From a bacterium (GTDB lineage Bacteria > Zhuqueibacterota > QNDG01 > JAFGCO01), in contig JAFGCO010000069.1 in the NCBI GenBank assembly GCA_016932575.1, forward strand, positions 1-64,000: a stretch of 64,000 nt of DNA. The letters run 5' to 3'. Below, in pieces: positions 1 to 64,000 of this stretch (positions are counted from its first letter, which is position 1; the number at the start of each line of letters is the position of its first letter). A program made the position numbers and the translations under genes. Under the pieces are notes generated by a model. That model saw nothing but the letters and a program-made list of their open reading frames with translations. It made no database searches and was not told where the DNA came from.

Positions 1-496
1 CGAGGGAGACGGCACCCGCCTCTCCAGCCTGGGCGTGCATGAGCACTGGAACAATGCGGCGGATAAACAGTATTCACGAAACCTGGGCACCGGAGAAGGC
101 ATCGAACTGATTCATTCCGATCCCATGCAGAACGTTACAGTAAAAATCAGAGTCTTTCTGGAGGGCCCATTTAATACCTCTAAGGATACTATGATAACGT
201 CTTTGAAAACAAGCGGCAACCTCACCCTCTCGTCTCCTTTTTCAGAGGACACCGTCACTGTAGACTCGATTCCCGGCAATATCACGGATTGGATTCTGGT
301 TCAGCTGCGGACATCCCCGCAAGGCCCTGAAATCGCCTCAAAAAGCGCGTTTCTCCGTAATGACGGCTGGATCATATCCAGCAACGGCGTCACGCCGTTT
401 TTAACTTTAAATGTGAATGACGGTGAATACTATATCAGTATCAAGCATCGAAATCATTTGTCTGTTATAAGTAAAAATCCCGTCCCACTGGAATAG
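1..496 (+). CDS. C-terminal part of a DUF362-like secreted protein (5' truncated by window edge)
   Basis: The reading frame is open to the left edge (from base 2), so the true start lies outside the window; a GTG at 35 is internal. The first residues contain SLGVHEHWNN and RNLGTGEGIEL, which I associate from memory with the end of DUF362-type domains in FCB bacteria. The rest is a beta-rich domain with DWILVQLRTS and a later YYISIKHRNHL, a module common at the ends of secreted proteins in this group. There is no NYPNPFN sorting domain; the protein ends in VPLE. The next gene starts 41 bases downstream on the same strand. The family call rests on a short conserved stretch and is moderate. Confidence 0.6.
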   Translation, partial: EGDGTRLSSLGVHEHWNNAADKQYSRNLGTGEGIELIHSDPMQNVTVKIRVFLEGPFNTSKDTMITSLKTSGNLTLSSPFSEDTVTVDSIPGNITDWILVQLRTSPQGPEIASKSAFLRNDGWIISSNGVTPFLTLNVNDGEYYISIKHRNHLSVISKNPVPLE

Positions 497-537
497 ATAA
501 CTGAACTTTGGCCAATCAGGGTCGTTTAAAATAAAAG

Positions 538-1806
538 ATGGAATATCATATGTTCAATGATTGTGTAAAAAATTCTCATCCTGTCTTGCTTCTCATCGCT
601 CTGCTGCCGGTCCTGCTGCTATCCGGATCATCTTATGAAAAAATCGACCGGCATGCATTGGATACGCCACCAGGTGTGGAAAATTCCATTGAATCTCTTG
701 CCGAATACCTCACACGGCCCTGCCAGAATGACCGGGAAAAAATCCGGGCCATTTTTCGATGGATCACGGCCAATATCACTTACGACACTCAAGCCTATTT
801 TGTAGGTGCGCCGCAGCGGCAGTCTGAAAATATTCTTGAAGACCGTACTGCGGTCTGCGACGGATTCTCAACCCTGATAGAGAGACTGGGAAAAACTGCC
901 GGATTGAATATTGAAAAAATCAGTGGCTATGCCAAAGGCGTTCGATATCAGATCGGTGACCGTTTCTCGGACAATTTCAATCACGCATGGAATGCCGTCC
1001 GGATCGGCGGTCACTGGGAACTTATAGATGCCACGTGGGGTGCCGGCTATATCGATGAATCCGGCCAGTTTATCCGGGAATTCGATGATTATTTTTTTCT
1101 TACCGACCCGGAAGATCTAATCTATACCCATTTCCCGGAAGAAATCCGATGGCAATTACTTGCCAGGCCCGTCAGTCTGCAAGAATTTGAATCCATGCCT
1201 TTTCTGAAACCCGCTTATTTTTATCACGGGCTGAAAATGAAAAGCCATACACAGGGTGTCATTCAGACAGAAGATCGACTTGTTGTCACTTTAAAAAATC
1301 CGTATAAAGCACAGCTCACAGCCCGGCTGATGAATAATAATCAATATCAGGACAGACGGCACATTCTGATTCAGTATCAGCCTTATGAAACACAAATTCA
1401 AATCTTATTTCCTGAAAAAGGCATTTATACCCTGCGTATATTTGTACAAAAACAAAACGAAACAGGTGACTATCTTTGGGCTATGGATTATCTGGTGAAT
1501 GCAAAAACAGAAAAATCCAATCCTTACGGATTTCCGGAAATATATCGTTCATTTAATCATCACAACGTCCGGTTGGTTTCCCCGGTCATCGGTCAGTTGA
1601 AAAAGAACACAGCCGCCCGCTTCGATTTCATTATCCCCGGGGCAGTTGAAACATTTATTATTCAGGGAGATACCTGGACACCCATGAACCGCGATCAAAA
1701 CCGGTTTACAAAAACCTATACGACACTTTCAGGAGATCTTGAAATCGGCGCCCGGTTTTCAGAGATCCCGAAACTCGATATTTTACTCAAATATCTGGTA
1801 AAATGA
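538..1806 (+). CDS. Secreted transglutaminase-like cysteine protein
   Basis: A protein of 422 residues with a hydrophobic N-terminus (about residues 13-30) that looks like a signal peptide or anchor, then a transglutaminase-like fold at about 60-200. The Cys-His-Asp triad is visible: Cys107 in TAVCDGFS, His149 in FNHAWN and Asp164 in LIDATWG. This is the pattern of the transglutaminase/kyphoscoliosis-peptidase family. The C-terminal half is beta-rich and unrecognised. The enzyme could be a peptidase or a crosslinking enzyme; the sequence does not decide. The start is uncertain: ATG 538 lacks a good Shine-Dalgarno site, and ATG 550 sits 7 bases after GGA. A second transglutaminase-fold gene lies at 4301 with a peptidase between them, suggesting a protein-processing neighbourhood. 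Confidence 0.82.
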   Translation: MEYHMFNDCVKNSHPVLLLIALLPVLLLSGSSYEKIDRHALDTPPGVENSIESLAEYLTRPCQNDREKIRAIFRWITANITYDTQAYFVGAPQRQSENILEDRTAVCDGFSTLIERLGKTAGLNIEKISGYAKGVRYQIGDRFSDNFNHAWNAVRIGGHWELIDATWGAGYIDESGQFIREFDDYFFLTDPEDLIYTHFPEEIRWQLLARPVSLQEFESMPFLKPAYFYHGLKMKSHTQGVIQTEDRLVVTLKNPYKAQLTARLMNNNQYQDRRHILIQYQPYETQIQILFPEKGIYTLRIFVQKQNETGDYLWAMDYLVNAKTEKSNPYGFPEIYRSFNHHNVRLVSPVIGQLKKNTAARFDFIIPGAVETFIIQGDTWTPMNRDQNRFTKTYTTLSGDLEIGARFSEIPKLDILLKYLVK

Positions 1807-1996
1807 AATACTTACACAAAAATTACTTTTGGCAGAGCCTCCTTTTAACTGAACAGACCATGATAAAACCATGAAATTTTTACGTCATGATTTGTACTTG
1901 ATGGATCAGATTTTGCTATACAACTCTCTGGCTGATTAAGAATCATGAATAAATATAAAAATCGAATCCGTAATTTCTCAAAGTTGTGAGTTGCCT

Positions 1997-4150
1997 ATGA
2001 AATATAACCTGCCGCTCCTGACACTTGTTCTTTTTTGCACATCACTGTTTTCACAAAAAATATTCACAGTTGAAGATATCTGCGGATCTTCCAAATTTCA
2101 GGTAGAAACCTGGGCGGTCACAGCCTGGAGGCCCTGTCATCATCGGTTTACTTACTACAAAAAAGTGAATGGAATTCACAGCATTTTCCATATCAATCCC
2201 GAAACCGGAGAAAAATATCTGCTGATCGATTCTGACATGGTTCCCATCCTGGAAGGGCCAAAAGCAGAAAATCGTTTTATACTGCCCAATTATCTCTGGT
2301 CGCCGCAGGGTAAATCACTGCTGATTCCCGCTTCACAGGATTTGTTTATTTATAATCCGCAATCTAAAGAAATCAACCGGCTCACCCATGATAACAAACC
2401 TGAAATTGATCCGGTTTTCTCACCGGATGGTAAATGGCTGGCCTATATAAAAAATGACAATCTGACCTGTCTCAATCTGAAATCTTTGAAAGAAACCGCT
2501 CTCACGCGTCATGGTAACGGTACCCGGCTGATCGGACAGGTTGACTGGGTTTATGAAGAAGAATTTAAAATTTGCAGTGCATTTGCCTGGTCACCGGACA
2601 GCAGGCATATTGCGTTTTATGAATTGGATACTTCGCCTGAACCAGTGCATCCTCTGGTTTATTACTCCGGCATTCGCGATTCGGTGATCTGGCAGAGATA
2701 TCCATTGGCAGGCGAGTCCAATGCGATTGTCCGTATTGGTGTTATTAATCTGAAAAACCGGCAGACTGCCTGGATGGACATCGGGAAAAATCCGGATGTA
2801 TATATCCCGCGTTTTCAATGGCTCCCGGACGGGCGTACGCTTGCCATCCAGCGACTCAACCGGGAGCAAAACCGTCTGGATCTGATATTTTCAGATATTT
2901 CCACAGGCCGCTCATTTATTGTGCTCTCTGAAACCGATCCCGAGGGCTGGATAGATATTTATGATAATCCCGTCTTTCTGAAAAAAGAGGAAGGATTTAT
3001 CTGGATATCCGAAAGGGACAATTGGACGCATCTTTATTATTTTGATTATCACAAGCGTGGGATCCGCCAGCTGACAGCAGGAAACTGGGAAGTTACAAAA
3101 CTGGTGCATGTGGACGAAGACGCGGAATGGATCTATTTTACGGCCACCCGGCAAAGCCCGCTGGAAAGACAATTTTACCGCGTCCGGCTGGATGGAAACG
3201 AACTGACACAGCTCAGCCGCCGGAACGGATCGCATGATGTCAGCATGTCTCCGGACGGCCTTTATTATGTGGATACTTTCTCGGATATCACAACACCGCC
3301 GCAGATCACCCTGCATCATGCGGATGGCAGTCTCATTGCCGTTCTTTCTTCGGGTGATATCCCGGCATTGAGGGACTATCAACTGGCTTTGCCCGAATTG
3401 ATAACTTTGACAATGTCGGACGGCTTGAGCCTGAACGCCATGCTCATGAAACCCGCGAATTTTTCGCCGCATCACAAATATCCCGTACTTGTATTTGCCT
3501 ACAGTTGTCCGGAACGACAAATTGTACTCAATAACTGGCAGCGCGGTCAGGGAAACCTGTGGCATCAACTGCTTTCCCAGAGGGGATACTGCATTTTTTC
3601 AATGGACAGCAGGGGGACTGTTCACAGAGGCAATGCATTCAAGAATCAGGTGTATCGAAATATCGGGAGAGCGTTCCAGGACCAGATTGAAGCTGTACAG
3701 CAGTTAAGGGATCAGGACTATGTCGATCCGGACCGTATCGGTATGTGGGGATGGAGCGGCGGCGGATGGATGACATGTCTGGCAATGACCAAAGGCGCGG
3801 ACTATTTTAAAACAGGCATTGCGGTGGCTCCACTGACGGACCTCCAAAATTATGACACTATCTGGACCGAACGCTATATGGGAAAACTGGAAGACAATCC
3901 TGAAGGATATAAAGAAAGCAGTCCTATTCACTTTACGGATCAATATCAGGGCGGATTGCTTCTTATTCACGGTACTTGTGATGACAATGTCCATGTTTCG
4001 AATACGCTGCAATTCGCCTGCGCTATGCAAACCCAAAGCAAACCGTTTGGATTGATGATTTACCCGGACAAGGACCATAATATTGGCGGCCGGTCCACGC
4101 GTGTGCATCTGTATCATCTGATGACGCGATTTATTCTGGAGAATCTGTAA
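1997..4150 (+). CDS. Dipeptidyl peptidase IV (S9B prolyl oligopeptidase family)
   Basis: An exported serine exopeptidase that removes N-terminal dipeptides, usually with proline or alanine second. The N-terminal beta-propeller (about residues 30-450) contains DWVYEEEF, the double-glutamate motif that holds the substrate amino terminus in DPP IV. The C-terminal alpha/beta hydrolase carries Ser587 in GWSGGGW, Asp662 in HGTCDDNVH and His694 in DKDHNIGG, so the triad is complete. The signal peptide is KYNLPLLTLVLFCTSLFS. I chose ATG 1997 over the upstream TTG 1991 because it gives the normal signal-peptide form. Length (717 residues) is normal for the family. It lies between two transglutaminase-like genes on the same strand, separated by 150-190 bases, so each may have its own promoter. 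Confidence 0.93.
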   Translation: MKYNLPLLTLVLFCTSLFSQKIFTVEDICGSSKFQVETWAVTAWRPCHHRFTYYKKVNGIHSIFHINPETGEKYLLIDSDMVPILEGPKAENRFILPNYLWSPQGKSLLIPASQDLFIYNPQSKEINRLTHDNKPEIDPVFSPDGKWLAYIKNDNLTCLNLKSLKETALTRHGNGTRLIGQVDWVYEEEFKICSAFAWSPDSRHIAFYELDTSPEPVHPLVYYSGIRDSVIWQRYPLAGESNAIVRIGVINLKNRQTAWMDIGKNPDVYIPRFQWLPDGRTLAIQRLNREQNRLDLIFSDISTGRSFIVLSETDPEGWIDIYDNPVFLKKEEGFIWISERDNWTHLYYFDYHKRGIRQLTAGNWEVTKLVHVDEDAEWIYFTATRQSPLERQFYRVRLDGNELTQLSRRNGSHDVSMSPDGLYYVDTFSDITTPPQITLHHADGSLIAVLSSGDIPALRDYQLALPELITLTMSDGLSLNAMLMKPANFSPHHKYPVLVFAYSCPERQIVLNNWQRGQGNLWHQLLSQRGYCIFSMDSRGTVHRGNAFKNQVYRNIGRAFQDQIEAVQQLRDQDYVDPDRIGMWGWSGGGWMTCLAMTKGADYFKTGIAVAPLTDLQNYDTIWTERYMGKLEDNPEGYKESSPIHFTDQYQGGLLLIHGTCDDNVHVSNTLQFACAMQTQSKPFGLMIYPDKDHNIGGRSTRVHLYHLMTRFILENL

Positions 4151-4219
4151 ACAACGACATAATTTTTCTATTTGACTTATTCATGATTATTTATCATTTT
4201 GTCATTGTAAAGCTGAATG

Positions 4220-4252
4220 TGGCCCCTCTTTTCAAAGGCCATGTTTTATTAT
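4220..4252 (+). terminator. Possible intrinsic terminator after the DPP IV gene
   Basis: Arms TGGCC (4220-4224) and GGCCA (4237-4241) flank a 12-base loop and are followed by a T-rich run from 4243. It lies 70 bases after the DPP IV stop and 50 before the next gene. The stem is short, so this is a weak call. Confidence 0.45.
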
Positions 4253-4300
4253 TTGAAACGAAATTTTATAAAAATCTGTTGATTTTCTCAGGGGGTTGCT

Positions 4301-5989
4301 ATGAAAAGATTTATCTTTGGTGTTCTTTTCTTGATCATTCCCATATCACTTCAGTCCGAAAACTATCTGATCAATGGCGGCCAGAATTCCAGAATCAATT
4401 ATGTGCTCACCCAGCGTGTGGAACCGGCCGGTGATACCAAATATCTAAAACTCAGTTTTGTTGTGCCGCAGTCCTTTGACTCTCCAACCTATAAGCAGCG
4501 TATTGAAAACTACCGGCTGGATTTAAAGCCTCAGCCCTCAGAACAGAATAAAAAAACGGACAAACGCGGCAATCATATTGTAAATCTTGAATGGAAAAAT
4601 CCATCTCAGCCGGTGGATGTGGCCATGCACTTTACAGCCACAACAAGTACCGATCTCAAACCCTTGAAATCTATTGCCCCTTATCCTCTGACCCGTGTGC
4701 CCGGAGAATATGCCGATTATCTGAAACCCACCGGACAAATTCAATCTGACAACAGGGAAATTCAATCCAGGGCCGAATCTTTGGTTCGGGGAGTCAAAAC
4801 CGAGTTTGACGCTGTGCAGCGTATTCTCACCTGGGTGGTGGATAATATGCGTTATGTCACACCGCCCAAGCAGTACGATGCCTTGTACAGCTTCAACAGC
4901 GGTAAAGGCAACTGCCAGAACTACTCGCACCTTTCCGCCGCACTCATGCGGCATGCAGGTATTCCGGTGCGTATTGTAAACGGTGTGACTCTGAAAGAAC
5001 CCTATACCATCAAAACTCCTGATGGTGAATTCACGTTTAAAATGGGACAGGGCCGCCATTCCTGGATCGAAGTCTGGTTCAGTGACCTGGGCTGGGTGCC
5101 CTTCGATCCACAACAGACCGAGCTTTTTGTATCGAATCGGTTTGTTCGGCTGGAAATCGGTGTGGATAATAATGAATGTGTGAATGACGGTACGGTAAAA
5201 TGGCGGCAGGCCAGAGGCGTCAGCGGCCGCCCGACATTTCGCGAAGCCATTGAGGCGGATTTCACAGCAGACCAGGTCAGGCTTTCCATGGAAAAGCAGA
5301 ATTACGGCCCTAAAAATATGCTGCTGGTACCGCATGTACAGGCTGCATTCCAGGAAGTAATCGTGAAAACACCCCCGCCTCCGAAAAAAGTGTCTCAGGA
5401 TCGTCTGGATCAGATGCTGTATATCAAACCGTTTCTGTTTGGCAATCTGGATTTTCCGAAAGGGGTCAATTTCTTTGAGGCACGAACTGCTTCACGCGGA
5501 CAGGAAAACGAATACATGCTGAAGAAAAATTTCATGGTCGAAACCGCTGAATTTGTTACAGAAAAAAACATTCAGTATGCCCAGATCTTTGTGCTCAAGA
5601 AACCTTTGAAACTGGCAAAAATCGGCCTGGCCATGAAAAAATTCGGCGGCAGCGGACAGATCTGGATCGAGCTGATGAATGATGTGAACGGCATGCCCGG
5701 GAACATCATCGCCACCAGCGACTTTATGGACCTGAGCATGATTTCTTCAAAACAGAGTTACGACTGGGTGGATTTTAATCTTCAAAGCAGCAATTTACGC
5801 TTGTCCCCCGGACGTTACTGGATCCGGCTGGGATTTACAGGCGGACCCATTCTAAACTGGTTCTATACATACGGCAAACCAGTCGGCCCGGTCGAAGGAA
5901 CCCGCTATAAAGGTGTGTTCGATAATCGCTGGTCCGGCGCAATGTCTTATGAGTTTAATTACCGTGTAGCAGGATATACAGTGGAATAG
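4301..5989 (+). CDS. Secreted transglutaminase-domain protein with C-terminal beta domain
   Basis: A signal peptide (MKRFIFGVLFLIIPISLQS) is followed by an N-terminal beta domain. A transglutaminase core at about 160-275 carries Cys205 in GNCQNYSHLS, His253 in GRHSWIEV and Asp269 in PFDPQQ, so the triad is complete. The arrangement resembles bacterial transglutaminase-like cysteine peptidases. The C-terminal 150 residues (ending in YTVE) look like a jelly-roll module and lack a sorting domain. The start is fixed by a strong Shine-Dalgarno site, AGGGGG, 5 bases before the ATG. A strong terminator follows at 6013. The substrate is unknown; proximity to DPP IV suggests extracellular protein breakdown, which is inference. 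Confidence 0.85.
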   Translation: MKRFIFGVLFLIIPISLQSENYLINGGQNSRINYVLTQRVEPAGDTKYLKLSFVVPQSFDSPTYKQRIENYRLDLKPQPSEQNKKTDKRGNHIVNLEWKNPSQPVDVAMHFTATTSTDLKPLKSIAPYPLTRVPGEYADYLKPTGQIQSDNREIQSRAESLVRGVKTEFDAVQRILTWVVDNMRYVTPPKQYDALYSFNSGKGNCQNYSHLSAALMRHAGIPVRIVNGVTLKEPYTIKTPDGEFTFKMGQGRHSWIEVWFSDLGWVPFDPQQTELFVSNRFVRLEIGVDNNECVNDGTVKWRQARGVSGRPTFREAIEADFTADQVRLSMEKQNYGPKNMLLVPHVQAAFQEVIVKTPPPPKKVSQDRLDQMLYIKPFLFGNLDFPKGVNFFEARTASRGQENEYMLKKNFMVETAEFVTEKNIQYAQIFVLKKPLKLAKIGLAMKKFGGSGQIWIELMNDVNGMPGNIIATSDFMDLSMISSKQSYDWVDFNLQSSNLRLSPGRYWIRLGFTGGPILNWFYTYGKPVGPVEGTRYKGVFDNRWSGAMSYEFNYRVAGYTVE

Positions 5990-6012
5990 GTCGATGATAT
6001 AATCATATTCAA

Positions 6013-6055
6013 AATGGGGAAACCAGATTCAGAAGGATTTCCCCATTGTTATTTT
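6013..6055 (+). terminator. Intrinsic terminator after the second transglutaminase gene
   Basis: A perfect 10-bp stem, AATGGGGAAA (6013-6022) with TTTCCCCATT (6038-6047), has a 15-base loop and is followed by GTTATTTTAT. It lies 23 bases after the stop codon at 5989. Confidence 0.8.
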
Positions 6056-6144
6056 ATGCGAATGGATATCGGCAGCCACTATCACTCGATCATTTTCCTT
6101 TGGGATTTACCGAGTTGGGATTGAAAATTTATTCATCTTCCATA

Positions 6145-6272
6145 CCGGATTCCCGCGTTCGCGGGAATGACAAATAAGGATGAGATATTATAACTGATTG
6201 AAAAAAATTGGCGGTATAAAAACGAACATCCTGCAACCCTGTCATTCCGGTTTTCTTTTCAGCCGGAATCCA
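6145..6272. repeat. Palindromic intergenic repeat element (two hairpins in inverted arrangement)
   Basis: A first hairpin at 6150-6167 has arms TTCCCGCG and CGCGGGAA. A second unit at 6240-6271 has arms ATTCCGG and CCGGAAT. The two units face each other: GGAATGACA at 6164-6172 and TGTCATTCC at 6240-6248 are perfect inverted copies, and the outer ends GGATTCC and GGAATCC also pair. This is the form of REP/MITE-like dispersed repeats. I cannot count genomic copies from this window. Confidence 0.6.
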
Positions 6273-6330
6273 TCCCAAGACCTTCCACTTAAGGGACTAA
6301 TATATATAGCTAAAAAATTATTTGAAATTT

Positions 6331-6350
6331 GAGTCCCGCAGGGACGAAAT
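6331..6350. repeat. Short palindromic repeat core GTCCCGCAGGGAC
   Basis: The imperfect palindrome GTCCCGCAGGGAC (6333-6345), followed by GAAATATC, resembles a degenerate intergenic repeat (GTCCCnnnGGGACgaaatat) that I recall from several bacterial genomes. Only one copy is seen here, so this is tentative. No coding region in 6056-6405 was supported. Confidence 0.35.
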
Positions 6351-6405
6351 ATCATCGGGTGGGGCTTATGCCATCCAGACATGAGATCACACTATTTTCA
6401 ATTGA

Positions 6406-7056
6406 TCACTTTGTTTTAACACGAGATACCATCATTATAACACCGGTCAGTGAGATAATATATCCCGTAAAAAATATCCACCAGGGATATCGGATCAACG
6501 AAAGATCCGACAGATCCGCCCCGCTCTGAATAATAAACGAAAGAAAAATGATTCCGCATCCGGTCAGCATCAAACACCATTCCAACCACCCGGCATGCAC
6601 ATGTTTATCCTGTAAATTCAAATGATAGATCAATATCCCGGTTCCGATCAAACCAAAGGAGACCAGAACCGGTGCCAGCACCGGCCCGATCCAGATTGTG
6701 GGGATCAGAAACAGCACATCCCAGTCCAACAATCCGGCCGGCCAGTCGAGCAGTACTTTCAGCCAGATATAATAAAAAACATCCCAAACGCCAAAGCAGA
6801 ACAGGAATGCTGCAGTTCGTTGAATCCTGTTTTTGCCTGCCATAATGGCAACAGCAAAAAGCATGACCACGGTGGCCGCTTCCCGGGCGATTTCCACAAC
6901 CAGTGCTTGCATAGACATTTCATTCAGTGTCGTCGTCAATCCGTCCGGATAATAAAGCCAGCGCAGATAAACGACCACCGCGGATTCCAGGTAGGCCATC
7001 GCCGCGGAATAGACAAAAAGCCAGAGGAATATCATTGAAAAGCGTTTTGAAACCAT
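6406..7056 (-). CDS. Integral membrane protein of unknown function
   Basis: A polytopic membrane protein of 216 residues with about six hydrophobic segments, including FSMIFLWLFVYSAAMAYL near the start and LMLTGCGIIFLSFIIQ near the end. A conserved-looking central part contains EIAREAATVVMLFAVAI and FGVWDVFYYIWLKVL. I recognise no catalytic motif and assign no function. The start is chosen at ATG 7056, not ATG 7065: the Shine-Dalgarno AGGAG (7070-7066) abuts the upstream ATG but is 9 bases from the downstream one. The neighbouring minus-strand gene ends 35 bases upstream, so the two may be co-transcribed. Confidence 0.75.
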   Translation of the reverse strand: MVSKRFSMIFLWLFVYSAAMAYLESAVVVYLRWLYYPDGLTTTLNEMSMQALVVEIAREAATVVMLFAVAIMAGKNRIQRTAAFLFCFGVWDVFYYIWLKVLLDWPAGLLDWDVLFLIPTIWIGPVLAPVLVSFGLIGTGILIYHLNLQDKHVHAGWLEWCLMLTGCGIIFLSFIIQSGADLSDLSLIRYPWWIFFTGYIISLTGVIMMVSRVKTK

Positions 7057-7091
7057 AAAAGCCATCTCCTGCAGAATTTGCCGAAGTTCGA

Positions 7092-8492
7092 TTATTGATT
7101 CAATTCTTTAAGACGCTTCATGAATTGCCTGAATTCATCCGTATCCCGCAACGAGTCGAAATCCGGCTCGTTTTCAATCAGTTCCACATGACGAAAGCCC
7201 CGCTCGTATGCATCCTCGAGCGCCTGCATCGCCTTATCTTTATGACCAGCGGCAGCAAGTATGGCTGCCAGCACATAGAACGGATAGGACTGATCCGGCT
7301 GCATCAGGGTCCATATTTCCAGACAGACGGCTGCTTTCAGTAAAGCGTGCTCACTCTGAAATGACATGGCCCGGCTGACACAATGACGCCACACATTATC
7401 AATCACCCGTTTGATCATCCAGCGCTCTTCCTCGGTCTGAGCTCGCTCTATTTCTCTCTGAAGCGCCTGCCTCTCTTCCTCCCACCAGTTCCGGGTTTTG
7501 AGCCGGCCTTTTTCACGATAACAGTCAAAATCCAGGCGTTCCAGCGCGTCATAATACTTATTTCGTAATGTCCTCTCCTTCTCGGTCAGTATTTCCTCCA
7601 GGGCTTTCCGGTCCCTGACCTCTGCCATGCTTATTAACCGTCCCGCTTCGTTTTGGGCAGGTGCGACATCCCGAATGCCACCAAAATCCTGAACAAGCGA
7701 TGTATAGATATCGTTGGCCTCACCAAACCGGAGATTGGCTTCCAGTTCTTGGGCCTCTTGAAAATGCTTATTATAACACTCTGAAATCAGAGACTCATTC
7801 AGCGGGATCTGCTGTTTTTTCATTGCCTGAATTTCAACCCATTCCAGAGCGTTTAAAAAAAGCGTATCGGACGGCCACTCATGACCGCCTTCAAATATAC
7901 GAATCGCATTGGGGATTTCATATCGGTCCAAAAGCACGCCAAGAGAACGCATCTCGAGAAAATTCATATCGCCTTTGCCCACAAGACCGAAGTAAATAAA
8001 ATCAAGAACCGGATTGGGCGGGTATTTTTCAGAAAAACCGGCTCCGCAGCCGATAATACCCGCCACCTGGCCGCTGATCATGGCAATGGCACTGGCTGCT
8101 CTTGATCCGCCTGAGAATCCTGTCGTGTAAATACGGTCCGGATTGAGTGAAAACCGCTCGTCTGTATCCGCAGATATGGCGTTCAGGCTGTTGAATGCCA
8201 GTTCCCACGGACCATTCCTGGAATTATTGGATCCAACGGCAATATAACCGTATTTCTCTGCTGCTGTTCTGAGTTTTTCAACCGGATGTTTTCCGCGCGC
8301 GCCCGGATCAAATGCATAAATCACCGGCCATAATATATCGGGCGTATAAGTGGAAGGCAGATAAAGTGCGTAACTCTGCAGTGAATCACTCCGGCAGACA
8401 ACGGTCTCGATAACCTCACCAACCGGCAGGTCTGTGCTTTCCTGACAGAAAGCGGCATGAATCATAAATAGGCTGAGGATGATCTTTTTCAT
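7092..8492 (-). CDS. Secreted alpha/beta hydrolase (esterase) with C-terminal helical repeat region
   Basis: A 466-residue protein with signal peptide MKKIILSLFMIHAAFCQ and an N-terminal esterase domain (about 20-245). The nucleophile serine is in TTGFSGGSR, within a PHB-depolymerase/feruloyl-esterase-like hydrolase; a likely histidine is in EGGHEWPS. The C-terminal half is helical and charged, with a TPR-like stretch near the end (PFYVLAAILAAAGHKDKAM). The frame is open further upstream to 8618, but ATG 8492 is preferred because it gives the signal peptide and has AGAGAGG upstream. The substrate is not deducible. It precedes the membrane-protein gene on the same strand. Confidence 0.75.
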   Translation of the reverse strand: MKKIILSLFMIHAAFCQESTDLPVGEVIETVVCRSDSLQSYALYLPSTYTPDILWPVIYAFDPGARGKHPVEKLRTAAEKYGYIAVGSNNSRNGPWELAFNSLNAISADTDERFSLNPDRIYTTGFSGGSRAASAIAMISGQVAGIIGCGAGFSEKYPPNPVLDFIYFGLVGKGDMNFLEMRSLGVLLDRYEIPNAIRIFEGGHEWPSDTLFLNALEWVEIQAMKKQQIPLNESLISECYNKHFQEAQELEANLRFGEANDIYTSLVQDFGGIRDVAPAQNEAGRLISMAEVRDRKALEEILTEKERTLRNKYYDALERLDFDCYREKGRLKTRNWWEEERQALQREIERAQTEEERWMIKRVIDNVWRHCVSRAMSFQSEHALLKAAVCLEIWTLMQPDQSYPFYVLAAILAAAGHKDKAMQALEDAYERGFRHVELIENEPDFDSLRDTDEFRQFMKRLKELNQ

Positions 8493-8634
8493 AGAACGTT
8501 CAGACCTCTCTGCAGAGCAGCGTGTCTCGCTGATGACCTTTGCAAAGTCCCTCCAAAACAGATAAAACCAATCAAAACCCGAATATGTTTTAAAAAACCT
8601 TAAAGCGGCGGGAAGCATTGCTCACAAAAAACCG

Positions 8635-9453
8635 TTATTTCAAAATTTTCCCGATTGCTTCGGCAATAGACAAAAACGCCCGAGCGCTTCCGCTTTCCGG
8701 GCGGGTCAGTACCGGCGGCTCACCGGTATCTCCCCCTTCCCGTGTAGCCAGTTCCATGGGAATTTTTCCTAAAAAGCGGACATCCATCTCTTTGGCCATG
8801 CGTTCGCCGCCCCCTTTGCCGAATATATCGATTGTCTTCTCACAATGCGGGCAGATCAGGCCGGCCATGTTTTCAATGACACCGATATTCGGGACGTTCA
8901 GTTTTTTGGCCATGGTCACGGCCCGTTTGCAGTCCAGCAGAGACACTTCCTGGGGTGTGGTGACCACAATAGCCATCTGCGGCCGCATGCGCTGCGCGGC
9001 GGTAAGCACTTCGTCACCGGTGCCCGGAGGCAGATCGGCCAGCAGATAATCCAGATCCCCCCAGATCACGTCTGCCAGAAACTGGGAAATTGCACCGCTT
9101 CGCAGCGGCCCCCGCCAGATCACCGGCTGGTCTTCGGGCAGCATGGCAGCCATACTGATGACCTGAAGCCCCTCTTTTTGCATGGGCAGAATCTGATTTT
9201 GTCCGTCCATAAACGGCTGACCTGTGATCCCCGCCATTTTAAGCACATTGGGCCCGGTAATATCCGCATCTAAAAGGCCGGTTTTTTTATCCGCTTTCAT
9301 CAGAGCGAAGGCCAGATTCACGGCCACCGTGGTTTTTCCCACGCCGCCTTTCCCGCTGAACACAACAATACGATGACGGATCTTCTTCAGGTTTTCCTGA
9401 ATCCGCCTGTCTTGTTCTTCAAACTGTTTCTGTCGTTCCGGATTTGTCTGCAT
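8635..9453 (-). CDS. Mrp/NBP35/ApbC-family Fe-S cluster carrier ATPase
   Basis: A cytosolic P-loop ATPase of 272 residues from the ParA/MinD superfamily. It has the deviant Walker A motif FSGKGGVGKTT near the start, the metal-site pair CPHC in GLICPHCEKT, and the ending FLSIAEAIGKIL. Family members carry and transfer Fe-S clusters. ATG 9453 is preferred over the in-frame TTG 9468, although the Shine-Dalgarno site (GAAAGAG) is modest. No N-terminal DUF59/MIP18 domain is present, as in the short form of the family. The gene stands alone, transcribed away from the Mla operon. Confidence 0.92.
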   Translation of the reverse strand: MQTNPERQKQFEEQDRRIQENLKKIRHRIVVFSGKGGVGKTTVAVNLAFALMKADKKTGLLDADITGPNVLKMAGITGQPFMDGQNQILPMQKEGLQVISMAAMLPEDQPVIWRGPLRSGAISQFLADVIWGDLDYLLADLPPGTGDEVLTAAQRMRPQMAIVVTTPQEVSLLDCKRAVTMAKKLNVPNIGVIENMAGLICPHCEKTIDIFGKGGGERMAKEMDVRFLGKIPMELATREGGDTGEPPVLTRPESGSARAFLSIAEAIGKILK

Positions 9454-10022
9454 ATTTTTCTCTTTCAAATTAAATGTTCATTATCAATTCCTGAATCAAT
9501 AATATGGATGCGATCACGATGAATCCCCCTGTCCGCCTGACATGATCCTCTGTCCGGAAGGGAAAAACTCTGAATTTCTTATAAAAGTGCGCCTTGCAGG
9601 ATAAACCAGCGGGCTTATTATGCTTATTCTGCAAATTTGAACAGGTAATACATGCTTATAAAGGGGATGGGTATTATCATGAAATCAAGGTTTGGTATTA
9701 AGGAGTTCAATCCCATCCTGAATTGCCCCGGAATACATCGACACGTTATAGGTGCTTCGAGATACCGCATCCGACTTGCTTATAAAAATAAATAATAAAA
9801 TCTCATTACTCCGCAAACCATTTAAAAACAGCACCTTTATTCATTTAAACCGAATTGATGCTCACAATAAAATAATATGACCTTCATCCGATGTCAAGCA
9901 GTTTCACAAAGATGGCTGAAAAAAGTCTTGCACTCTTGTAAACGATTTGATAAATTGCTCACAGTATCAGGGGAATATCAATAAAACAATATTTTTTAAA
10001 GTAAATATCTGGAGCTGTAGAT
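9454..10022. other. Intergenic region between mrp and the Mla operon; no gene seen
   Basis: This stretch separates divergent genes and must hold both promoters. I found no open frame with coding character, no RNA gene and no strong hairpin. One possible promoter for the Mla operon is listed separately at 9928-9956. Confidence 0.6.
9928..9956 (+). promoter_or_regulatory. Possible promoter of the Mla operon
   Basis: TTGCAC (9928-9933), a 17-base spacer and TAAATT (9951-9956) form a fair sigma-70-like promoter. It lies about 65 bases before the MlaD start codon. The -10 match is only partial. Confidence 0.3.
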
Positions 10023-11006
10023 ATGATCACGCGATCCCAAAAAATCCGTCTCGGTATTTTTCTGACGGTGGGTGTATTTTTATTGCTGGCCACACTGACC
10101 ATTATCATCGCTCCGAAGTTTTTCGAGGACCGGGATAATTACTTTATTGGTTACCGCGGCGTCTCACTGACCGGACTGCAGGGAGGCAGTGCGGTCAAAT
10201 ACCATGGTCTTTCTGTGGGTTATATCAGCAAAATTTTTATCGATCCCAAGGATATTGAACGGGTCATTGTCGAAATCAGCCTGGACCGGGGCACTCCCAT
10301 AAAGGAAGACACCTATGCGGATATCGAACTTCTGGGGATTACCGGACTGAAAATCATTGAACTGCGGGGGGGGACCAACGAATCGAATTATGTCAAACGG
10401 GGTGAATATATCCGCTCCGGCAAATCGACCACTGAAATGATCACCGGAAAAGCCGAAACCATGATGGAAAAAGCGGAAATCATGCTCAACAACCTGGCCC
10501 AGCTGACCAATCCTGAAAACCAGAAAAAGCTGAACGTACTTCTGGATAATTCTTCAAAAAGCATGGCCGTCCTTGGAGAACTGCTTTCAGACAATAAAGA
10601 TGAACTCAAAAATTCAATAGCCAATACAGAACAAATCACGCAGGACTTTCAGGCGCTTATTGTCTCTTCAAAAAACACCATGCAAGAAATCGAGAAAATT
10701 GCCCAATCCGACTCTCTCAAGCAAATCATCAATAACCTGACGAATATTTCAGAAAGTATCAGCCAGGCCGATTTGTTAAAATTGATTCAGGAACTGAATG
10801 TGACCATTGCCACAACCAATAACATGCTGCTTCAGATGGATGCCAATCTGTCAAAAACCTGGCTGGATTTCACCGCCTCGATGGAATCGATCCGGGAAAG
10901 CACGGAATATCTCAATCAATTCAGCCGCATGATCACCGAAGATCCATCTCTGCTGGTTCGGGGAACCGAGCATAAAAACGTACCCGATAAAAATTTGGAG
11001 AACTGA
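10023..11006 (+). CDS. mlaD: MCE-domain substrate-binding protein (MlaD-like)
   Basis: First gene of a four-gene MCE lipid-transport operon. One N-terminal transmembrane helix (about residues 8-30, GIFLTVGVFLLLATLTIII) is followed by the MCE domain at about 38-120, with GVSLTGLQGGSAVKYHGL and ITGLKIIELRGG. The rest (120-327) is a long helical or coiled-coil region rich in Asn, Glu and Ile, as in MlaD/PqiB relatives, which may reach across the periplasm. The Shine-Dalgarno GGAG is 9 bases before the ATG. It probably forms a ring on the MlaE permease and passes phospholipid or another lipid between membranes; the direction is unknown. Confidence 0.9.
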   Translation: MITRSQKIRLGIFLTVGVFLLLATLTIIIAPKFFEDRDNYFIGYRGVSLTGLQGGSAVKYHGLSVGYISKIFIDPKDIERVIVEISLDRGTPIKEDTYADIELLGITGLKIIELRGGTNESNYVKRGEYIRSGKSTTEMITGKAETMMEKAEIMLNNLAQLTNPENQKKLNVLLDNSSKSMAVLGELLSDNKDELKNSIANTEQITQDFQALIVSSKNTMQEIEKIAQSDSLKQIINNLTNISESISQADLLKLIQELNVTIATTNNMLLQMDANLSKTWLDFTASMESIRESTEYLNQFSRMITEDPSLLVRGTEHKNVPDKNLEN

Positions 11007-11007
11007 T

Positions 11008-11634
11008 ATGAAACGGTTCTGGATGTTTTTTATCGTCGCTGGTCTGCTTTTCATGGTTTGCGGTAAAAAAGCCGTCATCCGTAAATACTATATTCTCGAA
11101 ACACCCAGGCCAATTAAAATGGCCGATTCAGTCGAAACAGTTTGCCTGCCGATCCATGTGGATATCCGGGATTTTCAGATTTCCAAAGCCATCAATCAAA
11201 CCCGGATTGCTCTGAAAACAAAGTCCCATGAACTCAATTACTATTTTTATCATCACTGGGCGGTTCGCCCATCCATAGGTACAGCGGATATGGTCTATCA
11301 GATCACCGCATATCAAAAATGTTTTCGACGTCTGGTGCGGGGATATTCCTCCCAGCCGGATTATTTCATTACCGGAAATATCCAGAACCTGGAAAGGGAT
11401 GAAACGGGCAAAAAGGTGGCGGTGCACTTTGCTGCAACATTAGAGTTGATTGACGCTGAATCGAATATCCCGCTGATTCGTCATACATTCGACCGGACAG
11501 AGCATTATACAAATCCCAAAAGCATGAACAGTTTCGCGGAAACCATCAGTTTGATTTTATATCAGGAAACCACGGCTTTCTTAAACATCATATCCGATTA
11601 CTTTAAAAAACATTCAGAGGCTGCTACCCAATGA
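11008..11634 (+). CDS. ABC-type transport auxiliary lipoprotein of the MCE system
   Basis: A 208-residue protein whose ATG lies one base after the MlaD stop. The N-terminus (MKRFWMFFIVAGLLFMVC) is a lipoprotein-type signal, though the lipobox FMVC is imperfect because valine before the cysteine is unusual. The following KYYILETPRP resembles the YYxL start of the ABC-auxiliary/PqiC lipoprotein family. Its position between MlaD and MlaE supports that role. It would be anchored at the outer membrane and bridge the MCE assembly; this is family knowledge, not visible in the sequence. Confidence 0.72.
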   Translation: MKRFWMFFIVAGLLFMVCGKKAVIRKYYILETPRPIKMADSVETVCLPIHVDIRDFQISKAINQTRIALKTKSHELNYYFYHHWAVRPSIGTADMVYQITAYQKCFRRLVRGYSSQPDYFITGNIQNLERDETGKKVAVHFAATLELIDAESNIPLIRHTFDRTEHYTNPKSMNSFAETISLILYQETTAFLNIISDYFKKHSEAATQ

Positions 11635-12746
11635 ATGCTCGTGTTCACTGGTCCGGCATTGACATTTCCCTTGAGGGTGATATTACTATCTCTCAAGTCA
11701 GCCATATATTAAAAAAAATTAAAAAGTTACTGATCGAACATGCACAGACTTCAATCACCATCGATCTGGGTCTTGTGAACAAAATTGATACGGCCGGCGT
11801 TGTTCTGCTGGAAACCATTGAAGAAACGGCCCGAGCCAAAGAAATTGAGGTTCAATGGCTGAATACACCGAAATCCGTAAAGCAGGCCATTCAAGCATTT
11901 TCTCTTACACCGCAAACAATGACAGGCCGCCAAAAACACAAAGCGTCATTCTTTGAAATTTTCGGCGACTGGTTTTATGAAATCGGGAGCCACCTTCATG
12001 ATCTCTTCTATCTGGTTGCCGATACGTTCTACTATGCAGTAAATAATTTATTCAAGCAGCATGGAAAGAGAAAAGGTGAATTTACCAATCAATTAATTTT
12101 AATCGGCATGAACGCTTTACCTATTGTGGGTATGGTCTCATTTCTGATCGGTCTTATTCTTGCGCTTCAATCCGCCGCTCAGCTGAGACAGTTTGGCGCC
12201 GCTATATATGTGGCAGATCTCATCTCGATTTCAATGACCCGGGAAATGGGGCCCATCATGACTGCCATCATGCTGGCCGGCAGAAGCGGATCAGCCATTA
12301 CATCTGAAATCGCCACGATGGTAGTCACGGAAGAAACCGATGCTTTGAAATCCATGGCCCTGAATCCGATTCAGTACGTGCTTGTGCCCAAATTTTATGC
12401 CATGACCGTCGCCATGCCGCTGCTGACTGTTTTATCGGTCATTATCGGTATTTTCGGTGCATTTGTCATTGCACTCACCTATTTGGATATCGGTCTCGAA
12501 CCATTTTATAACCAGGTCGTGAATGCCTTGCTTTTAAAGGATATTCTGACCGGTCTGGTGAAAAGTGTCGTATTTGCCTGGCTGATCGTCATTCTCGGTG
12601 CCTATCAGGGATTCAAGGTGCGCGGAGGAGCTGCTGAAGTGGGCAAAGCCACGACTGCCTCTGTGGTCTCATCCATTTTTGCAGTCATTTTCGCCGACTC
12701 GATTCTGGGGCTCATCTTTTATTTCGGCCAACCTGTTGAGATATAA
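11631..12746 (+). CDS. mlaE: MlaE-type ABC permease with fused N-terminal STAS (MlaB-like) domain
   Basis: The start overlaps the preceding stop (ATGA), indicating translational coupling. Residues 1-100 form a STAS domain (ITIDLGLVNKIDTAGVVLLE), the equivalent of the separate MlaB of E. coli. Residues 110-371 are the MlaE permease, with MTREMGPIMTAIMLAGRSGS and an ALKSMALNPI segment typical of the family, and about five membrane helices. The fusion gives a fixed permease:STAS ratio. With MlaD, the lipoprotein and MlaF it makes a complete inner-membrane lipid transporter. Confidence 0.93.
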   Translation: MNARVHWSGIDISLEGDITISQVSHILKKIKKLLIEHAQTSITIDLGLVNKIDTAGVVLLETIEETARAKEIEVQWLNTPKSVKQAIQAFSLTPQTMTGRQKHKASFFEIFGDWFYEIGSHLHDLFYLVADTFYYAVNNLFKQHGKRKGEFTNQLILIGMNALPIVGMVSFLIGLILALQSAAQLRQFGAAIYVADLISISMTREMGPIMTAIMLAGRSGSAITSEIATMVVTEETDALKSMALNPIQYVLVPKFYAMTVAMPLLTVLSVIIGIFGAFVIALTYLDIGLEPFYNQVVNALLLKDILTGLVKSVVFAWLIVILGAYQGFKVRGGAAEVGKATTASVVSSIFAVIFADSILGLIFYFGQPVEI

Positions 12747-12839
12747 TATTCATGCAGAGAAAAAAAAGGCAGGGCCTCCTGAAGGCTCAGAAAATTTTAT
12801 ATTTTTCATGCATTTTTTTAATGAATGCCTTTTTAGAGG

Positions 12840-13622
12840 ATGAATTCTGATTTAAATAAATTGTATATGATTGAAAAAACCCAAAAAAACCATACTCCCA
12901 TTGTCGAGGTCACACACCTGACCTCGGGTTATGAAGATTTCAGGGTTCTGGACGATATTTCTATTTTTGCACCGGAGCACCAGATTACCATTATTCTCGG
13001 CGCCAGCGGATGCGGCAAAACCACACTGCTGAAACACCTGATCCGCCTGATCCAGCCCTGGTCCGGATCGATTCGTCTGTTCGGTCATGAAATCACCAGC
13101 CTGGACGAACCGGAATTTAATACGATTCTGAAAGATATCGGAGTCATGTTCCAAAATGGGGCGCTGCTTGGTTCTCTCTCTGTGGCAGAAAATGTATCAA
13201 TTCCTATGGAACAGCATACCAGTCTGAAAGAAGATATGATTCGCAAACTGGTAGAAATCAAGCTGGACCTCGTGGGGCTCAGGCATGCCATCGACCTGTC
13301 TCCCTCTGAGCTTTCAGGAGGTATGCGCAAACGGGCGGCCCTGGCCCGCGCCATCGCCCTGGATCCCCCGCTACTTTTCGGGGACGAACCCTCGGCTGGC
13401 CTGGATCCTGTCACTTCGGCAGGACTGGACGAGCTTATTCTGAAAATGCGCGAACAGCTCGGCATGACTGTCGTTCTGGTATCCCATGAAGTGGCCAGCA
13501 TCAACCGCATTGCCGATCATGTGGTTTTTTTGGATGAGGGCAAAGTTCTATTCTGCGGCCCGTTAAAAGAAGCGAAAACCGCCGGCATTCAAAAGGTGGA
13601 TGATTTTTTCGCCAAGGGATAA
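12840..13622 (+). CDS. mlaF: MlaF-type ABC transporter ATPase
   Basis: The ATPase of the MCE transporter, 260 residues. Motifs in order: Walker A GASGCGKTT, the Q-loop region GVMFQNGALLGSLSV, signature LSGGMRKRAALARA, Walker B LLFGDEPSAGLDP and the switch histidine in VLVSHEV. All are intact. The start is uncertain. ATG 12840 has GAGG directly touching it with an in-frame stop just upstream, while ATG 12867 lacks a Shine-Dalgarno site. A 93-base gap separates it from MlaE, larger than the other gaps of the operon. Confidence 0.92.
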   Translation: MNSDLNKLYMIEKTQKNHTPIVEVTHLTSGYEDFRVLDDISIFAPEHQITIILGASGCGKTTLLKHLIRLIQPWSGSIRLFGHEITSLDEPEFNTILKDIGVMFQNGALLGSLSVAENVSIPMEQHTSLKEDMIRKLVEIKLDLVGLRHAIDLSPSELSGGMRKRAALARAIALDPPLLFGDEPSAGLDPVTSAGLDELILKMREQLGMTVVLVSHEVASINRIADHVVFLDEGKVLFCGPLKEAKTAGIQKVDDFFAKG

Positions 13623-13687
13623 AAGGTCCCTCATCGATTTTTATTTCGCTGACCAACAAATTAAAAAAGCACACACAGTTTATACAA

Positions 13688-14650
13688 ATGACTCCATCCC
13701 ATCAACAGAAACCCATCCTCCTGATCGCCCTGGGCGGCAATACACTGATTCAAGAAGATCAGCGGGGAACAATTGGTGAGCAGCTCGATAATCTCAGAAA
13801 AACCATCCGGCAGATTGCCCGTTTATCCGCTCATTATCGAATCATCATTACTCACGGCAACGGCCCGCAGGTAGGAAATCTGCTATTGCAGCAGGAGTCG
13901 TGCGATCAGGTACCCAAACTTCCTCTGGAAATTCTGGTGGCACAGACAGAAGGCCAGATCGGGTATATGATCGAATCCACACTGGACGAGGAGTTGATGA
14001 CCATCGGCGTGAATAATAAAAAACTGGTCACACTGATCACCTATGTGGTGGTCGATCAGGATGATCCGGCTTTTCAGAATCCCACAAAACCCATCGGGCC
14101 TGTCTTTTCTGGAAAAGAAGCCAAAAACCTTGGTTATCCGACCATCAAAACCAAAAAAGGATATCGACGTGTGGTGGCTTCTCCGAATCCGGTTACGATC
14201 ATTGAAAAAAGAGAGATCCGCACATTGATTGATCTGGATTTTATCATCATCTGCTGCGGAGGAGGCGGGATCCCTGTCATCCGGGACGGCCGGGGATTTC
14301 ATGGTGTTCATGCAGTAATTGACAAAGATCTGGCCAGTGCCTGCCTGGCTCAGGAAGTGAATGTGGATATTTTCATCATCACAACGGATGTCGCAGGTGC
14401 CATGATCCGCTATAATCAAAAAGATCAAACCCTGCTGAAACAAATATCCGTCAAAGAAGCCGAGGCATACATCCGCAGGGGACATTTCAAGGCAGGCTCT
14501 ATGCTTCCAAAAATGACCGCTTGTACCCGATTTATTCACGGGGGCGGAAAACGGGCCATTATCACTTCAACTGAAGCCCTGGAAGAGGCTGTATTAAACA
14601 CGGATGTGGGAACGCAAATCGTACCCGAACAATCAACGCCACCCGTATAA
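13688..14650 (+). CDS. arcC: Carbamate kinase
   Basis: A 320-residue amino-acid-kinase-fold enzyme that makes ATP from carbamoyl phosphate and ADP in arginine, agmatine or purine fermentation. Typical motifs are present: LIALGGNTL at the start, THGNGPQVGNLLLQ, a QTEGQIGY segment and CCGGGGIPV in the middle. No arginine deiminase or ornithine carbamoyltransferase gene is nearby, so the pathway is not shown here. It starts 65 bases after MlaF on the same strand; no terminator was seen between them, so read-through from the Mla operon is possible. There is no clear Shine-Dalgarno site before ATG 13688. Confidence 0.93.
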   Translation: MTPSHQQKPILLIALGGNTLIQEDQRGTIGEQLDNLRKTIRQIARLSAHYRIIITHGNGPQVGNLLLQQESCDQVPKLPLEILVAQTEGQIGYMIESTLDEELMTIGVNNKKLVTLITYVVVDQDDPAFQNPTKPIGPVFSGKEAKNLGYPTIKTKKGYRRVVASPNPVTIIEKREIRTLIDLDFIIICCGGGGIPVIRDGRGFHGVHAVIDKDLASACLAQEVNVDIFIITTDVAGAMIRYNQKDQTLLKQISVKEAEAYIRRGHFKAGSMLPKMTACTRFIHGGGKRAIITSTEALEEAVLNTDVGTQIVPEQSTPPV

Positions 14651-14688
14651 TATGATCGCGCACATGGCTACTGCCCAAAAAGGAAAGG

Positions 14689-16245
14689 ATGAATTTCGTG
14701 AAAACGACATTCAGGATCAATATATTATGCATGCTGATTTCGACGCTTCTTTTCAGCGGAAGCCGTATCCCGGAACCGGTCACCCCTCATGCCTCCCGGG
14801 AGGCCCGGGCGTTATTAAAGCTGCTTTATGATATTTCCGGAAAATACACGCTGACCGGGCAGCATAATTACCCAGACACCCGGGACAGAAACTCGCAGTT
14901 TGCATCAAAATATATCGGGAAAACACCGGCTGTCTGGAGCACGGACATGGGATTCGCCGAAGAGGGAGATACAGACTCTTATCTGGCACGTCCGGACATC
15001 GTTGAAGAGGCCAAAAGACAGCATCGGATGGGATCGATCATCACCATCTGCTGGCACGCAGTGCCTCCCACCTGGAATGAGCCTGTTACATTTCAACCCC
15101 GGCCCGGTGTGGGCTCTCCGGATTCATTGGCCAGTGTGCAGGGGCGGCTTCTGGACCGGCAGTTCAGGGATGTGCTGACACCCGGAGCCGAATTGTACAA
15201 CCGCTGGGTTGCCCAAGTTGACTCGGTTGCATTTTACCTGAAAAAGCTTCAAAAGGCCAACGTGCCGATTTTATGGCGCCCCTATCATGAAATGAACGGC
15301 GATTGGTTCTGGTGGGGAGGCCGTCAGGGTAAATACGGCACGCAGGCGCTTTACAAACAGCTGTTTGACCGGTATGTAAATTATCACCGGATCAATAATC
15401 TCCTATGGGTATGGAGTATGGATCGCCCGAACAAACCGGAAATGTATTTTTCGCTTTATTATCCGGGTGAAGACTATCTGGATGTCGCCGCACTTGATGT
15501 ATACGGCAGTGATTTTAACCAGGCCTATTATGACAGTTTAATGATCCTTGCGGACGGGAAACCGCTCATCCTGGGAGAGGTGGGCAATCCACCAGGAACA
15601 GAAGTTCTGGACATGCAGCCCGACTGGATTCTCTATGCAACCTGGGCCGGCATGGTAAGGAACACATTAAAAAACCAATACCAGATTTTAATGAAAGATC
15701 CGCGCATCCTCAGTCTTGAGGATCCGGCATATCATAAAATCATGGCCCCCTTTCGCTCAGCGTGTCAATTGTCTCCATTGCCTCTGACATCAGACAAAGA
15801 ACCGGTCAATTTTTCAGGAAACTGGGTGCTTAATGAAAATAAAAGTGTTTTGGATAATCGGGGAACGAGTTATCTGCCGTATCAGCTGGCAATCACACAG
15901 ACGGAAAATGAGCTTGCTCTTCAAAAGGCATTTATACTGGAATGGGGAGACAAACAGATCACTGATGAAAAATGGACGCTCGATGGCAGAGAAATCCGAT
16001 CTGAAATGTGGAATTTCCCCAGGGTGACAACCGTAAACTGGTCAGCGGATGGGAATTCCCTGATGATTGAATCAAAAATCACCTTTCACCGGGGAAACCG
16101 GACTTCGGAATGGCTTATCAACGAAATCTGGAGCTTAAAGGAACAGGGCGATATTCTGTCTATTGAGCAACTCTCGGAATCATTCCGGGGTGACAGAAAA
16201 ATTACAATGATTTTTGACAGAATCAACTGCCTGATCAATCAATGA
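14689..16245 (+). CDS. Secreted glycoside hydrolase family 26 (beta-mannanase-like) with C-terminal lipocalin-like domain
   Basis: A signal peptide (about residues 4-24) is followed by a GH26 (beta/alpha)8 barrel at about 35-350. The acid/base is Glu201 in WRPYHEMNGDWFWW and the nucleophile Glu297 in LILGEVGNPP; both strongly mark GH26. The C-terminal 130 residues (from FSGNWVLNENKSVLD) are a small beta-barrel module, lipocalin-like. Substrates of the family are beta-mannans, sometimes beta-1,3-xylan. The start could be ATG 14689 or GTG 14698; the AAAGGA site is better spaced for the GTG. A FucP-like transporter gene converges on it from the other strand, so uptake of released sugar is plausible. 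Confidence 0.9.
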   Translation: MNFVKTTFRINILCMLISTLLFSGSRIPEPVTPHASREARALLKLLYDISGKYTLTGQHNYPDTRDRNSQFASKYIGKTPAVWSTDMGFAEEGDTDSYLARPDIVEEAKRQHRMGSIITICWHAVPPTWNEPVTFQPRPGVGSPDSLASVQGRLLDRQFRDVLTPGAELYNRWVAQVDSVAFYLKKLQKANVPILWRPYHEMNGDWFWWGGRQGKYGTQALYKQLFDRYVNYHRINNLLWVWSMDRPNKPEMYFSLYYPGEDYLDVAALDVYGSDFNQAYYDSLMILADGKPLILGEVGNPPGTEVLDMQPDWILYATWAGMVRNTLKNQYQILMKDPRILSLEDPAYHKIMAPFRSACQLSPLPLTSDKEPVNFSGNWVLNENKSVLDNRGTSYLPYQLAITQTENELALQKAFILEWGDKQITDEKWTLDGREIRSEMWNFPRVTTVNWSADGNSLMIESKITFHRGNRTSEWLINEIWSLKEQGDILSIEQLSESFRGDRKITMIFDRINCLINQ

Positions 16246-16270
16246 TGCTTTATTTTGATTACAGACTCTC

Positions 16271-17605
16271 CTATGATTCATTCCGGGCAGCGACAATGCC
16301 ATAATAAACGATTACGACAAAACAAATCAGCGGCAGTACAAAAGAAGCCCGTGTGCTGGAAAGGGTCATAAAACCGAGATTAAATGTGTTCTGATCCATA
16401 ATATAGGCCTGCAGGGGCGGCATAATAGAACCGCCGCCAATGGCCATGATCAGTCCGGCTGCCCCCAGTTTTGCATCTTCACCCAGTCCCTTAAGCGCAA
16501 TGCCGTAAATTGTAGGAAACATCAGAGACATACAGGCAGATACAGCCACCAGACAATATAAACCGGTCATTCCCTGCAAGAATATGGTTCCGAGAATCAG
16601 CATCCCGCCGCAAGCTGCCAGTGTCGACAGGAGTTTTCCGGGACTGATATATCTCAACAGATAAGTACAGATAAACCGGCTGGTGCAGAATATGGCCATG
16701 GCAACAATATTGTATCCCTGCGCCTGTTCAGCTTTCATTCCCAGTTCATTTTCAGCGTACTGAATAATAAAGGTCCAGCACATGATCTGAACCCCCACAT
16801 AAAACGCCTGTGCCAGCACGCCCTTCATATATTTTTCATTGGCAAACAGCCGTTTTAAAGTGGGGCCGAGATTCAGATGGCTCCCGCCTTCACTCTGCCG
16901 TTTAGGAAACCTGGACACGAGAAATACTGCAAGAACAATCAGCACAATCACGCCAATGGCCACATAAGGTCCTTGCAGAACAGCAAGGTCATGTTTCTGA
17001 ATCATTTTTAATTGTTCCGGAGCAGTCTCAAGCAGGAGGCGGCGTCCTTCTTCATCGGTTTCATCCAGTCTGGCCAGGATCAGTTTTTGAGCCACAAACA
17101 TGCCGGTAAGCGACCCGATTGGATTAAACGACTGAGAAAAATTCAATCTCTGCGTTGCGTTGTCCACCGAACCCATGGACAGAACATAGGGATTGGAACT
17201 GGTCTCAAGAAAAGACAATCCGCATGTCAGAATAAAATATGAGATTAAAAAGACAGAGAATGCCATCATCGAACCCGCTGGAATGAACAGCAGCGCGCCC
17301 GATGCATAGAGAAATAATCCCAAAATAATTCCCGCTTTGTACGAAAAACGTCTTATAAACAGAGCGGCCGGAATCGCCATCACGCAATAACCGCCGTAAA
17401 AGGCAAACTGAACCAGAGAACTCTGAAAATGACTGATGAGAAGAATTTTTTTAAAGGCCGCCACCATGGGATTGGTCACATCATTGGCGAATCCCCACAG
17501 TGCAAATAACGAGGTCACCAGGATAAATGGCCAAATAATATGACGGGGAATCAAAGGCGACCGATCCTGACTGGTGTTTTGATGATGATTTGACGAAGTC
17601 GACAT
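16271..17605 (-). CDS. FucP-family sugar:proton symporter (MFS)
   Basis: A 444-residue major facilitator with about twelve membrane helices, in the L-fucose/glucose-galactose transporter family. Helix 1 holds SLFALWGFANDVTNPMVA, a strong family marker, and later come QFAFYGGYCVMAIPA and FLETSSNPYVLSMG. ATG 17605 is chosen over ATG 17620 because AGGA is 6 bases upstream of it. It probably imports a hexose, 6-deoxyhexose or disaccharide; the exact sugar is not readable. It lies next to a dehydrogenase gene on the same strand, 136 bases apart, in a sugar-use cluster with a LacI regulator. Confidence 0.9.
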   Translation of the reverse strand: MSTSSNHHQNTSQDRSPLIPRHIIWPFILVTSLFALWGFANDVTNPMVAAFKKILLISHFQSSLVQFAFYGGYCVMAIPAALFIRRFSYKAGIILGLFLYASGALLFIPAGSMMAFSVFLISYFILTCGLSFLETSSNPYVLSMGSVDNATQRLNFSQSFNPIGSLTGMFVAQKLILARLDETDEEGRRLLLETAPEQLKMIQKHDLAVLQGPYVAIGVIVLIVLAVFLVSRFPKRQSEGGSHLNLGPTLKRLFANEKYMKGVLAQAFYVGVQIMCWTFIIQYAENELGMKAEQAQGYNIVAMAIFCTSRFICTYLLRYISPGKLLSTLAACGGMLILGTIFLQGMTGLYCLVAVSACMSLMFPTIYGIALKGLGEDAKLGAAGLIMAIGGGSIMPPLQAYIMDQNTFNLGFMTLSSTRASFVLPLICFVVIVYYGIVAARNES

Positions 17606-17741
17606 ATGCTTTCCTTTCATGATTCAATACCAACAGTAACAACGGACCTGAAGAAATGGCGCTGTGTAAAAATGTGTAATCCAGTAACAGACGGTTGATT
17701 TAATACGACCATTTTATCCGTATTTATAACTCATATTCAGA

Positions 17742-18806
17742 TTATCCGTTTGTCTTTGCGGAATGCATTTTCAGCAGGACTTTTACATATTTATCCGGAT
17801 GTTTTTCCAAGAGAGAGAACGCATGCTGGGTTTCGTTTCCTGAAAACTCTGCGGAGATCATCGCATCCGGCTGGAGGCGGCCTGCCTGCAGATGCTCTAT
17901 CGCCTGCTTAAATTCTCCGTGGCTCACTCGTGAAGCGATAATTTTTGCCTCTTTCCAGATCAATTCCTTCGTCAGTATAGAAGAAGGAATATCTCCCAAT
18001 CCCAGCACGCATACCGTACCCGCCCCCCTGATACTTCGCACGCATCCCTGAACCGGATTCGGGCGGTCCGGAACCGGGACTGCATGTCCGACGGCCTCAA
18101 AGGCGGCATCCACACCCCGGTCATTCGTCATTTCCCGGATGACCGACACCGGATCCTGAGTACTCGAATCAATGGTCACAATGTCCGGAAAGGCCTGCTT
18201 CGCCATGGCAAGACGCTGCGGCAGCACATCGATACAAAAGATCAAACTTTCTGTGATGGTTCGTGCAGCCTGAAGAATGCTCTGTCCAATTCTGCCCGTC
18301 CCCCAGATGGCAACCGTATCACCCTTTTTCAATTGCGCCCGGTTGCAGGCATGAAATCCAATACTGTACACCTCGACCAGGGCAGCGTTCCTGTATGAGA
18401 TCGTCTCCGGAATCCGGTACAGGGTGGTTTGGGGGACTGCGACATACTCGGCGAAGCCCCCATCCATATCGATGCCGATCAGTTTCAGGGAGGAGCATGC
18501 AGGATAATGTCGGATTTGACACGCGGCACATGCGCCGCACCAGACAATGGGATCAACAACCACACGATCCCCTTTATTGTACTGATGAACATGTTTACCT
18601 GCTTTGACAATCATCCCGCTGAACTCATGTCCCGGAATCAGAGGAAGCCGGGTGCGCGGTGAAAAATCTCCGTGATAAAGATGCATATCGCTCCCGCATA
18701 TCCCGGCATAAGCAACCTTCACAAGCACTTCGTCGTCTTTGACAGAAGGATCGGGAACTTCCTCCCAAAGCAGGCGCCCGTATTTTTTTAAGACTGCAGC
18801 GTGCAA
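17742..18806 (-). CDS. Zinc-dependent medium-chain alcohol/polyol dehydrogenase
   Basis: A 354-residue NAD(P)-dependent dehydrogenase of the sorbitol/threonine dehydrogenase group. Catalytic zinc ligands are in AGICGSDMHLYHG and PGHEFSG. A structural-zinc cysteine set is in CGACAACQIRHYPAC (spacing 2, 2 and 7). The Rossmann motif is VAIWGTGRIGQSI. The start is TTG 18806, with AGGA about 6 bases upstream; no ATG is available nearby. Position between the sugar transporter and the LacI regulator suggests oxidation of an imported sugar or sugar alcohol. The substrate is unknown. Confidence 0.88.
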   Translation of the reverse strand: MHAAVLKKYGRLLWEEVPDPSVKDDEVLVKVAYAGICGSDMHLYHGDFSPRTRLPLIPGHEFSGMIVKAGKHVHQYNKGDRVVVDPIVWCGACAACQIRHYPACSSLKLIGIDMDGGFAEYVAVPQTTLYRIPETISYRNAALVEVYSIGFHACNRAQLKKGDTVAIWGTGRIGQSILQAARTITESLIFCIDVLPQRLAMAKQAFPDIVTIDSSTQDPVSVIREMTNDRGVDAAFEAVGHAVPVPDRPNPVQGCVRSIRGAGTVCVLGLGDIPSSILTKELIWKEAKIIASRVSHGEFKQAIEHLQAGRLQPDAMISAEFSGNETQHAFSLLEKHPDKYVKVLLKMHSAKTNG

Positions 18807-19013
18807 TTGAATCCTGTTTTGTTCATATTATAAATACAACAATGACATATTGAGCTACAAAATACGGCAACAATATGTATTTATCAATATTAAAATGACG
18901 GCTCTTCGATCAATAACAAAATCCCGGTAAAACCCCAAATAAAATACGTGCCCCGATAAATAGTGAATGTGTTGTTAAGAATCCGCCGGAACTTCGTATG
19001 GAACAGAGATTTT

Positions 19014-19915
19014 TTACTTCAATAGCAGCATTTTCTTCGATCGGACCTGATCATCTGCCTGTAATTGATAGATGTAAAATCCGTTTTCCATTTCAGATGC
19101 ATCCCATACCGCATGATGCAGCCCTTCACACCTGACATCGTCCGCCAGCGTAGCCACTCCTCCCTGAGTGCGTTAAAAACCTTGAGTGACACACGGCTGT
19201 TTTCAGCCAGCGTATAAGTAATCATCGTACTGGGATTAAACGGATTGGGATAGTTCTGTTCTAAACTGAAATTGCCGATCAGATTGCGATTGTCCGCAAC
19301 ACCAGTTCCCCCGATGCATTTGAGGCTCAATTCGTCGACCAGAATATCATATTCCATGACTGTGCCACCGGCCCAGAGGCCCACATTCAATACAAAATAA
19401 TGTGTCACCTCCGTACCCACACCGTAACTTTCAGGTACAGTGTAAATCGGACCGGAACCCTTGCAATAATCGTCCTGGAATGTCCCGTCTACCCCGGCGC
19501 CGCAGCCATCCCACGTATTGAAAGCGACCATTGTTACTCCGCCGTAATCCAGCGTGCTGTCCGGATGCGGAGGCGTTTCAGTACTCAACAGGATTTCACA
19601 CCAGAAATTCTGCAAAGCACCGCCGGTCAGATCTTTAAAGGCGCCGCTGATACTGTAGGTATTCCCGGCGATCAGGGTGACTTCCTGCCAGAAAATAACA
19701 TCTGCTTCATCCACAACTTCACAATAGACATTCAGCCCGCCGCCACTTCCGGCAGATGCGGTATCATCCGTAAAATTGAATTCATAATCAGCAATATCCG
19801 GTTCATCCAAATAATGCACAGTCCAGGCATCTTCATCCTTCATGTTCCCGCCGACAAGTAAATTCTGACCCGTCAGGGTTGCTGCGATACCCATACAAAT
19901 CAGCACGCACAGCAC
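19014..19915 (-). pseudogene. Frameshifted secreted carbohydrate-binding-like protein with sorting domain
   Basis: A signal peptide (GIAATLTGQ region) is followed by a beta-sandwich of about 170 residues ([20 protein letters not shown]) resembling a carbohydrate-binding module, then a sorting domain starting [16 protein letters not shown]. The sorting domain goes out of frame after KVFNALREE. Reading the next frame from about 19154-19163 restores VATLADDV and the expected end KKMLLLK, with stop at 19014-19016. One base in GGAGGAG therefore appears to be missing. The start is also odd: a good Shine-Dalgarno site (GGAAGGA) precedes ATG 19923, which is out of frame, while the open frame starts at GTG 19915. 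Gene decay or sequencing error are both possible. Confidence 0.75.
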
Positions 19916-20030
19916 GCGACCATAACAATTTTATCCTTCCCTTCTCATTATTCGTCCTCCAAAGTTAATGATTCCTCCATTTAAAAAATATGGAATCGAT
20001 TCTTCCGCCGCACTTCCTTTCTTCGACTAC

Positions 20031-20045
20031 TTTCACGTGTAAGAA
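20031..20045. promoter_or_regulatory. Candidate LacI-type operator upstream of the frameshifted secreted-protein gene
   Basis: TTCACGTGTAAG (20032-20043) is identical over 12 bases to the site at the LacI regulator's own promoter. The centre CACGTG is a palindrome, and TT and AA lie at similar distances, as in LacI-family operators. It lies about 115 bases upstream of the 19915 start and just after the regulator gene. Confidence 0.5.
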
Positions 20046-20064
20046 AAATAAAAAAACAAATTTA

Positions 20065-21093
20065 TTATCCGACCTGAACCAGAGACCGATTTAACAAAGA
20101 CGAATTGGGCACCAATTCAGTATTTAAAATTATTTTTCTGGCGCGGGCCGGTTTTTCTTTAATTTCCGCAAGCAGCAATTCCATGGCAGACTGACCGATT
20201 AACACAGGCGGTGCGTCGATGATGGTCAAACGCGGATATAAAAGCTCGGCAAATTCATGATGGCTGAAAGCCACCACACCAATATCATCGGGAATCCTGA
20301 GACCAACCTCCTGAATGGCCTTGTACGCTCCCCGGGCAGCACCGTCATTGACCGCATAAATCACTTCCGGCATAGGGCCCTTCCTGTACAACTGCATAAA
20401 TCCCTGATAACCACTCTGTTTGTCAAATCCGCTCTCTATGATCCATTCATTGCGAAGGCGAATATGATGATCTCTCAATGCATCTTTATAACCGGCCAGC
20501 CTTTCCCGGCCAATGCCGACGGTCATGGTGCCCGCCAGGTGGGCAATCTTTTGATACCCGCATTCAATTACATGGTTTATCAGGCGGCAGGCGGACCGGC
20601 GGTCGTCGATGCCCACGCTGCTGAATCCCAATCCCTCAATGGAACGGTCGAAAAAAACAAGGGGGATATTCATTTTCCGAACCGTATCGAATATCTTTAT
20701 ATCCTCGGTCTCTTTGGACACGGCCACCAGCAGTCCGTCCACACGCATGGAAATCAGTGTCATGATATTATCATATTCAATATCGGCATTTTCACGGGAA
20801 GCGGTCAGTACAATATGATATCCTGCCTTGGAAGCGGCATCCATAATCCCGTGAATCGCGTATGAAAAAAATGAGTTGGATATATCCGGAACCACCACGC
20901 CGATGGTCTGGGTTTTCTGGCTTTGAAGATTCCTCGCGGTGTAATTGGGCACATATCCCAGCTTGGAAGCGACTTTTTTGACTTTCTTTTTCATATCCGG
21001 AGAAATATCCGGACAGTCGCGCAATGCTTTGGAAACCGTGACCCGGGACACGTTCAGCACCCGGGCGATATCCGACTGTTTAATATTTCGCAT
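20065..21093 (-). CDS. LacI-family transcriptional regulator
   Basis: A 342-residue repressor/activator. The N-terminal helix-turn-helix is IKQSDIARVLNVSRVTVSKA, followed by the hinge region LGYVPNYTARNLQSQ. A periplasmic-binding-protein-like sensor domain begins at TIGVVVPDISNSFFS and runs to the end. ATG 21093 is used in preference to TTG 21099; neither has a strong Shine-Dalgarno site. The gene has a textbook promoter at 21157-21185 overlapping a palindromic site, so it probably represses itself. It likely controls the sugar-use genes downstream on the same strand; the inducer is unknown. Confidence 0.92.
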   Translation of the reverse strand: MRNIKQSDIARVLNVSRVTVSKALRDCPDISPDMKKKVKKVASKLGYVPNYTARNLQSQKTQTIGVVVPDISNSFFSYAIHGIMDAASKAGYHIVLTASRENADIEYDNIMTLISMRVDGLLVAVSKETEDIKIFDTVRKMNIPLVFFDRSIEGLGFSSVGIDDRRSACRLINHVIECGYQKIAHLAGTMTVGIGRERLAGYKDALRDHHIRLRNEWIIESGFDKQSGYQGFMQLYRKGPMPEVIYAVNDGAARGAYKAIQEVGLRIPDDIGVVAFSHHEFAELLYPRLTIIDAPPVLIGQSAMELLLAEIKEKPARARKIILNTELVPNSSLLNRSLVQVG

Positions 21094-21139
21094 AGACAAT
21101 CCGGGATACGGGGCTTCAAGAATTTCATATGATAATAAC

Positions 21140-21154
21140 GTTCACGTGTAAGTT
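21140..21154. promoter_or_regulatory. Candidate autoregulatory operator of the LacI-type gene
   Basis: TTCACGTGTAAG (21141-21152) is the second copy of the motif at 20032-20043. It covers the expected transcription start, 3-17 bases past the -10 box of the regulator gene, which is a classical repressor position. Confidence 0.6.
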
Positions 21155-21156
21155 AA

Positions 21157-21185
21157 ATTATACAAGATACGCCCGAAAAAGTCAA
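21157..21185 (-). promoter_or_regulatory. Sigma-70-type promoter of the LacI-type regulator
   Basis: On the minus strand, TTGACT (21185-21180), a 17-base spacer and TATAAT (21162-21157) match the consensus at 11 of 12 positions. The regulator ATG is at 21093, giving a leader of about 55 bases. Confidence 0.8.
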
Positions 21186-21221
21186 GATAAATTTATACTT
21201 TTAAAATAATCTGATATATAA

Positions 21222-21247
21222 AAAGGGAACGGGAGTGCCGTCCCTTT
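21222..21247. other. Hairpin in the divergent region between the regulator and the 21345 gene
   Basis: The arms AAAGGGAACGG (21222-21232) and CCGTCCCTTT (21238-21247) pair with one bulged A and a 5-base loop. It lies upstream of the regulator promoter and about 100 bases before the 21345 gene. It may be a leader hairpin or an old terminator; I see no further clue. Confidence 0.45.
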
Positions 21248-21344
21248 ATAGATTGGTACTTTCATATCCATGTACGGGATGTCCTGATTTGCTTTTTATC
21301 AAAAGATTCCGTAATTTCAAGCTGGAGATTTACCCTTAAATCGG

Positions 21345-23522
21345 ATGAATAAAAACGCAATGTTTATCCTTCTCAACCTCTCTGTTTTTCTCAGCGCCTA
21401 CCTCCTGTTCAGCATCGAACTGATCACAGCCAATGCCCTGCTGCCCGGCTTCGGCGGCAGCTATCTGGTATGGTCTTCCTGCATGATGTTCTTTCAGGGC
21501 CTGCTTTTTCTGGGCTATTTATACGCAAACATATACCGGGGGAAACTGAACCTTCGCCGTACGTTTGTCATTCATGTCACCCTGATTCTTCTGCCCGCAC
21601 TGTTTTTCCCGATCCATCTGGATCGATTTCAAAATCCTGCCTATGCGAAATCCATGATTATTGAAATCCTGGGACTGCTTCTGCTGACCATCGGCCTGGC
21701 ATTCTGGATTCTGTCCTCAACCAGCGTGATTCTGCAGCAATATCTGGCGTTATCCACATTAACACGAAACAAAAATCCCTATGTGCTTTACGCCGTGTCC
21801 AATCTTGGCTCGGTCATTGCCCTGTGCACCTACCCGCTGGTTGTCACGCCCCTGTTCAGATTGCAGACGCAAATCACCGGATGGCAAATCGGCTACCTGG
21901 TCTTCGTCCTGCTTCATCTTTTGCTGCTTATTTTCAGTCAACGCCTGATTCCGCATACACAAAAAAAAGAGCCCCGGAAAATATCATCCCCGCCCGCCGC
22001 ACAAATTTTTCACTGGATCCTGCTCAGCGCGTCCGCCTCTGCCCTGCTGCTTGCAGTGACAAATACCATCACGTTTGACCTGGCAGCCATTCCGCTGTTC
22101 TGGATTGTGCCATTGAGTATCTATTTAATGAGCTTTATTCTGACCTTTAAACATAAAATGTGGTTCCCTTCATGGCTGAAGGACCGTTTTTCACTGGCCG
22201 TGATCATTGGTATTTTTTTGTTTCTGCTCATGCTTCAATCCTACCGTCTGCCTGTTCCGGTTCTTTTTATCCTGCATCCGCTCATTTTATTCCTTGTTTG
22301 CATGACCTGCCATGGTGAACTGGTACAATCAAAACCGGATTCAGTCCGTTACATGCCCCTCTTTTATATTGTGATATCATTGGGTTCCTTTCTGGGAAGC
22401 ATTCTGGTCAGCTGGATCATTCCCCTGATCAGTACGTCCATTGTTGAATATCCAATCGCTTTGTTTCTGGCCGTACTGGCCCTCAGCTCCATGCATTCTC
22501 CGGAAAAACGTCAGCGTCCGACCATGGTAATCGTGTTATTGATTTTCGTGGCTGTCCTTGTTTTATGGCCCCTGCTTGTTGAAATGATCAAACCGCAAAC
22601 CGGCAATTTATTTGCTGCGGGATTCGGTCTGATCATTGCGCTTATTTTTTATGCACTGCGGAATATGAAAATACCGTTTACAGCAGGACTCATTCTGGTG
22701 ATTTTATTTTCATATTTCATCGATCAGCTGAAAGTCGGGCAGGATGTTCTGCACAAGCATCGTAATTTTTACGGAATTTACAGGGTCATCGAAACAGAGG
22801 ATAAGCGCTATTTACGGCACGGTACTACATTGCACGGCAGCCAGTATATCAGGCCGGACCGCAGACACGAAGCTCTGACCTATTATCACATCACTGCGCC
22901 TTCCGGGGAAATGCTGTCTCACTTTTCTTCAGACATTCATGATGTTGGCCTTGTGGGCCTGGGCGCCGGCAGCCTGTTGACCTATGTATCAGAAAAACAG
23001 ACCGCCGATGTATTCGAACTGGATCCGTATAACCGGATCGTCGCAGAAAAATATTTCTTTTTTATTGAGAACTGTGCGGGTGCCTTACGCATGTTTTTCG
23101 GGGACGCGCGTGTGAGTCTGCGAAAGATCACGGATCGTCAATACACAGTACTGATCATCGACGCCTTCAACAGCGATGCCATTCCGGTGCATCTTCTCAC
23201 GCTCGAGGCCATATCTGAATATTTCGATCACATGCAGCCGGACGGGATTCTTCTTTTTCACATTTCCAACAAGTATCTGGATCTGAGCCCCGTCATCCTG
23301 GCAAACGGCCGGGCCCTCGATCTGTTTGCCTTGAAAAAACGATACATTCACAATATTCATCCGGATGCGGAAGCCTGCGAATGGGCGGTGCTGACAAAAA
23401 ACGCCGAATGGGCACGCCGCCTGGTCCATGAACTGCACTGGACTGATCTTCGTATACAGAACATCAAAACCATCCCCCCCTGGACCGATCAATACACGAA
23501 CATACTGGCTGTTGTTCGGTAA
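21345..23522 (+). CDS. Membrane protein fused to a spermidine synthase-like domain
   Basis: A 725-residue protein. Residues 1-460 hold about a dozen hydrophobic helices, starting FILLNLSVFLSAYLLFSIEL. Residues 480-725 form a Rossmann methyltransferase-like domain of the spermidine synthase type, with VGLVGLGAGSLLTYV, an acidic residue in DVFELDPYNRIVA, and VLIIDAFNSDAIPVHLLT. The usual spermidine-synthase catalytic Asp-x-x-Asp region appears as DAFNSDAIP. Such fusions are common but poorly characterised; polyamine transfer at the membrane is only one possibility. The start lacks a good Shine-Dalgarno site; ATG 21360 is an alternative. It is divergent from the LacI regulator. Confidence 0.85.
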   Translation: MNKNAMFILLNLSVFLSAYLLFSIELITANALLPGFGGSYLVWSSCMMFFQGLLFLGYLYANIYRGKLNLRRTFVIHVTLILLPALFFPIHLDRFQNPAYAKSMIIEILGLLLLTIGLAFWILSSTSVILQQYLALSTLTRNKNPYVLYAVSNLGSVIALCTYPLVVTPLFRLQTQITGWQIGYLVFVLLHLLLLIFSQRLIPHTQKKEPRKISSPPAAQIFHWILLSASASALLLAVTNTITFDLAAIPLFWIVPLSIYLMSFILTFKHKMWFPSWLKDRFSLAVIIGIFLFLLMLQSYRLPVPVLFILHPLILFLVCMTCHGELVQSKPDSVRYMPLFYIVISLGSFLGSILVSWIIPLISTSIVEYPIALFLAVLALSSMHSPEKRQRPTMVIVLLIFVAVLVLWPLLVEMIKPQTGNLFAAGFGLIIALIFYALRNMKIPFTAGLILVILFSYFIDQLKVGQDVLHKHRNFYGIYRVIETEDKRYLRHGTTLHGSQYIRPDRRHEALTYYHITAPSGEMLSHFSSDIHDVGLVGLGAGSLLTYVSEKQTADVFELDPYNRIVAEKYFFFIENCAGALRMFFGDARVSLRKITDRQYTVLIIDAFNSDAIPVHLLTLEAISEYFDHMQPDGILLFHISNKYLDLSPVILANGRALDLFALKKRYIHNIHPDAEACEWAVLTKNAEWARRLVHELHWTDLRIQNIKTIPPWTDQYTNILAVVR

Positions 23523-23742
23523 GTCCGTGATTTACTGTTGATTTTATCTTCGATTGTTGTTATCATTAATTACTTGGGATCTTCAAATATTTCATAATAT
23601 ATTGTTTTTATTTATTATAATGACTATACCAAACACCCTGAATCCAAAAGTTATGAGGAATTTGTTCATTTTAATACAGTCTATCTGAGCATTATTCTGC
23701 TAAGCATTCCAGTACATTCAATAATAACAGGAGGAGAATACA

Positions 23743-26463
23743 ATGTTCCATTCCAATAAAATTTCAAACTTTATAAAAATATTCCTGGTAATCACACTTT
23801 GTACAATGTTTGCAGAAAGCCGGGCCAGGAACTCAATTCAAAGCATCCAATCCAAAGAACAATATTGTAAAAAAGAGATGCCTTCGGCGGGGAGATCTTT
23901 GTCAGGTTCTTTGCTGCCTTTACCTGAAAACGGGAATCATACGATATTTTTTGAAGATTTTGAATCCGGACCGGGTGACTGGACCCATGGCGACATTTGT
24001 GAAACAAATGGTTTACAATGGCACTGCAGCACCTTTAATGCCTATTCGGGCCAATCCTGGTGGTGCGGCAATGCAAAAATGGGAGGATATTTGAGCCACT
24101 GGTATCAGGTATTAACCACCCCCCTTATTGATTTGAATCGGAGCATATCTCCCAAACTTACATTTATGCACTGTTACGCAATTGAATATGATGAAACAGA
24201 ACCACCGGAAGAGAGTCCATGGGACGGATGCCATGTACGCATTTCAAAAGATGGAGGCGAGACATACCAGCTGATCACACCCCAGGGTGGATATGATCCT
24301 CCGGACAGTCTTTGGGTCTGGGAATACCATAAGGAACATACTGACAATGGCATGCCGGGCTGGCATGGATTCAGCAATGACTGGGAGAAAGTCACCTTCG
24401 ATCTCTCTCCATTTACCGGTAATCAGATACGACTGAAATTTATCTTCGCCTCCGATCATACTTGGGATGTCCTCGATGAAGATAAACTGCTGGGATGGTT
24501 CATTGATGAAATTAAAATAAAAGACGGGAGCAATCTCCTCTATTATGACGATGCTGAAGATACAGTAGTTCCATCCGGACTGAATGTTACCGAAGGATCC
24601 GGCCTCTATCCCCAGGGATGGAAAAATACAACCGATACATATCAAAGCTGGAACCACAGCTGGAACTGCGGTGACGATTTCAATATGTCCAATGCGCTCA
24701 CTTCTCCCTGGATATCGCTACCCCAAACTACGAACACACTTTTACTCTCATACTGGGTTTATGCGGACATGCCCGATTTTAACGGAGATGAAGATGACTA
24801 TCTGGAAGACTATTACTGTGTCGAGGTTTCAACCGATGAATTACTTTGGGAAAAACTCATCCACGATTATGCCCGCTCCTCAATAGGATCGGATAAAGGA
24901 TGGGTGGAAATCTTTTCAGGAAACATCTATAACGGAACACTTTGTCTGGACGATTACCAGGGAAAGGACGTTAAAATCCGGTGGCTGGTTTACAGCGACG
25001 ACAATGACGACGGCGGTAACGGAAGCGGTTTCTACCTGGATGACGTGCATATCTATTCAGAAATAATACCTTTTGGTGATCGTCAGGTAATCTCAACCGA
25101 CTGTGACGGCGCACGGTTTGTTCATGCCTGTGATCTTGATGACGATGGAGATATTGACGTTATCTCAGCATCAGCCGACGACGACAAGATTGCCTGGTAT
25201 GCAAACAACGGGGATGGACAATTCGGAGATCAGAAGATTATTTCTACATCAGTGAATCATCCCATGGTTGCACTCCCCGCTGATTTGGACAGTGACGGGG
25301 ATCTGGATTTTCTTTCCGGTTCCCATGTAACCTATTCAGGCATGGCAGTATCAAGCTCACCCGGGGCTCTTGTATGGATACGGAACGAGGGCAACAGCAT
25401 ATTCAGTGAACCGATAAATATCGCCGACTCTGTATACTATCCGAAAACTATGGGCGTTGCCGATCTGAACGGTGACGGAGACCTCGATGTGCTGTGCGGT
25501 TCGGACAGAGAAATCACATGGTATGAGAATAACGGATCGGGAGGATTCGAAGCTGAAAACGAAATCATGTCACCTGTTGACGGAGCCGGAGACTTGGAGA
25601 CAGCAGACATGAACGGCGATGGGGATATGGATATCATTTATGCCCGGTACCTTACTGACGAAAATCGTGTCTACTGGTTTGAAAATGAGGGCGGTGGTCG
25701 TTTCAAATTTTTTCATTCAATATCCTGTGCGGATTACACACCTATTGACATATCGGTGGTAGATCTTGATAAAGACGGCGACCTGGACATTCTTGCTGTT
25801 AATAATATTTATAATGATGATGATCAGCTTGTCTGGTATGAAAATCAGGACGGTTTGGGATATGAATGGGACAGAGCCGTCATTTCAACGGCACTCGATG
25901 GTGCCCGTTCTGTTTTTGCCGCTGATCTCAATGGCGACGGCAGCCCTGATGCGCTTACGGCATCTGAAAATGATAACGAAATTGCATGGTACGAAAACGA
26001 CGGATCAGGCGGGTTCGGCGCCCGAAAGATTATCACGAGTGAGACCGAAGGCGCCATATCTGTTTTTGCCGCCGATCTCGATGGTGACGGAGACAAGGAC
26101 GTACTGTCAGCTTCAAATGAGGACAACACGGTGTCCTGGTTTGAAAACCTTATCAATTCAGCAGAAGTGGATTTTAATACGAAAGAAAATTCTGTTCCCG
26201 GAAGCTTTCATCTGGCTCAAAATTTCCCCAATCCTTTTAATCCTGAAACAACCATTCATTATTTTCTGGACAATGCAGGTCATGTTAAAGTTGACATATT
26301 TAACAATGTCGGGCAAAAAATTTCAACGCTGATAAATGCATATCACAAGGCGGGCCATTACAGAATCATTTTTGATGGTTCCAATTTAGCCTCAGGATTA
26401 TATTTATACAGAATAAAAACAGCATCATGTACACAAATCCGCAAGATGGTTTTAATGAAATAA
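23743..26463 (+). CDS. Secreted FG-GAP beta-propeller protein with jelly-roll domains and sorting domain
   Basis: A 906-residue exported protein with a strong Shine-Dalgarno site AGGAGGAG. After the signal peptide, two MAM/immune-inhibitor-A-like jelly rolls (about 60-270 and 270-445) carry IFFEDFESGPGDWTHG and LSYWVYADMPDFNGDED. Seven FG-GAP/VCBS units (about 445-800) follow, each with a calcium-loop form such as ADLNGDGDLDVL and a tail like IAWYENNGSGGF, consistent with a seven-bladed propeller. The end is a sorting domain (LAQNFPNPFNPETTIHYF to RKMVLMK). No catalytic motif is visible; adhesion or binding is a reasonable guess. Confidence 0.85.
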   Translation: MFHSNKISNFIKIFLVITLCTMFAESRARNSIQSIQSKEQYCKKEMPSAGRSLSGSLLPLPENGNHTIFFEDFESGPGDWTHGDICETNGLQWHCSTFNAYSGQSWWCGNAKMGGYLSHWYQVLTTPLIDLNRSISPKLTFMHCYAIEYDETEPPEESPWDGCHVRISKDGGETYQLITPQGGYDPPDSLWVWEYHKEHTDNGMPGWHGFSNDWEKVTFDLSPFTGNQIRLKFIFASDHTWDVLDEDKLLGWFIDEIKIKDGSNLLYYDDAEDTVVPSGLNVTEGSGLYPQGWKNTTDTYQSWNHSWNCGDDFNMSNALTSPWISLPQTTNTLLLSYWVYADMPDFNGDEDDYLEDYYCVEVSTDELLWEKLIHDYARSSIGSDKGWVEIFSGNIYNGTLCLDDYQGKDVKIRWLVYSDDNDDGGNGSGFYLDDVHIYSEIIPFGDRQVISTDCDGARFVHACDLDDDGDIDVISASADDDKIAWYANNGDGQFGDQKIISTSVNHPMVALPADLDSDGDLDFLSGSHVTYSGMAVSSSPGALVWIRNEGNSIFSEPINIADSVYYPKTMGVADLNGDGDLDVLCGSDREITWYENNGSGGFEAENEIMSPVDGAGDLETADMNGDGDMDIIYARYLTDENRVYWFENEGGGRFKFFHSISCADYTPIDISVVDLDKDGDLDILAVNNIYNDDDQLVWYENQDGLGYEWDRAVISTALDGARSVFAADLNGDGSPDALTASENDNEIAWYENDGSGGFGARKIITSETEGAISVFAADLDGDGDKDVLSASNEDNTVSWFENLINSAEVDFNTKENSVPGSFHLAQNFPNPFNPETTIHYFLDNAGHVKVDIFNNVGQKISTLINAYHKAGHYRIIFDGSNLASGLYLYRIKTASCTQIRKMVLMK

Positions 26464-26550
26464 TATTAAATTACAATGACAGACACATTGATATAAATAA
26501 TATTATGTTTCGTATAAATACAAATACCTTAAATCTTTATAGAGAAGAAA

Positions 26551-27240
26551 ATGATTTATATTCGGCAAATTTTCGAAAGCGATAAGTATAAAAAGATTCG
26601 TAATCGTATTATTATCTTTTGGATTCTTTTATATTTATTATTTATAATTCGGTTAATTTTATACAGAGATATTGGTTCTTCTTGGGACGAATCCAGTTTG
26701 ATCTTTCCTGCAATATATCTTATTATTAATTGGGTAATATCGGTGAGTTTAATCTGGTTTGGTTACGTCAGTTGCATTGATTATTTTAAATATATACAAA
26801 ATAAATTAAAAAAATTTATCTATATCATATCAATATTACTACTACTTTATGGCATGCTAATATCAATTTGGGTTGATTTACTAAACAGATCTTTTTATGA
26901 TAAAAGTGCTTATTTAGCATGGATTGCACTTGATCCATTTTTTAATCGTTTATGGCCCGATAATGCAGGTTTTTATTATATCATAATTGGTTCATTTTTA
27001 ACTATATATTCACTAACAGGCATTAACACTGAAATAAAAAATAAAGATGTTGAAATGAATAAATTTCGCGATTATTACTGCGCAGCTTGTGGTTATAAAA
27101 TAAAATTTAAAACAAAGACTGATGTTGAGCTTGAGAAAATAGATTACAATAATGTGGATTTTTATAATATCAACGAGGTTTTTTGTCCAAGATGTGGATC
27201 AAATCGGATTGTCGAAAAAGATCCGGGGCCAATATATTAA
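26551..27240 (+). CDS. AT-rich orphan membrane protein with C-terminal zinc-ribbon-like motif
   Basis: A 229-residue protein that I do not recognise. Four hydrophobic segments (about residues 20-38, 52-72, 90-110 and 142-158) make an integral membrane domain. The C-terminal 50 residues face the cytoplasm or exterior and hold two CxxC pairs: YYCAACGY and VFCPRCGSNRI, about 40 residues apart, which would bind one metal ion as in zinc ribbons. The codons are strikingly rich in A and T compared with the genes on both sides, which suggests recent acquisition. There is no strong Shine-Dalgarno site (GAGAAGAAA is nearest). Confidence 0.65.
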   Translation: MIYIRQIFESDKYKKIRNRIIIFWILLYLLFIIRLILYRDIGSSWDESSLIFPAIYLIINWVISVSLIWFGYVSCIDYFKYIQNKLKKFIYIISILLLLYGMLISIWVDLLNRSFYDKSAYLAWIALDPFFNRLWPDNAGFYYIIIGSFLTIYSLTGINTEIKNKDVEMNKFRDYYCAACGYKIKFKTKTDVELEKIDYNNVDFYNINEVFCPRCGSNRIVEKDPGPIY

Positions 27241-27509
27241 TTAATTCGCAGGGTGCCTTGAGTGAATGAACTAAACAGCATTCGTGTGTTATGACTCCTT
27301 CTCAATACTCAGGGCAGGCTCTCGTATTTATGCTGATGGATTATTAAACAATAAACGGAAAAACAGAAGATGAAACCTGCAATGGTGGTTCCCGGACTGT
27401 AATACCCCGAATCACTGAAAAACAATGGATTTGTATCTGATAATTCTGGTGAATAATTCATGACAACACGTTCTCCAATCCTGCATTATAATGAATAAGG
27501 ATACATATT

Positions 27510-29545
27510 ATGATGTGGAACAGACTTATTTTCACAATGATCATACTGATCCTGGCTGGCAGGGCAGATACAGCCACATCTGCCAGAGGCCCAGCGCCTT
27601 TCGATCCTGAGAAGGCCCTGAAGCTTGCTTCCCCGGACGGCAAGAATGTCATCCAATTTATGCCTGTGGACGGCAATCCCATGTACAGCCTATCGCGGTC
27701 CGGCCAGAAGATTATTGAACCGTCCGCCATGGGTTTTTCATTTAAAAAAGAGAGCCGCTCATTAGGCAAACTCGAACTGCTCACTGCCGGCATCTCAAGC
27801 ATGGATGAAACCTGGCGGCAGGTATGGGGAGAAAAACAGGAAATACGCAATCACTGTCACCAGTTGTCTGTTTCTTTGCGGGAAAAAAACAGTACCCGCC
27901 GGATTCTGAACATTGAATTTCGTGCGTATAATGACGGCATTGCTTTCCGCTACCTGTACCCGCAGCAGGGAGAAACCGACCTGGTTATCATGGATGAACT
28001 GACCGGGTTCAACCTCGCAAAAGATGGTCAGGCCTGGTGGATCGGCGCTTATCAGGACAACCGTTATGAATACCTCACCAGCAAATCTGCTGTCAGTTCC
28101 CTGAACAAGGTGCATACCCCGCTTACCATTCAAAGTGACAGCGGACTGTTCTTCAGTTTTCACGAGGCGAGGCTGGTCGATTTTGCCAGTATGACGCTGG
28201 CGCGTACGGAAGGCCATCACCTTAAGGCCGACCTGGTTCCATGGGCAGATGGTGACCGGGTCAAAACCGACGGCAGTTTTACCTCTCCCTGGCGCACGCT
28301 GCAAATTGCCGAGAAACCCGGCGATTTGATTACCTCTTATTTAATATTGAATCTGAATGATGAAAATATTCTTGAGGACATCTCCTGGATACATCCTTAC
28401 AAATATCTTGGCATCTGGTGGGGCATGCATATCGGTAAATTCACTTTCTGGGAAAGTCCGACACAGGGTGCAACCACTGAAAATGCCTTTGCTTATATCG
28501 ATTACTGCGCAGATTTCGGTATCGATCATTTATTGATTGAAGGCTGGAACAAGGGCTGGACGCCCGCATGGTATCAAAATGCCATGCATCGGTTCAGTTT
28601 TACCGAAGAGGCCGACGGATTCGACCTGAAAACGGTCACTGATTATGCAAAAGAAAAAGGCGTGAAAATGATCGGTTATCATGAAACCGGCTCCAATATT
28701 ATCAATTATCTGGAACAGATAGACGCCGGCATGTCGCTGTATCAGTCTCTGGGGATCCATGACATTAAGATCGGCCAGGTCGGTCCCCGGCTGAACATGA
28801 AAGAATGGCATCACGGCCAGTTCGGTGTTCAGTACTATCGTGAGGTTCTGAAAAAGGCGGCCGGGCATAAACTGACGGTCAATTTTCATGAGCCGATCAA
28901 GGATACAGGCGAGAGCGGCGCACTTATCCGAACATGATGTCGCATGAAGGCGCCAGGGGTCAGGAATATAACGCTTGGAGCGAAGGCAATCCGCCGTCAC
29001 ATACCGCAACAATTCCGTTCACACGGATGCTGGCCGGACCGATGGATTTTACTCCCGGTGTGCTGGATGTGGGCATATCCCAGGGATATGAAGGAAGAGA
29101 TGTACACACGACAGCGGCCAAGCAGCTTGCATTGTACGTGGTGCTGTATTCACCGATTCAGATGCTTGCCGATTTACCGGAAAATTATGCGGGCCACCCG
29201 GCATTCAAATTTCTGCAAGATATCCCCGTCGATTGGCAGGACACGAAAGTGCTGAATGCGGCAATCGGTGAATATATGACAACTGTGCGAAAAAACCGTC
29301 ACAGTGAGGACTGGTATCTGGGCAGCCTGACCAACGAAAAGCCACGGACATTGAAGATTGCATTGTCATTTCTGGATCCAGGCGCCGAATATCAGGCAAA
29401 AATATATGCGGATGCCGAAGGGATTACCTGGAACAGAAACGCCGATAAAATGGCTATTTCACAAAAAACAGTCACAGAGCAGGATACCCTGACACTGCAA
29501 CTCGCCCCGGGAGGCGGCACAGCCATTCGGTTTGCCAGGCAGTGA
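27510..29545 (+). pseudogene. GH97 alpha-glucosidase (SusB-like) split by a 2-bp frameshift
   Basis: Two frames together make one GH97 protein of about 675 residues. The first (27510-28937) carries the signal peptide, the N-terminal beta-sandwich and most of the barrel (LGIWWGMHIGKFTFW, MIGYHETGSN, VNFHEPIKDTG). The second (to 29545) continues with MMSHEGARGQEYNAWSEG and the C-terminal domain. At 28911-28915 the sequence GAGAG should be GAG: removing one GA gives GERRTYPNMMSHEG in frame, which fits the family. Glutamates in HETG, HEPIK and QEYNAW fit the inverting, calcium-dependent branch. The gene is either inactive or has an assembly error here. Start ATG 27510 has AAGGA upstream. Confidence 0.85.
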
Positions 29546-29612
29546 AGTTTTAGCGCCTTTCCAGTGTTCCGCTGGATACCCTGATCAGTGATTGTTGAAA
29601 GTGATTGAATAC

Positions 29613-30560
29613 ATGCTTCATCAAGATTTTCCTGTAAAAACGCTCAGAGCCTGTATCCGAAAACATCTGAATATTTCAGAGGAAAGCATCCGGTTCTCAC
29701 CGGTTACCACAGGCAAGTTCAATACATCATTTTACGTATTCACGGAACAGGGTGAATATGTATTGCGGATCGCTCCTTCTGACGACGTATTCTGCCTTTT
29801 TTATGAACGCCGAATGATGAAACAGGAGCCGCACCTGCACACACTTTTGCATGAGAAAACCGGCATTCCGGTGGCTCAAATTTATGCTTTTGACGACACA
29901 CAGGATCTCATCCCCAATCAATATCTGATCATGGAATGTCTGCCGGGCAAGGCGATGTCTGAATCATGGACATATGATGTGAATACAATTTTACGCGAAG
30001 TGGGTAATTGTTTACAACAGGCCCATGCATTAACCTCTGAAACATATGGATATATCGGTGAGCATCATCCGATGCCGCCGCAGAACAACTGGACCGATGC
30101 ATTTGTCATGATGTGGAACAAACTCATCGACGATGTGACTTCCAGCGGCTATTATAACGATCATGAAGCATCGCATCTGCGAACTTTGCTGGACCGCTAC
30201 GTCAAATATTTCGACCGCCCGGTGAATGCCAGTCTGCTTCATATGGACGTCTGGGCTCAGAACATTCTCATTGATGAACACAGTCATGTGACAGGCCTGG
30301 TCGACTGGGACCGTGCCTTGTGGGGCGATCCTGAGATTGAATTTGCCGTGCTGGATTACTGCGGCATCTCTGAGCCGGCTTTCTGGCAAGGCTATGAGCA
30401 GGAACGCGATCTGTCTAATGATGCCCGGATTCGCAGTATATTTTATCTTCTCTATGAATTGCAAAAGTATATCCCCATCCGGCATTTTCGTCAAAACAGT
30501 CCGGATACAGCGCGCCGGTATAAAGCGCAGGTGATGCGTATTGTGGAACATTCATTTTAA
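29613..30560 (+). CDS. Aminoglycoside phosphotransferase (APH)-fold kinase
   Basis: A protein of about 315 residues in the APH/choline-kinase fold. The N-lobe nucleotide region holds GKFNTSFYVFTEQGEYVLRI. The catalytic loop is LLHMDVWAQNILI (the HxDxxxxN pattern) and the metal aspartate is in GLVDWDRALWGDPEIE. Such enzymes phosphorylate small molecules including antibiotics, homoserine, choline and sugars; nothing here points to drug resistance. The start is uncertain: ATG 29613 is chosen, but GTG 29601 and TTG 29592 are in frame and none has a clear Shine-Dalgarno site. It follows the GH97 gene on the same strand. Confidence 0.78.
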   Translation: MLHQDFPVKTLRACIRKHLNISEESIRFSPVTTGKFNTSFYVFTEQGEYVLRIAPSDDVFCLFYERRMMKQEPHLHTLLHEKTGIPVAQIYAFDDTQDLIPNQYLIMECLPGKAMSESWTYDVNTILREVGNCLQQAHALTSETYGYIGEHHPMPPQNNWTDAFVMMWNKLIDDVTSSGYYNDHEASHLRTLLDRYVKYFDRPVNASLLHMDVWAQNILIDEHSHVTGLVDWDRALWGDPEIEFAVLDYCGISEPAFWQGYEQERDLSNDARIRSIFYLLYELQKYIPIRHFRQNSPDTARRYKAQVMRIVEHSF

Positions 30561-30648
30561 GATGGTTTTGTGTAAGTGAGGAATGGTTGTTTTGTTTTAT
30601 ACAAATCAAGTTGGCCATAAATCCATTGAATTTAAGGAGACATTGACA

Positions 30649-32772
30649 ATGAAATTACCGTATAAATATATCGCGACCGTATCTGTTATATGTGTAATTT
30701 CACAAGCAGTAAATGCGCATCATTTTTATTGGAGTTCAGTAGAAGGCATTTGTGGCGGAAGTGTCTGTACGATTACTGAAACCGAAGAAGGCAGTCTGTT
30801 TGCCGGCACAAAAAATGGAATATATTATGCGGAAGACAAAACTGGATTATGGAAATTTAAAGGATTGGCAGATAAGTGGATTTATTGTCTGATACAAAAT
30901 GAATCCGGGTATCTTTTCGCCGGGACATTCAGCGGCCTCTATCGGTCGAAAGATATGGGAACCACCTGGAAAGAAATCAAATCCGGCAAATATTTATGGG
31001 TAAGGGATATCATTATAGGTAATGATAATAAACTCATTATGTGTTCTGATTACGGTAATTTTTATTCAATGGACAATGGAGACACATGGGCTGAAATCGA
31101 TTCATTATCGATGCCTGTCAGTACTTTATTCAATTTTCAAAATCAATATATTATTGCAGCATGCGGGGATAATGGAATATACAGATCCTGTGATAATGGG
31201 GTTTCCTGGCAAAAAACAATTGATATTTTTCCTGCAATGTTTTCCATCACGAGTGATTTAACAGGCAGACTTTGGGCCGGCTGTTGGGGAGGTTTTGTAT
31301 GCTTTTCAAATGACTCAGGGGAAACGTGGTCAAGACTGAATCACAATATGGAACTCGGTCATGTGAATGCCTTTACAATGAACGCTGAAAATCATTTAAT
31401 ACTGGGCGATGAAGAGGGTCATGTCTATGTATCAAGAACGTCAGGACAGACCTGGGAAAATCGTCTGACAATATATGAAAGTATTAACTGTATAATCGTT
31501 GATGAAGAAGGATATATATTGACTGGAACAGATGGAGCGGGAATATATTATTCGAAGAATGATACTTCCTGGGATCAAAGCATCAAGGGCATGAATAATT
31601 ATACAATCACTGTACTTGTTGCAAATTCAGACAATCAACTCTATGCGGTCAAAAGTCCGGATTTTTACAGGTATGATGGCACATCTGAATATTCCAATTT
31701 GTTTGATAAAATATATCGTTCAAGGGACAATGGAATGACTTGGGAAAAAATATCATCGACCAGCTATGTGATAAACGATTTAATCAACCATCCGAATGGT
31801 TCCATGTTCGGAGGGACCGATAACAATGGTATTATATGTTCCGAAGACAGTGGAAAAACCTGGTCAGTTGTTGGAGGAGAAAGCTGGATTTCAATCAGCA
31901 AGTTGGCAATCAATTCAAATGGTGAATTATTTGCCGGAATCGACGGATTCAATTATGGCGGAATTTATTATTCTTCCGATAGCGGAAAGACATGGGTCGA
32001 GAAATCGGATGGCCTTCCAAATGCGGGTATTGATAATTTAATTGTCGATCATGACGATAAAATTTTCGTGTCATCATGGTTCGGAATTTATAAAAGTATC
32101 AATCATGGAGATTCATGGGAACAATGTTTGGATCATGATTCATACGGTACCACGATAACGATTTCACAAAATAATGACATTTATATTGGGAATAGCGAGG
32201 GGAAACTGCTTAAATCAGAAGATCATGGTATTCACTGGTATGAAATAGAACTGAATTCTGATGTTTCAAAAATCAATTCAATTAAAATGACTGATGATAA
32301 TCAACTGTTTTTAGGTACAGATAACGGAATATATATATCAAACGACCATGGGATCTCCTGGACAATGTGTAACAAAAATTTACCCTTTAATGAAATTGAC
32401 TGTATTGAATTATTATCATCAGATCAAATTTTAATCAGTGTCAGAGGAAGCGGATTGTATGTATCTAAAATTGAAACCAATATCAATACTGATTTAAATA
32501 CAGAAAAAAGGGATTTTCATTTACTTCAAAATTATCCTAATCCATTTAATCACTCAACAAAAATCAGTTATTATTTATCAGAATCCGGAAATGTCAGTTT
32601 AAAAATATATAATATTTCAGGGCAGGTAATACAAACATTGATTCATGAATATCAGGTATCAGGTGAATATAAAATAAACTGGGATTCAAATGGATTGCCA
32701 AGTGGAATCTATCTTTATGAATTGAAGACCGACGCAATTTCTGAAACAAATAAATTGATCATTCATAAGTAA
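30649..32772 (+). CDS. Secreted BNR/Asp-box beta-propeller protein with sorting domain
   Basis: A 707-residue protein with signal peptide MKLPYKYIATVSVICVIS; the start is set by AAGGAG 9 bases upstream. Many Asp-box-like repeats follow, for example SMDNGDTWAEI, SSDSGKTWVEKSDGLP and SNDHGISWTMC, forming one or two propellers (about 30-610) of the sialidase/sortilin/YCF48 kind. No sialidase catalytic residues were recognised, so a binding role is more likely than hydrolysis. The end is a sorting domain ([18 protein letters not shown]). The base composition is more AT-rich than most neighbours. Confidence 0.8.
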   Translation: MKLPYKYIATVSVICVISQAVNAHHFYWSSVEGICGGSVCTITETEEGSLFAGTKNGIYYAEDKTGLWKFKGLADKWIYCLIQNESGYLFAGTFSGLYRSKDMGTTWKEIKSGKYLWVRDIIIGNDNKLIMCSDYGNFYSMDNGDTWAEIDSLSMPVSTLFNFQNQYIIAACGDNGIYRSCDNGVSWQKTIDIFPAMFSITSDLTGRLWAGCWGGFVCFSNDSGETWSRLNHNMELGHVNAFTMNAENHLILGDEEGHVYVSRTSGQTWENRLTIYESINCIIVDEEGYILTGTDGAGIYYSKNDTSWDQSIKGMNNYTITVLVANSDNQLYAVKSPDFYRYDGTSEYSNLFDKIYRSRDNGMTWEKISSTSYVINDLINHPNGSMFGGTDNNGIICSEDSGKTWSVVGGESWISISKLAINSNGELFAGIDGFNYGGIYYSSDSGKTWVEKSDGLPNAGIDNLIVDHDDKIFVSSWFGIYKSINHGDSWEQCLDHDSYGTTITISQNNDIYIGNSEGKLLKSEDHGIHWYEIELNSDVSKINSIKMTDDNQLFLGTDNGIYISNDHGISWTMCNKNLPFNEIDCIELLSSDQILISVRGSGLYVSKIETNINTDLNTEKRDFHLLQNYPNPFNHSTKISYYLSESGNVSLKIYNISGQVIQTLIHEYQVSGEYKINWDSNGLPSGIYLYELKTDAISETNKLIIHK

Positions 32773-33029
32773 ATTTTGACTGATAACTGGGGGAAGTAAA
32801 TTTACAATAGGGAAAGGAAAAATCACAATGCCACAATAGATAATCATGAGTGCAATAATCCGGACAGCATTCGGTATTTTTGATGAAATGATTAAATTTT
32901 TGTCATAATTTGAAACAATTGCTTTTTTCTGCCGTAAAATTTAAGTAACTTAAATAAAGCACTCTTCTCTCTTTCAGCACAGAGAGGCGGTGCATGGTGT
33001 TGAATAACTCCAACCACTAGGAGGCGATC

Positions 33030-35156
33030 ATGCAAGATCAAGATCAATTCGACACCACGATGGAAGAGCAGGCATTTGCGGAAGAACCGCAAATGGAGAA
33101 AGAAGATTTACAACCTGTTGAGGAAACGGACGCAGAGGAAGAAACCGTTCTGCGTTCAGATCCTGCTATTGTGGTGAAGAAAGACGACGCGGTAGTTTCC
33201 GAACACACACTCGAAAACTTTCCTGTCCGAATCGGACGAAAATCAACCAATCACATTGTGCTCGACGAAAAAAATGTTTCCCGCCAGCATGCGCAGATCG
33301 TAATGAAAGACGATCAATTTTTCATTGAGGATTCGGGAAGCACAGGCGGCACAAAAGTTAATGGCGAACCGGTAACTGAAAAAGATATTCATACCGGTGA
33401 CCGCATCGAGATCGGTTCGTTTCAGCTTCATTTCAATTCGGGTATTCCTGAAGACGAACGCACCATCTATGATGCGGACGATCAGACCATGCTCGAAGAA
33501 GGCACGGAGCTGGATGAAGAACGAACCCTGTTTTATGAAGAACCTGTCGCCAAACTGATTGTCGATCAATGCGATTCCCTGGAAGGCGAATTTTCTCTGG
33601 AAGAGGAGGAAACCACTCTGGGCCGTGACGAAGAAGCGGATATCACCATCGATGACAAACGGATATCCAGGCAGCATTGTAAAATCTCTGTGAACGAAGA
33701 AGGGAATTACACCCTGACAGATCTTGGCAGTTCCAATGGTACATTCTTGAACGGCCAGCGCATCGCAGAAAAAGTTCTGGAACACGGGGACCATATCCAG
33801 ATTGGCTCCAGCCGGTTCAGTTTTTCTCTGGAAACACCAGCTCAGCCGGGCAAGAAACAAATCATGCACCCCGTGATGAAGGGAGCCATTGCTGTTTTAG
33901 GCGTTGCAGCGCTCATTTTTGTCGCAATTAAAATCGTGCCGCAATTTCAAACTCCCGAACCGCAAAAAGTGATTCTTCAGAAACTCTGGGAACAGTCCAC
34001 CATCACATCCGTCACATCCTCACCAAGTCTGGGAGATGTGAATGGCGATGGATATATGGACATCGTGACTTCAGATATAAGCGGCCGTGTCTATGCCATG
34101 GACACGCGTCAGGGAGGATCCATCTGGAACGCAACTTTAAAAACAAATGGCGGACCCCATCTCTGCTCACCCCTGCTGGCGGATATCAACAAAAGCGATG
34201 GCGAGTTTGATGTGATTATGGCCACATCCACACAGGGAGTCTGGGCGATTGACGGTGCAACCGAGCGGCGCATCTGGAAGGGTGTGCTGGACAGTGCCGT
34301 ACCCGGAACTCCGGCTGCGGCAGACATCAACAATGACGGCACATCGGACATCTTCCTGGGTACAAAGCAAGGCACACTCAGCTGCTATGACGGGCGCCAG
34401 GGGGGTGTTGTATGGAAAGTATCTCTCAATGCGATGCTGCAAACCTCCCCGCGCCTGGCCGATTTGAATAAAGACGGTTATGCGGATGTCGTAATTGGGG
34501 CCAATGATTACAGGATTCATGCGTTTGACGGGAGGAACGGTCAAACCATCTGGGTGCATGTGGGTACACATTTGCCTTCAACAGCGGCTATCGCAGACAT
34601 GAATGACGACAATATTCCCGATGTGGCGATTGTCACGCCGGCTGAAGCCATTGTTCTTGAAGGCGAGACCGGATCGGCCCTGTGGCGCTGGTCAGTGCCT
34701 CAAACTGCGCGTCCGACATCCATGGATCCCTTTCAACCGTTTCCTCCTGCCATATCAGACCTGAACCGCGACCGTATCCCGGATGTGATTGTATCCACTG
34801 CAGGCGGTCATGTTTATGCCATTAATGGTGCCTCACAAGGTGCATCCTATATCTGGGATTATGGTGTCACTGCGTCGCGAAAAACAGCACCAGCTCTGTA
34901 TGATTTGAACCGTGATGGCGTGTCCGATGTGATTTTTGGGGATCCTGCGGGCAATTTAACCGTGGTTGACGGAAGCACCGGGCATCAATTGAATCAGATC
35001 AATGTAAACGGCAGTATCGTTGCAGCTCCGGTCATTGCAGACCTGAACGGCAATGGAACCGCGGATATTGTTGTCGGCACAAAGAACAAAAAGATTGTGG
35101 CCGTTCAGACAGAATCTTCCGTGGGAAAAAATCAAATCGTTTGGAATTCCTTCTAA
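33030..35156 (+). CDS. Membrane protein with two FHA domains and an extracytoplasmic beta-propeller
   Basis: A 708-residue protein with an excellent Shine-Dalgarno site (AGGAGG). Residues 1-55 are acidic, with threonines. FHA domain 1 (about 65-140) has FPVRIGRKSTNHIVL and VSRQHAQI. FHA domain 2 (about 190-275) has TLGRDEEADITI, ISRQHCKI and GSSNGTFLNG. A single transmembrane helix follows at about 287-306 (GAIAVLGVAALIFVAIKIV), preceded by basic residues, so the FHA side is cytoplasmic. Residues 320-708 hold eight FG-GAP/PQQ-like units (for example ADINNDGTSDIFLG) forming a propeller outside the membrane. FHA domains bind phosphothreonine. The next two genes encode a PP2C phosphatase and a Ser/Thr kinase, the obvious partners. 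Confidence 0.88.
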   Translation: MQDQDQFDTTMEEQAFAEEPQMEKEDLQPVEETDAEEETVLRSDPAIVVKKDDAVVSEHTLENFPVRIGRKSTNHIVLDEKNVSRQHAQIVMKDDQFFIEDSGSTGGTKVNGEPVTEKDIHTGDRIEIGSFQLHFNSGIPEDERTIYDADDQTMLEEGTELDEERTLFYEEPVAKLIVDQCDSLEGEFSLEEEETTLGRDEEADITIDDKRISRQHCKISVNEEGNYTLTDLGSSNGTFLNGQRIAEKVLEHGDHIQIGSSRFSFSLETPAQPGKKQIMHPVMKGAIAVLGVAALIFVAIKIVPQFQTPEPQKVILQKLWEQSTITSVTSSPSLGDVNGDGYMDIVTSDISGRVYAMDTRQGGSIWNATLKTNGGPHLCSPLLADINKSDGEFDVIMATSTQGVWAIDGATERRIWKGVLDSAVPGTPAAADINNDGTSDIFLGTKQGTLSCYDGRQGGVVWKVSLNAMLQTSPRLADLNKDGYADVVIGANDYRIHAFDGRNGQTIWVHVGTHLPSTAAIADMNDDNIPDVAIVTPAEAIVLEGETGSALWRWSVPQTARPTSMDPFQPFPPAISDLNRDRIPDVIVSTAGGHVYAINGASQGASYIWDYGVTASRKTAPALYDLNRDGVSDVIFGDPAGNLTVVDGSTGHQLNQINVNGSIVAAPVIADLNGNGTADIVVGTKNKKIVAVQTESSVGKNQIVWNSF

Positions 35157-35173
35157 AATTAAATACATTTTGA

Positions 35174-35229
35174 GGGATAGCGCGATATCCTTTTTCTTTG
35201 AAAGAGGATATCTGTGCTATCCCCTTTTT
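35174..35229 (+). terminator. Large hairpin with T-run between the FHA gene and the PP2C gene
   Basis: Two-part stem: GGGATAGC (35174-35181) pairs with GCTATCCC (35216-35223) and GATATCC (35184-35190) with GGATATC (35206-35212), around a 15-base loop, followed by CTTTTTA. It has the form of an intrinsic terminator, but it stops just before the Shine-Dalgarno AAGGAG of the phosphatase gene. It may therefore act as an attenuator that lowers expression of the phosphatase and kinase relative to the FHA protein. Confidence 0.7.
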
Positions 35230-35243
35230 AAAGGAGCCCTGTT

Positions 35244-36041
35244 TTGAGCAATGATATGACACTCGATTGCTATGCGGTCACGGACAAGGGATTACGGCGG
35301 CGTCTGAATGAGGATTCATATGTGTGCAGGCCTGATGTCGGACTTTTCCTGGTAGCCGATGGCATGGGCGGTGAAAGTTGCGGTGATGTGGCCAGTCAAT
35401 TGACAGCAACCGTTTTTAAAAACAGTATCACACCCTATTTGATAGATGAAGAAGCAACCATTCCTTTTGAACATACGAATGAGAATGATTTACTCATGAA
35501 TGCGATGGGGCATGCTGCTGAGCAGACCAATCAGGCGGTACTCAGATCCGTGAAAGAAAGCCCTTCATGCCGCGGTATGGGATCGACCCTGACTGCTGCT
35601 ATTCTGCACGAAGGATTGATCTATATCGTGCATGTGGGAGACTCTCGCTTATATGAATATGAAAACGGTTATCTCGATCTCATCACAGAAGATCATACGC
35701 GTGTTCAGGAATTGGTAAATAAAAAAATACTCTCACCGGAAGAAGCGCGCACACATCGTGAGCGCCATATTATCACACGATGTGTCGGAAGAAAAAAACA
35801 GTTCAGGCCCGACCTGTTGAAGTTGGAGTATCTACCGGGCAATCTTTATCTTATCTGCAGCGACGGTCTTTATGACATGATGGATAATGATACAATGACC
35901 GAAATTATTGCGGCAAATACAACCCTTGAACAGATAGGGCAACAGCTTGTGGATGGCGCCAATAAAAACGGGGGGAAGGATAATATCACGATCGTCCTTT
36001 TCCGGCAGAAGTCTGAAAACAGCGATGGAGAGTTTGACTGA
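35244..36041 (+). CDS. PP2C-family protein serine/threonine phosphatase
   Basis: A 265-residue metal-dependent phosphatase of the Stp1 type. The motifs appear in order: RRRLNEDSY, VADGMGGES, RGMGSTLTAA, HVGDSRLYEYENG, TEDHTRVQELV, CSDGLYDMMDND and GKDNITIVLF, so the metal-binding aspartates are intact. TTG 35244 is the likely start because AAGGAG lies 7 bases upstream; the first ATG (35256) is too far. The 3' end overlaps the kinase gene by 17 bases, indicating coupled translation. Its likely substrates are the kinase itself and the FHA protein upstream, by analogy with PknB/PstP systems. Confidence 0.93.
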   Translation: MSNDMTLDCYAVTDKGLRRRLNEDSYVCRPDVGLFLVADGMGGESCGDVASQLTATVFKNSITPYLIDEEATIPFEHTNENDLLMNAMGHAAEQTNQAVLRSVKESPSCRGMGSTLTAAILHEGLIYIVHVGDSRLYEYENGYLDLITEDHTRVQELVNKKILSPEEARTHRERHIITRCVGRKKQFRPDLLKLEYLPGNLYLICSDGLYDMMDNDTMTEIIAANTTLEQIGQQLVDGANKNGGKDNITIVLFRQKSENSDGEFD

Positions 36042-37233
36042 GTTGAGTCCAAAAAAGACGAAAAAGAAACTGGGAAAATACGAAATCGACAGACAGATCG
36101 GTAAAGGCAGCGCGGCCAACATCTATCTGGCTGAACAGGATTCTCTCGGAAGAAAACTTGTAATTAAAGAGCTGCTGCCCCTGTATGCATCAAATGAAAA
36201 GATCATTATACGCTTTCAGCGAGAAGCCAAACTCATTTCCCAGCTTTCACACGAAGCCATTATTCACATTTACGATTATTGGGTGAAAAACAATTCCTAT
36301 TACATCGCAATGGAATATGTTCCCGGACCTCATCTGCGAAAAATTCTGTCCACGGTGCATCATGTGCCCGTTCATATCGCTGCCCTGATTATTTATCAGA
36401 TATCCAGGGGGCTCGAACATGCTCATAAAAACGGTGTGGTCCATCGTGATTTGAAACCCGCCAATATCATGATCTCGAATCTGGGGCAGGTGAAAATTCT
36501 TGATTTTGGCGTGGCTCATTTCCAGGCGGAAGAGAATCTGACGGCACTGGGCGCTGTACTCGGCACCTACCACTACATGTCACCTGAACAGGCCCTGGGT
36601 AAAAAGGTTGCGCCCGCATCTGATGTGTTCTCTCTGGGCATTCTGTTTTACGAATTGTTAACAGGAATCAAACCCTTTTCAAAAGATGACAACGGGGACG
36701 TGATCGAAAAAATCGTGCATAAAAATGTGCGGTCGGTACGGAAAATCAATCCGGCTGTACCCAGATCGATCGACCGCCTCATAAAAAGATGCCTGCGTAA
36801 GAATATCAAACGGCGGTTTCAGGATGTGGATCAGATCAAATTAAAACTTGAAAAATATCTGAAGCGCTATTCGCTTGATCATAATGCCATTCTGAAAACC
36901 TATCTGGACAACATTGCACCGACACCGCCTGACCCGCATTGGCCTCCCGGTCTCGGTAAAAGAATCCGATACCGTCTCACCCATCAAAAAGTCGGAACCT
37001 ATTTTCTCTGGTTCTTGATCATGGCGGGTATTGTTTACGGCGAGAAACATTTATTGTCTAAAAACATAACCCTCGCCGATCAATGGAAAACTGCAAGAGA
37101 TTTCACGGTCTCATTATGGCATCAGGTGGTCCCACCAAAATCGAAACCGGCAATTCACCAAGAGACAGCATCTGAAGCAGGAGAAGAACAATCAGTAATT
37201 TCACCGCAAGATTCAACATCCTTAATAAACTAA
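36025..37233 (+). CDS. Hanks-type Ser/Thr protein kinase with C-terminal transmembrane helix
   Basis: A protein of about 402 residues. Kinase domain (about 18-285): GKGSAANIYLAEQ glycine loop, lysine in LVIKELLP, HRDLKPANIM catalytic loop, DFGVAH, an activation segment ending GTYHYMSPEQA, and SDVFSLGILFYELLTG. All essential residues are present. A transmembrane helix lies near the C-terminus (TYFLWFLIMAGIVYG) and the short outside tail is Ser/Pro/Glu-rich without PASTA repeats. The frame is open back to 35947, but ATG 36025, overlapping the phosphatase stop, gives the natural start. It forms an operon with the phosphatase. Confidence 0.92.
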   Translation: MESLTELSPKKTKKKLGKYEIDRQIGKGSAANIYLAEQDSLGRKLVIKELLPLYASNEKIIIRFQREAKLISQLSHEAIIHIYDYWVKNNSYYIAMEYVPGPHLRKILSTVHHVPVHIAALIIYQISRGLEHAHKNGVVHRDLKPANIMISNLGQVKILDFGVAHFQAEENLTALGAVLGTYHYMSPEQALGKKVAPASDVFSLGILFYELLTGIKPFSKDDNGDVIEKIVHKNVRSVRKINPAVPRSIDRLIKRCLRKNIKRRFQDVDQIKLKLEKYLKRYSLDHNAILKTYLDNIAPTPPDPHWPPGLGKRIRYRLTHQKVGTYFLWFLIMAGIVYGEKHLLSKNITLADQWKTARDFTVSLWHQVVPPKSKPAIHQETASEAGEEQSVISPQDSTSLIN

Positions 37234-37401
37234 CCTCATCATTTTCCTTTTTTATACTCTGGCGGGGTTAGCCGACAGCTCATCATTTAAAGTAACTTTT
37301 ATGCATCGAAATTGAAAGTATGTCCTGAGATGACCTCAACTGATCTCAAATACCATGAATATCCGTCCGGAATTATATATATCAAGCAGAAAGGATTTTT
37401 A

Positions 37402-38778
37402 ATGACAAAAAAAATAAATGCTCTTTTGTCTTTTTGTATTTTGCTCACAATCCCGATTTTGGCGCAATGGTCAAAGGCAGAAATGGAACGCATCAGCAGG
37501 CTGAATAACGAAGACCATCAATTGATGATGAAGAAGCTGGGGATAACGGAACTGCGTCCCGGTCCTTCAGCCAATCCTGATGCACCCAATGCCGCCAATG
37601 CCGATGAGGCAAAAGCTGCGCCTTATACTTCATTACCGGATCCGCTCGTATTTAACGACGGCACTGCGGTTGAAACAGCTTTGCAGTGGAAAAAACGCAA
37701 ACTCGAAATCTTTGAAGATTTTGACAGAGAAATAGTCGGACGGCTTCCCTCTGAAACACCGGCCGTCTCCTGGAAAGTGGTCTCTGAAAAAGACACAATG
37801 ACCGGAGACCGCCCTGTCACCACAAAACAGCTTGTCGGGCGTGTGGATAATTCGGTATACCCGGCAATTTCCGTGGATATTCAAATGACGCTTACAACTC
37901 CCCGAAATCATGCCGGACCTGTGCCGGTCATCATGGAATTCGGCTGGATGCTTCCAAAGGGCTGGAAAAGTCCATCGCCGGACGGCCCGACCTGGAAGGA
38001 GCAGGTGCTGGCAAAGGGCTGGGGTTATGCCATCTTAATTCCCACCAGTATCCAGGCGGACAACGGTGCCGGACTTCGGGAAGGAATTATTGGACTGGTG
38101 AACAAGGGGCAGCCTCGAAATCTGGACGACTGGGGCGCTTTGCGTGCCTGGGCATGGGGTGCAAGCCGGGCCGTCGATTATTTTAAGACGAATCCCGATG
38201 TCGATGAAACGCGTGTGGCCATTGAAGGCCTGTCAAGATACGGCAAAGCGGCCCTCATCGCTTTGGCTTATGAGCCGCGGATTGCGATCGGATTGATCGG
38301 TTCATCCGGAGCCGGAGGCGCCAAAATACTGCGCCGCATTTTCGGGGAACAGGTGGAAAACCTGGCGTCATCCGGAGAGTACCACTGGTTCGCTCCCAAC
38401 TTTATAAAATATGCGGGCCCGTTGACGGCGCAGGATTTACCGGTTGATGCCCATGAACTGATTGCTTTATGCGCTCCAAGGCCGGTTTTTATCAGCGTGG
38501 GATCGCCTGATGTGGAAGGGACATGGATAGATGCCAGGGGAATGTTTCTTGCAGGCGTTCACGCCGGTCCGGTGTACGAACTTTTGGGAAAAAAGGGCCT
38601 CGGTGTATCGGAATTTCCTCCTCAGGAAACGGCCATCATCGAGGGAGATATTGCATTTCGGCAGCATGCCGGCGGCCATACTGTCGGTCCCAATTGGCCG
38701 GCATTTATCCAATTTGCCGAAAGATATTTTATTAAAAACCGTCCTTCGGTAAATGAAAAGGGACACAAGACGAATTGA
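37402..38778 (+). CDS. Secreted CE15-like (glucuronoyl esterase) hydrolase
   Basis: A 458-residue exported enzyme with signal peptide MTKKINALLSFCILLTIPILA; AAGGAT precedes ATG 37402, so the upstream open frame from 37312 is not needed. The nucleophile serine is in IEGLSRYGKAALIA, matching the G-x-S-R-x-G-K motif of CE15. SGAGGAKILRR and the histidine in HAGGHTVGPNW also fit. CE15 enzymes cleave esters between lignin alcohols and glucuronoxylan. I prefer this over acetyl xylan esterase because of the Arg after the serine. It lies just after the signalling cassette but is probably transcribed separately. Confidence 0.82.
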   Translation: MTKKINALLSFCILLTIPILAQWSKAEMERISRLNNEDHQLMMKKLGITELRPGPSANPDAPNAANADEAKAAPYTSLPDPLVFNDGTAVETALQWKKRKLEIFEDFDREIVGRLPSETPAVSWKVVSEKDTMTGDRPVTTKQLVGRVDNSVYPAISVDIQMTLTTPRNHAGPVPVIMEFGWMLPKGWKSPSPDGPTWKEQVLAKGWGYAILIPTSIQADNGAGLREGIIGLVNKGQPRNLDDWGALRAWAWGASRAVDYFKTNPDVDETRVAIEGLSRYGKAALIALAYEPRIAIGLIGSSGAGGAKILRRIFGEQVENLASSGEYHWFAPNFIKYAGPLTAQDLPVDAHELIALCAPRPVFISVGSPDVEGTWIDARGMFLAGVHAGPVYELLGKKGLGVSEFPPQETAIIEGDIAFRQHAGGHTVGPNWPAFIQFAERYFIKNRPSVNEKGHKTN

Positions 38779-38863
38779 AAAAATAAATTCAATCGGACAT
38801 CATTTTTCTGTTCCTCAGCCTCAAAGGTTTGAAGCAAAAACATTCAAAGAAGGAGATCAAATA

Positions 38864-39331
38864 ATGCCTCAGCTCGTCAAAGGGGGCAAATATGTATTCG
38901 GCTGGTCTCATGTCTCAGACTCAGGAAAAATACGCATTCCGGAGGAAGCACGGGACGAATACAACTTACTACCGTTTGATAAAATCATTATCATGAGCGG
39001 CAGCAGAACATCAAAAGGATTTTCTGTCACAAAAACCGATCTGATCAAAAAATGCGTGATTTACAGGAAATTGTCAGCATATAAGGATTTAATCCGTTTT
39101 CAGGAATTACCGGATGGGTACATACAGGAGAAAGATAAAGTATTCACATGGTCTGAAATTGATAGGAAAGGTTATTTTAAAATAAGTAAGGATATTTTAT
39201 ACCGGTATCATGTGAATCCGGGAGAAAAGGTACTGGTCGGCAGAGGCAGCGGTTATGCTCTGGCTTTTATAAAGACGGGATCGATTGTTAAAGAAGCGTT
39301 AAAACATCCGGAATTGACTGTCTATGCATAG
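38864..39331 (+). CDS. Tandem SpoVT/AbrB-like DNA-binding-fold protein
   Basis: A 155-residue protein. ATG 38864 is chosen, with AAGGAG 9 bases upstream. The N-terminal half has KGGKYVFGWSHVSDSGKIRI then PEEARDEYNLLPFDKIII, the swapped-hairpin pattern. The C-terminal half repeats it: VFTWSEIDRKGYFKIS and ILYRYHVNPGEKVLVGRGSG. Two such units in one chain would make a single AbrB-like barrel. Proteins with the MPQLVKGGKYVFGW start occur in methanogens and Firmicutes, I believe, without known function. It could be a transcription regulator or an antitoxin; no toxin gene is adjacent. Confidence 0.65.
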   Translation: MPQLVKGGKYVFGWSHVSDSGKIRIPEEARDEYNLLPFDKIIIMSGSRTSKGFSVTKTDLIKKCVIYRKLSAYKDLIRFQELPDGYIQEKDKVFTWSEIDRKGYFKISKDILYRYHVNPGEKVLVGRGSGYALAFIKTGSIVKEALKHPELTVYA

Positions 39332-39386
39332 ATTTCTCTTATGATGCACCACGATTGGATCGCATGTCAAAGCAAATGCATGGATG

Positions 39387-39740
39387 TTATGTCGTATCCC
39401 GCAAAGCGGTGTGAGATATCTTTTTCTTTTTAGGTTTTGGTTCGGGAAGTTCTCTTGCTGTAATTTGTATTAAACAACTTATCCAATCTCGATCCTCAAT
39501 TCTGTCATCGATAAGAAATGCCAGCTTTGCACGCGGATAAGGCGGCGCTTCAACAACGTCTCCTATGAAAGACCGTCCTCCGGATGTCGGCTTAACATAT
39601 AGCTGATTATCGCATATCAACGCAACAACTTTACGATCACTGTAAACCACATACTCTCCGAACATTTTCCGATATGTAATAACACCTGCGTTGTTAATTT
39701 GATCAACAACAAATTCAACAAAACTCAAATCAGAAGCCAT
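39387..39740 (-). CDS. TfoX N-terminal domain protein
   Basis: A 117-residue protein matching the TfoX/Sxy N-terminal domain: LSFVEFVVDQINNAGVITYR, KMFGEYVVYSDRKVVALICD and LYVKPTSGG are typical. There is no C-terminal TfoX domain, and the tail is basic (PEPKPKKKKISHTALRD). ATG 39740 is supported by AGGA 7 bases upstream. Sxy/TfoX regulates competence in gammaproteobacteria, but short single-domain relatives have no established role. It is convergent with the AbrB-like gene (56-base gap). Confidence 0.8.
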   Translation of the reverse strand: MASDLSFVEFVVDQINNAGVITYRKMFGEYVVYSDRKVVALICDNQLYVKPTSGGRSFIGDVVEAPPYPRAKLAFLIDDRIEDRDWISCLIQITARELPEPKPKKKKISHTALRDTT

Positions 39741-39969
39741 TTTCTGTCCTATTGAATGTCTGTACAGATATTTTTCACAAGCAACAAACCGAAAATGAAT
39801 CTGCATCCCGACAATAAGACGGGCCGCTGCATCCCTATGTGACTGTTCAAGTGATGCGGCGTATTATTGAACGCATTCCAACGGAAACCGTGGGAATGAA
39901 AAAAAATATGCTTTTAACCGCCGGTCATACAGAATTATATGGATTGAAAAAACAGGCGGACAGATCGCC

Positions 39970-41937
39970 CTACTTCGATCCTTCCGTCAGCCCTTTCCAG
40001 TCATCGGTGCGGAACGGTGATGCGGGCAGGCCTTCTTTATTATACAAATTCACATCATGCGGATTGGCCGCCCAGCCGTACCGGACCGAGATCGGCATTT
40101 TAATGTCAGGATGCCAGACCCGGACATTGTCTTTGCCGGTGATCTCGGCCTTTGCCCAGTGAAACACGCTGTCCTGACCTGCGATGGTGAATCCTTTCAG
40201 ATAACCGTAACGGTCCTTGACCGCCAGACCGCTTCCCGCATGTTTGAATTGAATCTGAACGGCATCTTTTTTTGTTTTCATGGATTCATAAACCGGTCCG
40301 GAATAAACCACATCCTCGCCGTATACAATCTTACGCGCAGCCAGGGCCAGCCGGTGTCCGACATCCTGTTTGTTGCGGGGATGAATATCACCGGCTTCAC
40401 CAATGTCGATGGTAACGGCCATGGCGGTATTTTTCTCATCCAGGGCCATAAGCTGCGCCTCGCGCAGTTCCGCCCAATCACTTCCGGCCGGGGTATCACT
40501 CGGAGCCATATAATTGGCCAATTGGACAAAAAGGAAGGGAAAATCCTCATTCCACTGTTCGCGCCAGTCACGGATCATAAGCGGAAAAAGCACGCGGTAT
40601 TGATACGCCCGTCCCGCATTGTTTTCACCCTGGTACCAGATCACGCCCTGCATTGCGTAGGGAATGATCGGATGTACCATTCCGTTGAAAAGCAGGGAGG
40701 GATAACTGTTCGGTCCGGGTTGAGCCGGACGCTTCATCTCGTTTCCGTATCCGACCTGGTAGCGCCATTCGCCGGCCAGGGACCGCTTTTCAGAAGACGT
40801 CCGGATAAAAAGTTGTTCCGGCTTGCCCCATAAACCCCCACCGCCTGTATAGTCTTCCACCCGCACAACCAGGGTATTCGGTCCTGATTGCAGTACTTTG
40901 GAGGGGATCGTATATTTTCTCGGCACGTTGTATTTTTCCCACATCTCTCCCACCTTTTTCCCATTGACGAATGTTTCATCCGAATCATCGATCGGTCCGA
41001 GTGACAGAAAAATATCCGTCTCCGCTTCGGAGTCCGTCAATTCAAAGGTGGTACGGAACCAGACCACGCCATCGAGCCCGGGCAGTCCGTCCGCTTCCCA
41101 GAGACAGGGCAGGGACATCACAGGCCATTCACCGACATTCAAATGCGGATCTGCCCAGACGGGATCCCCTGCTTCCATGCCCCTGTCTTTGGTACGAAGA
41201 GATTCAAGCCAGGCCTTGTAAACAGAATCTGCTTTCACCAACATTTGCTCAACAGACAGCTGTTCTGTTTCATCTCCGGAATTTTTAAAATCGGGATGGG
41301 TTCTGATCGCTGCCGGACTGATCCAGGTTTCAATGTCCGTACCGCCCCAATTCATGCTGATTAATCCGACCGGCACGTTTTGTGTTTGATGAATCTCGCG
41401 GCCGAATAAATAACCGATCGCCGAGAATCCCGGTACGGTCATCGGCGTACATACAGCCCATGCCCCGTCCGGCAGGTCAGCTTCGGGCTTTACCCCGATC
41501 CGGTTGTACACTTGAAATAATCGGATGTTCGGGTAATCCGCACCTGCCATTTCCTCCTCTGCGTTATTGACCAGCGAAAGCGGCCATTCCATGTTGGACT
41601 GGCCCGAGCAGATCCAGACTTCACCCACCATGACATCATCAAAGATCACAACATTGCTGCCTTCAACCGTCATCTGATGCGGCCCGCCCGCCTCCATCGC
41701 ATCCAGGGCAATATCCCATGTGCCGTCCTCTTCTGCAGTCACGGTGGTTTCCTGACCCGACAGTCTGACAGTGACCTGTTCGCCGGGATTTGCCCAGCCC
41801 CAGACCGGTATACCATGATTTCGCTGAAGAACCATATGGTCTGAAAAAATCCGGGGCAGATGCACCTCTGACCAAAGGCTTTCAACCAATAGGATAATCA
41901 ATATGGCAGCGGGAACATACAATTTTGATAATTTCAT
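39970..41937 (-). CDS. Secreted sialate O-acetylesterase / carbohydrate acetylesterase
   Basis: A 655-residue exported SGNH-type esterase with a strong Shine-Dalgarno site (AAGGAG). It begins like family members with LPRIFSDHMVLQRNHGIPVW. The catalytic serine is in WICSGQSNMEWPL. GVIWYQGENNAG holds the oxyanion asparagine, and GDIHPRNKQDVGHRLA carries the Asp-x-x-His pair. A beta-sandwich is inserted in the middle (TETFELTDSEAETDIFLS-like region, about 290-400). It removes acetyl groups from sialic acids or plant glycans; with CE15, GH26 and GH43 genes nearby, deacetylation of plant polysaccharide seems more likely here, which is inference. Confidence 0.9.
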   Translation of the reverse strand: MKLSKLYVPAAILIILLVESLWSEVHLPRIFSDHMVLQRNHGIPVWGWANPGEQVTVRLSGQETTVTAEEDGTWDIALDAMEAGGPHQMTVEGSNVVIFDDVMVGEVWICSGQSNMEWPLSLVNNAEEEMAGADYPNIRLFQVYNRIGVKPEADLPDGAWAVCTPMTVPGFSAIGYLFGREIHQTQNVPVGLISMNWGGTDIETWISPAAIRTHPDFKNSGDETEQLSVEQMLVKADSVYKAWLESLRTKDRGMEAGDPVWADPHLNVGEWPVMSLPCLWEADGLPGLDGVVWFRTTFELTDSEAETDIFLSLGPIDDSDETFVNGKKVGEMWEKYNVPRKYTIPSKVLQSGPNTLVVRVEDYTGGGGLWGKPEQLFIRTSSEKRSLAGEWRYQVGYGNEMKRPAQPGPNSYPSLLFNGMVHPIIPYAMQGVIWYQGENNAGRAYQYRVLFPLMIRDWREQWNEDFPFLFVQLANYMAPSDTPAGSDWAELREAQLMALDEKNTAMAVTIDIGEAGDIHPRNKQDVGHRLALAARKIVYGEDVVYSGPVYESMKTKKDAVQIQFKHAGSGLAVKDRYGYLKGFTIAGQDSVFHWAKAEITGKDNVRVWHPDIKMPISVRYGWAANPHDVNLYNKEGLPASPFRTDDWKGLTEGSK

Positions 41938-42055
41938 GGCCGGCTCCTTTTGTTTATATTGTGTATTAGGAAATCCGTTTGGCTTTTATCCCGGTTAAGA
42001 TATACGGAACGATCTAAGTCTCATGATATGTAAAATTGGTTTTTCTTGGATGCAC

Positions 42056-42082
42056 GCCCCCGGCTTGATGATTGCCGGGGGC
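42056..42082. terminator. Strong GC hairpin between the acetylesterase and the 42150 gene
   Basis: A perfect 9-bp stem, GCCCCCGGC (42056-42064) with GCCGGGGGC (42074-42082), around a 9-base loop. It lies 68 bases past the stop of the minus-strand 42150 gene, where a terminator is expected, but no T-run follows on that strand. It could be a T-less terminator or a repeat hairpin. Confidence 0.5.
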
Positions 42083-42149
42083 ATGTACCACACGATTTCT
42101 GTCTGGTGATGTTAACGATCCGGGGCATCCGGCAGAAAATGCGTATCGT

Positions 42150-43199
42150 CTATTCCATCAACATCATTTTCCTGACCTGATGAAACTGTCCGGACCTCAT
42201 CTGATACAAATAGAGCCCGGAAGGCAATTGATCCGCATGAAACCGTACATGATGCGTTCCCTGTTCCAGCTTTTCATTGACAAGTACAGTCACCAGTTCT
42301 CCCAGGGCATTATGCACGGTTAAGGTGGTCTCCCCTGCTTCAGGCAAAGCAAACGAGATGTCTGTATAAGGATTAAAAGGATTCGGATAATTCTGATTTA
42401 AAGAGAAGCCATCCGCAACAGGTCTTGTTTTGCTCTCAATTGCTGTTTCATCCTCGAGTATCCATTGAATCCCTGCCTGAATAAGCTGAAAGCCTTCATT
42501 CGTGATAAAATCATTGGCCGTTGCATTTATACCCACGGCGGCGCAGCGATTCTCAGATACCATAGAACCGTCTTTTACATTTTCGGCATTATACAGTACA
42601 GTCCCCTTCTCAACACCCATAACAACCACTCTTGTCACATCCGCAGATAACACAGCAATCGGAATATGGTCGACCTGGGGAACAGAATAGGTTAAAATCG
42701 ACCCGTTCGGATCGTTGGTACCGTCTGCAATAATGAGCTCGGTTCCTGTGGGGTATCCGGCAGCCAGGGGATGATCGCCATTGACAATCGTGACGAGTTG
42801 TTCCGGAGAATTTTCATAATAGGTCGTTGAAGTATTTGTGGGCACCCAGCCTGTAATGTCCCATTTGCTGGACCATAATTCTGTGTAAAATATCGGAACC
42901 GGCGCGCCTTTTAAGTCATCCGTATCACTTGAGCTGATCGATTCGCTCACGAAAATGAAATCATATAATTTGAAATCCTCCGCATAATAAAAATGATTAT
43001 TGACATCGTCTCCGGTGGCAATCTCCACGTCATACAGTGCTCGCAGCCAATCGACAATAATCACATCATTTGCATGCGGTCCGGCTTCTTCAGAGATATA
43101 CAGACAAGTGGTATTCTGTGTGAGCACATTTCCGGCAAACAGACAGAAAATGAGAACCGCCAAAACCTTTGAGCCTAAACTTCTTTCGCATTTAAACAT
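42150..43199 (-). CDS. Secreted protein with sorting domain, GATase/ThuA-like N-terminal part
   Basis: A 349-residue protein. Start ATG 43199 has GGAGG 7 bases upstream (ATG 43205 is too close). After the signal peptide, a Rossmann-like domain of about 220 residues starts TTCLYISEEAGPHANDV and includes LYDFIFVSESISSSD and GDHPLAAGYPTGTELII, resembling the class I glutamine amidotransferase/ThuA fold. I see no convincing catalytic Cys-His pair. The end is a sorting domain with [16 protein letters not shown] and the final RKMMLME. The function is unknown. Confidence 0.72.
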   Translation of the reverse strand: MFKCERSLGSKVLAVLIFCLFAGNVLTQNTTCLYISEEAGPHANDVIIVDWLRALYDVEIATGDDVNNHFYYAEDFKLYDFIFVSESISSSDTDDLKGAPVPIFYTELWSSKWDITGWVPTNTSTTYYENSPEQLVTIVNGDHPLAAGYPTGTELIIADGTNDPNGSILTYSVPQVDHIPIAVLSADVTRVVVMGVEKGTVLYNAENVKDGSMVSENRCAAVGINATANDFITNEGFQLIQAGIQWILEDETAIESKTRPVADGFSLNQNYPNPFNPYTDISFALPEAGETTLTVHNALGELVTVLVNEKLEQGTHHVRFHADQLPSGLYLYQMRSGQFHQVRKMMLME

Positions 43200-43303
43200 A
43201 ATCATTCCTCCATTAATTTAAATGAATGGATGATTTCAGAAAAAATATCCCCCTTTTCACCGGGGTGAACGCAAATGGTTATTTTACGCTTTTTATCGGT
43301 CCT

Positions 43304-44437
43304 TTATCGTAAAAGAAGCAGCTTGTGTCTGTTCCGGAATAAAATTTCATTTTGCTTCTTCATGACGATTTGATAAAAGTACAATCCCGAGGATTGTTTT
43401 TCTGCGTTCCAGCGTATATCATAAGATCCGGATGGCCTCCAGTCGTCCACGGGTTTTGCGACCTCCTGCCCCAGTGTGTTGTATATCTGAAGGGTGACGT
43501 GACACGGATCCGGGAGTTGATAGCGGATGTGAGTCATCGCATTGAACGGGTTAGGGTGATTTTGCATAAGTCTGAATTCCCGCGGGGGATTGCTCATATT
43601 GTCCCGGAGTACCGGACTGGCGGGGCCCACGGTAAATGAACCGTTCTGGATGAAAACCGGAGGAACGCCTTCGTTAAGTACGACTTCATCCAGAATCAGA
43701 TCGCAGGAATTTCCATCAGTCCCCAGGACCTTGAAAGCAACATTGACCAGCGTGCCTCTCCTTTGAAGAGAGAAGATACCGGCCATGGCGATGCGAACCT
43801 GTCCGGCCTGCGGCGAATGGACGGCGGGGCTGCCCCAGTCTTCAGCCGCGGTGTTCTCAGTCAATACACTCTGATATTCAAGGATAGTGTGATCAAATGA
43901 CAGGAGGAGTTCTGCTGAAAGAATATCACTGTCATACAGGGGACCCAGCATAACGGGAACAGTAACCACGCTGTCTGTTTCCGCCGAGTGTTGACCCAGA
44001 GACACCTGCACGGTGCCTCCCGAAGTGCCTCCTGACAGGACCGCAAATAAGACATCGGTTGAAAGCGACCATAGCACAGAATCCGAGAATAATAATGTGG
44101 CCGTTATACCATTGACCTTGAAGGTTAATTTGTCTCCCTCCCGGGCGCCTTCGTCCACAGGTGTTTCCGGATCATCGCCGAATACGGCAATCAGGCCGAA
44201 CTCACCGGATCTCGAAACAATGGATTGGCCGCAGATCACGCTGTCCGGATCATAGACATCGATGCATGTGCCAGGTCCGGCTTCTGTTCCATCGGCATAA
44301 TAAACCGACCCGTGAATATTCATCCATTGGATGGTGACAACCGGGTGCTGTGCTGACGATAAAGCAGAGCAGAGCAGTAATCCGACAACAGGTATCATCC
44401 TGCTGAACCGGTTTCCTTTTTGCATCCATGACCACAT
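43304..44437 (-). CDS. Secreted cohesin-domain protein with sorting domain
   Basis: A 377-residue protein. Start ATG 44437 has GGGAGG 7 bases upstream and overlaps the stop of the preceding gene (TAATG), so the two are translationally coupled. After a signal peptide come a short beta domain (HGSVYYADGTEAGPGTC), then a cohesin-like domain at about 150-275 (VTVPVMLGPLYDSDILSAEL, LSFDHTILEYQSV, and VRIAMAGIFSLQRRGTLVNV). A sorting domain follows (QNHPNPFNAMTHIRYQL). Cohesins bind dockerins; a dockerin-like module is encoded in the first gene of this same operon (47228-49927). Confidence 0.78.
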   Translation of the reverse strand: MWSWMQKGNRFSRMIPVVGLLLCSALSSAQHPVVTIQWMNIHGSVYYADGTEAGPGTCIDVYDPDSVICGQSIVSRSGEFGLIAVFGDDPETPVDEGAREGDKLTFKVNGITATLLFSDSVLWSLSTDVLFAVLSGGTSGGTVQVSLGQHSAETDSVVTVPVMLGPLYDSDILSAELLLSFDHTILEYQSVLTENTAAEDWGSPAVHSPQAGQVRIAMAGIFSLQRRGTLVNVAFKVLGTDGNSCDLILDEVVLNEGVPPVFIQNGSFTVGPASPVLRDNMSNPPREFRLMQNHPNPFNAMTHIRYQLPDPCHVTLQIYNTLGQEVAKPVDDWRPSGSYDIRWNAEKQSSGLYFYQIVMKKQNEILFRNRHKLLLLR

Positions 44438-47184
44438 TATAAACCCTCCCAAGGATTATCAGGATTGTAGGGGTAAAAATCGATGGAAATATAGCTGTGC
44501 TCAGAGCATGAGAACGCATTGTCGATCTCAAAATCGCCATGACTCCAGTAAAGATATTGTACGTACTGGCAGGTGCTCTCTGATTGTTCTTCACGTGCAT
44601 GATAGTAGAGATCCTGAAGATCAATCGAGCAGGGCACATTGCTTCCCCTGATTTCCTCAATAAGCCCCCCTTCTTCATCCCAGAAAATTTTTGCCGAGAA
44701 GTCAATGACATTCGAAAATAGATCATACCAGATTGTAAAATGATCCAGTTTGCTTTCATTCAATGCAGGGCATCGTATCATGTCTGGGGCTGTTCCGACA
44801 AACTCGGTTCCGTTAAACAAACCAACCGCACAGAAGCTGAAATCAGACATATAATCCGGATTTGTTACTTCATCCTCATATTTGAGTACGGTACTGACAT
44901 TCCCGAAATAGATCTTGGCCCGCATATGCTGCTGTTCTTCAAGATACACCGTGAGATCAATGGGAATCTTCATGGTTGTCAAATAGTCATGCCGACTGTT
45001 CATGACAGCAACCAGGAGATCCGAGTCGTCCTGGATCAGGGATTGAAGAGAACCTATGGTAAAAGTACCGGTTCCCTGAATACCGTCGATGAAGGACAAT
45101 TGATCGTCATGGATGGAATACACATACAGATGCACATAGTCCGGATCGAACATGTCATGGTCGGAATGGAGAAAAAACCGCAGCAGCTTGTTATTCTGAA
45201 TGGACGGGCAATTGAGATTGATACGAAACAGTCCCGTGGAAAGTGTATGGTATTCCTGATCCAGATTTTCCCCTTCTAAGTTTTCGCTGTCGATGTTGAT
45301 CTGGTCTAGGTTCTTTATGGATTCTATAAATACACGGCTCTGAACATTGTAGATATTCCCCTTTAAGTACTCATTCACATACAAAGGATACCATTCATAG
45401 GTGTCCATTTCCAGGCTTTCAACAATGGCATCCATTTGATGATACGAATGATATTTATTATCGGACATGTTCAGCAATTTTTGGAAAAATACAGGGATAA
45501 TCTCTTCGTGGTTCGGGTGATAGGTCGTAATAAATTCAATCAATGTGGTCATGCTGGCTCTGAATTCATAATTTTCTTTTCTGAATACTGAGAGACCCAA
45601 ATCTGTATACCACCCCTCGCCGTTCAGCGCCAGCACTTCGGCGCCGTTGAATCCCGGGGGGATATAAGCTGCCGGATTATCCGTGAATCTTCCCATCGCC
45701 CATAATCTCACAGCATCGTCCAGCCAGGATTGAAGCAAGTAAAAATCGGGATAGACGTCGTTCATAAGAACGAAAAATGCGGCACCTGCGGCTTCTTGAC
45801 GAATCAGGGGCCTGTTCTCTACTCTGAGTTTATTCGGATCAAACAGGATATGAATTTTGTGGTTGTCATCGATAACTGCCGAGCTGAAGGCTTGAGGGTC
45901 TTTTGGAGATCCCAGGCGGATTTCCTGATGAAAGTCGCACTGAAATCCCATGCCTATATACTCCTGGCAGGCGGCTTCCAGGTAATCCACAAGAGTTGTT
46001 AACTCAGGGTAATCTTCGAGACTCTCGATGCATTTCAATGTAAAATGCTGGGTAGTATGGTATTTAAAATGAGATAGTCCCCCGCAGTCAAATACCATGA
46101 CCAATACATCCCCTGCGGTTATATGCGACAATATTAGCCCTGCGGAATCGTCCGGATTGATTTTTGACAGACCGGAGCCAGCCGGGATGACGGCCTGGAT
46201 ATATTCCCCGGATACTATCGCCGGAAGCGCTTCCCATGCGGTTTCTTCGTCCCCGGAAAAGAGATTCACGGCGCTTCGCCCTAATTCGACTATTTGTGTG
46301 TCCCCGGGTGCGGCGTTCATTTTAAAATAAACCTGCAGGGGCTTGTGAAAATCCGCAGGGATCCCTTCAACTCGGAACATCCGGGTTTCACTGCTGTTGC
46401 CGAACGGATAATGTCCGGAATAATCATAAACAGACAGCACAGTCGATGTTTCGAAGGCGTTGGCCGGCACGATCAGACTGAATTCGCCGGTCTCCACAGT
46501 TCCGCCTTCGGTTCCAACGGCTGCTGAAGCGAGAAGCGTCATTTCATCACCGGCCGGATAGATCAGGGTTCCTGCCTCGTCCGTCTCAATGCGGATGCCG
46601 TATCCGGGACACAGAACCCTGAGCGTGTTCACCGTGCTCAGGATGGGATAGTAGGATAAAGCGCCACTCGCCCTCTGGCCATGGTCGAATCCATTGGGGT
46701 CGATGGTTTTAACCGACACCAGCGAATCAAGGATGGATTCCAGAGCGGTGTCCACGGATTGGTTGCCGGAGGGTAGATAGGCGACCAGGTTCACGCCTTT
46801 AGTGACGGGTATAGGCGTTGTCACCGGTATGACCGTGCCGGTCACACTCAGGTCCCGGTCGGCCAGCATATGAATGAAGTAGCCGTGCAGAGGATTGAAT
46901 ATCTGTAAGGCAGATAAATCCGGGTGACCGGGATCGTAAATCTGCTCAACGCCGTTCTCATAGCCGACAACACGATCGTAATACCCCGAAATCGAGGCAA
47001 GTACCGCTTCGATTTGCAGGTTTGTGGGAGTGACATTGACGGAGTAACAGTTCCAGCCTGCTTTCAGTAAAACCGTGGCAGTGGTCGTTTGCGCGGACAG
47101 AGAATCGGTATGAATAACCGTTGGCACCAGTCCTGCCGCCCAAAGCAGGATGCCAATCTGAATAAAATGTCTGTTTCTTAACAT
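44437..47184 (-). CDS. Large secreted protein of unknown function
   Basis: A 915-residue protein, second gene of a three-gene operon. A signal peptide (FIQIGILLWAAGLVP) is followed by two tandem modules of a type common in FCB secreted proteins: LLKAGWNCYSVNV with LHGYFIHM, and KGVNLVAYLPSGNQ with CPGYGIRI. The middle contains beta regions and a helical stretch (about 400-640) with a possible peptidase-like build, but I found no HExxH or serine motif. There is no sorting domain; the end is YPYNPDNPWEGL. GTG 47196 is an alternative start, and no good Shine-Dalgarno site was seen for either. The stop overlaps the next start. Confidence 0.6.
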   Translation of the reverse strand: MLRNRHFIQIGILLWAAGLVPTVIHTDSLSAQTTTATVLLKAGWNCYSVNVTPTNLQIEAVLASISGYYDRVVGYENGVEQIYDPGHPDLSALQIFNPLHGYFIHMLADRDLSVTGTVIPVTTPIPVTKGVNLVAYLPSGNQSVDTALESILDSLVSVKTIDPNGFDHGQRASGALSYYPILSTVNTLRVLCPGYGIRIETDEAGTLIYPAGDEMTLLASAAVGTEGGTVETGEFSLIVPANAFETSTVLSVYDYSGHYPFGNSSETRMFRVEGIPADFHKPLQVYFKMNAAPGDTQIVELGRSAVNLFSGDEETAWEALPAIVSGEYIQAVIPAGSGLSKINPDDSAGLILSHITAGDVLVMVFDCGGLSHFKYHTTQHFTLKCIESLEDYPELTTLVDYLEAACQEYIGMGFQCDFHQEIRLGSPKDPQAFSSAVIDDNHKIHILFDPNKLRVENRPLIRQEAAGAAFFVLMNDVYPDFYLLQSWLDDAVRLWAMGRFTDNPAAYIPPGFNGAEVLALNGEGWYTDLGLSVFRKENYEFRASMTTLIEFITTYHPNHEEIIPVFFQKLLNMSDNKYHSYHQMDAIVESLEMDTYEWYPLYVNEYLKGNIYNVQSRVFIESIKNLDQINIDSENLEGENLDQEYHTLSTGLFRINLNCPSIQNNKLLRFFLHSDHDMFDPDYVHLYVYSIHDDQLSFIDGIQGTGTFTIGSLQSLIQDDSDLLVAVMNSRHDYLTTMKIPIDLTVYLEEQQHMRAKIYFGNVSTVLKYEDEVTNPDYMSDFSFCAVGLFNGTEFVGTAPDMIRCPALNESKLDHFTIWYDLFSNVIDFSAKIFWDEEGGLIEEIRGSNVPCSIDLQDLYYHAREEQSESTCQYVQYLYWSHGDFEIDNAFSCSEHSYISIDFYPYNPDNPWEGL

Positions 47185-47227
47185 CGTTGGTTTCACTTTA
47201 TATTATTGGATTTGATACAATTTTCTT

Positions 47228-49927
47228 CTATCTCAACAGAATCATTTTTTTACGGATACAATTTTCTCCGAATTTCAATTGATAAAAATAAATGCCGCTG
47301 GGCAGTTCCCTGTGATCCTGATCTTTACCGTTCCAGATTGAACGATAGCTTCCCGATTCCTGTTCAGTATCAACCAGTGTGCAAATGTACCTCCCCAGAA
47401 TATCCAGAATGATCAATTGCACCTGTGAGTTACCGGATAATGAAGGAATTGAGTATTCGATGACGGTTTCGCTGTTAAAAGGATTGGGGTAATTGTCCGT
47501 CAGGGAAATCGCATCCGGCATGACATCGACATCCTGACCGGAACTGGAAATTTGAACGGGTATCTCTCCTTCATTCATATCGGCTAATTCAATGCGGACC
47601 GGAGGCGGCTCTTTAGGATTTTCACTTTCTGTATTGGTTTCGAAAATCAGATTGACCAGCCTCATTCTCCCGGACAGGAGCCGAATGCCTGCCAGTGACA
47701 CACGAATCCGGCCGTCCCTGACAAACGTCGCTGATTGAAAATCTTTGGTATCGGGTGTCAACCGGATGGTTTTCAGATTCAGGTCATTTAAATCATAATT
47801 CAGACGGAGGTCCATGGAGACCATCCCGGAAGCGTTTTCCAGAAAGACAGGCAAAAGGAACCGGGTTTCTTCGAGGGTCTCCGGTTTCCCGAAAGACAAT
47901 ACAGGCGTCCGGGAATGGTCCGGCCGGAGTGGTTTCTCAAGATGACTCTGGGATACGGGAAATTCTGAAAGGATATCGGCACAATATTGCAGAATCAGAG
48001 AGGCATCGAAGGATGAAACACTTCCGTTGCCGCTGACATCCGCTGCTGTCGAGTCCCGTTCCGCTTGTTTCCATTGATCCAATCCCACCGCATACCGGAG
48101 CACCAGAGAGGCATCATAGGAACGGATCTCATCGTTCCCGCTCACGTCCCCGTAAAGGGATCCGATAAAATCCTGATTCTGCCGATCGTCTGACAGATTG
48201 TGATAAGTATAACTGGCCGGTTGAAAAAAGAAGCCGGTTTTCTCCGGTTCCAGGCCATAATCCACCCCGGAAGGCAGGGCGCCAAATTCATAATTGCCAT
48301 CATTACCGGTCTGGGCGCTCTCCTCAGTGTCTCCTGCAAGGGTCATCACGACATTCTCCATGCCGGTTTGTCCCCCAAACCAGGTCACTGAACCCGCAAG
48401 GGATACCGATTCAACGATCGTGTATGTTCCTTCAATAATCGGGCTGGATATATACCCGTCCTTATATGCCCTGGCTTTTATGGTGTTTGTGCTGATGACA
48501 GACAGGGGCATCAGATAGGTGTCACTCTCCTCGGTGGGATCGGAGCCATCCAGGGTATATCGGATAACCGCGTCTTCTGTGCCGCATTGAATGGAGATGT
48601 TTTGAGATGCAGAATATGTTCCGGGAGCGGGCGAGAATACAGGGGCCAGGACCGTATCAGCCGGACCGAAAGCAACAATGTTGGCCCAGATGTCCCTGCC
48701 GGACCACCACGTGCTAAAGACTCGATTCCCGCACATGGCCACCGATGGATTTGTACCGCATTGTGTATTAGTGATCTGAAAATTCTCTCCCAGGGCCGTC
48801 CCGTTGATGGAATAGAGCTGGCCGTAGAGTTCAGAATCCTGAATCCATACCACCACAAATACAGAGTCATCTGCGGCCATGGCAGATCCGTTTAGATAAA
48901 GGGATGCTCCTTCATAGGGTGTGTTCACCTGAAAGGGCTCCCCCTGTCTCTGGGCGACATGGTTATACAGGCGGCACAAAATAGCCCTGCTTGATGTCAG
49001 GCTATTCTCCATGCCCCAGGACACGGCGAAATTGCCAGACTGGCTCATGGCGATCGCGGGATGGACCCGTCTGTGTTGCTCTGTTTCGTTATCGATACGG
49101 AAATTACCAAAAACCGCATCGCCGTTCGCTGTAAACCGCTGGCCGTAAATATAGGCATCGGGATGGTTGAGATAACTGTCTTGCCAGACAATAATATAGG
49201 TACCGCTCCGGCTCACGGCGATTTCTGTTTGTTGGACCCGTTCAAATTGAAAATCATTCACATAACGGCAGGGGGTCAACGGTGAAGCGTTTTCGTCATA
49301 AAGACGGGAATAAATATGACCATTTCCTTGCCAGGCAACCATGAATTGTCCATTGTCCCGAACGGCGATTGTGGGATTATAATTTTCATTCCCAGCCAAT
49401 TCATCCGTGACCTGAATGGTATTCCCTATTGGTACGCCCTCGTGAGTAAAACGCCTCACCCGAATATGATACGGATAGACCAGTTCATGGCCAATATTTT
49501 CTATCTCGCACCAGGTGATATAAAAATTTCCATCCTGGTCAAAATCGGCTTCGGCATGGTACCGGTGATGGGTTCCCGCATTTTCATTGATACAGAAATT
49601 CCCGCCAATGGCACAGCCGGCGCTGTCAAAGTATTGTGCATAAATTTCAAATTTTGACCATTCCTGAATGACCTGACGGTTATCGGGCCAAACGATAATG
49701 AAGTTGCCGTTATCATCTGCGGCAATACCCGGCTCCCAGCGTGTGACATCGGGGATCGGAGTGCTTACCACAAAGTCGGGCTTGATAACATGAACCGTGT
49801 ATGGGATTTCACTTTGAGAATGACTGAGATGCACCGTTTTTTCGGCGCTAATCCTTCCTGGAAGTAAGAGCAGAAATACAAAACAAAGTATCAGGCTTCG
49901 GGAGGCTATAATGAACGAGCGTCTCAT
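47228..49927 (-). CDS. Multidomain secreted protein: propeller, chitobiase-like, dockerin- and cohesin-like modules, sorting domain
   Basis: An 899-residue protein, first gene of the operon. Signal peptide 1-28. About 50-422 are propeller repeats of the form DDNGNFIIVWPDNRQ. About 424-505 are a chitobiase/hexosaminidase C-terminal-like module (VIRYTLDGSDPTEESDTY). About 510-585 are a carboxypeptidase-regulatory-like sandwich. About 590-655 are a dockerin-like pair: YGDVSGNDEIRSYDASLVLR and ADVSGNGSVSSFDASLILQY. About 670-805 are a cohesin-like domain (FLLPVFLENASGMVSMDL). The end is a sorting domain (DNYPNPFNSETVIEYSI). Its propeller repeats resemble those of the 62320-63858 protein. Confidence 0.82.
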   Translation of the reverse strand: MRRSFIIASRSLILCFVFLLLLPGRISAEKTVHLSHSQSEIPYTVHVIKPDFVVSTPIPDVTRWEPGIAADDNGNFIIVWPDNRQVIQEWSKFEIYAQYFDSAGCAIGGNFCINENAGTHHRYHAEADFDQDGNFYITWCEIENIGHELVYPYHIRVRRFTHEGVPIGNTIQVTDELAGNENYNPTIAVRDNGQFMVAWQGNGHIYSRLYDENASPLTPCRYVNDFQFERVQQTEIAVSRSGTYIIVWQDSYLNHPDAYIYGQRFTANGDAVFGNFRIDNETEQHRRVHPAIAMSQSGNFAVSWGMENSLTSSRAILCRLYNHVAQRQGEPFQVNTPYEGASLYLNGSAMAADDSVFVVVWIQDSELYGQLYSINGTALGENFQITNTQCGTNPSVAMCGNRVFSTWWSGRDIWANIVAFGPADTVLAPVFSPAPGTYSASQNISIQCGTEDAVIRYTLDGSDPTEESDTYLMPLSVISTNTIKARAYKDGYISSPIIEGTYTIVESVSLAGSVTWFGGQTGMENVVMTLAGDTEESAQTGNDGNYEFGALPSGVDYGLEPEKTGFFFQPASYTYHNLSDDRQNQDFIGSLYGDVSGNDEIRSYDASLVLRYAVGLDQWKQAERDSTAADVSGNGSVSSFDASLILQYCADILSEFPVSQSHLEKPLRPDHSRTPVLSFGKPETLEETRFLLPVFLENASGMVSMDLRLNYDLNDLNLKTIRLTPDTKDFQSATFVRDGRIRVSLAGIRLLSGRMRLVNLIFETNTESENPKEPPPVRIELADMNEGEIPVQISSSGQDVDVMPDAISLTDNYPNPFNSETVIEYSIPSLSGNSQVQLIILDILGRYICTLVDTEQESGSYRSIWNGKDQDHRELPSGIYFYQLKFGENCIRKKMILLR

Positions 49928-50432
49928 TATTTTATTATTTCCATGCCTGTATAATTAGAAAACGCATATTTTACCGGAATTTAAATACAGTTCTTAATCC
50001 TGACTTCTCAGGAGCTCGTGAGGATCAATGGTTATCCTTTTAAAGATTCCTGAACACCGCCGGTGAGGGCTCCTGGAAGCAAAAACAGCAACCTCTGCGA
50101 TAGAATTTCGAGCAGGAGTAAGAGGCCTGTTCAGATACGGCAATGGATACCGGAACCCGAGATTTGCAGACAGGTTTAGTCAGGGTTGTCATGGCTACTG
50201 ATAAAAATTATGTTAAAATATCATCAATTAAAAATTGAAAATCAAGGAAAAACCCGAAAAGAAAGTCAGTTGCATGGCGTGAAATCTTAGAATTGAAGCA
50301 GAAAATCATCATTTATTCCGTGAAAGAATGGTTATGATTAGGGGCAGAGCCCCCTTGTTCATCTGTCCGATGGCAGAATCCACAGACGATTAAATGGTTC
50401 GGTTTTATTTATATGAAAACAGCAATTATTAA
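49928..50432. other. Intergenic region, no gene seen
   Basis: This 505-base stretch has no supported open frame. The only structure noted is a small hairpin GGGGC-AGA-GCCCC near 50341-50353, close to the 3' end of the minus-strand gene that ends at 50433 on the far side. The promoter of the 47228-49927 gene should lie in its left part; I could not pick one with confidence. Confidence 0.5.
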
Positions 50433-50930
50433 TCACTCATTCCTAAATCGATGGATATAACCCCAATAGCCACTGGGAACAACAGGATCATGAGCAAGGT
50501 TGCCAACGTCATCTCTCCATGGCCGCGAAAGCCCAATTTCAAGAAAGAATCCCTTGTAATTAATACTATATGCGATACCCGTTGCCCCATACTTATAATC
50601 TGCGCCTGGATCACTACCAGCGACCCAGCTTGTTAACAGGTTGATACTATGCTGCACTTTCTCTGAGTCATATAATCCATAGCCGATATTGAGATGAAAC
50701 TCGTGATGATCCTTTTTTAAATACATACCTGTGAATCGAAGTCCTGTTCGGCCCCACCAATAACCTATGCTAGGATGTATAATTAGTAAAGATGTAGTAA
50801 TCCCCAATTCCGGGTATGACAGTTGGTCTTTCTCTTCGGCCCTGATATGGCTCACCCAAAAAATAGACAAAGCCGTAAAAGCTGATAATGCTGTTCTGGT
50901 CATTTTGGATCTTGTAAAATGAACAAGCAT
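50433..50930 (-). CDS. Small exported protein of unknown function
   Basis: A 165-residue protein with AAGGAG 8 bases before the ATG. The N-terminus (MTRTALSAFTALSIFWVSHIRA after a short lead) is a signal peptide. The mature part alternates aromatic and polar residues (SIGYWWGRTGLRFTGMYLKK, EFHLNIGYGLYD, YSINYKGFFLEIGLS), suggesting a small outer-membrane beta-barrel or a related sandwich, and ends in GYWGYIHRFRNE. I do not recognise the family. It stands alone between two long non-coding stretches. Confidence 0.65.
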   Translation of the reverse strand: MLVHFTRSKMTRTALSAFTALSIFWVSHIRAEEKDQLSYPELGITTSLLIIHPSIGYWWGRTGLRFTGMYLKKDHHEFHLNIGYGLYDSEKVQHSINLLTSWVAGSDPGADYKYGATGIAYSINYKGFFLEIGLSRPWRDDVGNLAHDPVVPSGYWGYIHRFRNE

Positions 50931-51511
50931 AACAGATTCTCCTTTTCAATGGCAAATTACATGTTTAATAACTATCAACCATAGCCCTCAGAAAATTATC
51001 TGTATATCACCAAACTCGAAGATCAGTGGTTTCAAACGTAATAATAAGTTAACGTTGAAAACGAAATCCCACAAAAGGCCAAATGATTAATTAAACGTAT
51101 GCATTTGAAATTTATGATCATCCTGGGTTTCCTGACCCAGGACGTGACTCTATGGGGCTCCCACCCCATAATTAAACAGGCTGTCCAATAATGAAGTGTC
51201 ATCTATATATATTCGATATCCTGTCATCATCTTCTCTTTATGTTTGGTGGATTATGAAACCCGCTCGGTCTGCGTCGCGGGTAAGATACCCGGAACGATA
51301 GTAAATTTATTGACTAACAAAAACGCTAACCTTACAACTGAGCAACGCGATGCCAAATAAACCATTATTTTTTTGAGAAAGAAAGCAAAGAGCATCTGCC
51401 CCCAGTGCGTGAAACTGAAAGGGCTCAGCCCTCTCCAAACAGACAATGTTTGTGAATGTTTTCGTTCAGCCCTACTAGATTGATGCCGTTAATAGTAAAT
51501 CCTTGGGGAAA
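50931..51511. other. Non-coding stretch with several small hairpins
   Basis: Holds no supported gene; a 64-codon frame at 51252-51446 lacks coding character. Two adjacent hairpins are clear: CCTGGGT (51122-51128) with ACCCAGG (51135-51141), and ATGGGG (51152-51157) with CCCCAT (51164-51169). A third, GGGCT-C-AGCCC, lies near 51420. At 51280-51299 GGTAAGATACCCGGAACGAT resembles a site at 41994-42013 (16 of 20). Together these look like fragments of dispersed repeats. Confidence 0.5.
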
Positions 51512-52402
51512 TTAGTCTGTACAACTCACTTTTCGTTTTATCGGTTCCCACTGCTTAAATGTCCAAAAAGGATTTCGCTGTTGCATTTTAGGGATAAAAG
51601 AAACGTAAAATTCAATCTCAAAATCACCACCATTAAATGTCTGAACATCAAAATAATTTTTCACATTAGGGGCTTCAACTGAGGCTGTAACTGTGTATTC
51701 ACCGTTTATAACTTCGATTGATGCTTTCTCATCAGATTGATAGACTATTTTAAAAGTATCAACTCCCACAAACCAGATTGATAATTCATATTTTGTGTCA
51801 TTATGAATATTTAAAATCGCATAACATCTGTCGTGCTGTGCTACTGGTTCCCCTAAAAAGTTACTCTCTCTTGCTGATTTCGTTTTATCTTCGAATTCTA
51901 GCAGGGTAATTTTCTTTCCTGCATCCTTAGCATAAATACTTTCTGGATATTTCTTAATAAATATTAAATAAGATTGAATTGTATTAAGCTGATTTGCTTT
52001 TTCCCAGTCTTCTTCCATTTTAATATCGTAAATTAAACTATCAGTTTCGAATTTATGTATCTTTTCTGTATCAATTTTAGAAAATTCCTCAAGCAGATTT
52101 ACTTTATATTTATTCGTAATAGTGTCTTCCAGCACTTTCGTTTTGACCTTTAGCCATTCGGCCTCAATTCTTAAGCTGTCAAGTAATTCGATTGCGTTTG
52201 GCAGAAATGACAAGCTGAGTTTTTCGCCTTCGTAGATGATTTGTATAATTCGTGATGTATCATTAATTGCCGGGTTAGCTCTAAGTTTCTCAAACTCTTG
52301 AGATATGGTTTCTACTTGCATCTTTCTCTGTTTATATTGCCAATAATAGAAAATTGTAACTACTAAAAGTATAACTGCAATTATTATTGCTGTTTTCTTC
52401 AT
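51512..52402 (-). CDS. Membrane-anchored protein of unknown function
   Basis: A protein of about 296 residues. Start ATG 52402 has GGGAGAGGA upstream; the frame extends to 52513 but that part lies in a repeat. One N-terminal transmembrane helix (TAIIIAVILLVVTIFYYW) is followed by a helical, Lys/Glu-rich region (about 25-170) that may form a coiled coil and contains SYLIFIKKYPESIYAKDA, a tetratricopeptide-like stretch. The C-terminal part is a beta domain (YAILNIHNDTKYELSIWFVG). I do not recognise the family. The base composition is AT-rich, and the promoter region is next to a palindromic element at 52480-52668. Confidence 0.62.
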   Translation of the reverse strand: MKKTAIIIAVILLVVTIFYYWQYKQRKMQVETISQEFEKLRANPAINDTSRIIQIIYEGEKLSLSFLPNAIELLDSLRIEAEWLKVKTKVLEDTITNKYKVNLLEEFSKIDTEKIHKFETDSLIYDIKMEEDWEKANQLNTIQSYLIFIKKYPESIYAKDAGKKITLLEFEDKTKSARESNFLGEPVAQHDRCYAILNIHNDTKYELSIWFVGVDTFKIVYQSDEKASIEVINGEYTVTASVEAPNVKNYFDVQTFNGGDFEIEFYVSFIPKMQQRNPFWTFKQWEPIKRKVSCTD

Positions 52403-52479
52403 TGGTCCTCTCCCTAATATTAATACTGTTTTTAATCTGAATTTAGATAAGTACTCAAATATTTTACCTCGTTCACAGA

Positions 52480-52668
52480 CTTTGAGACTGTGTGAAAACA
52501 AAAAAATATGCATACTCTATGTCATTTCGAGCCCTTCGGCAATCTCAGGATAAACTCCGCGAGAAATCTTACTAACTTATTGTTATAAAAAGGATTATAA
52601 GATTTCTCATCCCGCTTCGCAGAATTCGAAATGACACACAATACTGTGTTTTCACACAAACTCTAAAG
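52480..52668. repeat. Nested palindromic MITE-like element
   Basis: Three nested inverted repeats share one centre. Outer arms 52480-52500 and 52647-52668 share GTGTGAAAACA / TGTTTTCACAC, with partly matching flanks. Middle arms are GTCATTTCGA (52521-52530) and TCGAAATGAC (52626-52635), perfect. Inner arms are GAGAAATCTT (52561-52570) and AAGATTTCTC (52599-52608), perfect. The whole 189 bases could fold into one long hairpin. There is no coding capacity. The inner consensus resembles a dispersed repeat (TCATTTCGAnnnnnGAGAAATCT) I recall from Bacteroidota-like genomes. Confidence 0.7.
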
Positions 52669-52840
52669 ACACGTGCCACACGATATCTATTGGATTATGT
52701 CACTCATCCAGGGCACCCGGCGCACAGGGACACTTTTTTCTCTTGACTTTTTAGGACAAATATGTGTTATGTTGCAATGATGTAAATATTATGAATACAA
52801 AACACAAATAAAAATCCTATAATATTTTATTTTTACAAGC

Positions 52841-55111
52841 TTACCTAAGTAGGATCATTTTAATTACTTCAACCGTACCTTCTTTATACATTTTACAAAA
52901 GTAAATTCCTGATGAAACCTCATTTTTATTTTCACCTGTTCCGTTCCATGTAATCTTATATTTTCCTGCTGGTTGTTCTTCATTCACTAATACTTTTACT
53001 TGACGGCCAATGATATCAGTTATATGTATAAAAACATGTCCTTTACTCATAACAGTAAAGTCTAAAAATGTTTGGATATTAAATGGATTCGGATAGTTAT
53101 GATTAAGTTGGAAATCATGACCCTCTGATAACTGTCTATAATTTTCATCCTGAACCCGAGAATCGAGACCATCAAGCCAGTTCATTTTTGTTAAATACAA
53201 TCCACACCGTAAAATGCCTGCGCGGCTAATGAACCAATCCCCATCTTTATCATGAATTATTTCTGGAGCATGTACAGGAATGTGACCTGCAAAATCTGAG
53301 TTTTCCCAATGATTCCAATGTGTTGATCGAAAAACATCTGTACCATCATAACCTGGATGTTCCCAATCTGGCAACACATCTGTAGGATGATCATATGGAC
53401 GAGGTCCAATAAATAAATAATAATAATCACCGCGTTGAACCACGAAGGGAGATTCTGTAGGCCCCCATCCAGCGCCTACATGAAAATCCGTATAAGCGAT
53501 TTCTCTGTCGCTCCAGTTGATCAAATCTTCACTGCTGCGATAGGCAACTACATAATGTCCACCGTCTGGAGCTTCCGTTGCCGTATAATACATGACCCAT
53601 TTATTTATCTCTGCACACCATATTACCATAGGATCTCTCGCTTGAAATCCATCCCTAAAAAGAATTTCTGGTTCTGACCATTCGTTAAGATCATCTGATG
53701 TTCGAAGCACAATGGCATAGCTTTCCATAGCTCCCCCGCCGCAATAAAACATGTAGAAGGTGTCTTCATTTTGAAGCACATGCGGCGCCCAGAGTAGTTT
53801 TCCATCGATTAACTCCTCATAAAATGGCGGAGCAAGTTCTTGCCATGACTTCTGATTTAAACTGGTTGCAGCTGCATGACCAAAATAGTTGACTATAGTC
53901 GAATCGCCTGATCCCGGATCAGGCCAGACAATGCCAAACATATGCCAGTCGTCATCTTTCCCCTGGATAAAACAATGATCATTCACATGCCAGTTATTAT
54001 GGCTTGTTTTATAAATGGGAGCTTGAGGGAAATCTTCAACAGTAAATAATGGTTGATCCATTGAACGCAAAGGATATTCACCAGCCCAATGGCGCCCTGG
54101 TTTCAGCTGCCAGTTATGAAAAAGAATGTCATTTATGTCCAAATAAAAGGTTTCAAGACATCCAATTGTATTTTGTATCGCTGTTATACTCTTTGCCGAC
54201 CAGCCAAACTGCTTCCCCACAACCCAACCGCTGCTTGGGGCGACCTGCCATTTATGATGAATTATATTGTCTAAATCAGTATAAAACACCTCCATCCGAC
54301 CATCATGATTTTTCTCAACAGTGACACATTGAGCCTGTTCTGCAAATACAGCATGATCATCCCAACCACTATTGGGCGCAACCTGCCATTTATGATGAAG
54401 GATATTATCGTTACTAACCGAAAACACTTCGAGCCTTCCATCGGCGTTACGTGAGACGGCAATGTGTTTAGCGGTACCCGCGAAAGGATTCTCTTCAGAC
54501 CAGTCACCGCCAGCAGCGTTCTGCCATTTGTTGAGCAAAGCATTCTCTGTTCCCGAGTAAAACAGTTCAAGCCTGCCGTCCTTATTTTGACCGACGGCAA
54601 ACGCATTGGCGTATTCAGCTAATGTTGTCTTTTCTGACCATTCTCTATCTGGTAAAGTCTGCTCTCGATGATACAGGATATTTTCAACATCAGTAAAGAA
54701 TAAATGAAGATATCCATTATCATCACAAAATAATGTAACAGCTTTGACCTGATTTTCTATTTCAACAGGTTCTAACCACCCATTATTTGGAGCGCTTTGT
54801 TTTTTATGAAATAACCGGTTGTCCTGTCCAATAATGAAAACATTAAGACAACCATCCAAATCCCGCCCTGTCACAACGCTTTTAGTCGAAGTAAAACAAA
54901 CCGCTTCATCAGACCATTCGCCTCCCAATGATTTTTGCCATCGTTGGTAACAAACCTGATCTGTTTTAATATAAAACAATTCAAGTCGGCCATCAGCATT
55001 TTGTGCTGCATCGATAACAGGGAGCACAGGTTTTGATGCGTGAAGCAAATTAAAAGCAAACAACAATATAGTGATTGTCAAAATTTGTCTTTTTGCTTTT
55101 CCTTTGAGCAA
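52841..55111 (-). CDS. Secreted PLL-lectin-like propeller fused to a GH43-like hydrolase, with sorting domain
   Basis: A 756-residue protein; start TTG 55111 with AGGA 5 bases upstream. After the signal peptide, about 25-350 are six to seven repeats of the form GRLELFYSGTENALLNKWQ, as in the PLL/tectonin-like fucose-binding lectins. About 355-650 form a five-bladed GH43/GH32-clan fold: NDHCFIQ (possible base Asp), ARDPMVIWC (transition-state Asp) and GPTESPFVV (possible acid Glu). The end is a sorting domain (NYPNPFNIQTFLDFTV to KMILLR). A lectin next to a glycosidase in one chain suggests a glycan-targeted enzyme; the linkage is unknown. Confidence 0.78.
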   Translation of the reverse strand: MLKGKAKRQILTITILLFAFNLLHASKPVLPVIDAAQNADGRLELFYIKTDQVCYQRWQKSLGGEWSDEAVCFTSTKSVVTGRDLDGCLNVFIIGQDNRLFHKKQSAPNNGWLEPVEIENQVKAVTLFCDDNGYLHLFFTDVENILYHREQTLPDREWSEKTTLAEYANAFAVGQNKDGRLELFYSGTENALLNKWQNAAGGDWSEENPFAGTAKHIAVSRNADGRLEVFSVSNDNILHHKWQVAPNSGWDDHAVFAEQAQCVTVEKNHDGRMEVFYTDLDNIIHHKWQVAPSSGWVVGKQFGWSAKSITAIQNTIGCLETFYLDINDILFHNWQLKPGRHWAGEYPLRSMDQPLFTVEDFPQAPIYKTSHNNWHVNDHCFIQGKDDDWHMFGIVWPDPGSGDSTIVNYFGHAAATSLNQKSWQELAPPFYEELIDGKLLWAPHVLQNEDTFYMFYCGGGAMESYAIVLRTSDDLNEWSEPEILFRDGFQARDPMVIWCAEINKWVMYYTATEAPDGGHYVVAYRSSEDLINWSDREIAYTDFHVGAGWGPTESPFVVQRGDYYYLFIGPRPYDHPTDVLPDWEHPGYDGTDVFRSTHWNHWENSDFAGHIPVHAPEIIHDKDGDWFISRAGILRCGLYLTKMNWLDGLDSRVQDENYRQLSEGHDFQLNHNYPNPFNIQTFLDFTVMSKGHVFIHITDIIGRQVKVLVNEEQPAGKYKITWNGTGENKNEVSSGIYFCKMYKEGTVEVIKMILLR

Positions 55112-55405
55112 TTTTTCCTACCTATAATAATATATTTACTTGTGTGATATTTAACATATTTTACAACACAATTATTTCTATGTTCATTATATTCCAACGT
55201 CGCGGCTCAGTGCGTTTAAACCCAACCGCAAACTTACCCTGAAAATGTGATTCCACATAACTTTAAAATCTCGAAAATCTTCACGGGTTTAAATCCACTG
55301 CAGCCGCCTAGTTATACCGTTTAATTTGTCACATTATTAAATACCAATTTAAATTTTTCATTAATGATTTTCCTGTAAATTTTCCAAAATCTATTAAGAA
55401 TTCCT

Positions 55406-55783
55406 TTATAGATCAAAATTGCCAGAAGCTTCAGGTTGATACAGTATTTCCAATACTTTAATTCGGAGTACGCCGCTTGGTACTGGCCATTCAATAACAT
55501 CGCCTACTTTATAACCTATAAGTGCAATTCCCATTGGGGCATAAATGGATATTTTATTTTTATAAATATCAGCATTTTCTGGAAATACCAAAGTATATAT
55601 CATTTCCTCACCAGAATCCAAATCTTTAAGTTTAAACTTGGAATTCATGGTGATCACGTCATCAGGAATATCTTTCGGATCGACTACTTTTGCTCTGTTT
55701 AATTCCTTACGAAGATCATCGTTGATAAAACTTTTCAGTCGGGTTTTATCATATTTTGTAATAATAATGGATTTTTTTGCCAT
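55406..55783 (-). CDS. rnk: Rnk/GreA-C-terminal-domain protein
   Basis: A 125-residue cytosolic protein similar to nucleoside diphosphate kinase regulator Rnk: a short N-terminal helical part (SIIITKYDKTRLKSFI) and a GreA/GreB C-terminal FKBP-like fold (FKLKDLDSGEEMIYTLVFPE, YAPMGIALIGYKVGDVIEW). These bind RNA polymerase near the secondary channel in known members. AAGGGA lies 8 bases before the ATG. Its start codon is only about 30 bases downstream of the end of a group II intron remnant on the same strand, so the natural promoter may have been replaced. Confidence 0.85.
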   Translation of the reverse strand: MAKKSIIITKYDKTRLKSFINDDLRKELNRAKVVDPKDIPDDVITMNSKFKLKDLDSGEEMIYTLVFPENADIYKNKISIYAPMGIALIGYKVGDVIEWPVPSGVLRIKVLEILYQPEASGNFDL

Positions 55784-55814
55784 GATATTATTCCCTTAAC
55801 TTATTTTTTATTAC

Positions 55815-55985
55815 GGTCCGGGTAGGTCACCGGCCTTACGGCCGGATTCCCCCCTCAGAACTGTATGCGATAGTTACCCATCATACAGCTCAAGCATCTC
55901 AAAAGAACCATTGTTAGTAGGCCCCGCAGCCAACCTTTGACTGCTTCACGATACTGGTAGACTGTCATTGTGTTCGGCCCGGATA
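55815..55985 (-). mobile_element. Group II intron remnant: domains V and VI without reverse transcriptase
   Basis: On the minus strand, 55891-55858 is a 34-nt domain V: lower arms GAGCTGTAT and ATACAGTTC (9 bp with one G.U), upper arms GATGG and CTATC, a GTAA tetraloop and a 2-base GC bulge on the 3' side, with the AGC catalytic triad. Downstream, 55845-55830 (CCGGCC-GTAA-GGCCGG) is a domain VI hairpin, and the sequence ends near GACCTACCCG. About 90 bases upstream (to roughly 55985) also look intron-derived. No reverse transcriptase frame exists in the window, so this is a truncated copy. The 5' boundary is approximate. Confidence 0.75.
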
Positions 55986-56067
55986 ATCACACGCATTCCT
56001 GAAATCGTGTGGGGAAGAAAGATTTTTCTTTTTTACAAATTTGCCAAAGTTAAGTTATTTAAGATAT

Positions 56068-56415
56068 CGCCGCGAACTTGGGGCTTGTCCCGTGAGATAA
56101 TTAAATATTTCATTTTATCAAAGATCATTCCTGTTGTTTCTTTATCTCACGGGATAAAGGAAGGGCCAGCGCGACATTCGCGGCGTACCCTTTTCTGGCG
56201 TTCGTGGCAGAATGTTTTCGTCTTTTTCTTTGGGTGGTTTGGGCTCCTTTATCCCAATCCTGATACCTTGTATCCCTTACCGCATGGCAGCGCTTCTATA
56301 GGCCATGCGCCTTTCTTTATCCAATATCTTTAAATCATTTTATTTTATCTTTTAATATCCTTTTTCCGTTTTTGGAGTGGGGTATTTTACTCTGAAAATG
56401 TGGTACGCCGCGAAT
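56068..56415. repeat. Non-coding island of nested inverted repeats
   Basis: Two inverted structures share an arm. (1) CGCCGCGAA (56068-56076) and GTCCCGTGAGATAA (56087-56100) pair with TTATCTCACGGGA (56142-56154) and TTCGCGGCG (56177-56185). (2) ATTCGCGGCGTAC (56176-56188) pairs perfectly over 13 bases with GTACGCCGCGAAT (56403-56415). A further perfect hairpin, CGCATGGC (56281-56288) with GCCATGCG (56302-56309), lies inside. Open frames here (56 to 121 codons) look spurious. This resembles a decayed MITE or IS end pair. Confidence 0.6.
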
Positions 56416-56450
56416 ATAATATTATACCGAAAAAATCCCCTTCAAAATGT

Positions 56451-56558
56451 TTCCAATAACAGGAATAAATGTCGATTATTGGACATAATTCCTGATAACA
56501 GGCATTTAAAATTCCTATTACTGGAAATTTTAAGGTCACTTAAAATTCCTGATACTGG
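56451..56558. repeat. Four degenerate 13-14-bp direct repeats
   Basis: Copies of TTCC(T/A)(G)ATAAC(A/T)GG occur at 56451-56463, 56489-56502, 56512-56524 and 56546-56558, at spacings of 38, 23 and 34 bases. The irregular spacing rules out CRISPR. They could be binding sites or remnants of a repeat family. No gene is seen between here and 56869. Confidence 0.45.
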
Positions 56559-56661
56559 CCATATCGATTCATTCAGCAATTTTTGTGCAGCGCGAAAGAT
56601 GTCAGGTTTTGATGATTAAATAATTGCTTCATTATAACAACAATCTCCCTAAAAATCAACA

Positions 56662-56708
56662 CAAAAAACCGGGGGCTGCTGAATGAGTCATCATTCAACA
56701 GCCCCCGG
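56662..56708 (-). terminator. Intrinsic terminator of the subtilisin-like protease gene
   Basis: A very stable stem, CCGGGGGCTG..TGAATGA with TCATTCA.ACAGCCCCCGG (56669-56708), has a 4-base loop and is followed on the minus strand by TTTTTTGT. It lies 160 bases after the protease stop codon at 56870. Confidence 0.88.
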
Positions 56709-56869
56709 CCAGCAAGACAAAAATGAATCAACGAATGAAACGGTCACAGCAGGCTCCGGCTTCGCAGCCCGCTGATGTCATTCAGAATCCCGATTTATCG
56801 GAACTCAAGATCTTACCGATCACGCTGAATATCCCTTCCCGGGCGATCCGTCTCTCTCATCCGGTATCT

Positions 56870-59800
56870 TTACCGGATATACACCATTTTCCGTACAGAC
56901 CGGTAATCGTCTGCCTCGAAACAGCCAAAATAAACACCGCTGGACACCGTCATTCCCGCCTGGTTCAATCCGTCCCAGTTCACCAAATGATATCCCGCGT
57001 TCAATTCTCTGTCATCCAGCAAGACCGCAACCCTTCTTCCCAGCAGGTCGTATATCTGAATCGTCACCCGACCCGCCTCGGGCAACTGAAATGGAATGAC
57101 AGTCTGCCCATTGAACGGATTGGGATAGTTGGCGCCCATCTCATAAGCGGCGGGCAGTTCAGAAGCCAGCATCTCTTCAACTGATGTTGAGGGAGACCGC
57201 AGCCATTGAACGATTCTGTGCATCAGTATATTCCGGCTCTCTTCTTCCGCAATATTTTTAAAATCGAATCCGAGAACCACGGCGTGATAATCCTCCTTGC
57301 TGACCCGTAAAGCCACCTGATCGCCATTGTCCGTCTGTAAAATGACGGATCCGTATTTGGTCCGCCTGGGTTTCATGGCATTCATGGAAGTCCCGGATTT
57401 CAAATTCAGTACCAGACCGTGCCCGATCGGATCTTCTTCCAGACCCTGAATGTGATCGGTCATCCGCGGCGTCTCCTGCTTGCGGTAATAGAGATATACG
57501 GTTTCGTATTTTTTGTCATAATCACCGACATTTTCAACAAAATCAGACTGGGTCACTATAAGATTGCCCCCCTGATCCAGATATCGTTTGATCTTGTACC
57601 GCTCTTCCTCATCGGGCTGTTTGTCGCCGAATTCGATTTCCTCTTCTGTGGGCCTATAGACATCCGGATGCCAGATGACGATTTTTTTCAGATACCGGTT
57701 CAGCAGCATGTAATCACAGAATCCGCGGTAGGTCCGGTTCCAGAGTTCCCATGAGATATCGTTCGATGACAATGCATCTGTAATGGACCTCAATGCTTGA
57801 TCATCGGTTCCCCGGAACTGACCGAGCACAAGCACATCGCCGCTTCCGTCCGGCACCGGACAGGTGGTAAACTTAAGCGATGTGCTGTCAAAAGAAACAT
57901 TGCCGAGTGAATCCTGCGCCTGAATGACGAGATGAAAATCGGACTCCGTATCCGGAAGAACACATTCTGCAAAAAACTCTGTGCCGCACCACTCGCATTC
58001 TTCTCCTCTATTAAACATCAATGAATCCACAATTTGTTTATTCCCGTCATCGTACATATAGGCTTTCAGAGACAGGATGCCGTCATCATCGATGAGCGTG
58101 CATTCCAGATGAACGGATCCGCCGGGCTCAGCGTTTTTCGGATATACCTTCTGGCCGCTAATGTCCGGCCCCGCATTACCGGTGATATCAATGGTCAGGG
58201 TGTCATGCCATGTGGATTTTGATGTCTGCATGGTGACAGGCACCAGAACTTCTTCCCCGCTTTCGATCCATCTTTCGATCACCAGGGGCACCATCCACTG
58301 GAACCTGCCGCCCGGATCGATGGATTCTATCGTCTCTTCATACAGAACAAAATCGAAACCATACTCAAAAAGCTGAACCATAACTTGTCTGGCTGTATCC
58401 AAACCCGTATTCTGGATCTCAATAACACCCACACTGTCTGCAGGCTGACGTTCGATCCGGGATTCAGTTAATGAAAGACAGGGCATGTCATGGGTAGTTG
58501 CATTGATCATGGACGGGAGGATAAGAACATGACCAGCCTGATCGGATACGGCCAGCTCAATCATAAAATCCATACCCTCTGTCGGCGTGGTCCATTGTGC
58601 CGCATATAGATGATCCTCAGCTTTTCCGTCATGATGATTTCCGTCATCGAACAGCCTGATCTTGCCGACCAACGAACCGGTCGTATCCTTGATACTCGCT
58701 TCCACTTTCTGAACACCGTCCACATCCGTCACTTTAGCGCTTATTGCGATTTCCTGATTCGGACGGATATAATCCGGTGATATTTTAAAATGACTCACAT
58801 ACGTGATGCCCTGATTGATGTAAGCCGGCAGTAACGAATACTTAAACCTGTTTCCTGAAATGTCCTCGGCACTGATCCTGAGATCGATCCAGGTCTTCAC
58901 CAGGGTGTCCGGCAAATCTGCTGTAAAGCAGTCGTTGTCACGAACCGGCTGGAGATCATGCCAGACGTTTTCTCCTGAGGTTCGGTATTGAATATCCACT
59001 TCGGCGAGATCCGTATCATCCTGCAACCATGCAGATAAAGTCACCCGGCCGGGAATGGCAAACGGATCCATTAAAAAACCGTCGGAAAAGAGCTGTATAT
59101 CCATCAACTGCGGCGGATTCATGTCTTCATTCTTTGTATTGAATTCCGCAGTGACGGATGCATCTCCGGTATACTTCCCGAATGCGGCGATCCCTGGATA
59201 CAATAATTCAAGACGATACGGTCCGTCTCCGGACAAGGCAATCACAGAATCCTGTGTGGCGCCCTCTGCAACCAATGCATTCTCCAGATAAATCCGGTAT
59301 TCTGTTTCCCTATCATTGACAGAAGTCAAATAATCTCCTGCCTGAAAATAAAAATTGTTAAGCGGAATCTTCACCTGGTCTGATGCCACCTGGATGGATC
59401 TGCGGGGATATGCAGGCGGTATAGCCATGCCGAAATAAACGGCTTCTTCCGGAATATAAAAAGATTTCGTTTCGATCAGTTTTTCATGAAATCCCCATTC
59501 GCTGTCATCCTCTTCATATTCGGAAAACGAAGCCGTGATCCGGTCGTTATGAAAACACAGATATCCGGATTTCCAATAGGTATCTTCAATCACATCGAAC
59601 AAACCCTGCTTGAAAAAGGAAAATTTGTAATAAAAGAACGGAGTCTCGTCTTCCGGCGTCACATACAGGTAAAACCGTCCCTCTTCATCCAGCGGGAGGG
59701 CATGTTCGTTATTAAAACTGGTCGAAAAGCGTCCGTCCCAGGCAATGGATTCAAAACCTAATCGATACAGATCCTCGGTCAGAAACGGATTCACATTAAC

Positions 59801-62071
59801 TGAAAAATCGATGGGCATCATGCCGGACGGATTGATCTGCAATACCCGGCTTTCAGTCAGCGGTTCATTAATGCCGTCGCTGGCCAGATAAACACGATCG
59901 TTGATATCCTGAGCATATTGTATCCATCCTAAAGAAAAACGAGCCGTGTCAAATGAAGATACATAAATCGTATCCAGACGGCTGTTGCCGAAATGGAAAG
60001 TTATCGTTGACCATCCTGTCTTTTTGTCAACCAGATATCGTCTCCAGTAACAGTTTTTTATTTTTTCCTGCAAATCCGGATGAATATAGGCCGAAAGCGC
60101 ATAGGGCGCCTCTGACACAGAAAAATGAAGTTCCATGCTTTTGTCAAAATGGATTTTTTTAAATATCTGATATTCCTTTTTATTTTCATAAATTTCAGCT
60201 TTTATGTTGTAGTCGCCGGAAGGGACCAGAAGATTACAGGGGGATTCAAGGTTGAAATACCATTTGGGATCAGATTCAACAGAATCCCCAGTCTCTTTAT
60301 ACAATGTCAGGTGACAGTATTTACTTTCAAAGTGAAGCTGAATGCTGGGTACGTGCAACAGAGAAAAAGGGACACCCAGCGTATCCTGATCGGAGGCAAC
60401 ATCCACCCATCCTTCAAAACTGCCCGGATAATCATCAAACTGTAAAGCGATCCGGGTGTCCACGGTCATGGTTACCAGCACTGAATCCTGAGAATTCGGT
60501 CCCAGTTCGATATCTGCCCGATCCAGATTGATCGTTGCACCGGATGGAAGAGAATGCCGCAGGGATAATTCATAGGATTGCGACTGAGCACTCAGATTCA
60601 TAATCGATAAATATTTTCGGGCAGTAAACAGATCCTGATTGGCATCGACCACACCCAGACCGAGATTGCTGGGTTGAATCGATGTGGATAAACGGGCTGC
60701 CCGGATGGCATGGACCATACCGCTTCCCTGCTGAAAGAAATTCATTCCCAAATCCTCTGCAGATCCGCACAGCAGCCCCTTGATTTGTTCGGGCGTTGCT
60801 TGCGGATATTTTTCACACAAAAGCGCGGCCATACCCGCGACATGGGGTGCGGCCATGGATGTTCCGGTGTGAGTAAAGGTGCTCCATCCCAATTCGCTGG
60901 AATAAATATCCACTCCAGGCGCTACCAGATCCGGTTTGATCATTTCATTGACACCCGCCGGGCCCATGGAAGAAAATTCGGCCAGGCGTTTTTCTTTATC
61001 CACGGCGCCCACGGTAACGGCGCTGTTCGCCAGTGCCGGAGAGCCGATGGTTTCATAACCGTCAAAACCTTCGTTGCCGGCCGCAACCACACAAACCACA
61101 CCCGCCTGCACGGCTGTGTTCACAGCCTGGCAATCCGGATCTTCAGGATTTCTGGAAGCGTGACCCAGGCTCATATTAATCACATCCACACCGTCATCTG
61201 TAAAAGGGTCGTCATCCGGATCCACAGCCAGCTCAATCCCCCGGAGGACATCAGACATCCAGCCGCTTCCGTTCTGATTGAGCACCTTAAAAGACATCAG
61301 TCTGGCATCGGGCGCAACGCCCCTGACACGGTCGGAATTACCGGCCACAATACCGGCCACATGCGTACCGTGGCCATTATCATCCATGGGATCCGCGTCA
61401 TGATTATAAATGTCGTATCCGCCCATGACTTTATATCCGGAACCGAATCCCCCGCCCAGCGCGGGGTGGGTGTAATCGATCCCTGTATCAATAATACCGA
61501 CCAGAATGTCCTTGCCGGTATAGCCGGGTGCCTTCCATACACTGTCCGCCCCTATCAGTGGAACACTGTCGTCAAGAGATGAATGCACTTCCTGATCGAC
61601 ATAAACCTTTTTTACAGAGGACAAATCTCTCAGAGGACGAATCATGCATTGGGGCACTGTTAAAGCGAGGCCATTAAAACAATGACGATATGCATGAATG
61701 ATCCTGGGAGAGCTGAGGTTATATCCGGTATTGTTCTGAACGGATTGCAAATAAACATGCTGCATCTCGCTCTCAAACCGTGCCCGCTGCAACTGAATCT
61801 GATGCGCAGTGGATACCTTATTTAATGAACGCGACTTTGGATTGGACAGGATCGGCGCTGCCTCAAACTGTACAATAATGCGCACATTGTCATCGGGCTG
61901 AAGAGATTCGGTGTGAACAATTCCCTGATCCGGAGACAGCACAACACGGCCATGATCCGGCAAATCAGCGGCAAATGACTGACTGCCTGTCCGGATAGTA
62001 ACGCTGTTTTGTGCATAACTGAATGAAACAACTGCAACAAACAAAAACAGACAACCCTTATTAAAAGACAT
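56870..62071 (-). CDS. Giant subtilisin-like serine protease (S8) with sorting domain
   Basis: A 1,733-residue exported protease; ATG 62071 has AAGGAGG 6 bases upstream and starts the signal peptide MSFNKGCLFLFVAVVSFSYA. The propeptide (about 40-165) is inhibitor-I9-like (DNVRIIVQFEAAPI). The catalytic domain holds Asp195 (GIIDTGIDYTHP), His234 (GHGTHVAGIVAG), oxyanion Asn333 (AAGNEGFDG) and Ser405 (GTSMAAPHVAGMA), all intact. A long region follows (about 450-1,640) of Ig-like and beta domains, with a late Rossmann-like part near GSGDVLVLGQFRGTDDQ. The end is a sorting domain (NYPNPFNGQTVIPFQL to RKMVYIR). It probably degrades extracellular protein at the cell surface. Confidence 0.93.
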   Translation of the reverse strand: MSFNKGCLFLFVAVVSFSYAQNSVTIRTGSQSFAADLPDHGRVVLSPDQGIVHTESLQPDDNVRIIVQFEAAPILSNPKSRSLNKVSTAHQIQLQRARFESEMQHVYLQSVQNNTGYNLSSPRIIHAYRHCFNGLALTVPQCMIRPLRDLSSVKKVYVDQEVHSSLDDSVPLIGADSVWKAPGYTGKDILVGIIDTGIDYTHPALGGGFGSGYKVMGGYDIYNHDADPMDDNGHGTHVAGIVAGNSDRVRGVAPDARLMSFKVLNQNGSGWMSDVLRGIELAVDPDDDPFTDDGVDVINMSLGHASRNPEDPDCQAVNTAVQAGVVCVVAAGNEGFDGYETIGSPALANSAVTVGAVDKEKRLAEFSSMGPAGVNEMIKPDLVAPGVDIYSSELGWSTFTHTGTSMAAPHVAGMAALLCEKYPQATPEQIKGLLCGSAEDLGMNFFQQGSGMVHAIRAARLSTSIQPSNLGLGVVDANQDLFTARKYLSIMNLSAQSQSYELSLRHSLPSGATINLDRADIELGPNSQDSVLVTMTVDTRIALQFDDYPGSFEGWVDVASDQDTLGVPFSLLHVPSIQLHFESKYCHLTLYKETGDSVESDPKWYFNLESPCNLLVPSGDYNIKAEIYENKKEYQIFKKIHFDKSMELHFSVSEAPYALSAYIHPDLQEKIKNCYWRRYLVDKKTGWSTITFHFGNSRLDTIYVSSFDTARFSLGWIQYAQDINDRVYLASDGINEPLTESRVLQINPSGMMPIDFSVNVNPFLTEDLYRLGFESIAWDGRFSTSFNNEHALPLDEEGRFYLYVTPEDETPFFYYKFSFFKQGLFDVIEDTYWKSGYLCFHNDRITASFSEYEEDDSEWGFHEKLIETKSFYIPEEAVYFGMAIPPAYPRRSIQVASDQVKIPLNNFYFQAGDYLTSVNDRETEYRIYLENALVAEGATQDSVIALSGDGPYRLELLYPGIAAFGKYTGDASVTAEFNTKNEDMNPPQLMDIQLFSDGFLMDPFAIPGRVTLSAWLQDDTDLAEVDIQYRTSGENVWHDLQPVRDNDCFTADLPDTLVKTWIDLRISAEDISGNRFKYSLLPAYINQGITYVSHFKISPDYIRPNQEIAISAKVTDVDGVQKVEASIKDTTGSLVGKIRLFDDGNHHDGKAEDHLYAAQWTTPTEGMDFMIELAVSDQAGHVLILPSMINATTHDMPCLSLTESRIERQPADSVGVIEIQNTGLDTARQVMVQLFEYGFDFVLYEETIESIDPGGRFQWMVPLVIERWIESGEEVLVPVTMQTSKSTWHDTLTIDITGNAGPDISGQKVYPKNAEPGGSVHLECTLIDDDGILSLKAYMYDDGNKQIVDSLMFNRGEECEWCGTEFFAECVLPDTESDFHLVIQAQDSLGNVSFDSTSLKFTTCPVPDGSGDVLVLGQFRGTDDQALRSITDALSSNDISWELWNRTYRGFCDYMLLNRYLKKIVIWHPDVYRPTEEEIEFGDKQPDEEERYKIKRYLDQGGNLIVTQSDFVENVGDYDKKYETVYLYYRKQETPRMTDHIQGLEEDPIGHGLVLNLKSGTSMNAMKPRRTKYGSVILQTDNGDQVALRVSKEDYHAVVLGFDFKNIAEEESRNILMHRIVQWLRSPSTSVEEMLASELPAAYEMGANYPNPFNGQTVIPFQLPEAGRVTIQIYDLLGRRVAVLLDDRELNAGYHLVNWDGLNQAGMTVSSGVYFGCFEADDYRSVRKMVYIR

Positions 62072-62258
62072 GCTTCCTCCTTGAATGAATATGAAAATCA
62101 ATATGAATCATCGCTTGATTAAAGTTGATGTCATAACATCGGGATTTCATAATATTAATACGATTGAATTAAAAATTACCCTAATCCGATCATCAATAAT
62201 CAAAAACCAGAATTTTTTAATACACTTCAGGTGTTAATTTAAATCCTTACTGCATGAA

Positions 62259-62290
62259 TAAAAAAGGCCGTCTCATCTTCCCGGACGGCC
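62259..62290 (-). terminator. Intrinsic terminator of the 62320-63858 gene
   Basis: The stem GGCCGTC (62266-62272) pairs with GACGGCC (62284-62290) around an 11-base loop; on the minus strand the stem is followed by TTTTTTATTC. It lies 30 bases after the stop, so the protease gene downstream must have its own promoter in 62072-62258. Confidence 0.85.
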
Positions 62291-62319
62291 ACTGAATTGA
62301 TCGTATCTGATCAGTATGA

Positions 62320-63858
62320 TTATTGAGTGAAAACCATTTTTTGAATAGCCTGATGCATATCCGTTTCCAGTCTGCAGAAATAGACTCCGCTGGGAACCGG
62401 TTCATTGTTGTCATCCAATCCGTTCCAGAGCACCTGATGCATCCCGGAACCAAGCCTCTCATTTATTAAGGTTTTAACTCTGCGACCAGTGATACCATAA
62501 ATAACCAACTGAACCGATTCAGTCTTTTCCAGCTGAAAATCAATGGTTGTACTGGGATTAAACGGATTCGGATAGTTTTGATACAGTCTGAAATCAGAGG
62601 GATCATTCACAGATTTATGTTCAATTTCCGTACCACTCCCTGAAGTATGATGAACCAGGTCAATGATATTAGCATAAATATGTTCATTGGCATTCCACAC
62701 ATTATATAGAAATCCATCGGCCTTCAGCTCCAGATCAATATAATGGCCCATAAATATATTTGAACCTGCCGGATGAAAAGGATCTTCCCCGGCACCAGGT
62801 CCGGAAGGATAGTATCGAATATAAAAATTATGCGCGGCATCGTTGTCCAGCCAGCCGATGACAAATTGTCCGGAATCATTCAGTGAAACCGAAGCCGAAC
62901 AACGGAATTCACTGTATATATCCAGATTGACTTGAAAATTATCACCCGAACGGCTGCCGTCGGCCAGATAGTACTGTGCGCAAATATCATTCTCTCCAAA
63001 TCCGTGACTCCAGGCAATCACAAAATCGCCCGATTGATTGATTGAAACAGCCGGATCATATTTTCGGACTCTCTTTGCCACATCGCTCACCTGAAATTCC
63101 GCTCCGTTTTTCGATCCATCCGCAAAAAACCTCTGAGCAAAAATATCAAATTCACTGTAACGTTCATCCGCCCATGCAACGACAAAATCACCCGATGAAT
63201 TCATGGCAACATCCGGATAAATCTGCCAATATTGATTTTCACTGACTAAAAAATTGTCCCCATCTTTTGTTCCCTCTTTGAAATACTTTTGCGCATAGAT
63301 CTGGCTGAAATTTTTATCCCGCTGTTCTCTCCATACAATGATGAAATTTCCATCCTGATCCGCGGTCACTGAAACTTCACAGCAATGATCATGATACACA
63401 TCGTCATTAACTCGAAAATTACCTCCGATCCGGTCGGCTTGAGAAGAGTAACGTTGAGCATAAACATTAAAGTCCCGAACCTGATCACGCCATGTATTCC
63501 AGCATATGATAAAATGCCCGTTCGCGTCCAAAGCAATTTCCGGATCTTCACATTCCATTCCCTCGACAATGTCATTCACCCGGAAATTATCTCCCTGTGG
63601 TATACCTTCGCTGGTATATCGCTGTGCATAAATATTAATACCGTCACCGCGTTCATCTTCCCAGGCCACCACAAAGTCACCGTTTACGCTCACGGCGATG
63701 CAGGGACTGGCAAATGTGTTGGCCGAATCACTGTCATCCACCTGAAAACTGGAAATATACGGTGGATAAACGGGATTGATATCATTCTGACCGGAAGACG
63801 ACATCACAAAAAAGATCGTCATCAGAAATATAATAACACCTGTTCTATTCATTTTCAT
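62320..63858 (-). CDS. Secreted propeller-repeat protein with sorting domain
   Basis: A 512-residue protein; ATG 63858 has GGAG 8 bases upstream. Signal peptide (TGVIIFLMTIFFVMSSSGQ). About 40-410 hold seven or so repeats like NGDFVVAWEDERGDGINIYA and GQFVIGWLDNDAAHNFYIRY, a beta-propeller of the same type as in the 47228-49927 protein. The end is a sorting domain ([17 protein letters not shown] to QKMVFTQ). No catalytic motif is seen; a structural or binding role is likely. Upstream, 63859-64000 shows no gene. Confidence 0.8.
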   Translation of the reverse strand: MKMNRTGVIIFLMTIFFVMSSSGQNDINPVYPPYISSFQVDDSDSANTFASPCIAVSVNGDFVVAWEDERGDGINIYAQRYTSEGIPQGDNFRVNDIVEGMECEDPEIALDANGHFIICWNTWRDQVRDFNVYAQRYSSQADRIGGNFRVNDDVYHDHCCEVSVTADQDGNFIIVWREQRDKNFSQIYAQKYFKEGTKDGDNFLVSENQYWQIYPDVAMNSSGDFVVAWADERYSEFDIFAQRFFADGSKNGAEFQVSDVAKRVRKYDPAVSINQSGDFVIAWSHGFGENDICAQYYLADGSRSGDNFQVNLDIYSEFRCSASVSLNDSGQFVIGWLDNDAAHNFYIRYYPSGPGAGEDPFHPAGSNIFMGHYIDLELKADGFLYNVWNANEHIYANIIDLVHHTSGSGTEIEHKSVNDPSDFRLYQNYPNPFNPSTTIDFQLEKTESVQLVIYGITGRRVKTLINERLGSGMHQVLWNGLDDNNEPVPSGVYFCRLETDMHQAIQKMVFTQ

Positions 63859-64000
63859 AAGACATTCTCCTGTATTATTGATAAGTAACATTTAAAAACA
63901 CAAAGGGAACCAAAGGAAGCATTCTTCGTTCCTGGATTTCGTAATAACCGCTTTCCATGTTTGTAAATATTTCGCGATCCACAATTTTTTGATAATTCAA

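Follow-up and report, generated by a model that had tools for sequence, protein, structure and literature searches.

Three co-directional genes at positions 33030–37233 of the window (the whole stretch of 64,000 nucleotides analyzed) encode an FHA protein (gene 1), a PP2C-type phosphatase (gene 2) and a Hanks-type kinase (gene 3). A first-pass annotation had read them as one transmembrane signaling system, in which an outside propeller on the FHA protein senses and the FHA domains read or relay the kinase signal. The locus raises two questions: whether the three genes belong together, and which part a membrane-spanning FHA protein plays beside a kinase and a phosphatase. The features are listed in Table 1.

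Table 1. Features of the three-gene locus (positions refer to the window).
Feature	Position	Strand	Evidence or remarks
FHA-FHA-TM-propeller protein (gene 1), 708 aa	33030..35156	+	ATG 33030; Shine-Dalgarno-like GGAGG at 33020-33024
FHA1, residues 51-137	33180..33440	+	keeps the GR and SRxH motifs
Acidic inter-FHA linker, residues 138-172, candidate phosphoacceptor segment	33441..33545	+	predicted disordered; invariant T145, T153, T166
FHA2, residues 173-267	33546..33830	+	canonical pThr-binding motifs all kept: GR, SRxH, SSNGT
Transmembrane helix, residues 281-306	33870..33947	+	hydropathy, AF2 model
Eight-unit FG-GAP/PQQ-like propeller, residues 317-708, BamB-like fold, predicted periplasmic	33978..35153	+	Pfam, AF2 model, Foldseek, motif count
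Terminator-like hairpin (35174-35223) and T run	35174..35229	+	folding; kept in G006 and G042
PP2C-type Ser/Thr phosphatase (gene 2), Stp1/PrpC family, 265 aa	35244..36041	+	TTG start, AAGGAG upstream; no TM segment
Hanks-type Ser/Thr kinase (gene 3), 402 aa from ATG 36025 (or from TTG 36043)	36025..37233	+	HRDLKPAN, DFG, activation-loop Thr present
Short C-terminal kinase membrane anchor, residues about 323-339	36991..37041	+	position kept in type A orthologues; hydropathy weak

Conservation of the three genes

Relatives were sought with alignments in 82 genomes of the phylum and in two samples across the domain, each of slightly fewer than 400 genomes; a scan of named genomes, which used patterns from a single sequence, found one relative. 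Full-length relatives of the FHA protein are present at about 15 loci in three phyla and comprise two ancient types, A and B. Wherever the contig allows, a PP2C gene, a kinase gene or both are adjacent. The order FHA–PP2C–kinase was observed in G000, G006 (locus L037), G042, G002, G196 and G333, and the loci of G001 and G388 are consistent with it up to the contig ends. The close relatives within the phylum (G006, G002, G001 and G042) have PP2C and then kinase in identical order, with the G001 contig ending after PP2C. In a second phylum the trio is present in all three species examined (about 40% identity). Close orthologues of the kinase (E ≤ 1e-70) are found only in genomes that have the FHA gene or, in G043, at a contig edge. 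The FHA gene of G064 sits on a 4-kb contig, with no neighbors identified there. Matches in G209, G316 and G454, which are propellers of large proteins and do not cover FHA, were set aside, as were several FHA-only matches.

Type B cassettes are larger and consist of a two-FHA-TM-propeller protein, a PP2C and a large kinase (G065, G056, G196, G411 and G279; partial in G333 and G388). The three type B kinases scanned by Pfam have PEGA domains, and so has the PP2C of the type B copy in G196.

The trees of the three genes agree with each other (r = 0.935, 0.947 and 0.960), and none of 2000 permutations gave values as high. Each trio sorts with its own type, A or B, even in G196, which has both. 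Tree correlation alone could reflect shared species history, but this is insufficient here because each G196 gene sorts with its own type. Loci L054 and L056 of that genome are type A and type B cassettes, each with its own FHA-propeller protein, PP2C and kinase. Judged by their sequences, the two types are an ancient duplication of the whole unit.

Gene 1 of G042, a genome outside the order of the window's host, is 68% identical to the window copy, compared to 54% for G002 from the same order. Genes 2 and 3 of G042 likewise rank closer than those of G002, and transfer of the whole cassette is suggested by this agreement of all three genes. G042 (locus L047) and G043 (L088) are two species of one genus, and both are closer to the window copy than G002. 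In G043 the kinase alone was seen, at a contig edge and with two in-frame stops in the match. The trio was likely transferred horizontally.

In the host genome (4.4 Mb, 94.5% complete) the two FHA domains of gene 1 are the only FHA matches and gene 2 is the only PP2C_2 match. Three further Hanks kinases are present, all in one distant cluster (L041, positions 7588–18867 of G000 contig 68). They are close-set and differ in their C-terminal parts, which by eye are sulfatase-modifying-like plus hydrolase, TPR, and ATPase plus TPR. These kinases may share the PP2C of the cassette, since the genome has no other FHA or PP2C_2-type gene.

Three common signaling genes might also be adjacent by accident, and such adjacency is not rare: M. 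tuberculosis has FHA genes in clusters with genes for kinases and phosphatases (PMC1262709). The partners are kept across families and three phyla, they sort by type and their trees are congruent. These comparative data refute a chance arrangement, which retains hardly any probability. As the first-pass annotation had supposed, the FHA gene is not unlinked in relatives, and the trio looks like one functional cassette, long co-inherited and apparently a self-contained signaling unit.

Architecture and topology of the FHA protein

Pfam matches two FHA stretches in the gene 1 product (E 2.1e-44) as well as FG-GAP, FG-GAP_3 and PQQ_2 in its C-terminal half. There are eight calcium-type FG-GAP motifs, with first residues 335, 384, 431, 477, 522, 576, 624 and 670. 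The AF2 model (mean pLDDT 81) is composed of FHA1, a disordered linker (residues 143–171), FHA2, the single strong hydrophobic helix and the propeller from residue 317. Pfam, helix, model and motif count thus agree on the architecture that had been read from the sequence at first pass. FHA2 has OdhI and GarA as its best PDB sequence matches. In FHA1 of all type A members, GG stands in place of the usual NG in the S-x-NGT loop, and this change may weaken pThr binding.

Basic residues (GKK, MK) are located on the N-terminal side of the helix. Therefore, the FHA domains are predicted to be cytoplasmic and the propeller to lie outside the inner membrane. Nine Omp85-family places over the curated cut-off were found in the host genome, and a protein encoded beside the cassette has a T9SS C-terminal sorting tail. 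Thus, the host is a diderm and, given its outer membrane, the propeller is predicted to be periplasmic. The extracytoplasmic position assumed for the propeller is retained, whereas sensing at the cell surface, also considered at first pass, is ruled out. Among named relatives, a 'candidate division KSB1' MAG is the nearest (76% identity).

The nearest solved fold of the propeller, by Foldseek on the AF2 model, is BamB (TM-score by target about 0.8, about 17% identity). At this low identity, fold alone is common to both, not function. The propeller may bind a ligand and act as a sensor. It is perhaps not the sole input, since type B kinases bear PEGA domains of their own. FG-GAP/PQQ propellers are common protein-binding modules. 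The propeller could thus also be a structural envelope module, docked in the manner of BamB on a further periplasmic protein; it would then have no extracytoplasmic ligand, and the phospho-system would control how an envelope machine is assembled. BamB itself is a periplasmic scaffold propeller, and the Fha proteins of T6SS are assembly scaffolds (PMC5995506). However, the match to BamB is a likeness of fold at low identity, and the cassette has no conserved machine genes next to it. A purely structural propeller is a serious possibility, if probably not the correct description, and it is compatible with the phosphorylation module proposed below.

Phosphatase and kinase

The PP2C is matched by Pfam (E ~1e-10) and belongs barely within the Stp1/IreP family of NCBIfam (NF033484, 232.3 bits with a cut-off of 230). 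The kinase is matched by Pkinase (PF00069, E 3.6e-57). Its HRDLKPAN and DFG motifs, K48 and E67 are invariant in type A, which identifies it as Hanks-type, and so are Thr173 and Thr181 of the activation loop.

The two genes had been described as overlapping. Their adjacency is real, but the large overlap (kinase start at 35947) is a longest-ORF artefact, as conserved kinase sequence starts at about 36025 or at 36043. An ATG at 36025 is matched in G042 and leaves an overlap of 17 nt; a TTG at 36043, one base past the PP2C stop, is matched in G006 and leaves none.

The membrane anchor of the kinase is a short helix that is kept in position in type A orthologues but has weak hydropathy. The tail past it has roughly 60 residues and no recognizable sensor domain. 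No PASTA repeats were found in the kinase by Pfam, and the score for NF033483 (300.4 bits) is below the cut-off of 450. A propeller is not part of the kinase polypeptide either, which ends with this tail. The outside module is thus carried by the FHA protein behind its TM helix, not by the kinase, in accordance with the first-pass annotation.

Invariant threonines in the inter-FHA linker

The FHA domains are connected by the linker GIPEDERTIYDADDQTMLEEGTELDEERTLFYEEP, which is predicted to be disordered (pLDDT about 30 in the AF2 model). Its mean pairwise identity among six orthologues is 0.62, compared to 0.60 for FHA1, 0.53 for FHA2 and 0.51 for the propeller. The other disordered parts of the same six proteins reach 0.26 (N-terminus) and 0.18 (juxtamembrane).

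T145, T153 and T166 are invariant across two phyla. T159 does not vary within the phylum; G196 has a deletion at this site. Five of the 52 threonines of the protein are invariant, three of them in the linker and two in FHA1, so that three of four are invariant in the linker and two of 48 elsewhere (Fisher p = 0.0018). Inside the linker, the higher conservation of threonine compared to other residues is only suggestive (p = 0.06). Two of the threonine sites have a repeated [DE]-[RK]-T-[VIL]-[FY] setting; after T166, the aliphatic residue is replaced by R in two sequences.

Because of these invariant threonines, the FHA protein looks like a substrate of the kinase as well as a reader, which amends the role of reader and relay assigned to it previously. 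Type B FHA proteins have no Thr-rich linker, and the GR motif of FHA1 is lost in the rows aligned. A phospho-switch in the linker is therefore maybe specific to type A.

Alternatively, the FHA protein might be a receptor and adaptor, as in the first-pass annotation, and the linker a spacer or docking site and not a substrate. The FHA domains of the receptor would then bind the autophosphorylated kinase, for example at its activation loop, and a ligand on the propeller would bring the kinase closer to its targets or take it away from them. The two invariant activation-loop threonines, the type A kinase without a sensor domain of its own, the canonical FHA2 and the persistence of the trio in type B, where the Thr-rich linker is missing, are all consistent with such an adaptor. 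It leaves unexplained the three invariant threonines of a disordered linker and its conservation on a par with the FHA folds, and is considered rather unlikely.

Intergenic hairpin and neighboring genes

The hairpin between genes 1 and 2 has a stem of 23 pairs and a T run behind it (-35.4 kcal/mol, z -7.0). It was found by folding; the terminator scan did not list it, probably owing to a bulge. Equivalent hairpins are present at the same location in G006 and G042 (z about -5). Among these three sequences, three pairs are altered on both sides, each in one sequence, and the covariation term is about zero. No hairpin was found between the FHA and PP2C genes of G196 and G333, and in G001 these genes overlap. 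The hairpin at this place in G002 is very strong but a different one, without a clear T run (L038, positions 9110–9252, GCAAAGCAATCTC ... GAGATTGCTTTGC, z -8.1), which may be a mobile palindromic repeat.

The element of the window looks like an intrinsic terminator or attenuator and would give more FHA protein than PP2C and kinase. A promoter scan upstream found 12 candidates, with 8.3 expected.

The genes flanking the cassette vary from locus to locus, and no conserved fourth gene was seen beside it across the compared loci. Directly 5' in the window (30583–32772) lies the gene of the protein with the T9SS sorting tail. It is of the sortilin/BNR type, and its propeller belongs to other families than FG-GAP/PQQ. 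Further upstream (27510–29545) the reading frame of a GH97 glycosidase is broken into two, of 475 and 203 aa, which overlap at 28934, and its catalytic domain is cut in Pfam (166 of 275 positions). Either a real frameshift or an assembly error accounts for the split. Positions 38753–39331 encode a protein of 192 aa without a Pfam match. By eye, it has two tandem short units, WSHVSDSGKIRIPEE and WSEIDRKGYFKISKD, reminiscent of AbrB-type domains.

Comparison with known systems

In Rv1747/PknF/PstP, the phosphorylated FHA–linker–FHA module of a membrane protein condenses reversibly in vitro; the kinase promotes this and the phosphatase reverses it (PMC9312465, PMC3908365). Like the gene 1 product, Rv1747 resides in the membrane and has two cytoplasmic FHA domains at its N-terminus, a disordered linker between them and a kinase gene in the same operon (PMC9312465, PMC3908365). 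Gene 1, too, lies beside a kinase gene. Rv1747 carries an ABC transporter (NBD and TMD), whereas the cassette protein has a periplasmic propeller, one TM helix in place of a multi-helix TMD, and no NBD match in Pfam. Unlike in Rv1747/PknF, the phosphatase gene is inside the cassette.

PpkA–PppA–Fha1 of the T6SS consists of the same three component types (kinase, PP2C and FHA protein), and in P. aeruginosa the FHA protein is a substrate of the kinase at Thr362 (PMC5995506). The T6SS Fha is cytoplasmic, whereas the cassette protein is transmembrane with a propeller. Its score for the TagH model TIGR03354 (98.6 bits) is below the cut-off of 120.25, and no T6SS parts were recognized among the annotated immediate neighbors.

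GarA/OdhI are phosphorylated by PknB/PknG on threonines of their own, beside the FHA domain, at a conserved ETTS motif (PMC8546545), and act via an intramolecular switch according to Nott 2009 as cited there. They are soluble single-FHA metabolic regulators, while the cassette protein has two FHA domains and a TM helix and scores below the cut-offs of the family models (NF041660, 121.5 vs 200 bits; NF049868, 118.3 vs 125 bits).

PknD of M. tuberculosis ties a six-bladed propeller outside the membrane to a Ser/Thr kinase (PMC3322341). PknD has kinase and propeller in one polypeptide, whereas the FHA protein of the cassette supplies in trans a propeller of eight FG-GAP/PQQ-type units. The cassette resembles the PASTA kinases (PknB/StkP) with Stp1/PrpC in that the PP2C, an Stp1 model match, adjoins a membrane kinase, but its kinase has no PASTA domains. 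As each compared system fails at least one defining feature here, the layout is regarded as a variant of known systems. The open-licence PMC literature on FHA with FG-GAP or propeller and kinase yielded no description of this layout.

Proposed mechanism and significance

Co-inheritance of the trio, a membrane-spanning FHA protein with a predicted periplasmic propeller, and invariant threonines amid acidic residues in the disordered linker between its two FHA domains can be read directly from the sequences. The best overall explanation, and a reasonably probable one, is a dedicated module for reversible threonine phosphorylation at the inner membrane, with the FHA protein as both substrate and reader. 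The membrane kinase would phosphorylate T145, T153 and T166 of the linker, and presumably also T159. The protein's own FHA domains could bind the phosphothreonines in cis, giving a switch like that of GarA/OdhI, or those of neighboring copies could bind them in trans, which would lead to clustering as in Rv1747. Possibly, the kinase is also recruited via its phosphorylated activation loop. The PP2C would strip the phosphates off the linker. The periplasmic propeller would input a signal or anchor the assembly to an envelope partner and so alter the placement or clustering of the FHA protein. The hairpin after gene 1 may let this scaffold exceed both enzymes.

A more far-reaching view is put forward only tentatively and is doubtful as it stands. 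The cassette may represent a class of split transmembrane receptors, in which a periplasmic propeller controls the pThr-driven clustering of a separate membrane scaffold, and this scaffold is a substrate, a reader and also the platform on which its own kinase and phosphatase act. Such a module would be ancient (types A and B), occur in at least three phyla and have been transferred in one piece.

Little is known of the signals and substrates of bacterial Ser/Thr kinases, a problem that the cassette narrows. Its adjacent genes encode a kinase, a phosphatase, a likely substrate with four named threonines and a likely input domain, as a circuit of three proteins. The layout of the cassette, in which the pThr reader and not the kinase carries the periplasmic propeller, is kept as a unit across distant phyla.
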